Origin: Gigantopelta aegis
Lineage: Eukaryota; Mollusca; Gastropoda; Neomphalida; Peltospiridae
DNA: 64,000 nucleotides
Assembly: GCF_016097555.1 (NCBI RefSeq)
Contig: NC_054703.1
Span: forward strand, 17,059,969 to 17,123,968
Reading direction: 5' to 3'
In this document: positions 1-64,000 of the stretch, piece by piece
How positions within the stretch are numbered: position 1 is the stretch's first letter
How the letters are laid out: each line of letters opens with the position of its first letter
The notes under the pieces: model-generated
Database searches by the model: none
What the model saw: the letters and a program-made list of their open reading frames with translations, nothing else
What the model was told of the DNA's origin: nothing
Made by a program: the position numbers and the translations under genes

Positions 1-28
<28 letters not shown>
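1..28. repeat. (TC)n microsatellite at the window edge
   Basis: Uninterrupted TC dinucleotide run that continues off the left edge of the window. Confidence 0.95.
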
Positions 29-31
<3 letters not shown>

Positions 32-113
32 GGTAATATATATATATAAGTTGCTGCTTAAGACAGGTGGCCACTGAATACAGACTGCCACTGTTTTGTT
101 TTGTTTTCTTTTG

Positions 114-372
114 TAGTGGGATGTAGCCCTGTGGTAATGGGCTTGCCTGATGTGCAGTCGGTGTACAGTCTATCCCCATTGTGCTCGTCCTCTCTATAGC
201 CAGCACATTATAGGCCGTGCTATGTGTCTGTCTGTACATATAAAAGATCCCATGCTACTAATGAAAAACTCTAGCGGGTTTCCTCTCAAAATTATCAAAT
301 TTTGGACAGCCAATAGACGATGATTACTAAATCAATGTGCTCTAGTGGTGTCATTAAACAAAACAAACTTTT
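114..372 (+). mobile_element. tRNA-derived SINE, type A, near full length
   Basis: The head resembles a tRNA-type Pol III promoter (GATGTAGCCCTGTGGTAAT, then GTGTACAGTCTATCC). The conserved body includes CATATAAAAGATCCC. The tail reads AATCAATGTGCTCTAGTGG and then CATTAAACAAAACAAACTT. The same body and tail recur near 11.4, 13.6, 17.9, 25.9, 27.6, 28.7, 44.3 and 46.5 kb. I call this family type A. It is an old, diverged copy. Confidence 0.8.
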
Positions 373-1343
373 AACTTTCATCGGCAGTCCATATGATGTA
401 GCTAATGTCCATTGGACAGAACTTAGTTTAGTTGATAGAACAGTATCTTCCGTAGACTGAGATTGTTGTCTTCAGAGAGAACAAGCTCCAAAGAGTCTGC
501 ATTGTGCTGTTACTTGAACAACCTTCATGTTTGAAGACTTCAACTTCTTGGGTTGTTTGCATGGAATCAAACATCTTTAGTGGCTGTCTTGCAATGTGTG
601 AATGAAACTTCAAAGATTTGCAAACAAGCCTTTTCTGAATTAATGTTTCGAAGGCCAGGTCAGGTAATTTTTAAGCATGCTCATATACCACTGAGGTTTC
701 AAGCATGTCTGTCCAGGGGCAAATCTCTGGATAGCCAGAAGTTTCCCAACTGCTTGAGCCTTCAAGTTATGGTCTGCAACTTCAACTGTGGCTTGAAGTA
801 CAAAACAAACCTTTTTTCATATCAACTTCAAATGGATTGATAACATTTTGGAAAACACTTATCAGTCTCTGCAAATCTGTCATCAATGTTTGGTTGACCT
901 GCACAAATTAGAAAGGAAGATATGGCCTGGCCTTGGTGTGTAGTAATCCATAAAACGTTGATCACAGTGACTTAGTAATGGTATGTGAAACACTGCCATC
1001 ACAAGGGTGGATGATCCTATACCAGTTAATAAGAATGATAAGCCCTGGACATGGATTCACTTTAATAAGAAAAATAGGTCACAGTGACCTAGTAATGGTA
1101 TGCGATGAACCTCATCCTTAGTTTGAGGCTTGGTGGTCCTGCAGTACCCAAGACAAACACCCCTAACAGGCGGACGAACAGGCGGGGGACATAATGTCAA
1201 AGACGGACGTATTAAAACAATGATGTTCAAGTCAGTGTAATAGAAGGTGTGTTTTAGTTAAAGTAAAATTAGCATTAAGTTTCTAAATGAAATGGGCACT
1301 TTTAGAAATGTGTTTGTGCCCTCGCTAGGTATGCCTCTCTAAC
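373..1343. other. Non-coding stretch with one small repeat pair
   Basis: No gene is supported here. Two direct copies of a CACAGTGACxTAGTAATGGT motif (about 964 and 1081) resemble a dispersed repeat; a related CCATGACCTACTTTTAATGG stretch lies near 34.1 kb. On the minus strand this is sequence downstream of the TSP1 exon at 1344. Confidence 0.4.
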
Positions 1344-3175
<1,832 letters not shown>

Positions 3176-4335
3176 CTACAAATTTTAAATTATTATATAT
3201 ATATCACATATATTTTCTAGCATATCCAGTGTAATCAAAGTACACGTATGTGATATTTTTTAGATCACATACTTTCAGAATTTAATAACTTTGCAAATTA
3301 GATGTAAATTAATTAAGGTCACGGCACTACATTTATTGACATTTAAACAAACGTACTATGGTGACACTTCATAACTAACATATGCATTCATAGTTATCAA
3401 ACAAAAACATTTCAATAGCAACTATTTGGTTGTAATTTTTTAATTAAAATAAAGAGATCGTTTTTTAAACATACACTAGAAATCACCAGTAGCTATCATT
3501 CAATACCCTCAAAGAAAACGACAAAGGAATCCATAACACCAATATATTAGGTTTATTACATTTTTACATGATTTTGTATGCATATCCATGTATGTACAAT
3601 ATAGGACTCAACACAATTCCCTAACATTTTTCCAGATTGCATTACACCCAAATACAATTCCCTGTATTTTCCCTAAATCAGACAAAAAATGTCAAATTCT
3701 CTGAATTTTCCCTTCAGGGAATTTTTTAAAACCATTTTTCCTGTTTTCTCAGTCCCGTGGGAACCCCGTGTTGGTGACATTGCACTCAGTGTTTAAAAGC
3801 GATATATTAAATACAACTGTAAACAAAACATTATCCCATCATTCCTGACTTGCTGGAAGCAGGGACTCCATAAGTACTTGAGTACTTGAGTACTTGGGCA
3901 CGGGGCGAGTCGAGCAAGACTCGAGTACCCATGCAAGGAAGAGCACTCTCATTTAATTATATTTGTTTATGTTATTTTGCCATATTATGGTACGGTCTGG
4001 TTTGCAACTATTTTAGCCAAATCAAGCCAAGTTGTTTCCATCAGCATGTTATGGTTAGCCGCAGTGACAGAAACCGATCAGAAAATGTGATTGTCAAAAG
4101 TTGGTCGGAGCATGACATGTGCAACAAAGCCTGCCCACATTGTGTGCTACTTCTACTGATGAATGCCTCACTGATGAAGAACCAATACCACAAGCATTAA
4201 TCCAACTGTATATGATTGATCGCATGAAGTGACATCTAAATCTCTTATATCAATTACTGTACTTGATAGATTAGTGGCTCCAGGGGAGTTGCTAATGTTT
4301 ATAAAAGGTTCATGTGAATGTGAGTATTCATGTAG
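3176..4335. other. AT-rich non-coding stretch
   Basis: No exon, RNA or recognisable element was seen. There is a short tandem GAGTACTT motif near 3875-3895. On the minus strand this may be intron of the TSP1 gene. Confidence 0.35.
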
Positions 4336-4339
4336 AACA

Positions 4340-4425
4340 CCCCAGAGTCGGTCACTGGCGAAGTCAGAGGCTGAATCTGGGGTGGGCGTGCCTGAACCCT
4401 AGTGGATAGGGGCACGTAAAAAGAG
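4340..4425 (+). repeat. Dispersed repeat R1, copy 1
   Basis: This ~85-bp segment matches 12339-12421 closely (shared CACTGGCGAAGTCAGAGGCT, GTGGGCGTGCCTGAACC and GTGGATAGGGGCACGTAAA). It looks like a SINE or SINE-tail fragment of a family I cannot name. Confidence 0.6.
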
Positions 4426-4492
4426 TTGTCTGTCTGTCTGTAGAACACACACACACTCCCACCTGGATAATATTTGTTCTCCCATCCCTAGC

Positions 4493-4551
4493 CATGCAAG
4501 ACAGGCGTATTCCATGATGTCAGCCCATGCGGAATAAATCGGTCTTGCATG
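4493..4551. repeat. Short interrupted hairpin
   Basis: Outer arms CATGCAAGAC and GTCTTGCATG and inner arms TATTCC and GGAATA can pair with small internal loops. Confidence 0.5.
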
Positions 4552-4838
4552 ACTACGTAACTTCTATTGTTTGAGTTGATATTAACATTGGGTGACATCA
4601 CATAAACGGCAAAATAACGCAAGAAATGTTTTTCATATTTCATAAAAACAAGGAAACCTGCTGTCATGATGAAATTATACATGTACTATAATTTTCAGTT
4701 TATACTTTTCATAGAAACCATTTTTGGGTACGATCTTTTCAATGGTTATGATTATTTTATTGTAAGATAAAAAATACAAAATGTAGATTTTTCATGTTTT
4801 TTCCCAAAATGCTTGTTTTTTATCTACTGGATGTGAGG

Positions 4839-4970
4839 AAAATAATCCTCCATTATGTATCCATGTGGGACAGGGCTATTCCACCCTCGGGTACATAATA
4901 TGACAACAAATTATGTACCCTCGGGTGGAATAGCCCTGTCCCATATGGACACATAAGAAGGATTATTTTA
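4839..4970. repeat. Foldback palindrome, arms about 60 bp
   Basis: The left arm contains GGGACAGGGCTATTCCACCC followed by TCGGGTACATAAT. The right arm is its reverse complement with few mismatches, around a ~10-base loop (ATGACAACAA). The outer ends AAAATAATCCT and AGGATTATTTT also pair. It may be a foldback mobile element; no target duplication was established. Confidence 0.8.
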
Positions 4971-5235
4971 ACATATGAACTATTTTTAGAAAACATTACA
5001 TTACAGAGACCATTGTAAAAATTATTACTTATTACTGAGTCACTGTGAGGAAGGGGTGGTGGATGGGTGGGTGCGGTCGACATTTAAATAAATGTATGAT
5101 AAAACCGTAATTAAGGAGAGTGATAATTATACATACCACTGGGTACAAGTAATCCCTGCAAGATGAGAACCAGATGAGGACCCTTCATATCGGAAACAAC
5201 ACTTGTCTAAAATACAGCAATCAATAAACAAACAC

Positions 5236-5365
5236 AGATGGGTGGATAGATGGATGATGGATTGATGGATGGATACATGGGTGGATACATGGGTGGATAC
5301 ATGGATGGATACATGGATGGAGGGATGGATGGATGGAATGATGGATGGATGGATGGATGGAAAGA
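5236..5365. repeat. (ATGG/GGAT)n tetranucleotide array
   Basis: GGATGGAT-type repeats with interruptions. A smaller related block lies at 5668-5716. The H-P-S-I reading frames on the minus strand come from this array. Confidence 0.9.
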
Positions 5366-5716
5366 TGGAAACAGGCATGACAATGACACTTGATGAAATC
5401 AGCTGAAAGCTTTGCAAACTGTGCGCGAAGCGGACAGTACACGGGCTAAAGGCCGTGAGGGGGTAGGTCTAAAGCGTGAAGTAACCCAACACAGCACGAA
5501 AGCAGATTAGAAATATTGAGAAAAATGTATTTAGACCATCTGAGTGACAAAATAAAGGTACTTACACCCCCCAAAAAAAACCTCCTTGGATTTGGACGAT
5601 TCACAGAAACGACCTAAATGGCTTTTAAATCCACGGATTTCCGCGGAAGATTGTTATGCCTGTGAAAATATGGATGGATGGATACATGAATGGATGGATG
5701 GATGGATGGATGGACT

Positions 5717-6300
5717 GGTAAGTAATCAGTTAAACAGTAAGTTAATACATGTACACGGACAGTTGGATAGACAGACAGATAAATGGCTTGGTGGGTGGAT
5801 GGATAGAAATGTACTTATATTGAATTTATATTCACTAAAATTATGCTGATCATAATTAATAATTTATGCTGCAATTCAAAATACTCAGTTAACTTGCAGT
5901 TTTAAATTCTAAGTTTGTAAATGATATTAACACATGGCTATCAAAATGTGTTATAGTCTGTTATAATAAAGTGCACAACTCACCTGTTTACTGACATCTC
6001 TTTTAATTTCAAGAGTAAACACCACTTTGTACATCAATGAGAACCCAAACAAGTAAATAGTAAATTAGATTAGTATCATTAAATATATATTTACAAAGTA
6101 TTTACTTGTGAGTTTAATATGAAAGACATAATCGATGAAAATCAGTTTTATTCTATTTCCGACACTACTTTTTTCTCTTTTTTTTTTAGCTTATAACACC
6201 TATCTCAGTTGCCACACATGTACGGTACTAAGAGACCATATTTCAAAGCTTTGTTTATGTTAAATTGATTGTTCTGCCACAAGGCAAAGTCTTAACAGTA
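5717..6300. other. Non-coding stretch, nothing recognised
   Basis: AT-rich, with no exon or element seen. Confidence 0.35.
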
Positions 6301-6556
6301 ATAACCGGCCTCAGTGGTGTCGTGGTTAAACCATCGGACATCAGGCTGGTAGGTACAGGGTTCGCAGCCCAGTACCGGCTCCCAGCCAAAGCATGTTTTA
6401 ACGACTCATTGGGTAGGTGCGAGACCACTACACCCTCTTCTCTCTCTTATTAACCACTAACAGCTAACCCACTGTCCTGGACCCAGATAGCTTAGGTGTG
6501 TGCCCAGGACAGCGTACTTGAACCTTAATTGGTAATAAGTTCAAACGGAATGAATG
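6301..6556 (+). mobile_element. tRNA-derived SINE, type B, near full length
   Basis: The tRNA-like head reads ACCGGCCTCAGTGGTGTCGT, then GTGGTTAAACCATCGG (A-box region) and GGGTTCGCAGCC (B box). The body includes CACTGTCCTGGACCCAGATA and the tail is GAATGAATGAAT. AGTAAT precedes the element and recurs after the tail, a possible short target duplication. The same family is inverted at 6826-7085. Confidence 0.8.
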
Positions 6557-6825
6557 AATTAGTAATGCATGTATTTATTTGTACGGGTGTTTCAAAGCAT
6601 GGACCACTGTATTTGTGTTCTAATTTATGAGTTCTGTTCACCTGATAGAGGTTTAAAAACGCAACCTTTTACCATACAGTTTGTGCGTTCTTTCCTTCAA
6701 GCAGACTGTCTTCACTTAAGCGTTAGACAAATAGTGGCCACAGACAGTCGTAGCTGTTTTCAATAGACCATACAAACTATACATATTAAAGATATGATGC
6801 AGCTGCAACAACAAGTTCATTCACT

Positions 6826-7085
6826 TTATTTCAACTTATTTTCGTGCTTAAGTCCAATTAAGGTTCAAGCACGCTGTCTGGGCACACACCTCAGCTATCT
6901 GGGCTGTCTGTTCAGGACAGTGGGTTAGTTGTTAGTGGTTAGTGAGAGAGAAGAGGATGTAGTGGTCTTACACCTACCTATTGTGTCATTAAAATTCGCT
7001 TTGGGTTTGAGCTGGTACCAGGCTACGAACCCTGTACCTACCTGCCTGCAGTCCAATGGCATAACCACTGCGCCAACGAGTTTGA
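6826..7085 (-). mobile_element. tRNA-derived SINE, type B, minus strand
   Basis: Reverse-complement copy of the 6301-6556 SINE. It runs from its tail (TTTATTTCAACTTATTTTCG) through CAGGACAGTGGGTTAG to the head (ATGGCATAACCACTGCGCC). AGTTCAT flanks both ends and is a candidate target duplication. Confidence 0.8.
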
Positions 7086-7514
7086 ACAGTTCATGAGGAA
7101 TTTTAAAAGTGTCAGTTTGTTGTACATAATGCAAAACAAAAGCCTGAAAACAAAGAACAATAGTCCATGCTTGTCCGTCATGGCCATGGACTAAGCCCAC
7201 GAGCATGTGAACGAACGCATCAAAGATTTTAATATTATTGGAATTACACATAATCCCTCCACTTTGATTAAATGATTTACAGCTGGAAACTACACATTGA
7301 ACCCCACCCTAAAACTTACACCCCCCCCCCCCCCCCAATAAAAACAAAACAGAAAAACAAAACAAAAACAAATCAATCTACCCAACACCATGACCATGGT
7401 CCTGGGAAGCTTGGTTTCAACTCTGCTAAACAAGCGAGTCCAGTATCAGACTTCTCAAAGAACAACTTGACTCTCTTTCATAAGACATCACATTCAAATT
7501 TCCTGTATTAATAG

Positions 7515-7826
7515 CAGGGTTTCCGCCAGAAAAAAAAATGATGGGGAGGATCGTACCGACGGAGGAGGCAAAGCCCCTGACCGCGCGCAATAGGTGCATC
7601 GTGAGCGGGGGATCTGGGGGCAAAACATGCAAAACAGCTAGATAAATAGCATTTGCTAATTAACATATTCTCTCTACCTAGCATTTTCTTAGAAAATGTT
7701 ATGCTAAGAGCTAAAAATTACCTTACAAAACCCCACTGCTCTGCAGATTGATGGGTGGGATATCCCCCCCCTTGTCAAAATCATGGGGGGTAAATCCCCC
7801 CCCCCCCCCCCCCGTATGAAACCCTG
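7515..7826. mobile_element. Small non-autonomous DNA transposon (MITE), ends CAGGGTTTC
   Basis: It starts CAGGGTTTC and ends GAAACCCTG, a perfect 9-bp inverted pair, flanked by AATAG on both sides. It contains G-rich sequence and two C runs and has no coding capacity. CAGGG ends are common in hAT-type elements, but the 5-bp flank does not match the 8 bp expected of hAT, so the superfamily is open. Confidence 0.55.
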
Positions 7827-9464
7827 AATAGCTTACTTAATGGGGTTACACTTTCGATTACTATAGTCCGTCACATCATTCTATAAAAATGTTTTAGTTT
7901 TTTTTTGTAAATAATTTCAGTTCGGTTTGACATAAGAAGAAACGTTAAAGTGTTTTGGAAATTAAAAAACCCAAAAATAAACAAACAAAAACAAAAGAAA
8001 AAACCAAAAAAAACACAACTATTTTTGTATAGCCTACAATATACAAATCAATCGGCTCATAGGCCTAAATAAATAATTTGTTGTAAATTTCATAGTATGA
8101 AAAAAGGCGTCGGATTCGTTTTACATTCAGATTGTTTATTTTTCACGTGAACTCTTTGGTACATCTGATTTAATGTAGACGTTTTCCCGTATGAATCGCG
8201 CTTTTGTCATTATTACCCTATCAACATATTATTTTTAATGCTTTTCATTTCAACATTAAGAGTAAAGGTCATACATTTTATTTTTAAAAAGATAGAAAAG
8301 CACAACACAAAACTACCTCGCATTCAAAACACCGCTTTTCTAGCTCTGGACAAATAGCCATCGTATTAAATTCGACTTTTTGTCTAGTGAGAGAAGACTG
8401 TGCCTTGATTTTAAATTATGGTTAGGTACGGCCCTAAACATGAATACAACATGACATTGCATCCAAAGAAGCTGCGTTCAACATATTGCATGATACAAAA
8501 CTTGTCGAGGTAGACAAAAAAAAACCGAATAATTTTTCATAAAATGTTAACCTACGTCTATAAATAGTTTCGTTATAAAACTATCGTATTGTTACATAGT
8601 TCTCGTTTGAGCTTCACAAAACAGTGGACAGTGCAAAATAAACTACATAAACACTAACCGGAAAATGGTAAAGTGCGTTTTCAATCGCCCACGCTGGCCA
8701 ACTACGTCATAGACACGTGATCTTCGATGGAAGTCTATTAGCACCGGTGTCGTGTATTTCCAGGTTGCTTGTCTGGGTCTTTCCTAACGCCTGTGAAACT
8801 AGTGTGTTCTCAGTAACATATTGTACGTTTATGTCAGGGAGAGATTTTTTTTTTTTTTTTAAAGTTTATTTTGTTTTTAAAAAAACCAACCCAAAAACCC
8901 CTCTTGGGAAAGCGCAGATACGCAGTTCAAGTCGATTTATTATCTTAGCTGTAACTGCCTGCATTGTCGCCGTGACTGAGCGTTTATATATATATATATA
9001 TATATTAGTAAAAAAAAGTAAAAATTAAAGTGCGCTATAAAATACACCCACCCAACCCTGTGTAACGCTACATAACGTTTGCATATAAAACTGACTAAAA
9101 ATTTAAAAAAAAAAAAAAAAAATCAAGCGTTTATATATTTATATCATTGATCGCTTCACTATAGCCCCATAAAATGAATATAATTTTAAATAATAATAAT
9201 AAGATAACCGGTAAACATCTTGATAACTGCAAGTGACCGATCGTTGCTATACTTGATCACAACTTAGAACCACAAACTATACAGTTCCGTTCATACACTG
9301 TGTATACGTGTTTAAAACCACAAATGATTCGTTTGCAGAGTAGTGTAAATTCAACCACATTTTTCAACGTAATATTTATTTTTAATAAATTATTTGAATG
9401 AAAAATAAAACAACAACAAAAAACAAACAAATAAACAAAATTTATTAAAGTTAATACAAATAAA
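7827..9464. other. AT-rich non-coding stretch
   Basis: No gene is supported. Homopolymer A/T tracts lie near 7900, 8850 and 9105, with a short (TA)n at about 8985-9006. Confidence 0.35.
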
Positions 9465-10136
9465 TAGTCAAACCTGTCTTAGCGGCCACCTGTACTCAGC
9501 GGTTACCTGCCTTAAGCGGACACTTTTTCTCCCAAAAGATTTATAATGTAAATGCACCTGTAATAAGCGGTGACCTGTCTAACGCGGCCAGCGGCCGCCT
9601 AAATCGGATCCCAAATCGCTAAAATACGTGTATTAAGTGGCCACAGTAAAATTTTACTATTATATAAAAACGGTATTTTAACAACAGCGATAAGGTGCAG
9701 CAAATAACCGATCTTCACACCTTCAGGAATACTAATACCCATTCAGTCCCGACATCTCTATTGCGTATCAATTAAAAAAGTATGATTCTGGCATGCATCT
9801 AATTGCCTCTGGGCAGGCTACGCTTGACATTTGTAGATTCACTTACTATGATAATACACCGCATGAAGTAGGAATTAAATAATTAAATGGAAAAAGAAAA
9901 CAAACGTGTTGAGAACGGTTAATTTAATACATTCCAGTTGCATTATTTCTGAAAGAGACGACATGTCAAAACTGTGAAGCACGCATCCGTTGATTAGCAG
10001 TACAGACGGTAAAACAAGAAACAACAACAAATGTTTTAAAGACCATATAATATGTAGCAATCTGTACTCAGCGGTCACCTGTCTTTAACGGCCAATTTTA
10101 TCTACTCCCTTGTGTGACCGCTTAAGACAGCTTTGA

Positions 10137-10139
<3 letters not shown>
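9465..10139. mobile_element. Non-autonomous DNA transposon with AGTCAAA termini
   Basis: The left end reads TAGTCAAACCTGTCTTAGCG and the right end, reverse-complemented, reads CAGTCAAAGCTGTCTTAAGC, so the termini are imperfect inverted repeats. Further subterminal copies of GCGGxxACCTGTxTTA occur in both arms (about 9480-9600 and 10070-10130). TA lies at both borders, consistent with a TA target. The interior is AT-rich and non-coding. Confidence 0.65.

Positions 10140-10202
<63 letters not shown>
10140..10202. repeat. (TA)n(CA)n microsatellite
   Basis: About 25 TA units followed by ACACACACAC. It directly abuts the right end of the MITE at 9465-10139. Confidence 0.9.
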
Positions 10203-10757
10203 GTAATAAAAAAATCAATAATATACGTAAAATTACAGAAATAAATATTAAATTTTCAAATGATAAAAAAAAAAGGAAATTTAAAATATTAAATATATTG
10301 GGGGGGGGGGGTTACATGTAAGTAGAAATATAACTGCTTTTTCATGCACATTTACATGAAATAAGAAATGATAGTGTTATTGTGTTGCACTATTTCTAAT
10401 GTTTTAATCTAAATAATTTAATTTGAGTATACAAAATGCATAACCTGATAGGAATTCTGATTTCACTAAGTCTGTATTAACATAAATGTATTTGAGATTA
10501 CACGTTATTTTCCTACGAATTAGGTCGGCGAGTGATATACGTCACGCTCACGTCACGCCAATATTACACTAGTTAAATAGTGAGTGTTTGTTATGACATG
10601 AGTAATATCTTACACTGGTATATAATAAATATAAATATGCCACTTTTCAGTACTTATATTAAGAAAAGTTAATTATTTTAACCATGGTTCATACACTTAT
10701 TTACCAATAAAAGTCATGACTTTCCATGATTTCCACTGATAATGAAATTAACAGCAA

Positions 10758-11020
10758 TTGAAAACTGCTTTAGACATTACTTTTTCTCTCTCCAAAGGCT
10801 GCAAAAGTAAATTAAATAAACAAAATCATTTTGGGCATCCTATAGAAGATACAGATCATTTCATTCTCTACTGTCTCCTGTACAATGAACAAAGAAACAA
10901 TTTCATGTCCAACTATTTACATCTGAATTATAAAATGATCTTATTTGGAAAATTCTGAATTTAGTGGGGAAAAAAAATGAAGAAATGGTTAAAATTACTT
11001 TACAATACATAACTGCTAAA
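10758..11020 (+). pseudogene. Remnant of a LINE reverse transcriptase C-terminus
   Basis: The frame from 10758 carries E-D-T-D-H-F-I-L-Y-C-L-L-Y, followed by N-E-Q-R. This resembles the His/Cys motif (E-x-x-x-H-F-L-L-x-C-P-L-Y-x-x-x-R) after the reverse transcriptase of CR1/jockey-like LINEs. The frame stops at 10956 and similar-looking sequence (E-E-M-V-K-I-T-L-Q-Y-I) resumes in another frame just after, consistent with a frameshifted, 5'-truncated copy. The assignment rests on a short motif only. Confidence 0.45.
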
Positions 11021-11344
11021 GTTAACACTAATTTTATGCTAGAAATTGCCCAATGTAAACGTTCTGCAGTTTTCTACTCACTACACACAAACCCTTTTCT
11101 CTACCTCTTCTCTTTTTTCTTCCTCTTAGTTCAAGTCTACTATGCAAGTCTGTGGTATGTAAACATGTATCCGCATGTAAAATGTAGAGAGTACTTAATA
11201 CAGGCTAAGCCTGTGAACCAATCCCATCTGTTAATATATAAAGGGAAATAAATATTTTGTAAACCAGTTGAATTACTGACATACGGTGACACCGTGCCAT
11301 CCGCATTATTGTGAAACAACAGTGCCTGCTAGTTAATATTAATT

Positions 11345-11485
11345 CATTGCGTTTGCTGCATTAGGAAAAATGTGACGGATTTCCTCTGATGACTACGAGC
11401 CAGAATTACCAAATGTTTGACATCCAATAGCCAATTATTAATTTATCAATGTGCTTCAGTGGTGTCATTAAACAAAACGAACATT
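11345..11485 (+). mobile_element. SINE type A, 3' part only
   Basis: Contains GACATCCAATAGCC, ATCAATGTGCTTCAGTGG and CATTAAACAAAACGAAC. It is 5'-truncated and followed by a compound microsatellite. Confidence 0.75.
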
Positions 11486-11493
11486 TATCTCTC

Positions 11494-11511
11494 CCTCCCT
11501 CCCTCCACAGA

Positions 11512-11593
<82 letters not shown>

Positions 11594-11628
11594 CACACAA
11601 ACACACACACACACACACACACAACACA

Positions 11629-11666
<38 letters not shown>

Positions 11667-11742
11667 GTGTGTCACACACACACACACACACACGCACACT
11701 CCCTCTCTCTCTCAAACACACACACACACACACAAGATACAC
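11494..11742. repeat. Compound (TC)n/(TG)n/(CA)n microsatellite
   Basis: Successive TC, TG, CA, TC, CA, TC and CA tracts. They create reading frames on both strands that are not genes. Confidence 0.95.
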
Positions 11743-12338
11743 ATATTCCATTCCTCTTTTCCATTCTATGAACGACGTACATAAATATATAAAATACGCA
11801 AAGGAGATCGATATATATGTACTAGTATATATAGAAAATAATATGTCTACATTATTAATACGTGGTCCACTACTGGACGCCACCGACTTCATCGGCTCGC
11901 CGTAGCCCCCAACCTCCTAACAACCTTTACCTCCGTGAGTACTAACCTCTTTTATTGGGCTAGTTAGACTTTAAATGTTTTGGAATCCAGTTCAAAATTT
12001 TTATGTTTATTTTTTTATAAATAGTCTAACGCATTTTGTTTTGGCGCCCGTTCAATTGCTCAAAATCACCTTAAAACTTTTCGGCCGAGCAGTCTTAACC
12101 ATTTTTGGCTAAAATTTTAGAGTCCAGACATGTATCGGTATGCAGTACTCTTTGTAAACTTAGGTAAAAAACAGGCTTCACCGAGGAATCGAAATTCAGC
12201 CAATCAGAACACGGCTCCCACTCGGTGTTACTTCTTGTTTATGAAGTGTCTGCTAGTCGGTCCGCGCTTACTAAATGGCTTTTTTCCAAATTCCGCCCAC
12301 TTCAAACTTACCCCCCCCCCCCCCCCTGCTCCGGAGTC
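11743..12338. other. Non-coding stretch, nothing recognised
   Basis: No exon, RNA or element identified. It ends in a poly-C run near 12311. Confidence 0.3.
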
Positions 12339-12421
12339 AGTCACTGGCGAAGTCAGAGGCTAATTCCGCAGTGGGCGTGCCTGAACCTTCGTGGATAGGG
12401 GCACGTAAATATAGTTACCCA
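12339..12421 (+). repeat. Dispersed repeat R1, copy 2
   Basis: Matches 4340-4425 (CACTGGCGAAGTCAGAGGCT, GTGGGCGTGCCTGAACC). Both copies are preceded by a GAGTC(A/G)GT stretch. Confidence 0.6.
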
Positions 12422-12528
12422 TACACAATACGTGGTCCTCTGGGAACAAGAAGTTGCACACAGAATGTTACCAAATTAGGTCTGTTCAAAGTGAGCATGA
12501 TACACTGACCATTTGGTTTTCTTACTCA

Positions 12529-12690
12529 GGCCCGTAGCCAGGATTTTGAGAGGGGACGGGGGTCGTCTAGGCTTATGGTGAGGCATAAAGTGTCTCACAC
12601 GAGGGCGCGAAGCGTTGACGAATATTTAAAAAAAAAAATCACTGGTGGGGAGAGGGGTCGACCGAGCCCCCCGACACCCCATTGACACCC
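12529..12690. repeat. Probable dispersed G-rich repeat
   Basis: GGCCCGTAGCCAGGATTTT followed by G-rich sequence and GCGCGAAGCG. By memory this resembles interspersed repeats common in marine invertebrate genomes. There is no second copy in the window. Confidence 0.3.
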
Positions 12691-13500
12691 CCTGTTACTA
12701 AAATAAATAAATTTTTAACATAATATTTAACTGGACCCTTTGTATTTTACATTTATATATAAAGTATTTAGCTAATAATAACAGGTCGAAATAGTCACTG
12801 TTTTAATATTATCTTTACATCCAAATATCACTGTCTCAAGTGAAAGCTTTAAATTACATACGATATATGCTTACATGATTTTAATAACCAATATATATAT
12901 ATAATCATTCCAGAAGTTCTGAACATTTTTACATCCCAAAATAACTGAACCACAGATGCTTTTCCTCCATGACAAAAAGTACATGTTTCACATTCAATTA
13001 TTTTTAATTTATATGCAAAATTAGTATAGTTGATATTCTATGAACATAGACGTACAGGCTCCCATTTTGTGTGTGTGTGTGGGGGGGGGGGGGGGGGGGG
13101 GGGCGGCGGCAGGCTTGTCACAAACGTTTTGCCCGAATTAAACGAAAAGGGCCGAATGTGGATAACAACATTTATTCATTTTAGCATTTCTATGCCCCCC
13201 CCCCACCCCCAAACAAATTACTACACATTTGTCTATGGATTACAACTCATTTTGAGGGTAGAATGATGAAAATACATAGTAAAATTGTCTCAGGTTAGCT
13301 AATTTTTCACGAATATCTCTCCACTTTTGCACGAATTTGAGGTTTTGCTCCAGAACTATGCCCCCACCCCGTCTTGTACTCTTAATTATATCTGTAGAGT
13401 ATCATGTATTGGAATCATCTAAGTTTTATTTCTTGCGTGGTTACAGATGGTTTTAAATACGAGACAAAAGTAAATACGGAGATCAGGAAGAAAAAAGGAA
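12691..13500. other. Non-coding stretch with a (GT)n/poly-G tract
   Basis: No gene is supported. GTGTGTGTGTG followed by a poly-G run lies at about 13070-13103. Confidence 0.35.
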
Positions 13501-13725
13501 AGGAAAGAAGTTGTTTAACGACATCACTAGAGCACTTTTAATTATTAATCATCAGCTATTGGATGTCAAACATTTAATTTTAACACATAGGCTATGTACA
13601 GTAGTTTTAGAGAGGAAATCCGCAACATTTTTCGATTATTAGCAAGCGATCTTTTATATGCACAATCCCACAAACAGGATAGCACACCAGTTGTGGCGCA
13701 CTGGCTATGTCCCGCCCCGGAAAGT
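13501..13725 (-). mobile_element. SINE type A, minus strand
   Basis: Reverse-complement copy: GTTGTTTAACGACATCACTA (tail), ATTGGATGTCAAACATTTAA, GATCTTTTATATGCACAATC and GTTGTGGCGCACTGGC, ending near the tRNA-like head. It lies about 230 bp upstream of the RFK start codon. Confidence 0.8.
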
Positions 13726-13960
13726 TAGATAATGGATTGGATTGGATAACATATTAACGTGCCTATATCCAAGTACTTAGATAATTATAATAAACTCTCA
13801 CCCTTAAAAATGAATTGTTTGGTGAGACCCTAAACAATGTCCTCGATTATACAACTACCCAAGATAGGTTCCCTGAACTTATTGATTACAACTGTTTTAT
13901 AGAAACTAAATCAGACGCATGTTCCACAGGCAAAACATTTGTTTTTGGCGAATGTTCGCA

Positions 13961-14048
13961 ATGTCTTCTTCACATTTGCCATATTTTGCGGAGGGAACCG
14001 TTATTAAAGGATTTGGTAGAGGAAGCAAAGATCTTGGAATTCCAACTG
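13961..14048 (+). CDS. RFK: RFK exon 1 (coding part)
   Basis: Codes M1 to T29 plus one base of A30. The donor ACTG|GTATTAAT is weak, with ATTA in place of the usual AAGT or GAGT. A 19-bp duplication starting on the last exon base supplies a second identical GTATTAAT 19 nt downstream. Using it would shift the frame. Confidence 0.9.
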
Positions 14049-14183
14049 GTATTAATTTTGTCAAATGGTATTAATTTTGTCAAATGATTACCCTCTAGCT
14101 TCCCTTACCATAGCCCTGTATACACACGCGTACACGCACGCACACTCTCACTCTTTCTGTCTCTCTCTCTCTCCCTCCCTCCC

Positions 14184-14271
<88 letters not shown>

Positions 14272-17200
14272 ACTAGTTCATGCATGGTGGAAGCAATAAC
14301 AGTGCTCGAACTTAATGCCACGGAAATAAAAATGGTATCAGGTCGTTTCGTCCCCGGTGCATGTTTGTTCCCAAACCGTTTTGGACCCATATATAATGTT
14401 TAAAAGTATTATTGTTTGTAATTACCAAATAATGTATATAATTATGCAGAACATATCCAGAACAATGTTTTTGAACCCGTTTGACAATGGGGCCTCTTAC
14501 GGGAGTATTATTTTAACAGTAGGCCCTAATTATCGTAAAAAACTGTGAACCGGGCTACCCCATAAACCGGTCTATTTACATTTGACTTGTTCTTAAGGAA
14601 TCTGGATACAATTGAACCCTAACATCAAAATACTTACAAGTGTTTAATTAAGAAAACTTTCCCAAAAACAAAGTGCACAAATGAGGAAAAGATAAGTAGA
14701 TATCAAAATAGTTTTTATATTATTATTATATAGGGAAGTGTATACATGGCCACCATTTTGCACTGTGTGCACTATATTAAAGGTCAACAATCATGGCACA
14801 TTATTAATACACAGTATATTAAAAAAATACATAAAGATTACATTATTAACCATAAAAAAGAAAAATACCACCCCAATTATTAATAAAGAAACTTTTTGTA
14901 AAACGCTCGGGGAAAAAACACTGATCCAGTCAATTTGACCCGCATCTGACCTGTGACGTAGCATCAGGTGAATTCCACTCGGTAGGTTAGCATGGCGACA
15001 GCATGTAATGATTCTTCAGAAAATAGCTCATTCTTATCGGACGTTAGTTTGGACATTTTGGACTTGTCGCATTTGTCTATTTATTGTAATGCTACCTCGA
15101 TTGGTGAGGAAAAGGAGAAAATCCGTTAGGGGTACTTCCCTATCAGTTTGGACCGTAGTACACCCGACGAGGCGCATTCATTGTCAATCTAATCATTACT
15201 TGGTTACAGACATCTGCGATTGGTACCCGTTTCATTTACAAAATATGAAAATAGAAGATTTTATTGTTCAAAGTTAATCGTTTAATTGGTTAACTAAAGG
15301 CTTATTTGCAAAAGCAATACATGTCTACAGATTTCGCAGACATCGGTAGCTCGGACAGCATATAACAGTCAGCTCACTATGAGATCAAGGAATCTAAGTG
15401 GTTGTGTGTGTACTGCCAATATGCTACAGTTTTCAGACGTCGGATGCACGTTTGTTCCTAATTTGCTCTGTCGGTGTCGGAAGGTGTGAATTCCGTTGTA
15501 ATAAACAGAATAACACTGATGTACGTTTGTTCCCGACAATTTGTGGTCGGATGGTGTAAATGTCGCAGTAACGATGGTCGTTGTAACGAGGTATGACTAT
15601 ATGTTAAAACAATAAAGGTAGGAAAAAAATATATTTTTTTTAAATCGCATTAACGTTCGGTAGGCCTATCTGTTTTTGTTTTCGGGTGATGTTCGGGATA
15701 TCGTTATGTACAGCCCGAACATGAAAAATGCGATTTTATAAAAAATATTTTTCCTACATTAATTTTTTTAACATATATAAATGCATCGTGTTGAGGTGTA
15801 TTTTGGTGCCAAATATGAACAATGTACATAGAGGCACTGATTTATATTTGCTTTATAATAGTGTAAAAGTGTGTAAATATAAAATTGTGCCCCCCCCCCA
15901 ACTTTTTGGCACCTTCCTACGTCACTGACTGCATAAGAGTTTTGGTGACGTCATGTGACATGTGTCACTCTTGAAAACAATAGCCCGGTTTACAGGAATA
16001 GCTGAAGAATATCAACATTAGACTACGACATGCATTTAATCTCTTCACAACAGAAATTATCATGGATATTAACATTTGTTGGTTGATTTTGACAATAAAG
16101 TGAACACGGTAAAACATTATTTCATCAAATTGATCGTACATTACAATGTGCTTGTATAGAAGCCAGTTCCCATTAATAGGCCGGTTCATGGTTACTTGAG
16201 GATACCTTTCAAAAACACATGATTACTCTTAATATGCTAAATGGCCTCTTAATTATTTATCTGACAATGGCCAAATTAATTGTAGGTTAAAGTATGTTTA
16301 ATGTCAGTAATATTAGATAAATCTATACAATGTTATGGAAAATAAAATAATAATTCGTTTGAACTTGGTTTTACCTTGTACCTCCAATGTTTGAGCTAGC
16401 CCAAATTTTGGGGCCCTTTGGGAGCATCTGGGGTGGGACCTTTTGCATCAGTTGGCGTGTCTGTTGCATATAACCTCATTGTAAGATTGGTAGAGTGCAC
16501 AGATTGGAAGTGTTTTTTCCTGGTATCACTAAGGGACCGTCCATAATTTTCAACATTTTCACGAGCGTACAAACCATACGTAGGGGGGGGGGGGGGGGGG
16601 GGGGGGTTAAGAGGCCAGCGTACACTCTTTTTGAAAATGAAAAATGTCAATAAACATTTTTCATTTGGGGGATTTACACTTTTAGGAGGGAGGGAGGGGT
16701 TGGTCAAAAGTGTACTATTTGTACACTTGTGAAAATGTTGAAAATTATGGTCAGCCCCTAATACATGTTTAGGCTAGACCAATTCTTGCAGAGAACAGAG
16801 GGGTGAATATTTAGGGATGTCTGGCAGGGCCAACACAGCAGACAATTTGTCTGGCATGGGTCATTTTACACTTATTCACTTAAACTTGGTTTTACTTGAT
16901 ACCTCCAGTGTTTGAGCTGGCCCAAATTTGGGGGTGTCTGGGGAGCCTTTAGCAGCAGTTGGCTTGTCTGTCACATATAACCTTACTGTAAGATTGGCAG
17001 TGTGCACAGTTTGCAGCGGTTGGCTTGTGTGTCACATATAACCTTACTGTAAGATTGGCAGTGTGCACAGTTTGCAGCGGTTGGCTTGTCTGTCACATAT
17101 AACCTTACTGTAAGATTGGCAGTGTGCACAGTTTGCAGCGGTTGGCTTGTCTGTCACATATAACCTTACTGTAAGATTGGCAGTGTGCACAGTTTGCAGC

Positions 17201-19613
17201 GGTTGGCTTGTCTGTCACATATAACCTTACTGTAAGATTGGCAGTGTGCACAGTTTGCAGCGGTTGGCTTGTCTGTCACATATAACCTTACTGTAAGATT
17301 GGCAGTGTGCACAGTTTGGAAGTGGTTCTGATTGGTACCTCCAATTTTTTAGCTAGACCAATTTTAGGGTTCATTTATGGGTTCCCAGGGTTTACACGCA
17401 GCAGGTGGGTCCCATTTCTGTGTGTCTCATGGTACTCCCTAACTGTCCTTGTACTCAGATATTAGTAACCAGTTTGTTAAGCTCAAGGCCCTGCATGGGC
17501 TCCCGGTCTAGATGTACGTACATGTATAGAGCTTAGTAACGATAACATTGTAGAACTGTTGAGCGACGCTGACATCCGATTTTTCTGTAAACAATGTGGC
17601 ACAAGAATAAAAATGACTGTATGTTAAAAACAAACTAGCCATTGTTTAATACCATTATTCTTTTCTGTTTCAGCCAATTTCCCCGAACATGTTGTTGACA
17701 AACTTCCGGAAGACATAGCATGTGGAGTATATTATGGCTGGGCGAATGTAGACAGTGGGGAGGTCTACAAGATGGTGATGAGCATCGGCTGGAATCCATT
17801 CTACAAAAACACTAAAAAGACCATGGTAAGAAACAAATAGTCAATCCTGTCTCTTTCTGTAGACTGCGCTGGGCTATTTCTTGCTCTAGCCAGTGCACCA
17901 CGACTGGTATATCAAAGGCTGTAGTGTGTGTTATCCTGTCTGTGGGAAGCGCAAATAAAAAATCCTTTGCTGCCTGTTATAAAAGAGTAGCCTCTTGGTG
18001 ACAGCAGGTTTCCTCTAAAACACAGTGTCAGAATGACATCCAATGTGCTCTAGTGGCGTCGTTAAATAAAACAAACTTTACTTTTTTACTTTCTGTAGAC
18101 ATGTGTTGGTGTATAGTCAATCCTGTCTCTTTCTATAGACATGTGTTGGTTTATAGTCAATTCTGTCTCTTTCTGTAGACATGTGTTGGTGTATAGTCAA
18201 TCCATTCTCTTTCTGTAGACATGTTGGTGTATAGTCAATCCTGTCTCTTTCTGTAGACGTGTTGGTGTATAATCAATCCTGTCTCTTTCTGTAGACATAT
18301 ATGTTGGTGTATCGTCAATCCATTCTCTTTCTGTAGACATGTGTTGGTGTATATTCAATCCTGTCTCTTTCTGTAGACATGTGTTGGTGTATAGTCAATC
18401 CTGTCTCTTTCTGTAGACATCTGTTGGTGTATAGTCAATCCTATCTTTTTCTGTAGACATATGTTGGTGTATAGTCAATCCTGTCTTTTTCTGTAGACAG
18501 GTGTTTGTATATAGTCAATCCTGTCTCTTTCTGTAGACAGGTGTTGGTGTATAGTCAATCCTGTTTCTTTCTATAGACACGTGCTGGTGTATAGTCAATC
18601 CTTTCTCTTTCTATAGACAGGTGTTGGTGTATAGTTAATCCTGTCTCTTTCTGTAGACATGTGTTTGTATATAGTCAAGTCTGTCTCTTTAGAACTGTAG
18701 ACAGGTGTTGGTGTATAGTCAATCCTGTCTCTTTCTATAGACACGTGCTGGTGTATAGTCAATCCTTTCTCTTTCTATAGACAGGTGTTGGTGTATAGTC
18801 AATCCTGTCTTTCTGTAGACATGTGTTTGTATATAGTCAAGTCTGTCTCTTTAGAACTGTAGACATGTGTTGGTGTATAGTCAATCCTGTCTTTTTCTAT
18901 CAACAGGTGTTGATGTATAGTCAATCCTTTCTCTTTCTCTAGACAGGTGTTGGTGTATAGTCAATACTGTTTCTTTCTATAGACAGGTGTTGATGTATAG
19001 TCAATCCTTTCTCTTTCTCCAGACAGGTGTTGGTTTGTAGTCAATCCTTTCTCTTTCTGTAGACAGGCGTTTGTGTATCATTAAGCAGCTCACTCTGATT
19101 CTTATTACAATCTGTGATGGGTTTGTTTTACAGGAGACTCACATTATGAACGTGTTCAAAGAAGACTTCTACGGCTCTGTACTGAAGACTGTCATGTTGG
19201 GCTACATTCGGCCTATGACCACGTTCAAGTCACTTGGTGAGAATTTCGCTAATCAAGAGTTTGAAAACAAAATGTTTCCTGGTAATTAATTATAATCATT
19301 TTAGGTTCCTATACTGGCCATAGGTACAAGTTAAATTTCTGTAGTTCTATTGTAAAATTTTGGAACAGTTTATATAGAATCCATCCATAAACTGATAAAT
19401 GATTTTATGCTCATAAATGTTTAACAGCAATTCCTTTAATTAGAATAGATCTTTTATTGTTCTTTTTAAACTTGATGACTCAATTGGTTTTCAGATGAAC
19501 TGATAACGGCCATCAAGTCAGACATTGGAACTGCCTCAGATCTGTTAGAGTCGAAGGAAGCACAAGACTTTAAGAAGAATAACTTCTTTAAAAATACTCA
19601 AAAGCCATCTTGA
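13961..19613 (+). CDS. RFK: Riboflavin kinase (ATP:riboflavin 5'-phosphotransferase), complete, four exons
   Basis: Joined exons 13961-14048, 17674-17825, 19134-19236 and 19495-19613 code 153 residues (human RFK has 155). The enzyme makes FMN from riboflavin and ATP in the cytosol, the first step to FAD. Visible landmarks: H-L-P-Y-F at 5-9; the G-F-G-R-G-S-K loop at 17-23; P-T-A-N at 28-31, whose Thr binds Mg-ATP and whose codons span intron 1; G-W-N-P-F-Y-K-N at 66-73; E81 of E-T-H-I-M, the position of the catalytic base; and K-E-D-F-Y-G at 89-94. Frame closes exactly (88+152+103+119 bp). An in-frame ATG at 13952 would add three residues. I prefer 13961 for its purine at -3 and its match to the short N-terminus of the family. 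Introns 1 and 2 hold minisatellites. All splice sites are GT-AG. Confidence 0.93.
14048..14085 (+). repeat. 19-bp tandem duplication of the RFK exon 1 donor
   Basis: GGTATTAATTTTGTCAAAT occurs twice back to back at 14048-14066 and 14067-14085. Each copy starts with the exon's final G and the GT donor. Confidence 0.9.
14159..14270. repeat. (TC)n microsatellite in RFK intron 1
   Basis: TC and TCCC tract of about 110 bp, starting about 110 bp downstream of the exon 1 donor. Confidence 0.95.
14271..16952. other. RFK intron 1, unique part
   Basis: No exon is supported. The ATG at 14992 opens a 45-codon frame ending at 15129 that I do not recognise. There are poly-C (15891) and poly-G (about 16581) runs. 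CTTGGTTTTACxTxxTACCTCCA and GTTTGAGCTxGCCCAAATTT stretches near 16364 and 16888 are repeated, so this part has internal duplication leading into the 61-bp array. Confidence 0.4.
16953..17325 (+). repeat. 61-bp minisatellite in RFK intron 1, about six copies
   Basis: The unit includes GGTTGGCTTGTCTGTCACAT, ACCTTACTGTAAGATTGGCA and GTGCACAGTTTGCAG. Inner copies are nearly identical at a 61-bp spacing (17017, 17078, 17139, 17200, 17261). Each unit carries a donor-like ACT|GTAAGATT and an acceptor-like TTTGCAG. Confidence 0.9.
17326..17673. other. End of RFK intron 1
   Basis: Unique sequence ending in the acceptor tract TTCTTTTCTGTTTCAG before exon 2. Confidence 0.6.
17674..17825 (+). CDS. RFK: RFK exon 2
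   Basis: Codes the last two bases of A30, then N-F-P-E-H-V-V-D-K-L-P to K-K-T-M80. Acceptor TTTCTGTTTCAG|CC, donor CCATG|GTAAGA. It closely follows the vertebrate sequence. Confidence 0.93.
17838..19075 (+). repeat. ~37-bp minisatellite filling RFK intron 2, about 25 copies
   Basis: The unit is about TGTTGGTGTATAGTCAATCC followed by TGTCTCTTTCTGTAGACATG. The first copy begins about 12 bp after the exon 2 donor, is interrupted by a SINE, and the array resumes at about 18095 and runs to 19075. Each unit has a pyrimidine tract plus TGTAG or TATAG, which looks like a 3' splice site. Units vary by substitutions and small indels. Confidence 0.9.
17866..18087 (+). mobile_element. SINE type A inserted in the RFK intron 2 array
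   Basis: Reads GGGCTATTTCTTGCTCTAGC, CAGTGCACCACGACTGGTAT, GGGAAGCGCAAATAAAA and CGTCGTTAAATAAAACAAAC. It is 5'-truncated. CTTTCTGTAGAC flanks both sides, but that is also the array motif, so the target duplication cannot be proved. Confidence 0.8.
19134..19236 (+). CDS. RFK: RFK exon 3
   Basis: Begins with the catalytic-base position E81 (E-T-H-I-M-N-V-F-K-E-D-F-Y-G) and ends F-K-S-L plus one base. Acceptor GTTTGTTTTACAG, donor CTTG|GTGAGA. Confidence 0.93.
19495..19613 (+). CDS. RFK: RFK exon 4 and stop codon
   Basis: Acceptor TTGGTTTTCAG. Codes D-E-L-I-T-A-I-K-S-D-I to N-N-F-F-K-N-T-Q-K-P-S and TGA at 19611. This is the helical C-terminus of the family; N-N-F-F corresponds to D-N-F-F in vertebrates. 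Confidence 0.92.
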
Positions 19614-19730
19614 CAACACTAGATAATAGGGTATTATTATTTAAAATGTATATATTATGGACTATTTTTATAATGGATCATTGAGCTCAGTATAAAATTA
19701 TTTCATCTACTGCAGCTGATTGTGTTCAGC

Positions 19731-19736
19731 ATTAAA
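19731..19736 (+). promoter_or_regulatory. Candidate RFK poly(A) signal
   Basis: ATTAAA 118 bp after the stop codon, the nearest recognisable signal. The cleavage site is not determined. Confidence 0.4.
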
Positions 19737-20180
19737 TTACACAATCATCTCAAGTGTGCGATTTTGGTTTTAAAAATTAAAGTGTCATAAAAACATAAAG
19801 TTTGCAAATCTTTAGAGCCTGCCATGAACCCAGCGAGCCGTGCCGTGCATCTCCAGTAGAACAGAAGATACACTAAATGTTTTGCAGGAAACCATGGAAA
19901 AGATTACTGTTCAAGACTGTGGTTTCACAGGATTTTAAGATATATCACTATTCGAGATTAATGGTATCCCGGGGATACCAGAATTTAATTTTGGATACCG
20001 GACTTCCAGAACCCAGTATCCCACCGGGATGCCATATAATACTAAATTCTCAGGTGGGATACCAGATTTTGAAATGTTAGTATCCAATTGGGATACTGGC
20101 CAAAAAATGTAATCTCGAACACTGTATATGTTGACTGTGTCATTTCGAAGAATCAATGTAATTTGTACAAATAATTTTTA

Positions 20181-20510
20181 CGAGCCAAGCAGGATCGTAT
20201 GCTAGTCAAGCTAGAGAGTCTTATATGATTTTTGCGAGCCAAGCAGGATCGTATGCTAGCCAAGCTAGAGAGTCTTATATGATTTTTACGAGCCAAGCAG
20301 GATCGTATGCTAGCCAAGCTAGAGAGTCTTATATGATTTTTGCGAGCCAAGCAGGATCGTATGCCAGCCAAGCTAGAGAGTCTTGTATGATTTTTGCGAG
20401 CCAAGCAGGATCGTATGCCAGCCAAGCTAGAGAGTCTTGTATGATTTTTGCGAGCCAAGCAGGATCGTATGCCAGCCAAGCTAGAGTCTTATATGATTTT
20501 TGTGAGCCTC
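20181..20510. repeat. 54-bp minisatellite, six copies
   Basis: The unit starts CGAGCCAAGCAGGATCGTAT and ends near CTTATATGATTTTTG. The 54-bp period is a multiple of three and stop-free in several frames on both strands, so it gives repeated-peptide frames that are not genes. It lies just downstream of RFK. Confidence 0.95.
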
Positions 20511-20974
20511 TGGCTCCCGGACTCTGCTCAAAATCGCACACTGATCTTACTTACCTGATCGGTTTGAGTAAACTCATTGTATCATTGATTTCAGTTTGTC
20601 ATATCCAGTCATAAGTAAACTGTTTCCTTTATACACGTAGGTGAAAACTTTAGTTCATCTTAGTCAAAAGTGACTTGATGCATTCTATAAACTTAATCTT
20701 TCCACCACGAGGGTCCAAATCATCATGTGGTTTTATGTTGGAAATATGAACTGAGTCTATGTTCAATGGTGTTTTTGTCAAGGTTCTGCCAAGACCAATA
20801 CCAATTAACTAAACAGGGTTATTATTTTTCATACTAAAACAACATGGGTAGTGAATTCTAGTTATTCTATATGCATACTATTAGGCCTATTGGTACATTC
20901 AAGCACAAACGACCACTCACGATAACCAAGTGATAATATTATTTTCTTTGAGACTGTTTTTATATTTTAGATGG
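20511..20974. other. Non-coding spacer
   Basis: Nothing recognised between the 54-bp array and the LTR-element fossil. Confidence 0.35.
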
Positions 20975-21136
20975 TGTAATATATGTGTGACCGATGATGG
21001 TCGATTATACTAGACATACAAATAAAAACCTTGCTGGTTCCGATGCTTTTATTCTATGTGCTTCTCAAAACCGGACTCACTTCCGGAATACAGGTTCGTA
21101 CCCCAGGAAATGCGGAATCATATTTCTAACATTACA
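20975..21136 (-). repeat. 3' LTR of the Ty3/Gypsy-type fossil
   Basis: A 162-bp segment. On the minus strand it starts TGTAAT and ends ATTACA (perfect 6-bp inverted ends). It follows a purine tract (AAAAGAAAAGAGGGA) and contains AATAAA. No second LTR occurs in the window. Confidence 0.7.
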
Positions 21137-21387
21137 TCCCTCTTTTCTTTTCAGAATGGATCTGTAGTATGAGACAAATAAAAGAATCTTGGAAACATAT
21201 ATACTTAGGTTTCATGAAATGTGATTAGTCTTTTAAATCAAGTCTTTCTTATTCCTTATATTATATTGTATTCCTTATAATATATTTAAAGAGTTTGAAT
21301 CCAAAATGTCTTTCAAAAGTTATTCATTATACATCTAAACTGTCAATATAATCAACAAAAGTCTTAGGAATAACAAACCAAAACATG

Positions 21388-21930
21388 CAATCTAATTAAA
21401 ATTAGCTCCACTATTACATGTGGATGTAACAACACCCAGTTGGAGCTCATGTCAGTTGACCTTTCATTCGACCAATCAAAACCTTACTTGCAAAATCATG
21501 CCAGTGATTTGAAAACATTCAGGATTATACCGAGGGTATACGAAATGATTCAGGTGAATTACGAAGTATGCCGGAAACTAATTTCAATATAAAATTTTAT
21601 ATAAAAAATTTTTTTCAAGATGGAAAAATTCAAAACATGATGGTATAGCCATATAATCTGTTTATACTAGTATACAATCCAGAGTTTATTACTGCACTTT
21701 TCCCCCTGTTTTTTAATGTTGAAATAGATCAACAAGTTCGTCTGTTGCATAAATAGTCTTGCCCAATATTTTTAGAATCTGTATGCTCCTGAATAACGCT
21801 ATAAAAGGCGAAGTGTAATGGGTCGATATTTAAATTGTTATTTATAGATGAAATGTTACCTGGACATGGGAGTCCATGCAATGCTGTTAAATCTACTGGT
21901 AGTCCAGTAGAGCTAATTTTAATCAGATTG
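21388..21930. mobile_element. MULE-like MITE, copy 1, nested in the LTR fossil
   Basis: Starts CAATCTAATTAAAATTAGCT and ends AGCTAATTTTAATCAGATTG. Internal sequence (ATAAAAGGCGAAGTGT, GAAATGTTACCTGGACAT) matches the copy at 39918-40511. The flanks CAAAACATG and CATAACATG match 8 of 9 bases. No coding capacity. Confidence 0.75.
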
Positions 21931-23705
21931 CATAACATGCAGAATAAAATGAAGTAATATATTGAAGACTATGTAGCCTTCAAAACAAGCCAGGGGATTA
22001 TTGTTCCCCTATCTACACAAATAGTCCTTTAGTTTTGTTGGTGCAAGTCTGTCATGAGTTGGGTATTTCTTCAAGTGTGGATCATCTCTGGTATTATGCA
22101 ACATGGGTGTATTGTTAATACGTTTGGAAAAGGAAGAGTTCCTGGTGATAGATCTTTCCTCATTTTTAGCAGTTATCATGGATCCCTTGTTTGTAGATAC
22201 AGTCAAAGGTTTTGGGTTGAATGGTGTTGACAGCTTCCCTCCCGGTTTCTGTCGCACAAGCACAGTGTCTCCCAACGTTGATATTGGATGGTTTCTTATT
22301 TCAGGGATGTGGAAGCTTTTATGCGTAAATGCGCTTTTCCATTTCGTCTAAAAAAAAAACAACCCGAAACATGATGTTCAATACTGTTCACCATACAAGG
22401 TTCATTTGCATGTTTTCATTGTTTCAAGTTTATGATGTGTGCCTTATATTATAAGTTGTAACCAGTTTAGATTTGCTAGCATTGAATGCAATTTTTAGCA
22501 GTTCCATGAGTTGCAAACAATAATTTTCCTTCAGGGGCCCTTGAGCGGCTCCTGAACCCCGGCAGCAGTAAACTTTTTTGTTCCAGCCACTCTCACATTC
22601 CTGTTATTTACATCTGCATACCTCTTCATCCTTTCTTTGGTCATTTTGTTTCATCATAGCATCACTACATGAGTGTGAATGTTCAGGTAGTTCAGGTAGG
22701 AAAGTTTTAATGGAGCGGCCAAACAATGCAGTAGCAGGAGGTAATTTCGTAGAGCTGTGCGGTGTCGCTCTGTAATTCTGAAGGAAAGTGTGCAGTTCAG
22801 ATTTCCAAGGTTTTCCTTCGATATGTGTGGTTCTTACAGCTTTTCCAAGGGTTTTCATGAAACGTTCAACCTCTGGATCAGCCCGAGGTCATTCTGGTGT
22901 GATATTTCTGTGAGTGAATCCAAACTGTTCAGCAAATGTTGCAAAGTCTCGACTATTAAACAGTGGTCCATTATCCATCTTGATGACATCAGGAATGCCA
23001 AACAGTGACATGGCATGTTCAAACTTAGGAATCGTAGCTTTGGCAGATGTGGATGTCACAACATAAACTAATGGATATCTAGAATATTCATCAATGAGAA
23101 CAAGCAAGTACATGTATTCCCCAGATGGGAACGGTCCACAGAAGTCTACACTGATGTTTTGCCAATGGCGGTCAGGTAGTTCTGACATTTGGTTCTCGAT
23201 TATCAGATTATATTGCAGCTTGGCAAGGTAAGCATTTGGTAAGTTTTTCCTCAACAAAATTGTCAATGCCTGGAAACCAGACGTTTTCTCTGAGTTGTTA
23301 TTTCGTCTTCACTATGCCTTGGTACCCTTGATGAGCAATGTCAGTGGCACGCTGTTGAAGATTTTTAGGTATCATCAGTCTATTTCCTCGAAGGAGGATG
23401 TCACCATCTGAACTGGCAGTCAGTTCTTCCCTAATTTGCCAATATGATCTGTAAGCTGTTGTATCAGTAATGGTATGCCATTTATCGTTCACAACTGCAC
23501 CGATGACTTGCTGTAAATCATTGTCAAGCACAGTTTGTTTGATTTCAGTCAGTGTCATAGCCTTCGGAACTGCATGAGAAGTTATGAAACTAACATACCT
23601 TTCTGCAACTGATGTAGCTTCTGCTGCTAGTGTTGTCATGTTTGCTGGATGCTGCAACATATAGTCAGCTGGGTTGTCTTTTCCTGGTTCACGGGTGGAG
23701 GCACC

Positions 23706-24223
23706 TAAAAGAATAGACCAATTAAGTAAACAGTCAGTTTATCAATTCAGTTTCTAGGTTTCTCAAACACAGAGGAGCTCAGTGCATGAACAAAACATGG
23801 TACATCGTTCATTTGTTTTGTAGCCAGTTTATTTTGCATTAGAAAATAATAAATACTGATTGCTCACTTACTGAGATGGATATTTTTACAGAACATTGCG
23901 ACACATGACTTTTTCACCATTCCTCAAAAATCAACAAACTGCTACATTTGTTTCTTCAATTCTACTACTAATTCCTGATGTGATGCATTAAGTGTTACGT
24001 AACAACCTGTTCACCAGATGGTGCATTCAGTGGGATGGAGCACAATGGCTGTACCCATTATACATTTAGTTGTTTCATTAATTAAACATAATATTATACT
24101 TGTTGATATTAAGCAATAATGTGCATTATATATCGTTGAATATGCATTATATATCGTTGAATTGCATTATATATCGTTGAATATGCATTCCAGTCCAAAA
24201 GCCCTGCTTAAGCATTCCTTTAA
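23706..24223. other. Non-coding stretch with a small tandem repeat
   Basis: GCATTATATATCGTTGAAT occurs three times at about 24120-24185. Nothing else recognised. Confidence 0.5.
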
Positions 24224-24621
24224 AGGAACAGTCCCTAGTTTTTAAACACTGAGGCATGTTTTTCACTATTAGAGTTGTTTATGATCACTGAAATCAAACA
24301 TTACTTATATTGTATTGTTTAGATTATCTATTTCCGTGCATCCAAAGTGTTTGTGGTCATCCTGGTGTTTGTAATATCACAAAATGCAGTTTTCATATTT
24401 TTAAAAACCCACGTGCATCTGAGAAGTAACAGTTATGGAGTCGCGTTTTAGTCCATTTTTAAGGGTATTTCAACATCACAGACTGTTGTTTCACTTTGTT
24501 GTATCCAGATTTGTTACAGGTTTGTAAATTAACCAAACTTAGTGTCCAGTTTTACGGGTTGAAACTTGGGTCTAGGTGAAATATATACCTCATTAGTGTT
24601 TAAAAACTAGGATCTGTTCCT
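24224..24621. mobile_element. TTAA-target MITE (piggyBac-like), 398 bp
   Basis: Flanked by TTAA on both sides (24220-24223 and 24622-24625). Terminal inverted repeats begin AGGAACAGTCCCTAGTTTTT and AGGAACAGATCCTAGTTTTT (25 of 27 match). The interior shares sequence with the 785-bp elements at 50.3, 53.8 and 57.0 kb (CATCCTGGTGTTTGTAATAT versus AATCCTGATGTTTGTAAAAC; TGTTACAGGTTTGTAxATTA). TTAA duplication is the piggyBac hallmark. No transposase present. Confidence 0.75.
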
Positions 24622-25579
24622 TTAAGGTCGCACCGTATTCTCACAGATCATTTTAAACACAACAACCATCTTTAGTTTTCTGTAATTTATTTTAAATGAT
24701 TGTTTGAATCCCATTAATGTTTACATCTGTTAAACTTATAAACTTAGGACCATTTTAACAGTTTACAAAATTCATATTACAAAATATATTAAAATAGTCA
24801 TATGTCATTTGACAATGTATACTCTATAGAACAAACTGACCTGTATTAAGCAGTCATTTTTTTTCCTTGTTAGGTGGTTGCTTAACAAAGGTGTGTCTGA
24901 TGTTGAAAAGTGCAATAATTAAATTTTCATTACATTCAGTACAATTCAGTTTCATCCCATTGGTCCAGCTGTAGCAACAAGAGTCTCTTCATTTCTCGAT
25001 GAAAGTAAAAATAATGTTGTCCAGGAACATCACATCGGATGACGTCACTTTATATTGTCTTATTGAGAGAGATTATTTATGAACCAAAAGCATAATTCAA
25101 AATAAAATATTAACTTCTAGTGTTATTATTACTAATCTTACTGTATGTTTGGAATTTAATTGTACTGATTGTCTGTAATTTTGTTACGTTCATCTGGTTG
25201 TGAAGAAAACAAATCATTAGTAAATTTTTTTTAAACTGCCACAATTCACGCAGTTTGCAGATGATTTTGTTGTGTTCATACCCTGATGAATGTTAAAGAA
25301 ATAATGTACAATTGTTAAATGTTTTCCAAGCCTATACGGTACTGAATGTTATTTTACATCACAGCTGGCTCTGTGATCGGTGCCTGGAGGCAGGAACAGA
25401 CCAATACACTTATTGAAACATTTATAATGTACTGTTGTTGATAGCTGAACTGGTGATCTGCCAACAGTCATAAACCCATTAGAGGCCATTTACAATTATC
25501 TACATTACTTCAAGACATTTCTGCAAAATTTTCCTTTTTGATTTAATCCTAAGGGATTTTCAAAATCCAATAGCATCAA
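24622..25579. other. Non-coding stretch holding dispersed repeat R2, copy 1
   Basis: About 25025-25315 resembles 40977-41190: shared GGAACATCACAT, TTATGAACC, TTCAAAATAAAATAT, GGAATTTAATT/GAAATTTAATT, and GTTCATACCC followed by ATGAA. It is a diverged dispersed repeat of unknown class. Confidence 0.5.
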
Positions 25580-25765
25580 AATTGCCCCCACCTGCTACCA
25601 ATCCCGATCGGGTTGCTGGTGCTCTCTTGCACTTGCCATTGCGGGCGGTCCCTTCTCCCACCCACCCCAACACTTTTCCTGTCCTGGACAGGCGTGCACT
25701 ACAACAGCTTGTTCTGAATATGCACGTAAAACCCTATGACTTGACCTGACCAGACCTGTATTGAA
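25580..25765 (+). mobile_element. SINE-like repeat, type C
   Basis: CAATCCCGATCGGGTTGCTG at the start. GGCGTGCACTACAACAGCTT, GTTCTGAATATGCACG, AAACCCTATGACTTGACC and a TGACC tail resemble a mollusc SINE family with a GACTTGACCTGACC tail. Assignment is from memory of the family; there is one copy here. Confidence 0.5.
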
Positions 25766-25799
25766 ATAAAAATGTCTATGTACATTGATGCCATAGGGA

Positions 25800-26012
25800 T
25801 ATTTCTTGTTCCATCCAGTGCACCACGACTGGTATATCAAAGCCCATGGTATGTGCTATCCTGTCTCTGGGATGGTGCATATAAAAGATCCCTTGTTACT
25901 AATGGAAAACTGTAGCAGGCTTCCTCTCTATGACTGTGTAAAAATGACCATATGTTTGACATCCAGTAGACGATGATTAATAAAATCAATGTGCTCAAGA
26001 AACAAAATGTAC
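25800..26012 (+). mobile_element. SINE type A, 5'-truncated
   Basis: CCAGTGCACCACGACTGGTA, GGTGCATATAAAAGATCCCT, GTTTGACATCCAGTAGACGA and AATCAATGTGCTC. It is followed directly by the 89-bp array. Confidence 0.8.
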
Positions 26013-27268
26013 ATTGATGGGATTTGAACTCCTGGTCGACATATGGAGACCTGCCCTATTACACCATGTCTGTGCAGGCCTGCCTTGAAACAGTGATGTA
26101 CGTTGGTGAGATTTGAACCGCTGGTCGACAGATGGAAACCTGCACTATTACACCATGTCTGTGCAGGCCTGCCTTGAAACAGTGATGTACGTTGGTGAGA
26201 TTTGAACCGCTGGTCGACAGATGGAAACCTGCACTATTACACCATGTCTGTACAGGCCTGTGTTGAAACAGTTGTGTATGTTGGTGAGATTTGAACCGCT
26301 GGTCGACAGATGGAAACCTGCCCTATTACACCATGTCTGTGCAGGCCTGCCTTGAAACAGTGATGTACGTTGGTGAGATTTGAACCGCTGGTCGACAGAT
26401 GGAAACCTGGTCTATTACACCATGTCTGTGCAGGCCTGCCTTGAAACAGTGATGTACATTGGTGAGATTTGAACTGCTGGTCGACAGATGGAAACCTGCA
26501 CTATTACACCATGTCTGTGCAGGCCTGCCTTGAAACAATGATGTACATTGGTGAGATTTGAACTGCTGGTCGACAGATGGAAACCTGGCCTATTACACCA
26601 TATCTGTGCAGGCCTGCCTTGAAACAGTGATGTACATTGATGGGATTTGAACTGCTGGTCGACAGATGGAAACCTGCCCTATTACACCATGTCTGTACAG
26701 GCCTGTGTTGAAACAGTGATGTACGTTGGTGAGATTTGAACCGCTGGTCGACAGATGGAAACCTGCACTATTACACCATGTCTGTGCAGGCCTGCCTTGA
26801 AACAGTGATGTACGTTGGTGAGATTTGAACTGCTGGTCGACAGATGGAAACCTGGCCTATTACACCATGTCTGTACAAGCCTGCCTTGAAACAGTGATGT
26901 ACATTGATGGGATTTGAACTGCTGGTCGACAGATGGAAACCTGGCCTAATACACCATGTCTGTACAGGCCTGTGTTGAAACAGTCATGTACGTTGGTGAG
27001 ATTTGAACTGCTGGTCGACAGATGGAAACCTGGTCTATTACACCATGTCTGTGCAGGCCTGCCTTGAAACAGTGATGTACGTTGGTGAGATTTGAACCGC
27101 TGGTCGACAGATGGAAACCTGGCCTATTACACCATGTCTGTGCAGGCCTGCCTTGAAACAGTGATGTACATTGGTGAGATTTGAACCGCTGGTCGACAGA
27201 TGGAAACCTGGCCTATTACACCATGTCTGTGCAGGCCTGTGTTGAAACAGTGATGTACATTGGTGAGA
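26013..27268 (-). repeat. 89-bp tRNA-like minisatellite, about 14 copies
   Basis: The plus unit includes GATTTGAACCGCTGGTCGAC, AGATGGAAACCTG, TATTACACCATGTCTGTGCA and GGCCTGCCTTGAAACAGTGA. Spacing is 89 bp (for example 26111 to 26200). On the minus strand each unit has TGGTGTAATAG, which fits the Pol III A-box pattern TRGYNNARNNG, and about 30 bases later GGTTCAAATCT, one base from the B-box consensus. The first unit has GAGTTCAAATCCC. The array may have grown from a tRNA-type SINE head. Confidence 0.85.
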
Positions 27269-27409
27269 GGTGGACTGCTTGGACCGGTCACTGCCTCGTT
27301 ATTATGTGCACCGAGATTCCATGTCTACCTCTAGTTCATAACAATACAAACCAACGTGCAATTTGGCTTGTCTGTTTCAATATTATATCACCAAAAAGCT
27401 TGGTCCAAA

Positions 27410-27780
27410 AGCACTCATTCCAGCCAATGCACCACAACTGGTATATCAAAGACTGTGGTATGTGCTATCCTTTGTGGGATGGTGCACACAAAAGATCCCT
27501 GGCTACAATTGGAAAAATGGTGTGCTTTTTGTTTGTTTCGGGTTTTTTAATCCCACGTGCCCACTCTCCTTTGAATTCCATCTAATTTTTTGCCGATCTG
27601 GCAACTCTTATCTTTCAACTTCTTTCGCTTTCCACCTTCACATCCAAGTCCTGGTCTCTAATGGAAAAATGTCGCGGGTTTCGTTTTTAAGAATATATGT
27701 CAAAATTACCAAATGTTTGACTTCCAAGAGCCGATAATTAATAAATCAGTGTGCTCTAGTGGATGTTAAACAAAACCAAC
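27410..27780 (+). mobile_element. SINE type A, interrupted copy
   Basis: The 5' part (CCAGCCAATGCACCACAACT, GGTGCACACAAAAGATCCCT) and the 3' part (AATGGAAAAATGTCGCGGGT, AGTGTGCTCTAGTGGATGTT, AAACAAAACC) are split by about 130 bp of unrelated sequence near 27525-27655. The tail runs into the 69-bp array. Confidence 0.7.
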
Positions 27781-28042
27781 TACTTCTAATACAACAGCAT
27801 GCCTTAGGGCAGTTCTTTAAAGAGCCCAACAACCTTAAACAAAACCAACTACTTCTAATACAACAGCATGCCTTAGGGCAGTTCTTTAAAGAGCCCAATA
27901 ACCTTAAACAAAACCAACTACTTCTAATACAACAGCATGCCTTAGGGCAGTACTTTAAAGAGCCCAATAACCTTAAACAAAACCAACTACTTCTAATACA
28001 ACAGCATGCCTTAGGGCAGTTCTTTAAAGAGCCTAATAAGTT
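27766..28042. repeat. 69-bp minisatellite, four copies
   Basis: The unit starts TTAAACAAAACCAACTACTT and includes CAACAGCATGCCTTAGGGCA. The TTAAACAAAACC start is the 3' tail of the adjoining SINE, so the array seems to have begun at a SINE end. The 69-bp period is a multiple of three and gives repeated-peptide frames on both strands. Confidence 0.9.
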
Positions 28043-28657
28043 TGTCTTATTTTTTCTGGCTAATTGAAAGAACTTTGCTATTAATTTTCTGAATGCATGA
28101 ATTGCCAAATATTTGTGTTCAACGTAAACCCTATAAAAATGTACATTTCCTTTTTGTGTAATAAAATAATTAAGTAAAATGAAATATGAACCGTTGTGAT
28201 AAATATATCTCAGCTTACTTAGCTTAGTAACTGGTTTAACGTGTCCATATGCCACTAGGGTTTCGAACACGAATATCTCAGCCATTATTTGTAACAAAAT
28301 CCAAGTTTTACTGTTGGTAATATATATTATATATACTAGATAAATGTATACAGTACTATATAAAGTGATATGGCTTGTATGCACCTGCAGGTATGTTGTT
28401 ATGATACAACATGTGATGCAAGTTCATAGCTTGTTAGTATGTAATTTTAATACATACATTTAGTAGATTGTTGTTTTATTTTTAGTATTATGTATAGTAA
28501 ATTATTTGAATGCACAAGAACATTCTGTATATTATGTAATAAAACAGTGAAACTCATTCTGGCCTTGTTTTATATATATTGTGAGGGGGTGGTTGACTGC
28601 TTGCCCGAGGTGCTTGTATCACAGAATCTAACCACCACCATTCAACTGATTTTTTGT
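28043..28657. other. AT-rich non-coding stretch
   Basis: Nothing recognised. Confidence 0.3.
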
Positions 28658-28857
28658 TCTTGTTCCAGCCGATGCACCACAAGTGGTGAAAGGTCGTGGT
28701 ATGTGCTTTCCTGTCTGTGGGAAAGTGCATATAAAAGATCCCTTGCTGCTAATGGAAAAATGTGGCAGGTTTCCTCTGATGACGAAGTATCAGAATGACC
28801 AAATGTTTGACATCCAATAGCTGATGATTAATTAATCAATGTGCTCTAGAGGTTTTA
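28658..28857 (+). mobile_element. SINE type A, 5'-truncated
   Basis: TTGTTCCAGCCGATGCACCA, GTGCATATAAAAGATCCCTT, TGACATCCAATAGCTGATGA and ATCAATGTGCTCTAGAGG. It ends in a (TA)n tract. Confidence 0.8.

Positions 28858-28921
<64 letters not shown>
28858..28921. repeat. (TA)n microsatellite
   Basis: About 30 TA units directly at the 3' end of the SINE. Confidence 0.95.
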
Positions 28922-28924
<3 letters not shown>

Positions 28925-29030
28925 TGTGTCAAGTATGATTAGTAAAGCAGACCTTATATGAATGCAAAAGTGATATATTGGGAATGTTGCTGTTTGAAGT
29001 TTGGCGGCCTGGGCCTATAATATATATATA

Positions 29031-30515
29031 CTTTTCAAAAAAAGAAACGCAAAAGGGTACAAATGGGTTATAACTCCGATTTTATGTTTCCTACCGGTTC
29101 ATGCTTTGTGAATATAAGGTCATTGCATGTCCCAAACACATTCCCACGGTTACATTCGATAAAACGCAGCTACTGTACAATAAAGTTCCAAAATGTGAAT
29201 ATTCGCAAAAACGCAGCCACGTGCAAACCATGTCACCACTGCCCTTGCGTTGTCTGCACGTACAACATGAACACCGACAGTATAAAAGTGCAGGGTGTTC
29301 GCTTGCCTGGCCTCTGTATCTGGCCGACAGTTGACAATCCAGGACATGCCACGTCTCAGTGAACCGCAGAGAAACAATGCCATCGGCCGACTAGACGCAG
29401 GCGAATCCAGAACGGCCGTTGCCAGGGCATTCCATGTGTCCCCAAGCACCATCTCCAGACTGTGGGACCGTTACCAGCAACATGGATCAACACGTGACCT
29501 CCCTAGATCCGGTCGACCACGGGTCACTACCCCCGGGCAGGACCGCTACATCCGGGTACGCCACCTTCGGGAACGATTGACTACTGCCACCTCCACAGCC
29601 GCAGCAATACCAGGTTTGCGCAGGATATCCGACCAGACCGTACGGAACCGCCTACGTGAGGTAGGAATTCGTGCCAGACGTCCAGTTCGAGGTGTCATCT
29701 TAACACCACAACACCGTCGACTCCGACTGCAGTGGTGCCAGATTCATCGACAATGGCCTCAACTGCGATGGAGACAGGTGTGGTTCAGTGACGAGTCCCG
29801 ATTTCTGCTCCGACGTCATGATGGAAGATGTCGCGTGTATAGGCGTCGTGGTGAACGTTATGCGGCAAACTGCGTGCAGGAAGTGGACAGATTCGGCGGG
29901 GGTAGTGTCATGGTGTGGGCAGCCATCTCACACACTGGCAGAACTGACCTGGTCCACGTGCAGGGCAACCTGAATGCACAGGGCTACATTGACCAGATCC
30001 TCCGGCCACACATCGTTCCAGTTATGGCCAACGCCAACGCAGTGTTCCAACATGACAACGCCAGGCCTCACACAGCACGTCTCACAACGGCTTTCCTACA
30101 GAACCACAACATTAATGTCCTTCCTTGGCCATCGATATCACCGGATTTGAACCCAATTGAGCATCTATGGGACGAGTTGGACCGACAGCGACAACCGCAG
30201 CCCCAGACCCTTCCCGAGCTGGCAGCAGCCTTGCAGGCCGAGTGGGCCACCATCCCCCGGGACGTCATCCGTACTCTGGTTGCTTCAATGGGCAGGCGGT
30301 GCCAGGCAGTTGTCAACACACGCGGAGGCCACACCCGGTATCGACTCCAGATGACCTTAACCTTGGTGGTGTGTCCTATCACTTACTCACAATGGACTAG
30401 AGTGAATTGTGAACAATCCTGCAACATTTGGTAATTATCGGACTCACCATTCAATAATGAAATCAATTCTCCAAATGTTACGACAATGTGGTTTTGCGTT
30501 TCTTCTTTTGAAGAG
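29031..30515 (+). mobile_element. Tc1-family transposon, apparently whole, 1,485 bp
   Basis: Flanked by TA on both sides (29029-29030 and 30516-30517), the Tc1/mariner target. The 24-bp terminal inverted repeats match at 22 positions and share the core AAGAAACGCAAAA (left 29031-29054, right 30492-30515). The single gene inside is uninterrupted. Near-perfect ends and an intact frame suggest a young copy. Confidence 0.92.
29346..30434 (+). CDS. Tc1-family transposase, DD34E, 362 aa
   Basis: Cut-and-paste transposase. The N-terminal part (about 1-60) is a paired-type helix-turn-helix DNA-binding region (S-R-T-A-V-A-R-A-F-H-V-S-P-S-T-I-S-R) followed by the GRPR-like linker R-S-G-R-P-R. The catalytic residues are D149 (W-F-S-D-E-S-R-F), D237 (F-Q-H-D-N-A-R-P-H-T-A) and E272 (N-P-I-E-H-L-W-D), with exactly 34 residues between the second D and the E. 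G-G-G-S-V-M-V-W is also typical. The frame opens upstream at an ATG at 29295. I choose 29346 (M-P-R-L-S-E) because homologous transposases begin close to the helix-turn-helix; 29295 is possible. All catalytic residues are present. Confidence 0.92.
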   Translation: MPRLSEPQRNNAIGRLDAGESRTAVARAFHVSPSTISRLWDRYQQHGSTRDLPRSGRPRVTTPGQDRYIRVRHLRERLTTATSTAAAIPGLRRISDQTVRNRLREVGIRARRPVRGVILTPQHRRLRLQWCQIHRQWPQLRWRQVWFSDESRFLLRRHDGRCRVYRRRGERYAANCVQEVDRFGGGSVMVWAAISHTGRTDLVHVQGNLNAQGYIDQILRPHIVPVMANANAVFQHDNARPHTARLTTAFLQNHNINVLPWPSISPDLNPIEHLWDELDRQRQPQPQTLPELAAALQAEWATIPRDVIRTLVASMGRRCQAVVNTRGGHTRYRLQMTLTLVVCPITYSQWTRVNCEQSCNIW

Positions 30516-30887
30516 TATATATACATGCACGCACACACACACACAGAACATTTTGTTTTAGAAAATCTGAACATAAAAAACGAGAAATATAAACTAAATA
30601 TTGTGATTATACAAATGGTTTGAATAACGAAATGGTGATCAGTTACACAATATGCCAGCAAATATTTGTTTCTTAAATGAAAGTGTGTGGGGAGGGACAT
30701 TTCTTATGTCCCCAAGCTGAAAAGGGGTGGGGTGGGTCGTGACCCTCTCATCCCTCACAGATTGATGCTCATACATCCTGTGTGTGTGGTTCAGTCTATT
30801 TTCCAAAGGTGATTGTGAAGCAAAGACACCCTAACAACTGACCACAACTGGAATGAAGTCCCATACGGTGAATTCAAAGTTTTTTTT
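30516..30887. other. Non-coding spacer
   Basis: A short (CA)n at about 30533-30545, otherwise nothing recognised. Confidence 0.4.
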
Positions 30888-32956
30888 TTTTAAATTACGT
30901 TAACATTGTCTGCAGGAGAAGGGAGATGGTCGTTCAAAGAAGCAGGTTATTTTACTTACGTTAACATTGTCTGCAGGAGAAGGGAGATGGTCGTTCAATG
31001 AAGCAGGTTATTTTACTTACGTTAACATTGTCTGCAGGAGAAGGGAGATGGTCGTTCAAAGAAGCAGGTTATTTTACTTACGTTAACATTGTCTGCAGGA
31101 GAAGGGAGATGGTCGTTCAAAGAAGCAGGTTATTTTACTTACGTTAACATTGTCTGCTGGAGAAGGGAGATGGTCGTTCAAAGAAGCAGGTTATTTTACT
31201 TACGTTAACATTGTCTGCTGAAGGGAGATGGTCGTTCAATGAAGCAGGTTATTTTACTTACGTTAACATTGTCTGCAGGAGAAGGGAGATGGTCGTTCAA
31301 AGAAGCAGGTTATTTTACTTACGTTAACATTGTCTGCTGGAGAAGGGAGATGGTCGTTCAAAGAAGCAGGTTATTTTACTTACGTTAACATTGTCTGCTG
31401 AAGGGAGATGGTCGTTCAATGAAGCAGGTTATTTTACTTACGTTAACATTGTCTGCAGGAGAAGGGAGATGGTCGTTCAAAGAAGCAGGTTATTTTACTT
31501 ACGTTAACATTGTCTGCAGGAGAAGGGAGATGGTCGTTCAAAGAAGCAGGTTATTTTACTTACGTTAACATTGTCTGCAGAAGGGAGATGGTCGTTCAAA
31601 GAAGCAGGTTATTTTACTTACGTTAACATTGTCTGCAGGAGAAGGGAGATGGTCGTTCAATGAAGCAGGTTATTTTACTTACGTTAACATTGTCTGCAGG
31701 AGAAGGGAGATGGTCGTTCAAAGAAGCAGGTTATTTTACTTACGTTAACATTGTCTGCAGGAGAAGGGAGATGGTCGTTCAATGAAGCAGGTTATTTTAC
31801 TTACGTTAACATTGTCTGCAGGAGAAGGGAGATGGTCGTTCAAAGAAGCAGGTTATTTTACTTACGTTAACATTGTCTGCAGGAGAAGGGAGATGGTCGT
31901 TCAAAGAAGCAGGTTATTTTACTTACGTTAACATTGTCTGCTGGAGAAGGGAGATGGTCGTTCAAAGAAGCAGGTTATTTTACTTACGTTAACATTGTCT
32001 GCTGAAGGGAGATGGTCGTTCAATGAAGCAGGTTATTTTACTTACGTTAACATTGTCTGCAGGAGAAGGGAGATGGTCGTTCAAAGAAGCAGGTTATTTT
32101 ACTTACGTTAACATTGTCTGCAGGAGAAGGGAGATGGTCGTTCAAAGAAGCAGGTTATTTTACTTACGTTAAGATTGTCTGCAGAAGGGAGATGGTCGTT
32201 CAAAGAAGCAGGTTATTTTACTTACGTTAACATTGTCTGCAGGAGAAGGGAGATGGTCGTTCAATGAAGCAGGTCATTTTACTTACGTTAACATTGTCTG
32301 CAGGAGAAGGGAGATGGTCGTTCAAAGAAGCAGGTCATTTTACTTACGTTAACATTGTCTGCAGGAGAAGGGAGATGGTCGTTCAAAGAAGCAGGTTATT
32401 TTACTTACGTTAACATTGTCTGCAGGAGAAGGGAGATGGTCGTTCAAAGAAGCAGGTTATTTTACTTACGTTAACATGGTCTGCAGGAGAAGGGAGATGG
32501 TCGTTCAAAGAAGCAGGTTATTTTACTTACGTTAACATTGTCTGCTGGAGAAGGGAGATGGTCGTTCAAAGAAGCAGGTTATTTTACTTACGTTAACATT
32601 GTCTGCTGGAGAAGGGAGATGGTCGTTCAATGAAGCAGGTTATTTTACTTACGTTAACATTGTCTGCAGGAGAAGGGAGATGGTCGTTCAATGAAGCAGG
32701 TCATTTTACTTACGTTAACATTGTCTGCAGGAGAAGGGAGATGGTCGTTCAAAGAAGCAGGTCATTTTACTTACGTTAACATTGTCTGCAGGAGAAGGGA
32801 GATGGTCGTTCAAAGAAGCAGGTTATTTTACTTACGTTAACATTGTCTGCAGGAGAAGGGAGATGGTCGTTCAAAGAAGCAGGTTATTTTACTTACGTTA
32901 ACATTGTCTGCAGGAGAAGGGAGATGGTCGTTCAATGAAGCAGGTTATTTTACTTC
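30888..32956 (-). repeat. 61-bp minisatellite with splice-site motifs, about 34 copies
   Basis: The plus unit includes TTACGTTAACATTGTCTGCA, GGAGAAGGGAGATGGTCGTT and GAAGCAGGTTATTTTAC. Copies are highly uniform. Variants are A/T in CAA(A/T)GAAG, GCAGG/GCTGG, and a short deletion to GCTGAAGG or GCAGAAGG. On the minus strand each unit reads CTCCCTTCTCCTGCAG (a strong acceptor), 11 nt ACAATGTTAAC, then GTAAGTAAAA (a strong donor). No flanking gene could be assigned. Confidence 0.95.
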
Positions 32957-33199
32957 AACAAACACGATTGGAAATAAAACAACAACAACAAATATGTAAT
33001 GCAATTTTACTAACAAAACTTTTCAACAACTTAAATTGGCAATATAATTATATTAATAAGATTAATAAAACTTGATACAACAGAAATCATTTAAACAGAA
33101 GACTAGAAAACATGAACACACAAACAGATTTCTAAAAGTACATCATCAAAAATTATTTATTCTCAAGAATATGACATTCTTAATCTCTTCTGCCCCCAC
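32957..33199. other. Non-coding spacer
   Basis: AT-rich; nothing recognised. Confidence 0.35.
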
Positions 33200-33226
33200 G
33201 TTACCCCCCCCCCCCCCCCCCCAAAT

Positions 33227-33308
<82 letters not shown>

Positions 33309-33310
33309 GA
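33200..33310. repeat. Poly-C plus (TC)n(TG)n microsatellite
   Basis: A C run, then about 30 TC units, then TG units. A (CA)n tract also lies at 33598-33640. Confidence 0.95.
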
Positions 33311-33595
33311 ACTATGGAAAAACCAAGAGTGGTTAATGAAACACTAAAATAATAATAGACATGATGACTAAAGGAAATAAAGGCTATAAGAGAAATGGTC
33401 ACAGCTGTCGTGGATTGGAATGTGGGGTTGTTAACCCTAATATCTGGCTTAACAGTTCCCCTAAAAGTCCACTTGCTCATATCAATTTTTCTTTCTGAAA
33501 ACTATTTTCCTGGGGAGCATATCTCGATCTCCCACCCCATGAAAACTTTGCTAACACCAGCCTAGACCTCCCCTGCATGTGTGCACGCATGCGCG

Positions 33596-33640
<45 letters not shown>

Positions 33641-33643
<3 letters not shown>

Positions 33644-34716
33644 TTATTGCTAGACCATCACCCCATTTCTCAAAGTGATAATTTCTGCCCTTATACAAAT
33701 AACCTATATTGCACAACACATAAATTAAAGGTACATGGTCTTCAACAACATAAATATGTAGTATTTCTGGTTAAAACTAAAGTTTCTTGGAGGGTCTTAT
33801 CAATTATGTTGCAATTGATGATTGTGTAGTTGGCACCATTCCCAAATTTAACACAAAATTCCTAATCTGAATCTATAAGCTCCCATATCTTTTTATCTTT
33901 TATTACATATTTAAATAAATGCATTTTTATACACCTCACTTTGATAGATCATATTATGGTATGGCACTCACCATCCACAAACGTTTTTGTTTCTGGAGCA
34001 TATCTTTCTTATCAATTCATATAAGATCTTCATCAGACTTTGCATGCAAATACAACTTGCAATGGTGGTGTGTCACATACAATAACTAGGTCACCATGAC
34101 CTACTTTTAATGGGAGTATCATGTACCTCACTGGTACTCTTGTTCAACTTTACTTTAGTAAAATATTTAATATATCTGCTAAATTGAATCAAATATACAT
34201 GTATGTACTGCTAATGAAGTTGAACTAAAATGTCTAAATTTTATTATGTTCTGGAAGGGGAAAATAACACAATGGATACTTTCTTACAGAAATGTCATCA
34301 CATACATGTATATGTTAACCATGTGGACAAACAAAATATTATTAACAACTAAGTTTTTACATAACAGATGTATAACTGGGACAAATTGCACTAAAACCAA
34401 ACGATATAAAACATTTGGAATTGCTAATAATACATATAAAACATGTAGTTGGTGTGATAACATTGCAAAATAAACAAGAAATCACAAAAACTGAATATCA
34501 GTCACAAGAAGTATATTAATTATGAGATGTCAGGCAGGCACTCGGCAGTTTGCCGTCAGGTGTCGGTTTAAAAAAATGTGGACCTTCGAACGTTGTGTCG
34601 GGAATCAATTGCAATTTCATTACTCATCATCGGTTTGAACTAACTGACCAACTATCAGTTTGAACGCATGAAATACAAACTTAGGAAGGATTTGAACGAT
34701 CAGAACTGTGCCCTTA
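33641..34716. other. Non-coding stretch
   Basis: AT-rich. CTAGGTCACCATGACCTACT near 34086 resembles the CACAGTGACCTAG motifs near 1 kb, perhaps one dispersed repeat. No gene supported. Confidence 0.35.
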
Positions 34717-35365
34717 CTGTCATGTTCACCTACTAGCTGTCCTGTTCACCTACTAGCTGTCCTGTTCACCTACTAGCTGTCCTGTTCACCTACTAGCTGT
34801 CGTGTTCACCTACTAGCTGTCCTGTTCACCTACTAGCTGTCCTGATCACCTACTGTTGTGTTCACCTACTAGCTGTCGTGTTCACCTACTAGCTGTCGTG
34901 TTCACCTACTAGCTGTCCTGTTCACCTACTGTTGTGTTCACCTACTAGCTGTCCTGTTCACCTACTAGCTGTCGTGTTCACCTACTAGCTGTCGTGTTCA
35001 CCTACTAGCTGTCCTGTTCACCTACTAGCTGTCGTGTTCACCTACTAGCTGTCGTGTTCACCTACTGTCATGTTCACCTACTAGCTGTCCTGTTCACCTA
35101 CTGTCCTGTTCACCTACTAGCTGTCGTGTTCACCTACTAGCTGTCATGTTCACCTACTGTCCTGTTCACCTACTAGCTGTCCTGTTCACCTACTAGCTGT
35201 CGTGTTCACCTACTAGCTGTCGTGTTCACCTACTAGCTGTCATGTTCACCTACTAGCTGTCCTGTTCACCTACTGTCCTGTTCACCTACTAGCTGTCCTG
35301 TTCACCTACTAGCTGTCGTGTTCACCTACTAGCTGTCATGTTCACCTACTAGCTGTCATGTTCAC
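34717..35365. repeat. 20-bp satellite block 1, about 32 copies
   Basis: The unit is TGTTCACCTACTAGCTGTCN, where N is C, G or A. Some units are shortened to CACCTACTGTNN. There are no spacers between units. Confidence 0.95.
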
Positions 35366-35832
35366 TGCACATCTAGCGTATAGGAATAATTACAGCTAAC
35401 GTCATTCCTGATTGTTATGGATCTCATAATCAACAATTTTATGTTACTGGTATAATCAATAATGAGAACAGGACTATTTAAAAGATTACATAATACCAAG
35501 GTTTGTGTTCTCATATTCATATCTATATATACCGGTATAGTCAATAATGAGACTAACACTATTTAAAAGATTACATAATACCAAGGTTTGTGTTCTCATA
35601 TTCATATCTATATATACTGGTATAGTCAATAATGAGACTAACACTATTTAAAAGATTACAGGATACATGTTCTCATATTTATATACTGTATATAGTCAAT
35701 AATGAGAATAGGAGTCCGACTATTTAAAAGATTACAGGATACATGTTCTCATATTTATGTACTGGTATATAGTCAATAATGAGAATAAGGGTCTGGACTA
35801 TTTAAAAGATTACAAGGTTTGTGTTCTCATAT
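35366..35832. repeat. Linker with ~80-bp repeats, block 1
   Basis: CATTCCTGATTGTTATGGAT, then repeats with AGTCAATAATGAGA, ACTATTTAAAAGATTACA and TGTTCTCATATTCAT. The first ~200 bp are nearly identical to the linker at 36849, placing both in a 1,483-bp higher-order unit. Confidence 0.9.
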
Positions 35833-36848
35833 TCATGTTCACCTACTAGCTGTCCTGTTCACCTACTAGCTGTCGTGTTCACCTACTAGCTGTCGTGTTC
35901 ACCTACTAGCTGTCCTGTTCACCTACTGTCCTGTTCACCTACTAGCTGTCGTGTTCACCTACTAGCTGTCATGTTCACCTACTAGCTGTCGTGTTCACCT
36001 ACTAGCTGTCGTGTTCACCTACTAGCTGTCCTGTTCACCTACTAGCTGTCGTGTTCACCTACTATCCTGTTCACCTACTAGCTGTCCTGTTCACCTACTA
36101 GCTGTCGTGTTCACCTACTAGCTGTCGTGTTCACCTACTAGCTGTCCTGTTCACCTACTAGCTGTCGTGTTCACCTACTAGCTGTCCTGTTCACCTACTA
36201 GCTGTCGTGTTCACCTACTAGCTGTCGTGTTCACCTACTAGCTGTCCTGTTCACCTACTATCCTGTTCACCTACTAGCTGTCCTGTTCACCTACTAGCTG
36301 TCCTGTTCACCTACTAGCTGTCGTGTTCACCTACTAGCTGTCGTGTTCACCTACTAGCTGTCCTGTTCACCTACTAGCTGTCGTGTTCACCTACTATCCT
36401 GTTCACCTACTAGCTGTCCTGTTCACCTACTAGCTGTCGTGTTCACCTACTAGCTGTCGTGTTCACCTACTAGCTGTCATGTTCACCTACTAGCTGTCCT
36501 GTTCACCTACTAGCTGTCCTGTTCACCTACTAGCTGTCGTGTTCACCTACTAGCTGTCGTGTTCACCTACTAGCTGTCGTGTTCACCTACTAGCTGTCCT
36601 GTTCACCTACTAGCTCCTACTAGCTGTCCTGTTCACCTACTAGCTGTCGTGTTCACCTACTAGCTGTCGTGTTCACCTACTAGCTGTCCTGTTCACCTAC
36701 TAGCTGTCCTGTTCACCTACTAGCTGTCCTGTTCACCTACTGTTGTGTTCACCTACTAGCTGTCGTGTCCACCTACTGCTGTGTTCACCTACTAGCTGTC
36801 GTGTTCACCTACTATCTGTCATGTTCACCTACTATCTGTCATGTTCAC
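35833..36848. repeat. 20-bp satellite block 2, about 50 copies
   Basis: Same unit as block 1, again with C, G or A at the variable base. Confidence 0.95.
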
Positions 36849-37610
36849 TGCACATCTTGAGTATAGGAATAATTACAGCTAACGTCATTCCTGATTGTTA
36901 TGGATCTCATAATCAACAATTTTATGTTACTGGTATAATCAATAATGAGAACAGGACTATTTAAAAGATTACATAATACCAAGGTTTGTGTTCTCATATT
37001 CATATCTATATATACCGGTATAGTCAATAATGAGACTAACACTATTTAAAAGATTACAGGATACATGTTCTCATATTTATATACTGTATATAGTCAATAA
37101 TGAGAATAGGAGTCTGGACTACTTAAAAGATTACAGGATACATGTTCTCATATTTATATACTGGTATATAGTCAATAATGAGAATAGGAGTCTGGACTAT
37201 TTAAAAGATTACAAGGTTTGTGTTCTCATATTCATATTTATATATACCGGTGTATAGTCAATAATGAGAATAGGAGTCTGCACTATTTAAAAGATTACAT
37301 GGTTTGTGTTCTCATATTCATATTTATATATACCGGTGTATAGTCAATAATGAGAATAGGAGTCTGCACTATTTAAAAGATTACATGGTTTGTGTTCTCA
37401 TATTCATATTTATATATACCGGTGTATAGTCAATAATGAGAATAGGAGTCTGCACTATTTAAAAGATTACATGGTTTGTGTTCTCATATTCATATTTATA
37501 TATACCGGTGTATAGTCAATAATGAGAATAGGAGTCTGCACTATTTAAAAGATTACATGGTTTGTGTTCTCATATTCATATTTATATATATAATAATCAA
37601 TAATGAGAAT
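36849..37610. repeat. Linker with ~86-bp repeats, block 2
   Basis: Starts as the block 1 linker, then continues as about eight copies of a unit near 86 bp (TATAGTCAATAATGAGAATA, GGAGTCTGCACTATTTAAAA, GATTACATGGTTTGTGTTCT). The last four copies are almost identical. Confidence 0.9.
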
Positions 37611-37746
37611 GAGAAAATAACACTATTTTAAAGATTACAGGACACATTAGATCACATTCATATTTATTACCCATATGGGCAGTGAGATGCAGGTGAATAT
37701 ATTTTCTATCTCCCCTAGGGAAAGATAGAAGCTATGTTTCCCCACT

Positions 37747-37842
37747 GACGTCATGACGCTAGTTTGGTGACGCCATGACGCTAGTTTTGTGACGCCATGA
37801 CGCTAGTTTGGTGACGTCATGACGCTAGTTTTGTGACATCAT
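37747..37842. repeat. ~23-bp tandem repeat rich in TGACGTCA/TGACGCCA
   Basis: Four to five copies of TGACG(T/C)CATGACGCTAGTTT. Some carry the full CRE palindrome TGACGTCA. Further TGACGTCA-type sites lie at about 38058, 38440 and 38474. Confidence 0.8.
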
Positions 37843-38169
37843 CGTTTCCTCGACTGTCGTCTCGTTGAGATTTTACAAAACATTTAGCTCCACCAGTGTT
37901 TAGTTTTGTTGAAATCGTTTAAGCAATTTGTTCTTGTTAACAATTAAACATGCTCTAAACTCATTTCTTTGTAGTTCATTCACTTCCCACTAGAAACATC
38001 GGTTCATTACGAATGTGACCTCTCTTGCTTACATTTGATTTGTGTACCTAAAGCTTTTGACGTCATTTTCATTTGTGATGTCATCAGTTTCCTCAGACTT
38101 TCTCGTCTTATATATTATACAGTTTGTGTCAAGTAAGAAGTTTAAAGTTTAAATTTCTAAACTATTTAC

Positions 38170-38312
38170 ACTATGGGTAATAAATACAATAACCCACTTG
38201 ATACTCGGAATTACGGATTATCTGTCCCTTGTGGACTTAATGTTGTCAGTCACGGGCCAGATAATCCGTAATTCCTCGTAACTCATAAGTTATTGTCTAT
38301 TTATTACCCCAG
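38170..38312. repeat. Foldback palindrome, arms about 60 bp
   Basis: The left arm contains GGGTAATAAATACAATAAC and GGAATTACGGATTATCTG. The right arm has CAGATAATCCGTAATTCC and GTTATTGTCTATTTATTACC. The loop is about 25 bases. Confidence 0.8.
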
Positions 38313-38741
38313 CGGTCACTCATAACAGGGAAAATATTTTCCATATTTTCTCAGTGAGAAATATTCTGCATTGGTTTAACGAACAATACTATTGGACAAT
38401 TTGACGCTTACAAACCAATGACTTTGTCGGTACTAAAGATGACGTCATCATGATTTGGCAAACACACAAAATGACGTCATGTAGTTTAAAGCGTTTACGG
38501 CTGTCTATTTTTGGTGTTAAATTTATAACAAAATGTCATTTTAATACAATTCCTTATAGATTTTGTAGCAGAATAAAGAACACTTTTGGTTTTTTAGAAT
38601 TATTTATGAACGTGATTAAATTACAAAGTTATAGCAATTCTCAGAAAAGTGCGCAAAGTGGTTTACATCGTTTCTATACAGGTTGGCCTTTCGTGCATGT
38701 GCGTCGAAAATAAAGGATTCTAGAGAAAAAGTAGCTGACTT

Positions 38742-38905
38742 AATAAATAGAATAACAAACTCGGTACCAGTTATTATCAAATTTATGTCCCGAGTGAAAT
38801 AATTTTCATTTGTCACTCGCTAAAGCTCGTGACAACTGAAAATTATTTCACTCGGGACATAAATTTGATAATAACTGATAACTCGTTTATTATCCTCTAT
38901 TTATA
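38742..38905. repeat. Foldback palindrome, arms about 75 bp
   Basis: Arms contain AGTTATTATCAAATTTATGT, CCCGAGTGAAATAATTTTCA and their reverse complements, around a loop near CACTCGCTAAAGCTCGTG. The outer AATAAATAGAATAA and TTATCCTCTATTTAT echo the ends of the 38170 palindrome, so the two may be one family. Confidence 0.8.
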
Positions 38906-39917
38906 TACACTGGTACTGAACAGCAAATCAATTACAAATATCAGTATCAGATATTAGGAATGAAAAATTGCAATATGTGAGCCTCTGGTGAACATAATAC
39001 CTAATTTGTATTTCTAATATATAATACTGATGACATGGGAACACATGTGGGTATCAATATACAGGTATGACGTTATGTTGTTTTCAATGGGAATGACGTC
39101 AAATTAGCACGATGTGCATGACATTTTTTTGTTTTCATAACGCTGGACAACGTTCAATGTAAAGTTGCTATCGATTGTTTTTTGTTTTGGAACCATGAAT
39201 GCATACGTCAATTCTGGTGTGTCTGGAGTATCGCCATGGTACATGTACATTTGCTTACACATCAATAAAAACAGGGTCATGACCTGATTTGTAAACTTAA
39301 GTATCAAATTCTGATATATGTCATCTGAAAAGTATCACATACTTTTATTACATTGGATACACTACCTATTATATGATAAATCATTAAATATACATAATAT
39401 ACATATACACAGACACACATACATGTATACGTATACACACATATACATACACACGTATACATATACACATATACGTTTACATATACCTATATGTACACGT
39501 ATACATGGTGATATGCAGTGCGTATAAACATTTAAAAAAAAAAAAAAATGGATCAAATAAAGTGCTTTTCAAGTATTTTTGCCTATGAGGAGAACTGGTA
39601 TGCATATTATACACTCAAATGAGCATGTGCCTTACTAAAACAAATCTACATCTGTGACTACATGTACATTGCAAACTGTGTACAAATTCTGTTTGTTGTT
39701 GCATAGTCTTTATAAGATCTAAATGTGATCACAAAGATTAAAAGCAGTCAACTAAGTTAGTATTTCACTAACCTGTGTACCCTATACCTGGTTTTGACAT
39801 AGAAATATGTGCGTTGTACTAATTTATGCATACAAAAATGTCACACAATAAAAGTTTTCATACATCTGGTCTTTCTAAAATTTACGGTTAAGCTTACATG
39901 TAGGCCTACATATCCAC
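38906..39917. other. Non-coding stretch
   Basis: A (CATATACA)-type tract at about 39390-39510, otherwise nothing recognised. Confidence 0.4.
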
Positions 39918-40511
39918 CAATCTAATTAAAATTAGCTCCACTATTACATGTGGATCTAAAGACAGCCAGTTGGAGCTCATGTCCACCAATCAAAACCTTA
40001 CTTACAGAATCCTGCCAGTGATTTAAAAATAATTTGAAAACATTCCGAATTATCCTGAGGGTATACGACATGTTTCGTGTGAATTACGAATGCCTTAAAA
40101 CATGTTTTATTTTATAAAATAAATAATTTGTAATGTAAAACTGAAGACTGATTTAGTTTTTTTTTAATTTTATAAATAAATAAATAATTTTTAATGTAAA
40201 ATTGAAGACTGATAACCCACCCCGTACGTATTGGTATGGTTCGCTGTACTGCGGCCACTAAAATAGACTCGCCCGATATTTTTAGAATTTGTATGCTCCC
40301 AAATAACGTTATAAAAGGCGAAGTGTGATTGGTCAATATTTAAATTATTATTTACAGACGAAATGTTACCTGGACATTGGGGACTACGCAGTGTTGTTAG
40401 TTTTAAATCACTGGCAGGATTCTGCAAGTAAGGTTTTGATTGGTGGACATGAGCTCCAACTGGCTGTCTTTAGATCCACATGTAATAGTGGAGCTAATTT
40501 TAATTAGATTG
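39918..40511. mobile_element. MULE-like MITE, copy 2, 594 bp
   Basis: Inverted terminal repeats of about 105 bp. The left starts CAATCTAATTAAAATTAGCT, the right ends AGCTAATTTTAATTAGATTG, and the arms stay complementary through TGGAGCTCATGTCCACCAAT and AATCCTGCCAGTGATTT. A perfect 10-bp direct duplication, ACATATCCAC, flanks it (39908-39917 and 40512-40521). Long terminal repeats and a 9-10-bp duplication fit the Mutator superfamily. No transposase. Confidence 0.85.
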
Positions 40512-40521
40512 ACATATCCAC

Positions 40522-41499
40522 TTACAAAGTTTGTTAACAAATTGACATCAAAGTCCATATATAGGTCAAAGCTTCCTTTTTAATACAGGGAACTGTTGGT
40601 ACATCCTGATAATTAAATACACAATTTGACTTTCAGTCTCGGTCTACTAGGAACTATTCTGCCTACTGTGGCTGTTCGAACGTTTTGTCTTCCCCATATA
40701 CTAAAAATGAGATTTAATCTGTACAATTTGCTAAGAAACGTTTACTGACATAGACATTTATGTATATATATGTGTATATATATGTATATCTGTGTGTGTG
40801 TGTGTGTGTGTCTGTGTGTGTGTGTCTGTGACAGTTACTATATACTATCTATAAAGACTGCATCATATGTAGTCAAGTGTGATAGAAAAAGAACACCCAA
40901 GATGGTGGTAATTTTGACACGGGACAACACAAGTTTGTTCATTACTTAATGATAAACATAAAACTATTGCTGGCGGGGAACATCACATTTAATGAGCGTT
41001 ATTGTTTATGAACCCCAAAAATTATTCAAAATAAAATATGTTTGAAATTTAATTATAAGGATTGTCTGTTATTTATTTTATGTTTGTTGTGGTATGAACA
41101 AAAAAATCATCTAGAAACTGTTGATTCACACAGTTTATGAATGATTTTTTTTGGTTCATACCCCAATGAACATAAAAGAAATAACAAGACAATCCTTAAT
41201 GACATCTCTGTATCTCTAAAGGTAATATCAATCAATTCAGGAATGTAGCGAAATAAGAAACATATTTCTTATTGCATCTGAAATAATACATGAAAAAAAA
41301 TCTGTGGTAAAAAAATGCTCTGGTCCCATACTTGTTAAAAATTGCAGACATCTGCCGATGATGAAACATGGTCACAGTTTGCTCCTTGAAAATGTTGATT
41401 AATTGTTTGAAATGCTAGTTTAAAAATTGACAATTGTTACCGCCCAACTGAGAAATGTTGAAAACACTTTGCAAAATTGAATAAGAATAATAGCACCTG
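40522..41499. other. Non-coding stretch with (TG)n and repeat R2, copy 2
   Basis: A TG-rich tract at about 40790-40830. About 40977-41190 is the second copy of the repeat also seen at 25025-25315, with an internal inverted pair around TTATGAACxxAAAAA and TTTTTTGGTTCATA. Confidence 0.5.
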
Positions 41500-42283
41500 T
41501 TAACCTGGCGGGTGTCGCCAGATATAGCTAGTTTTAAGTTGAATATGAATAATGGCACCTATAAACACACCCACTGGAACCTGGCCGATTCGCCAGATAT
41601 AGCTAGTTTTAAGTTGAATATGAATAATGGCACCTATAAACACACCCACTGGAACCTGGCCGGTGTCGCCAGATATAGCTAGTTTTAAGTTGAATATGAA
41701 TAATGGCACCTATAAACACACCCACTGGAACCTGGCCGATTTGCCAGATATAGCTAGTTTTAAGTTGAATATGAATAATGGCACCTATAAACACACCCAC
41801 CGGAACCTGGCCGGTGTCGCCAGATATAGCTAGTTTTAAGTTGAATATGAATAATGGCACCTATAAACACACCCACTGGAACCTGGCCGATTCGCCAGAT
41901 ATAGCTAGTTTTAAGTTGAATATGAATAATGGCACCTATAAACACACCCACTGGAACCTGGCCGATTTGCCAGATATAGCTAGTTTTAAGTTGAATATGA
42001 ATAATGGCACCTATAAACACACCCACTGGAACCTGGCCGGTGTCGCCAGATATAGCCAGTTTTAAGTTGAATATGAATAATGGCACCTATAAACACACCC
42101 ACTGGAACCTGGCCGGTGTCGCCAGATATAGCTAGTTTTAAGTTGAATATGAATAATGGCACCTATAAACACACCCACTGGAACCTGGCCGATTCGCCAG
42201 ATATAGCTAGTTTTAAGTTGAATATGAATAATGGCACCTATAAACACACCCACTGGAACCTGGCCGGTGTCGCCAGCTAAAAC
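41500..42283. repeat. 75/76-bp minisatellite, about ten copies
   Basis: The unit includes GGCACCTATAAACACACCCA, CTGGAACCTGGCCG and GCCAGATATAGCTAGTTTTA. Two subtypes exist, CCGGTGTCGCC (76 bp) and CCGATTCGCC or CCGATTTGCC (75 bp), which alternate irregularly. Confidence 0.95.
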
Positions 42284-43394
42284 TAGTCTCAAGTAAATGT
42301 TTATTATTTAATAATTTACTGGAGAATATACCACAGACGCTCATTTTCCTGCCACTGCCTACCATTCTTCCTGTCAGGATTATTATATTATCCGAGCGAG
42401 AATGAGGGTAATACATGAATCCTGACACGAGTTTCGAAAAAGTCTGTACAATTCACATGTGAGTGTAATCATTTCTTTATTATCCAAAATATTATTTTTA
42501 TGAATAACAAGCTAGGACCATGTCAAAACGTTTGAAAGGTAACTAAAAAGAGATGACGAAACAGCATCATTTTTGACAAGCATTTACACTGGTGAAGCCA
42601 CATTGAGTTATGACGTCGTTTCACAAAATTACGTCATTCGCTGTGCACGTGATATCATTATGACACACGTGGGTCATACTGGTTATATTTCCCTGAATAT
42701 CTGGAACTATGTGGATAATAAAAAGTATTATTCTGAATTTTAGCACTCAGGAACAGGAAGGTTTTCTGTTAAGTTTTGTCCTACAAAAAGTAGGTCTATT
42801 AAAAGGTAGTGGTGATAGATTTGTATGTTAAATGAAAGCAGATGATGATAATTACTAATGGTGCTAACACAGAAGCTGTTTAAAACTGTACTTAGTCTTA
42901 TGTTTGTTGTATTAATATTTACATTAGTAATAATTATAGTTTTTGGAAAAAATCCTTTTGTAAACCCCCCCCCCCCCCACCCCCCCAACCCATCTAGAAA
43001 TGAAAGAGTCACTGTACAATGATGTTCCTTATTTCCTCTCTCAAATAATATACATGTACATGTATGTTATGTGACTAGTATTGTGTGATGGTATATATAT
43101 ATATATATATATTATGTGACAAATGTGTGATGTAAGCAACAGCCATCTATTCTGTAAATGACATGGTGCCTTATTCACTAAACTCTCGCAACTTTGCAAT
43201 CCCGCAGTGCAATGTTAAAAGACTTGCAAAGAGGATGCTTTGTTGTCTAGCAGAGCCTAAGAGAACTTTGTGAATTAGGCCCATGGTCAATTAACCAATG
43301 AAAAGGGAGCTTTACCATCTAGGTATAGTGTGACTAGACATTTTTTATATAAGTTGATTGTAGTTACTTTAGAAATAATGATATAATGTGGTGA
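42284..43394. other. Non-coding stretch downstream of ABHD2
   Basis: A small hairpin at 42364-42424 (TGTCAGGATTA and GAATCCTGACA), a poly-C tract near 42966 and a (TA)n at 43091-43112. No ABHD2 poly(A) signal was located with confidence. Confidence 0.4.
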
Positions 43395-43748
43395 GGTGAG
43401 ACTGCAACTTAATGTCTGTACACAGTGTGCTGTGTGTGAACTGTGTACACAGTGTGCTGTGCACACAGAACCCGGTATGTGAACTGTGCACACAGAACCC
43501 TGTATGTGAACTGTGTACACAGAACCCTGTATGTGAACTGTGTACACAGTGGCCTGTATGTGAACTATGTACACAGAACCCGGTATGTGAACTGTGTACA
43601 CAGAACTCTGTATGTGAACTGTGTACACAGAACTCTGTATGTGAACTGTGTACACAGAACCCGGTATGTGAACTGTATGTGAACTGCATGTGTACATCGT
43701 GCCTTCTATGTGAACTGTGTACACAGTAACTGCTGCTTCAAGAGGCGT
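43395..43748 (-). repeat. 27-bp palindromic minisatellite in the ABHD2 3' UTR region
   Basis: Units such as GTGAACTGTGTACACAGAAC with period 27 (TGTGTACACA is self-complementary), about eight to ten copies at 43425-43690. On the minus strand the array begins about 20-60 bases after the ABHD2 stop codon at 43749-43751, so it would lie in the 3' untranslated region if the transcript extends that far. Confidence 0.85.
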
Positions 43749-43894
43749 CTATTCCATCATCGTAATGGCATCAGCAAACTGAAGGACTGCTCGGTCAAGC
43801 CACGTGATTGGTGCAGGAGTCATGATCCCGCCTTCAAAGTGACCAAGATGGCCGCCATGCTTTGTAACAGCAAATATACACTTGTCATGAGTAG
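43749..43894 (-). CDS. ABHD2: ABHD2 last exon, catalytic His
   Basis: Acceptor TTCTCTTTCCAG|CTACTC. Codes A-T-H-D-K-C-I-F-A-V-T-K-H-G-G-H-L-G and then P-I-T-W-L-D-R-A-V-L-Q-F to the stop TAG at 43749-43751. It starts in phase 1 and completes the split Ala codon. Confidence 0.92.
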
Positions 43895-45025
43895 CTGGAA
43901 AGAGAATAAACAGAAACACCTTTATGATTGTGTCCATTTTTATCTTCATGATAAATCATCCCCTCTATGACTGATGACTGATGATTTATGAATGAAAACT
44001 GTTTCATGGAAGCAGGTCATGGACGTCAAAACTATTCCCATATCAAATGTCAGACAGAGTCGAGAGGGTGTTAGAGAGGGTGTTAGAGAGGGTGTTTAAT
44101 TAGGCAGTCGTGATTGCTTTCATGATCCACTAGGATCATAACTATGTTTTAACTTTTCTAAAAACAATGTATACTCATCAATTTTTGACCCTGGCATTGA
44201 AAAAAGAAGAAGTTTGTTTTGTTTAACGATACCACTAGAACACATTGATTTATTAATTATCGGCTACTGGATGTCAAACATGTGGTAATTGTAACATATA
44301 CATGTAGTCATTAATAGCAAGGGATCTTTTATATGGACCACCCCATAGACAGGATAGCACATACCACAGCTTATATATACATGTATGTACAGTTGTGGTG
44401 CACTGGCTGGAACGAGAAATAGTCAATGAGTCCACCAACAGAGATCAATCGCAAACCAACTGTGCATCAAGTGAGCGCTTTACCACTGAACTATGTCCCA
44501 CCCCTCCATGGCATAGAAGTGTGTGTGTGTGTATTTGTGTGTGTGTGTGTGTGTGTATTTGTGTGTGTGTGTATGTATGTGTGTGTGTGCGTGTATGTAT
44601 TTGTGTGTGTGTGTGTGTATGTATTTGTGTGTGTGTGTGTGTGTATTTGTGTGTGTGTGTATGTATTTGTGTGTGTTTGTGTGCGCGCGCGTGCCTGTGT
44701 GTGTTTGTATTTGTGTGTGTGTGTGTATTTGTGTGTGTGTGTGTGTGTATGTATGTGTGTGTATGTATGTGTGTGTATGTATTTGTGTGTGTGTGTGTAT
44801 GTATTTGTGTGTGTGTGTGTATATGTATTTGTGTGTGTGTGTGTATTTGTGTGTGTGTGTGTGTGTGTGTGTGTTTGTGTGTGTTTGTATTTGTGTGTGT
44901 GTATTTGTGTGTATGTGTGTATTTGTGTGTGTATGTATTTGTGTGTGTGTGTATTTGTGTGTGTGTGTGTATGTATGTATTTGTGTGTGTATGTATTTGT
45001 GTGTGTGTGTATTTGTGTATGTATT

Positions 45026-45056
<31 letters not shown>

Positions 45057-48000
45057 GTTTGTATTTGTGTGTATTTGTGTGTGTGTTTGTGTGTGTATGT
45101 GTCTGTGTGTATGTGTCTGTGTGTGTGTGTGTGTGTCTGTGTGTGTGTGTCTGTGTGAGTGTGTATAAGTGTGAGTGTGTGTGTTGACACTGAACCCAAC
45201 TCTGAAAATATCCATTGCCTCCACACCCATCCCCCACATCCCCCAGGTGAAAGGCTAATAATGTATAACTGGCTCCTTCAATTGCTGGCATAATCCTACA
45301 TGTACATCTACAACACAATGAGAGTTTCAAAAAACATATTTTCATTTTTGAGGGAGGTACATGTATGTAAGCAACTTGTTGATTTAAGCGCTTTGGATAC
45401 AGATGATATTAAATCTATAAATATCCATTTTTAGGTTAAAAATGGATCATGACACAATTCTTCTCCAGTTAGTTTCAATGAATGAATAAATGAATGAATG
45501 TTTAATGACATCCCAGCACAAAAAATACATCTGCCATTGGGTATCAAACCCAGTTACATGTAGTTTGAATGCAATTTGTATATTTAGTTTATACAATTGT
45601 TATATTTAATTTAATAAGACAAGTTAGCCTTATGCATGATTGGAATTGATTTAATCTAATGCAGTCAGAAACCTATTTGCATCACATGTACAATGTATTA
45701 CAATGTATTCTTAACAATCTTTGAGTGCCATACACAATACTCATACATGTATACATACACAATACTCATACATGTATACATGTATATTGTTGGATACCAG
45801 TACTTTGATAAATCACAGGAAGATTAATTTTTAAGATGTAGCAGCTACTGAATTAAGGTATTTAGAACTTAGAGGTGTCGGTGAGCCTTATGTCTTATGC
45901 TTAAGAATATGTCTGTGGAATCATGGACTGGACAACCCTCATGTTGGCTTTGCTGTTATTACCTGCATAACGTTTGGCAGTTTCTTGTAGGACTGATGGC
46001 ACAAGAGGATCATCCTCCGCATTCAGCACGAACATCGGGATATCTATCTGAAATATAATTAACATATTGATGACTATGCTGTATTTGATGATTATACTGT
46101 ACTGGATAACTATGTTGTGTTTGATGATTATACTGACCTGGATAACTATGTTGTATTTGAGAATTATACTGTACTGGATACCTATGTTGTATTTGAGAAT
46201 TATACTGTACTGGATAACTATGCTGTATTTGAGAATTATACTGTACTGGATAACTATGCTGTATTTGAGAATTATACTGTACTGGATAACTATGCTGTAT
46301 TTGAGAATTATACTGTACTGGATAACTATGCTGTATTTGAGAATTATACTGTACTGGATAACTATGTTGTATTTGAGAATTATACTGTACTGGATAACTA
46401 TGTTGTATTTGAGAATTATACTGTACTAGATAACTAGAGCACACCGACTTATTAATCATTGACTATTGGGTGTCAAACATTTAGAAATTTAAACATATAG
46501 TCAGGGATGGAACCCACTACATTTTTCCATTAGTAGCAAGGGATCTTTCATGGTGCATCATCCCACAACAGGATAGCACATACCACAGCCTTTGATAAAT
46601 GGGGATCAATCCCAAACTGACCATACATTATGCTAATGCTTTACTGATGGGGTACGTCCTGCCCCTCACTATACAGTTTGGGTGTTGGTGTAGGTAATAA
46701 TGGCATGCTTCCATCAGAGAACTGTTCAAGCACGCCTGTCTGGGGTACAACCTTTGAGTTTGTCTGAGAGTTCTGTCCATGACAGTGAGTACACTTTGGT
46801 CTATGTCATGATCCTCACTATACAGTTAATGCCAATTCATTCGTTTGTCTGTGATGCAAATGAAGCACGAAGCTGACCGATAATCACCAACTGATAATCA
46901 CTAATGGCCCTGTCACACTGTTGCGTATCGTACTAGCGTATGTCAGCGTATGAAAAATATCACTCATACGCTGGTATACGCTGACATATGCTAGGGGTAA
47001 GTGAGGCATAGGTTGTATACATTTGAAGCACGGTGGCATACGCTGGCATATGGTGAGGTAGAACATTATTTTTAAACATGTTTAAAAATGTTGTGTGTAC
47101 TCCGACGTATGTTTATACGCTAAGCATACGTTAGGCAGACGCTGAAAATGCTAGAGGTAAGCTAGAGGTACGTGACTCCTAGGTCGAGTACGCTGGTCGT
47201 ACGCTGACATGAAGGTGTACCGTATAGCTAGCGTATTGATAGCGCATGAGTAACGTACTTCTAACGTATGTCTGACATATCTGCAACGTATATAGACATC
47301 TTGGCGTATGCCTGACAATTGAATAACATTATTAACGTACAACTAGCGTATGATTGGCGTCAGGCCAGCTTATACCCAGTGTATTGCCAGCGTTTTGAGA
47401 AAGTGTACATATAGGTTCCCATTTCTAGCTCTTCTTCACTTCTTCGTGGACCTCGACGAGAGACGATGGAGGTAGCTCTTCTCCAAAACCAGCATGATCT
47501 GATGAATTTGGCAGTTCACCACATCCAAGACTGCCCTTGATATAGGCACTTTGTCATGTGATCGAGATATGCTGGACATACGCAGTTCATACGCTACTCA
47601 TACGCTAGCCATACGCAGAGTAACGCTGGCCATAGGTTAACATTTCCTGACATTTGCTGGTCATACGCTACTCATAGGTTAAATACAGTAAGTATACGCA
47701 CAATTCTGCATTTTCAAGGGCTTCTTGTGCGTATGAAAATTATTTTATGAATTTTCATACGCAACTCATATGTTTCTCTCATACGCTATAGTGTGACAGG
47801 GCCATAACTGATGATCACTAACTGATAATAACTGATGATCACTAACTGATGATCACTAACTGATAATAACTGATGATCACTAACTGATGATCTCTGATGA
47901 TCACTAACTTACTGATAATCACTAACTGATGATCACCAACTGATGATATCTAACTGATGATCGCTGATGATTACTGATGATAACTTAACTGATGATCACT

Positions 48001-51000
48001 AACTGATGATCACTAAATGATCACTAACTGATAATCACTAACAGATGATCACTAACAGATGACCACTAACTGCTCACATTGTTCATGACGTGGCGACAGC
48101 TGGCCCAGGTGTAGTAGTCAACATGATTGGAGAAACCCGCCCGCTGGCTGAAACAAACACAAGTTAGTTACAATCAAACAACCATCTCTTACACAATACA
48201 CAACTCACACATTCATAGTAACAAGCACTTTACTTACCTCAAACAATTAAAAACACATTCATAGTAACAAGCACTGAATTTACCTCCAACAATTAAAAAA
48301 ACATTCATAGTAACAAGCACTTAACTTACCTAAACAATTACACACCCTAAAAGAACACAGTGGGTTCCACGAACCTACATGGATTACTCAAACAAGGCAA
48401 TTTATTTAGTTTGGACTAACATCAAGATCATCACAGTATTACAGCTGTCATATTAATATTCTCGTCCAGACCCAGGGCCCTTATTTTCGAACCTATCTTA
48501 ACAATACGAGATTGTAAAACCATTATAAACTATGACATCACTATGGCGTGTGCTGAAGTAATATCATAGCCTACAATGATTTTCACGATTCATAGTGCTT
48601 AGATAGCTTCAAAAATATAGGCCTGCTGCTATAGTTAATGTTTAATGGCGATGAGCACCACAATATTACAGCTGCTATAGTTAATGTTTAATGGCGATGA
48701 GCACCACACTATTACAGCTGCTATAGTTAATGTTTAATGGTGATGAGCACAATATTACAGCTGCTATAGTTAATGTTTAATGGTGATCAACACCACAATA
48801 TTACAGCTGCTATAGTTAATGACCGGCCTCGGTGGTGTCGTGGTCAGCCATTGGCTACAGGCTGGTAGGTACTGGGTTCGAATCCCAGTCGAGGCATGGG
48901 ATTTTTAATCCAGATACCGACTCCAAACCCTGAGTGAGTGCTCCGCAAGGCTCAGTGGTTAGGTGTAAACCACTTACACTCACCAGTGATCCATAACTGG
49001 TTCAACAAAGGCCATGGTTTGTGCTATCCTGCCTGTGGGAAGCGCAAATAAAAGATCCCTTGCTGCTAATCGGAAGAGTAGCTCATATAGTGGTAACAGC
49101 GGGTTTCCTCTCAAAATCTGTGTGGTCCTTAACCATATGTCCGACGCCATATAACCGTAAATAAAATGTGTTGAGTGCGTCGTTAAATAAAACATTTCTT
49201 TCTTTCTATAGTTAATGTTAAATGATGATGATCACAAGATTACAGCTGCTATAGTTAATGTTAAATGATGATGATCACAATATTACAGCTGCTATAGTTA
49301 ATGTTAAATGATGATGATCACAATATTATAGCTGCTATAGTTAATGTTTATTGGTGATGATCACCATAATACTACAGCTGCTATAGTTAATGTTAAATGA
49401 TGATGATCACAATATTACAGCTGCTATAGTTAATGTTAAATGATGATGATCACAATATTACAGCTGCTATAGTTAATGTTAAATGATGATGATCACAATA
49501 TTACAGCTGCTATAGTTAATGTTTAATGGCGATGAACACCACAATACTACAGCTGTTATAGTTAATGTTTAATGGCGATGATCACAATACTACAGCTGCT
49601 ATAGTTAATGTTAAATGATGATGATCACAATATTACAGCTGCTATAGTTAATGTTTAATGGCGATGAACACCACAATACTACAGCTGCTATAGTTAATGT
49701 TTAATGGTGATGATCACCATAATACTACAGCTGCTAGTTAATGTTAAATGATGATGATCACAATATTACAGCTGCTATAGTTAATGTTTAATGGCGATGA
49801 TCACCACAATACTACAGCTGCTATAGTTAATGTTAAATGATGATGATCACAATACTACAGCTGCTATAGTTAATGTTTAATGGCGATGATCACAATATTA
49901 CAGCAAGTACACAATATTACAGCTGCTATAGTTAATGTTAAATGATGATGATCACAATATTACAGCTGCTATAGTTAATGTTAAATGATGATGATGATGA
50001 TCACACCACAATATTACAGCTGCTATAGTTAATGTTTAATGGCGATGAACCACAATACTACAGCTGTTATAGTTAATGTTTAATGGCGATGAGCACCACA
50101 ATATACAACTGCTATAGTTAATGTTTAATGGCGATGAGCACCACACTATTACAGCTGCTATAGTTAATGTTTAATAGCGATAATCACCACAATATTACAG
50201 CTGCTATAGTTAATGTTTAATGGTGATGAGCACCACAATATTACAGCTGCTATAGTTAATGTTTAATGGTGATGAGCACCACAATATTACAGCTGCTATA
50301 GTTAAAGGGACACACCCTAGTTACGTTTATTTGTTAACCATTACGGCGTTGTTTTTCGCTATTAAGCCCCATTTTTCACAAATAAAATTGCACTTTACTT
50401 ACATTTTATTATTTAGAATACACATTTCCATTCACCTGAAGTGCTTTTTGGTAATCCTGATGTTTGTAAAACCACAAAATGCATTTTTTGCATTTTTTCA
50501 CAAAACGTGTTGTCCGAGAAAAAACCGTTAAGCAAGCGAGGTCCAATCTATCTTTAATGTCACAGACGTTTGTATATCACGTGACCATTATCATTTTGGT
50601 TCGGTTTATTTTCTCGTGCACGGTTCGCGCAATAAACATCCGATTTGTTGTTGTTCATTTGTGAGATTTTTCTTCACAGTTCGTGAACATTTTCAGTAAC
50701 AATAAAGTTCAGACAAGTAAGTGTCTCAATACAAAACGTTACAAACCTTTAAAACCAATAATTTTGCTAAGTCTTACGATATCTGGAGAGGGGATACAAC
50801 CAGGACAGAACAGTTGGAACATGTCCAGGAGAGGTGAAACGAACGCACCCCAAGTCTGTGAAATTTGTCATGACGTAGGTAGGCATTGTTGTGCTTCTAC
50901 CGGTGACATCAGAATACTAACTTTCAAAATTATTTCAAGCAATTGGGACATGGGGATTTCCATGGTATTTATCGATATAAAACCTGCTTTTTCACTCCAT

Positions 51001-54000
51001 TTGATAAAAACGTGATCTAAGTGTGTTACAGGTTTGTAGATTAACTAAATTATAATTTATTTTCGCTGGATGGAACTAGGGTGTGCGGCTTTAATGTTTA
51101 ATGGTGATGAGCACCACAATATTACAGCTGCTATAGTTAATGTTTAATGGTGATGAACACCACAATATTACAGCTGCTATAGTTAATGTTTAATGGTGAT
51201 AATCACCACAATATTACAGCTGCTATAGTTAATGTTTAATGGTGATGAGCACCACAATATTACAGCTGCTATAGTTAATGTTTAATGGTGATGAGCACCA
51301 CAATATTACAGCTGCTATAGTTAATGTTTAGTGGTAATGAGCACCACAATATTACAGCTGCTATAGTTAATGTTTAATGGCGATAATCACCACAATATTA
51401 CAGCTGCTATAGTTAATGTTTAATGGTGATGAGCACCACACTATTACAGCTGCTATAGTTAATGTTTAATGGTGATGAGCACCACAATATTACAGCTGCT
51501 ATATGTTTAATGGTGATGAACACCACAATATTACAGCTGCTATAGTTAATGTTTAATGGCGATGAGCACCACAATACTACAGCTGCTATAGTTAATGTTT
51601 AATGGCGATGAGCACCACAATATTACAGCTGCTATATGTTTAATGGTGATGAACACCACAATATTACAGCTGCTATAGTTAATGTTTAATGGCGATGAGC
51701 ACCACAATACTACAGCTGCTATAGTTAATGTTTAATGGCGATGAGCACCACAATATTACAGCTGCTATATGTTTAATGGTGATGAGCACCACAATATTAC
51801 AGCTGCTATAGTTAATGTTTAATGGTGATGAGCACCACAATATTGCAGCTGCTATATGTTTAATGGTGATGAGCACCACAATATTACAGCTGCTATAGTT
51901 AATGTTTAATGGCGATAATCACCACACAATACTACAGCTGCTATAGTTAATGTTTAATGGCGATGAGCACCACAATATTACAGCTGCTATATGTTTAATG
52001 GTGATGAACACCACAATATTACAGCTGCTATAGTTAATGTTTAATGGCGATGAGCACCACAATATTACAGCTGCTATAGTTAATGTTTAATGGCGATGAG
52101 CACCACAATATTACAGCTGCTATATGTTTAATGGTGATGAACACCACAATATTACAGCTGCTATAGTTAATGTTTAATGGCGATGAGCACCACAATATTA
52201 CAGCTGCTATAGTTAATGTTTAGTGGCGATGAGCACCACAACATTACAGCTGCTATAGTTAATGTTTAATGGCGATGAGCACCACACTATTACAGCTGCT
52301 ATAGTTAATGTTTAATGGCGATGAGCACCACAACATTACAGCTGCTATAGTTAATGTTTAACGGCGATGAGCACCACAATATTACAGCTGCTATATGTTT
52401 AACGGCGATGAGCACCACAACATTACAGCTGCTATAGTTAATGTTTAATGGCGAAAATCACCACAATATTACAGCTGCTATATGTTTAATGGCGATGAGC
52501 ACCACAATATTACAGCTGCTATAGTTAATGTTTAATGGCGATGAGCACCACAATATTAGAGCTGCTATAGTTAATGTTTAATGGCGATGAGCACCACAAT
52601 ATTACAGCTGCTATAGTTAATGTTTAATGGCGATGAGCACCACAATATTACAGCTGCTATAGTTAATGTTTAATGGTGATGAGCACCACAATATTACAGC
52701 TGCTGTATGTTTAATGGCGATGAGCACCACAATATTACAGCTGCTATAGTTAATGTTTAATGGTGATTACAGATAGAATGTTTACGATGAACACCATAAT
52801 ATTACAGCTGCTATAGTTAATGTTTAACGGTGATGAGCACCACAATATTACAGATGTTAATGTTTACGGTGATGAGCACCACAATATTACAGCTGCTATA
52901 GTTAATGTTTATTGGTGATTACAGCTGCTATAGTTAATGTTTAACGGTGATGAGCACCACAATATTACAGCTGCTATAGTTAATGTTTAACGGTGATGAG
53001 CACCACAATATTACAGCTGCTATAGTTAATGTTTAACGGTGATGAGCACCACAATATTACAGCTGCTATAGTTAATGTTTAACGGTGATGAGCACCACAA
53101 TATTACAGCTGCTATAGTTAATGTTTAATGGCGATAATCACCACAATATTACAGCTGCTATAGTTAATGTTTAATGGTGATGAGCACCACACTATTACAG
53201 CTGCTATAGTTAATGTTTAATGGTGATGAGCACCACACTATTACAGCTGCTATAGTTAATGTTTAATGGCGATGATCACCACAATACTACAGCTGCTATA
53301 GTTAATGTTAAATGATGATGATCACAATACTACAGCTGCTATAGTTAATGTTTAATGGCGATGATCACCACAATACTACAGCTGCTATAGTTAATGTTAA
53401 ATGATGATGATCACAATATTACAGCTGCTATAGTTAATGTTAAATGATGATGATCACAATATTACAGCTGCTATAGTTAATGTTAAATGATGATGATCAC
53501 AATATTACAGCTGCTATAGTTAATGTTTAATGGCGATGAGCACCACAATATTACAGCTGCTATAGTTAATGTTTAATGGCGATGAACACCACAATACTAC
53601 AGCTGTTATAGTTAATGTTTAATGGCGATGAGCACCACAATATTACAACTGCTATAGTTAATGTTTAATGGCGATGAGCACCACACTATTACAGCTGCTA
53701 TAGTTAATGTTTAATAGCGATAATCACCACAATATTACAGCTGCTATAGTTAATGTTTAATGGTGATGAGCACCACAATATTACAGCTGCTATAGTTAAT
53801 GTTTAATGGTGATGAGCACCACAATATTACAGCTGCTATAGTTAAAGGGACACACCCTAGTTACGTTTATTTGTTAACCATTACGGCGTTGTTTTTCGCT
53901 ATTAAGCCCCATTTTTCACAAATAAAATTGCACTTTACTTACATTTTATTATTTAGAATACACATTTCCATTCACCTGAAGTGCTTTTTGGTAATCCTGA

Positions 54001-57000
54001 TGTTTGTAAAACCACAAAATGCATTTTTTGCATTTTTTCACAAAACGTGTTGTCCGAGAAAAAACCGTTAAGCAAGCGAGGTCCAATCTATCTTTAATGT
54101 CACAGACGTTTGTATATCACGTGACCATTATCATTTTGGTTCGGTTTATTTTCTCGTGCACGGTTCGCGCAATAAACATCCGATTTGTTGTTGTTCATTT
54201 GTGAGATTTTTCTTCACAGTTCGTGAACATTTTCAGTAACAATAAAGTTCAGACAAGTAAGTGTCTCAATACAAAACGTTACAAACCTTTAAAACCAATA
54301 ATTTTGCTAAGTCTTACGATATCTGGAGAGGGGATACAACCAGGACAGAACAGTTGGAACATGTCCAGGAGAGGTGAAACGAACGCACCCCAAGTCTGTG
54401 AAATTTGTCATGACGTAGGTAGGCATTGTTGTGCTTCTACCGGTGACATCAGAATACTAACTTTCAAAATTATTTCAAGCAATTGGGACATGGGGATTTC
54501 CATGGTATTTATCGATATAAAACCTGCTTTTTCACTCCATTTGATAAAAACGTGATCTAAGTGTGTTACAGGTTTGTAGATTAACTAAATTATAATTTAT
54601 TTTCGCTGGATGGAACTAGGGTGTGCGGCTTTAATGTTTAATGGTGATGAGCACCACAATATTACAGCTGCTATAGTTAATGTTTAATGGTGATGAACAC
54701 CACAATATTACAGCTGCTATAGTTAATGTTTAATGGTGATAATCACCACAATATTACAGCTGCTATAGTTAATGTTTAATGGTGATGAGCACCACAATAT
54801 TACAGCTGCTATAGTTAATGTTTAATGGTGATGAGCACCACAATATTACAGCTGCTATAGTTAATGTTTAGTGGTAATGAGCACCACAATATTACAGCTG
54901 CTATAGTTAATGTTTAATGGCGATAATCACCACAATATTACAGCTGCTATAGTTAATGTTTAATGGTGATGAGCACCACACTATTACAGCTGCTATAGTT
55001 AATGTTTAATGGTGATGAGCACCACAATATTACAGCTGCTATATGTTTAATGGTGATGAACACCACAATATTACAGCTGCTATAGTTAATGTTTAATGGC
55101 GATGAGCACCACAATACTACAGCTGCTATAGTTAATGTTTAATGGCGATGAGCACCACAATATTACAGCTGCTATATGTTTAATGGTGATGAACACCACA
55201 ATATTACAGCTGCTATAGTTAATGTTTAATGGCGATGAGCACCACAATACTACAGCTGCTATAGTTAATGTTTAATGGCGATGAGCACCACAATATTACA
55301 GCTGCTATATGTTTAATGGTGATGAGCACCACAATATTACAGCTGCTATAGTTAATGTTTAATGGTGATGAGCACCACAATATTGCAGCTGCTATATGTT
55401 TAATGGTGATGAGCACCACAATATTACAGCTGCTATAGTTAATGTTTAATGGTGATAATCTTCACAATACTACAGCTGCTATAGTTAATGTTTAATGGCG
55501 ATGAGCACCACAATATTACAGCTGCTATATGTTTAATGGTGATGAACACCACAATATTACAGCTGCTATAGTTAATGTTTAATGGCGATGAGCACCACAA
55601 TATTACAGCTGCTATAGTTAATGTTTAATGGCGATGAGCACCACAATATTACAGCTGCTATATGTTTAATGGTGATGAACACCACAATATTACAGCTGCT
55701 ATAGTTAATGTTTAATGGCGATGAGCACCACAATATTACAGCTGCTATAGTTAATGTTTAGTGGCGATGAGCACCACAACATTACAGCTGCTATAGTTAA
55801 TGTTTAATGGCGATGAGCACCACACTATTACAGCTGCTATAGTTAATGTTTAATGGCGATGAGCACCACAACATTACAGCTGCTATAGTTAATGTTTAAC
55901 GGCGATGAGCACCACAATATTACAGCTGCTATATGTTTAACGGCGATGAGCACCACAACATTACAGCTGCTATAGTTAATGTTTAATGGCGAAAATCACC
56001 ACAATATTACAGCTGCTATATGTTTAATGGCGATGAGCACCACAATATTACAGCTGCTATAGTTAATGTTTAATGGCGATGAGCACCACAATATTAGAGC
56101 TGCTATAGTTAATGTTTAATGGCGATGAGCACCACAATATTACAGCTGCTATAGTTAATGTTTAATGGCGATGAGCACCACAATATTACAGCTGCTATAG
56201 TTAATGTTTAATGGTGATGAGCACCACAATATTACAGCTGCTGTATGTTTAATGGCGATGAGCACCACAATATTACAGCTGCTATAGTTAATGTTTAATG
56301 GTGATTACAGCTGCTATAGTTAATGTTTAATGGCGATGAACACCATAATATTACAGCTGCTATAGTTAATGTTTAACGGTGATGAGCACCACAATATTAC
56401 AGCTGCTATAGTTAATGTTTAACGGTGATGAGCACCACAATATTACAGCTGCTATAGTTAATGTTTATTGGTGATTACAGCTGCTATAGTTAATGTTTAA
56501 CGGTGATGAGCACCACAATATTACAGCTGCTATAGTTAATGTTTAACGGTGATGAGCACCACAATATTGCAGCTGCTATAGTTAATGTTTAACGGTGATG
56601 AGCACCACAATATTACAGCTGCTATAGTTAATGTTTAACGGTGATGAGCACCACAATATTACAGCTGCTATAGTTAATGTTAAATGATGATGATCACAAT
56701 ATTACAGCTGCTATAGTTAATGTTTAATGGCGATGAGCACCACAATATTACAGCTGCTATAGTTAATGTTTAATGGCGATGAACACCACAATACTACAGC
56801 TGTTATAGTTAATGTTTAATGGCGATGAGCACCACAATATTACAACTGCTATAGTTAATGTTTAATGGCGATGAGCACCACACTATTACAGCTGCTATAG
56901 TTAATGTTTAATAGCGATAATCACCACAATATTACAGCTGCTATAGTTAATGTTTAATGGTGATGAGCACCACAATATTACAGCTGCTATAGTTAATGTT

Positions 57001-60000
57001 TAATGGTGATGAGCACCACAATATTACAGCTGCTATAGTTAAAGGGACACACCCTAGTTACGTTTATTTGTTAACCATTACGGCGTTGTTTTTCGCTATT
57101 AAGCCCCATTTTTCACAAATAAAATTGCACTTTACTTACATTTTATTATTTAGAATACACATTTCCATTCACCTGAAGTGCTTTTTGGTAATCCTGATGT
57201 TTGTAAAACCACAAAATGCATTTTTTGCATTTTTTCACAAAACGTGTTGTCCGAGAAAAAACCGTTAAGCAAGCGAGGTCCAATCTATCTTTAATGTCAC
57301 AGACGTTTGTATATCACGTGACCATTATCATTTTGGTTCGGTTTATTTTCTCGTGCACGGTTCGCGCAATAAACATCCGATTTGTTGTTGTTCATTTGTG
57401 AGATTTTTCTTCACAGTTCGTGAACATTTTCAGTAACAATAAAGTTCAGACAAGTAAGTGTCTCAATACAAAACGTTACAAACCTTTAAAACCAATAATT
57501 TTGCTAAGTCTTACGATATCTGGAGAGGGGATACAACCAGGACAGAACAGTTGGAACATGTCCAGGAGAGGTGAAACGAACGCACCCCAAGTCTGTGAAA
57601 TTTGTCATGACGTAGGTAGGCATTGTTGTGCTTCTACCGGTGACATCAGAATACTAACTTTCAAAATTATTTCAAGCAATTGGGACATGGGGATTTCCAT
57701 GGTATTTATCGATATAAAACCTGCTTTTTCACTCCATTTGATAAAAACGTGATCTAAGTGTGTTACAGGTTTGTAGATTAACTAAATTATAATTTATTTT
57801 CGCTGGATGGAACTAGGGTGTGCGGCTTTAATGTTTAATGGTGATGAGCACCACAATATTACAGCTGCTATAGTTAATGTTTAATGGTGATGAACACCAC
57901 AATATTACAGCTGCTATAGTTAATGTTTAATGGTGATAATCACCACAATATTACAGCTGCTATAGTTAATGTTTAATGGTGATGAGCACCACAATATTAC
58001 AGCTGCTATAGTTAATGTTTAATGGTGATGAGCACCACAATATTACAGCTGCTATAGTTAATGTTTAGTGGTAATGAGCACCACAATATTACAGCTGCTA
58101 TAGTTAATGTTTAATGGCGATAATCACCACAATATTACAGCTGCTATAGTTAATGTTTAATGGTGATGAGCACCACACTATTACAGCTGCTATAGTTAAT
58201 GTTTAATGGTGATGAGCACCACAATATTACAGCTGCTATATGTTTAATGGTGATGAACACCACAATATTACAGCTGCTATAGTTAATGTTTAATGGCGAT
58301 GAGCACCACAATACTACAGCTGCTATAGTTAATGTTTAATGGCGATGAGCACCACAATATTACAGCTGCTATATGTTTAATGGTGATGAACACCACAATA
58401 TTACAGCTGCTATAGTTAATGTTTAATGGCGATGAGCACCACAATACTACAGCTGCTATAGTTAATGTTTAATGGCGATGAGCACCACAATATTACAGCT
58501 GCTATATGTTTAATGGTGATGAGCACCACAATATTACAGCTGCTATAGTTAATGTTTAATGGTGATGAGCACCACAATATTGCAGCTGCTATATGTTTAA
58601 TGGTGATGAGCACCACAATATTACAGCTGCTATAGTTAATGTTTAATGGTGATAATCTTCACAATACTACAGCTGCTATAGTTAATGTTTAATGGCGATG
58701 AGCACCACAATATTACAGCTGCTATATGTTTAATGGTGATGAACACCACAATATTACAGCTGCTATAGTTAATGTTTAATGGCGATGAGCACCACAATAT
58801 TACAGCTGCTATAGTTAATGTTTAATGGCGATGAGCACCACAATATTACAGCTGCTATATGTTTAATGGTGATGAACACCACAATATTACAGCTGCTATA
58901 GTTAATGTTTAATGGCGATGAGCACCACAATATTACAGCTGCTATAGTTAATGTTTAGTGGCGATGAGCACCACAACATTACAGCTGCTATAGTTAATGT
59001 TTAATGGCGATGAGCACCACACTATTACAGCTGCTATAGTTAATGTTTAATGGCGATGAGCACCACAACATTACAGCTGCTATAGTTAATGTTTAACGGC
59101 GATGAGCACCACAATATTACAGCTGCTATATGTTTAACGGCGATGAGCACCACAACATTACAGCTGCTATAGTTAATGTTTAATGGCGAAAATCACCACA
59201 ATATTACAGCTGCTATATGTTTAATGGCGATGAGCACCACAATATTACAGCTGCTATAGTTAATGTTTAATGGCGATGAGCACCACAATATTAGAGCTGC
59301 TATAGTTAATGTTTAATGGCGATGAGCACCACAATATTACAGCTGCTATAGTTAATGTTTAATGGCGATGAGCACCACAATATTACAGCTGCTATAGTTA
59401 ATGTTTAATGGTGATGAGCACCACAATATTACAGCTGCTGTATGTTTAATGGCGATGAGCACCACAATATTACAGCTGCTATAGTTAATGTTTAATGGTG
59501 ATTACAGCTGCTATAGTTAATGTTTAATGGCGATGAACACCATAATATTACAGCTGCTATAGTTAATGTTTAACGGTGATGAGCACCACAATATTACAGC
59601 TGCTATAGTTAATGTTTAACGGTGATGAGCACCACAATATTACAGCTGCTATAGTTAATGTTTATTGGTGATTACAGCTGCTATAGTTAATGTTTAACGG
59701 TGATGAGCACCACAATATTACAGCTGCTATAGTTAATGTTTAACGGTGATGAGCACCACAATATTGCAGCTGCTATAGTTAATGTTTAACGGTGATGAGC
59801 ACCACAATATTACAGCTGCTATAGTTAATGTTTAACGGTGATGAGCACCACAATATTACAGCTGCTATAGTTAATGTTTAATGGCGATAATCACCACAAT
59901 ATTACAGCTGCTATAGTTAATGTTTAATGGTGATGAGCACCACACTATTACAGCTGCTATAGTTAATGTTTAATGGTGATGAGCACCACAATATTACAGC

Positions 60001-60262
60001 TGCTATAGTTAATGTTTAATGGTGATGATCCATTAAACAGGTATTCTTCAACACCGATTCTCACCTGCTAAAGTTCTCATCCAGCTCAACCAAAGATGTT
60101 GAAGAAAATATTTTATCCACGTCCACTGGGCCGTAAAGTTTCTTCGCATCTTCTCCAAACAGAATGGAGTAGTTTTTGCGAAGGAGTAGTTTCATGTTTT
60201 CTGTCATAAAGAACACGTAGGCGCGTCTGAGATTCTCCCATTCCATCAGTAATGGCTTAGCT
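43749..60262 (-). CDS. ABHD2: ABHD2-type monoacylglycerol lipase, C-terminal four coding exons (5' part beyond the window)
   Basis: Minus-strand exons 60065-60262, 48078-48147, 45963-46047 and 43749-43894 join in frame and code about the last 165 residues. ABHD2 is a membrane-anchored alpha/beta-hydrolase that cleaves monoacylglycerols. Compared from memory with human ABHD2: M-E-W-E-N-L-R-R-A-Y for M-Q-W-D-Q-C-R-R-F-Y; T-E-N-M-K for A-D-N-M-K; L-F-G-E-D for L-F-G-D-H; N-A-E-D-D-P-L-V for N-A-A-D-D-P-L-V, with the catalytic Asp; H-G-G-H-L-G-H-F-E-G for H-G-G-H-L-G-F-F-E-G, with the catalytic His. The nucleophile Ser lies in exons right of the window. The protein stops at A-D-A-I-T-M-M-E, shorter than the human tail. 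The preceding exon's 3' end is multiplied in the array at 60505-64000. Confidence 0.9.
44208..44512 (-). mobile_element. SINE type A, minus strand, near full length
   Basis: From the tail (GTTTGTTTTGTTTAACGATA) through TACTGGATGTCAAACATG, AGGGATCTTTTATATGGACC and TGGTGCACTGGCTGGAACGA to the tRNA-like head (GAGCGCTTTACCACTGAACT). A small ATATACATGTATGTACA insertion lies within it. Confidence 0.85.
44513..45187. repeat. Long imperfect (TG)n array
   Basis: About 670 bp of GTGTGTG interrupted by TATTTG and TATG. It sits in the last ABHD2 intron, directly beside the head of a SINE. All long frames here (C-V and H-T repeats) are artefacts. Confidence 0.97.
45188..45962. other. ABHD2 intron, unique part
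   Basis: Two copies of ACACAATACTCATACATGTA near 45733-45782 and GAATGAATAAATGAATGAAT near 45479. Nothing else recognised. Confidence 0.45.
45963..46047 (-). CDS. ABHD2: ABHD2 exon with the catalytic Asp
   Basis: Acceptor TTATATTTCAG|ATAGAT, donor TATGCAG|GTAATA. Codes I-D-I-P-M-F-V-L-N-A-E-D-D-P-L-V and then L-Q-E-T-A-K-R-Y-A plus one base. The D-D-P-L-V Asp is the triad acid. Confidence 0.92.
46066..46436. repeat. 36-bp minisatellite, about ten copies
   Basis: Unit TATTTGAGAATTATACTGTA followed by CTGGATAACTATG(T/C)TG. It begins about 20 bp upstream of the ABHD2 acceptor at 46047. The 36-bp period keeps frames open on both strands. Confidence 0.95.
46437..46672 (-). mobile_element. SINE type A, minus strand
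   Basis: GAGCACACCGACTTATTAAT, ATTGGGTGTCAAACATTTAG, AGCAAGGGATCTTTCATGGT and GATAGCACATACCACAGCC, ending at a degraded head. A diverged TTCAAGCACGCCTGTCTGGG segment at about 46725-46790 resembles the type B SINE body on the minus strand. Confidence 0.8.
46876..48070. repeat. ~14-bp (AACTGATGATCACT)n array in an ABHD2 intron
   Basis: Irregular units ACTAACTGATGATC or ACTAACTGATAATC at 46876-46904 and 47805-48070, split by the 900-bp MITE. On the minus strand the array starts about six bases after the donor of the exon at 48078. Confidence 0.85.
46905..47804. mobile_element. PIF/Harbinger-like non-autonomous element, 900 bp
   Basis: Termini TGGCCCTGTCACACT and AGTGTGACAGGGCCA are perfect inverted repeats, flanked by TAA (46902-46904 and 47805-47807). 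A 3-bp TAA or TTA duplication is the PIF/Harbinger signature. The arms are full of diverged GCGTATG/CATACGC repeats. The centre (about 47420-47550) is less repetitive and has a 24-codon frame from ATG 47466, perhaps the remnant of a longer parent. Confidence 0.8.
48078..48147 (-). CDS. ABHD2: ABHD2 exon, 70 bp
   Basis: Acceptor TTTGTTTCAG|CCAGCGG, donor AACAAT|GTGAGC. Codes Q-R-A-G-F-S-N-H-V-D-Y-Y-T-W-A-S-C-R, aligning with the human region K-F-H-G-Y-N-S-L-K-E-Y-Y-E-E-E-S-C. The phase fits both neighbours. Confidence 0.88.
48185..48345. repeat. ~55-bp repeat, three copies
   Basis: CACATTCATAGTAACAAGCA, CTTA(C/A)CTTACCT and AACAATTAAAAA recur three times just upstream (minus strand) of the ABHD2 acceptor at 48147. 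Confidence 0.85.
48346..48621. other. ABHD2 intron, unique part
   Basis: Nothing recognised before the 46-bp array begins. Confidence 0.4.
48822..49207 (+). mobile_element. Mosaic tRNA-SINE (type B head, type A tail)
   Basis: The head ACCGGCCTCGGTGGTGTCGT, GGCTGGTAGGTACTGGGTTC and GAATCCCAGTC matches the type B head, with a good B box (GGTTCGAATCCC). The body and tail GTGCTATCCTGCCTGTGGGA, AAATAAAAGATCCCTTGCTG and GTCGTTAAATAAAACATTTC match type A. CTATAGTTAATG lies on both sides, as expected of a target duplication, though the array itself also repeats it. It appears complete and fairly young. Confidence 0.85.
50306..51090. mobile_element. TTAA-target MITE (piggyBac-like), 785 bp, copy 1 of 3
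   Basis: Flanked by TTAA. The ends AGGGACACACCCTAGTT and (reverse-complemented) AGCCGCACACCCTAGTT are inverted repeats. It shares interior sequence with the 398-bp element at 24224. Frames inside, including one of 110 codons, are identical in all three copies and look non-coding. Confidence 0.8.
53846..54630. mobile_element. TTAA-target MITE, copy 2 of 3
   Basis: I saw no difference from the copy at 50306 on reading, and it has the same flanking array units. It was therefore copied together with the array rather than by transposition. Confidence 0.8.
57043..57827. mobile_element. TTAA-target MITE, copy 3 of 3
   Basis: Same as copies 1 and 2. The array to its right shares the GATAATCTTCACAATAC variant with the array right of copy 2 (about 55456 and 58651). 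Copy 1 has GATAATCACCACACAAT there. Copies 2 and 3 are therefore the later duplication. Confidence 0.8.
60065..60262 (-). CDS. ABHD2: ABHD2 exon, 198 bp
   Basis: Acceptor TTTGTTTCAG|AGCTAAG, donor TTTAGCAG|GTGAGA. Starts with the third base of a split Gln codon and then codes A-K-P-L-L-M-E-W-E-N-L-R-R-A-Y-V-F-F, ending V-E-L-D-E-N-F-S plus two bases. The lid-side region of the hydrolase aligns with the human sequence without gaps near its start. Confidence 0.92.
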
Positions 60263-60412
60263 CTGAAACAAACACAAGTCAAACTTTGATAACTTGGTCT
60301 GAGGTTCTCCGTAATGGCTTAACTCTGAAACAAATGTAAGTCAAACTTTGTAACTCAGTCTTAGGTTCTCTGTAATGGCTTAGCTCTGAAACAAATGCAA
60401 GTCAAACTAGTA
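60263..60412 (-). repeat. ABHD2: Two extra degenerate copies of the exon acceptor region
   Basis: TAATGGCTTAxCTCTGAAAC recurs at about 60312 and 60372 with ~61-bp spacing. On the minus strand each copy holds TTTGTTTCAGAG and a piece of the exon start (GTTAAGCCATTACGGAGAAC; GCTAAGCCATTACAGAGAAC), with about ten exon bases missing. The AG positions are 60325-60326 and 60386-60387. Confidence 0.85.
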
Positions 60413-60504
60413 GAAACAAAATAAAATCATAATTATAACAATAACAACAACGTAGGTATAACCATAAATGTTTTTAAATTGAAAATCACATAAAAGATAT
60501 ACAT

Positions 60505-63500
60505 ATGGACATGATGCCTAGTATATATTTGTAAGGTTGATGTCATAACCCTGACAGATGGACATGATGCATATATATCTATACTCACTGGTTGACGTCA
60601 TAACCCTGACAGATGGACATGATGCATATATACTCACTGGTTGACGTCGTAGCCCTGACAGATGGACATGATGCATATATATATATACTCACTGGTTGAC
60701 GTCGTAGCCCTGACAGATGGACATGATGCATATATATCTATACTCACTGGTTGACGTCGTAGCCCTGACAGATGGACATGATGCCTATATATCTATACTC
60801 ACTGGTTGACGTCGTAGCCCTGACAGATGGACATGATGCCTATATATCTATACTCACTGGTTGACGTCGTAGCCCTGACAGATGGACATGATGCATATAT
60901 ACTCACTGGTTGATGTCATAGCCCTGACAGATGGACATGATGCTTATATATCTATACTCACTGGTTGACGTCATAGCCCTGACAGATGGAGATGATGCAT
61001 ATATATCTATACTCACTGGTTGACGTCATAGCCCTGACAGATGGAGATGATGCATATATATCTATACTCACTGGTTGACGTCGTAGCCCTGACAGATGGA
61101 GATGATGCATATATATCTATACTCACTGGTTGACGTCGTAGCCCTGACAGATGGAGATGATGCCTATATATCTATACTCACTGGTTGACGTCGTAGCCCT
61201 GACAGATGGAGATGATGCCTATATATCTATACTCACTGGTTGACGTCGTAGCCCTGACAGATGGACATGATGCATATATATCTATACTCACTGGTTGACG
61301 TCATAGCCCTGACAGATGGAGATGATGCCTATATACTCATACTCACTGGTTGACGTCATAGCCCTGACAGATGGACATGATGCATATATATCTATACTCA
61401 CTGGTTGACGTCGTAGCCCTGACAGATGGACATGATGCATATATATCTATACTCACTGGTTGACGTCGTAGCCCTGACAGATGGACATGATGCATATATA
61501 TCTATACTCACTGGTTGACGTCATAGCCCTGACAGATGGACATGATGCATATATACTCACTGGTTGACGTCGTAGCCCTGACAGATGGACATGATGCATA
61601 TATACTCACTGGTTGACGTCGTAGCCCTGACAGATGGACATGATGCATATATATCTATACTCACTGGTTGACGTCATAGCCCTGACAGATGGAGATGATG
61701 CCTATATACTCACTGGTTGATGTCGTAGCCCTGACAGATGGACATGATGCATATATACTCACTGGTTGACATCATAGCCCTGACAGATGGACATGATGCA
61801 TATATATCTATACTCACTGGTTGACGTCGTAGCCCTGACAGATGGACATGATGCTTATATATCTGTACTCACTGGTTGACGTCGTAGCCCTGACAGATGG
61901 ACATGATGCATATATATCTATACTCACTGGTTGATGTCATAGCCCTGACAGATGGACATGATGCATATATATCTGTACTCACTGGTTGATGTCATAGCCC
62001 TGACAGATGGACATGATGCATATATATCTATACTCACTGGTTGATGTCATAGCCCTGACAGATGGACATGATGCCTATATATCTATACTCACTGGTTGAC
62101 ATCGTAGCCCTGACAGATGGATATGATGCATATATACTCACTGGTTGATGTCGTAGCCCTGACAGATGGACATGATGCCTATATATCTATACTCACTGGT
62201 TGACATCATAACCCTGACAGATGGACATGATGCATATATACTCACTGGTTGACGTCATAGCCCTGACAGATGGACATGATGCATATATACTCACTGGTTG
62301 ACGTCATAGCCCTGACAGATGGACATGATGCATATATACTCACTGGTTGATGTCGTAGCCCTGACAGATGGACATGATGCATATATACTCACTGGTTGAC
62401 GTCGTAGCCCTGACAGATGGACATGATGCTTATATATCTGTACTCACTGGTTGATGTCATAGCCCTGACAGATGGACATGATGCATATATATCTGTACTC
62501 ACTGGTTGACGTCATAGCCCTGACAGATGGACATGATGCATATATACTCACTGGTTGATGTCGTAGCCCTGACAGATGGACATGATGCATATATACTCAC
62601 TGGTTGACGTCGTAGCCCTGACAGATGGACATGATGCATATATACTCACTGGTTGACGTCGTAGCCCTGACAGATGGAGATGATGCCTATATACTCACTG
62701 GTTGATGTCGTAGCCCTGACAGATGGACATGATGCATATATACTCACTGGTTGACGTCGTAGCCCTGACAGATGGACATGATGCTTATATATCTGTACTC
62801 ACTGGTTGATGTCATAGCCCTGACAGATGGACATGATGCATATATATCTGTACTCACTGGTTGACATCATAGCCCTGACAGATGGACATGATGCCTATAT
62901 ATCTATACTCACTGGTTGACATCGTAGCCCTGACAGATGGACATGATGCATATATATTTGTACTCACTGGTTGATGTCATAGCCCTGACAGATGGACATG
63001 ATGCCTATATATCTATACTCACTGGTTGACATCGTAGCCCTGACAGATGGACATGATGCATATATATCTGTACTCACTGGTTGACATCGTAGCCCTGACA
63101 GATGGACATGATGCCTATATATCTATACTCACTGGTTGACATCGTAGCCCTGACAGATGGACATGATGCATATATATTTGTACTCACTGGTTGATGTCAT
63201 AGCCCTGACAGATGGACATGATGCCTATATATCTATACTCACTGGTTGACATCGTAGCCCTGACAGATGGACATGATGCATATATATCTGTACTCACTGG
63301 TTGATGTCATAGCCCTGACAGATGGAGATGATGCATATATATCTATACTCACTGGATGATGTCATAGCCCTGACAGATGGACATGATGCCTATATATCTA
63401 TACTCACTGGTTGACATCGTAGCCCTGACAGATGGACATGATGCATATATACTCACTGGTTGACGTCGTAGCCCTGACAGATGGACATGATGCCTATATA

Positions 63501-64000
63501 TCTATACTCACTGGTTGACGTCATAGCCCTGACAGATGGACATGATGCATATATACTCACTGGTTGACGTCGTAGCCCTGACAGATGGACATGATGCATA
63601 TATACTCACTGGTTGACGTCGTAGCCCTGACAGATGGACATGATGCATATATACTCACTGGTTGACGTCGTAGCCCTGACAGATGGACATGATGCATATA
63701 TACTCACTGGTTGACGTCATAGCCCTGACAGATGGACATGATGCATATATATCTATACTCACTGGTTGATGTCGTAGCCCTGACAGATGGACATGATGCA
63801 TATATATCTATACTCACTGGTTGACGTCATAGCCCTGACAGATGGACATGATGCCTATATATCTATACTCACTGGTTGACGTCATAGCCCTGACAGATGG
63901 ACATGATGCATATATACTCACTGGTTGACGTCGTAGCCCTGACAGATGGATATGATGCATATATACTCACTGGTTGACATCATAGCCCTGACAGATGGAC
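60505..64000 (-). repeat. ABHD2: 49/55-bp array of an ABHD2 exon 3' end plus splice donor, about 65 copies
   Basis: On the minus strand each unit reads ATCATGTCCATCTGTCAGGG, CTACGACGTCAACCA and then GTGAGTATA. The coding part gives M-S-I-C-Q-G-Y-D-V-N, which matches V-S-V-C-Q-G-Y-S-A-L of human ABHD2 at exactly the right place. The donor leaves CA, which the next exon's first A completes to Gln. Units differ by presence of a TATCTA insert (55 versus 49 bp) and by C/T and G/A changes at CpG sites. The array runs off the right edge, so the full exon should lie just beyond. The copy nearest 60505 is decayed. Confidence 0.92.

Follow-up and report, generated by a model that had tools for sequence, protein, structure and literature searches.

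What becomes of an intron whose two ends have both been copied in tandem, and does the gene gain anything from the copies? The question is raised by a stretch of 64,000 nucleotides (hereafter, the window) from the hydrothermal-vent gastropod Gigantopelta aegis. Its minus strand carries the 3′ half of an ABHD2 gene, and in one intron of that gene at least 65 near-identical donors face three near-identical acceptors. Our answer, to which we give a probability of about 0.78, is that a two-sided pair of minisatellites was born by tandem duplication over the borders of this intron and is carried as a tolerated passenger. The features on which the argument rests, and others seen in the window, are collected in Table 1.

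Table 1. Features of the window, numbered from its first base.
Feature	Position	Strand	Remarks
Donor array, 49/55-bp units	60567-64000	minus	65 intact donors in view; continues past base 64000
Interior edge of the donor array	60505-60566	minus	decayed unit 60514-60566 and 9-nt partial unit 60505-60513
Spacer between the two arrays	60409-60504	minus	96 bp
Acceptor array	60249-60408	minus	TTTGTTTCAG-AG(C/T)TAAGCCATTAC, three times; 61 bp × 2.6
ABHD2 exon B	60065-60262	minus	198 nt; donor GTGAGAATCG
ABHD2 exon C	48078-48147	minus	70 nt
ABHD2 exon D	45963-46047	minus	85 nt
ABHD2 last coding exon E	43749-43894	minus	ends with stop TAG
Long exact repeats in intron B-C	50104-59878		50104-51912 (1809 bp) recurs at +3540; 53455-56681 (3227 bp) recurs at +3197
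Array upstream of exon C	48207-48340		46 bp × 2.9; 59 nt to the exon C acceptor
Array near exon C, intron C-D	47804-48072		5 nt to the exon C donor
Array near exon D, intron C-D	46069-46436		21 nt to the exon D acceptor
ORF through the 36-bp array of intron C-D	45901-46425		in frame with exon D
Array with acceptor-like units	30895-32955		61 bp × 34
Tc1/mariner-like transposase frame	29286-30434	plus	long and open; PF13358, PF01498
Retroelement integrase core	22889-23308	minus	PF00665
Two similar ORFs	1339-1569 and 2949-3203	minus	

The gene was recognized with the human ABHD2 protein as query, which matched two exons strongly and a third in part. After the protein match, reading of the minus strand delimited four exons, B to E. 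When the exon end carried by an array unit is joined in phase to exons B-E, the product is a peptide of 176 aa that is identical over its whole length (176/176) to P0004, the NCBI predicted protein monoacylglycerol lipase ABHD2-like isoform X2 of G. aegis (394 aa), which carries the normal junction between exon A and exon B. This confirms the ABHD2 identity, the minus strand and the phase of the exon end in the array. The identical protein also led us to reject amphioxus, where arrays of a similar kind are known, as the source of the window. At full length, P0004 has precomputed PF00561 and PF12146 assignments; Pfam on the 176-aa piece returned no family at 1e-3. A protein search with P0004 gave ABHD2-like proteins of Haliotis as the next matches, at 61% and 58%, among the best 120 of 223 matches. 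The 176-aa piece alone returned only three, because full-length relatives fall outside its length range. The ABHD2-like protein P0012 of Lineus longissimus carries 23 additional residues precisely where the intron with the arrays lies. They may stem from a misprediction or from one more exon inside this intron in another phylum, and they hint at an intron at this site there.

On the donor side, Tandem Repeats Finder reports an array at 60535-64000 with a period of 55 and 65.5 copies. Splitting it at the exonic anchor CTGTCAGGG yields 66 anchors, 42 spacings being of 55 bp and 23 of 49 bp. In each unit the end of exon A (ATG TCC ATC TGT CAG GGC TAC GAC GTC AAC CA), at least 32 nt long by the protein match, continues with GTGAGT and the start of the intron; at the protein level the border is recognized as MSICQGYDVN(Q) of P0004, followed by GTGAGT. 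Among 64 units the peptide reads MSICQGYDVN in 38, MSICQGYDIN in 14 and ISICQGYDVN in 10, with two variants found once each. The segment CAGTGAGT is kept in 64 of the 65 units that have a complete 5′ part and is lost in the innermost one, whose exon part is still recognizable and whose donor is gone; such decay at the interior edge fits ordinary array turnover. The unit at the window edge lacks its 5′ part. With its donor included there are 65 intact GTGAGT donors, their GT running from 63970 down to 60588, and the GT signal is thus retained in 65 of 66 units. This count is a minimum, as the array continues past the end of the window, where the complete exon A also lies. P0004 reads FICG before MSICQGYDVN and the units read I where that G stands; none of the units in view can therefore be the real exon A. 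Exon A, encoding ...FICGMSICQGYDVN, would adjoin the last unit to the right of window base 64000. The motif GTRAGT occurs 65 times on the minus strand of the 3.5-kb array versus 61 times in the other 60.5 kb (18.8 versus 1.0 per kb), an enrichment too strong for chance. A scan of U1 duplex energy at every GT scored two sites in each unit, 131 over the array, and for counting it was replaced by this motif count. One exact 20-base pattern of the array had no match among viral contigs.

The same intron is duplicated at its other end, where Tandem Repeats Finder reports a 61-bp repeat of 2.6 copies that contains the exon B acceptor three times. Their first exonic bases are 60262 (the true one), 60324 and 60385, and the AG signal is kept in 3/3. 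The unit spans the real border, and on this side exon B and its acceptor adjoin their copies inside the window. The alignment of the two inner copies to exon B extends over 28 nt and includes a gap of 10 nt. Past the first 14 nt, the score of copy 60324 is reached by 4 of 5000 shuffled tails and that of copy 60385 by 394 of 5000; we accept homology to exon B over this part for the former, and for the latter, taken alone, the indication is weak. The spacer between the two arrays is the only part of the visible intron (60263-64000) that is not a junction copy. The last 17 intron bases, ACTTGTGTTTGTTTCAG, are common to the acceptors of exons B (60263-60279) and C (48148-48164), and this word occurs twice on the minus strand within the window.

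Most of what the first-pass annotation had read on the donor side stands: the tandem amplification of a real exon-intron junction about 65 times, a donor in the correct phase for the next exon, and an array beginning at 60505, where a 9-nt partial unit ends it. The annotation had taken each unit to hold the last ~35 bases of an ABHD2 exon; that these are an exon end is upheld by the protein match, whose support covers at least 32 nt. The acceptor that it placed at 60262 is the true acceptor of exon B, but the three-copy 61-bp array around it had been missed, as had the earlier description of such structures in amphioxus.

We propose that tandem duplication across both borders of one ABHD2 intron gave rise to the two minisatellites, which would have grown to at least 65 units on the donor side and to three on the acceptor side. 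The arrays would have spread and been homogenized by slippage or unequal exchange, a mode of growth that we infer. They would be tolerated because each duplication leaves one donor beside exon A and one acceptor beside exon B, that is, the outer donor and the outer acceptor stay in place. The spliceosome would join this outermost pair, through exon definition and/or use of the earliest-transcribed donor, and everything between would leave with the intron. Both arrays hold exon sequence continuous with the splice sites, as this explanation has it. It also counts in its favor that amphioxus arrays of the same anatomy, called mirages, are reported to splice normally (PMC3087553, PMC3902484). The two arrays are most likely a tolerated passenger, presumably with no function of their own.

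Each splice choice has a consequence that can be read from the reading frames. After read-through past a donor, TGA is the next in-frame codon after CAG in 65/65 cases; a full-length product therefore requires the most upstream donor. The first-pass annotation had stated both the immediate stop and this restriction, and both held for all donors in view. Splicing to acceptor 60324 leads to a stop after 15 codons and to acceptor 60385 after 8, and from acceptor 60262 the frame is open through the 67 codons of exon B. Only the outermost donor combined with the outermost acceptor can give normal protein. Use of the intron-nearest donor would add 3382 nt to the exon, counted from the first donor in view, and would destroy the ABHD2 protein. 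In DOK7, where two donors compete, the intron-proximal one is preferred, and the same source reports that SRSF1 favors the intron-nearest donor, in many human genes, and that hnRNP A1 favors the intron-distant one (PMC5585400). An intron-proximal preference would be the wrong choice in the ABHD2 intron, and normal splicing should therefore not be taken for granted. In a working gene, either exon definition or transcription order must prevail.

It is conceivable, although we consider it unlikely, that a share of the transcripts uses the inner sites: splicing at an inner donor or acceptor would run into a stop and send the transcript to degradation, and array length would tune ABHD2 output. The early stops at the inner sites in view agree with such a role, and so does the strength of the array donors, which resembles that of the exon B and exon D donors. 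Their U1 duplex energy is −12.1 (−10.9 for the GTGAGTACA form), compared with −12.5 for exon B, −10.1 for exon D and a much weaker −4.9 for exon C, so that they pair about as well as the exon B donor and a little better than the exon D donor. However, the stop is a property of the founder unit, in which CCA-GTGAGT reads CAG TGA, and 65 copies of it are not 65 independent hits. The failure of inner choices follows from the geometry of duplication and the sequence of the founder unit and is therefore not evidence for regulation.

The units also lack a signature of selection. Variation was counted by column, exonic columns on the 64 complete units that keep CAGTGAGT (the decayed innermost unit was dropped) and intronic columns on the 42 long units among them. 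Eleven of 55 columns vary. Two CpGs account for 53 of the 67 exonic variant cells (columns −12, −9 and −8, with 27, 10 and 16 cells), as methylation-driven decay would give, and amino-acid changes (V>I and M>I) are included. The nine splice columns (−3 to +6) are invariant, and the probability that nine given columns are all invariant is 0.11, or 0.19 without the CpG columns. Since this invariance is unremarkable, we rejected selection on the donors as a sign of function; the variation looks unselected, and selection for function appears without support.

Three introns are contained in the window from end to end, and in these the positions of tandem arrays were compared with those of splice junctions. 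The edge gaps are 59, 36, 21, 5, 167 and 181 nt, and a sum of log gaps as small as this was reached in 0.16% of 200,000 random placements (P 0.0016), the figures by intron being 5.2% for B-C, 0.07% for C-D and 47% for D-E, all of them post hoc and from one gene. The arrays are nearer to junctions than random placement would have them, which counts against a purely random birth, as that does not predict closeness; we take it as a lead, no more. A reading slightly less probable than that of regulated decay would go further: arrays would arise preferentially at junctions in this genome, and the concentric ABHD2 arrays would form a device for splice-site choice, with inner sites competing against the outermost pair, array length setting the productive share of transcripts and possibly stepwise re-splicing.

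Other repeats and frames were seen in the window. The two ends of intron C-D are each flanked by a different tandem array, and the frame through its 36-bp array is also open. The units of the array upstream of exon C contain the donor-like AGGTAAGT or a close variant where no exon is known. In the 61-bp array at 30895-32955, the unit has an acceptor-like TTGTCTGCAG, and the stretch behind it is open. A transposase frame and an integrase core are also present (Table 1). The two similar ORFs look like possible thrombospondin type 1 repeats; Pfam on them gave no family at 1e-3.

We find it improbable that assembly from noisy long reads inflated the array or the number of its copies. For the published G. 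aegis assembly, from which we assume the window to come, PacBio subreads, Canu correction and wtdbg2 were used (PMC7895826). The exact 1809-bp and 3227-bp repeats in the next intron may be the mark of a very recent duplication or of misassembly. In the donor array, however, the 65 units represent 31 distinct sequences, and runs of unit types that recur are never longer than three units, which speaks against simple inflation. In addition, its exonic variants are mostly CpG transitions and not indel noise. Up to 9 pairs of identical units occur at one lag, a number reached in 32 of 2000 shuffles, and identical units thus show a weak local clustering.

The first-pass annotation had suggested a U1 snRNP sink or a splicing buffer, neither of which finds support here, and we are just as skeptical about the array as a U1 platform or sink. 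It would bind many U1 particles and either shield the transcript from early polyadenylation or titrate U1. The density of GTRAGT donors is what one would expect from such a platform. However, the donor columns are no more invariant than expected, and it is unlikely that the nascent RNA of one gene could titrate an abundant snRNP. A role as U1 sink or decay buffer is possible, but unsupported. No more credible is stepwise, self-correcting splicing, in which an inner donor and an inner acceptor would join first and leave a shorter intron, flanked by the outer pair, to be removed in a second step: of the 195 donor-acceptor pairs in view, 130 involve one of the upstream acceptor copies and would retain the outermost acceptor for that step, but there are only two inner acceptors, and this geometry is automatic once arrays sit at both ends.

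Taken as a tolerated passenger, the pair of arrays would still be of interest. It is a natural test bench for splice-site choice: presented with near-identical sites, does the cell pick the first-transcribed, the exon-nearest or the intron-nearest one? In the ABHD2 intron each choice gives a different, readable mRNA, and only one yields protein. The locus also points to one route for intron growth, by copies of the intron's own ends. Splice-junction minisatellites, in print for amphioxus and primates, are here extended to a mollusc; in the open-licence literature searched, we found no earlier report of minisatellites across exon borders in molluscs.

The founding paper on mirages is reportedly that of Canestro 2002, on Adh3. 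Mirages are described as tandem arrays spanning exon/intron borders (PMC3087553), at the 5′ or the 3′ border, with short units that hold an exon border and an intron border, many of them with AG/GT (PMC3087553, PMC3902484). They are said to leave regular splicing undisturbed and to be unstable in length, the BflGb6 mirage having 6 and 3 units in two haplotypes (PMC3087553). PGBD5 has 60- and 108-bp repeats at splice sites, in 2 or 7 and 3 or 6 copies depending on the assembly, and TnC is also named with such repeats (PMC3902484). Minisatellites across exon-intron boundaries are likewise reported for human genes in segmental duplications, where internal tandem repeats, on average 30-bp units in four copies, can change introns, altering the coding sequence or making novel introns; in ABHD2, on the other hand, the protein junction is unchanged (compared with PMC2812944). 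As in intron gain by tandem genomic duplication, the duplicated segment bears splice signals, but here an existing intron was enlarged at both ends, with no new intron in evidence (compared with PMC4974935). Minisatellites inside gene introns are also described for a snail, in intron 3 of an abalone TSSK1-like gene (PMC6905558), and for a worm, in intron 1 of earthworm metallothionein (PMC12783039); unlike the ABHD2 units, those units come with no mention of an exon border in the available portions of the two sources. The closest likeness is to the amphioxus mirages, which share with the ABHD2 arrays head-to-tail minisatellite units over real exon/intron borders with AG/GT kept. The ABHD2 arrays differ from them in their mollusc host, in their size (65 units or more, where the passages compared give 6 and 3 for BflGb6 and 2 to 7 for PGBD5) and in standing at both borders of one and the same intron. 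We therefore read them as a probable new, large and two-sided member of the mirage type in a mollusc.
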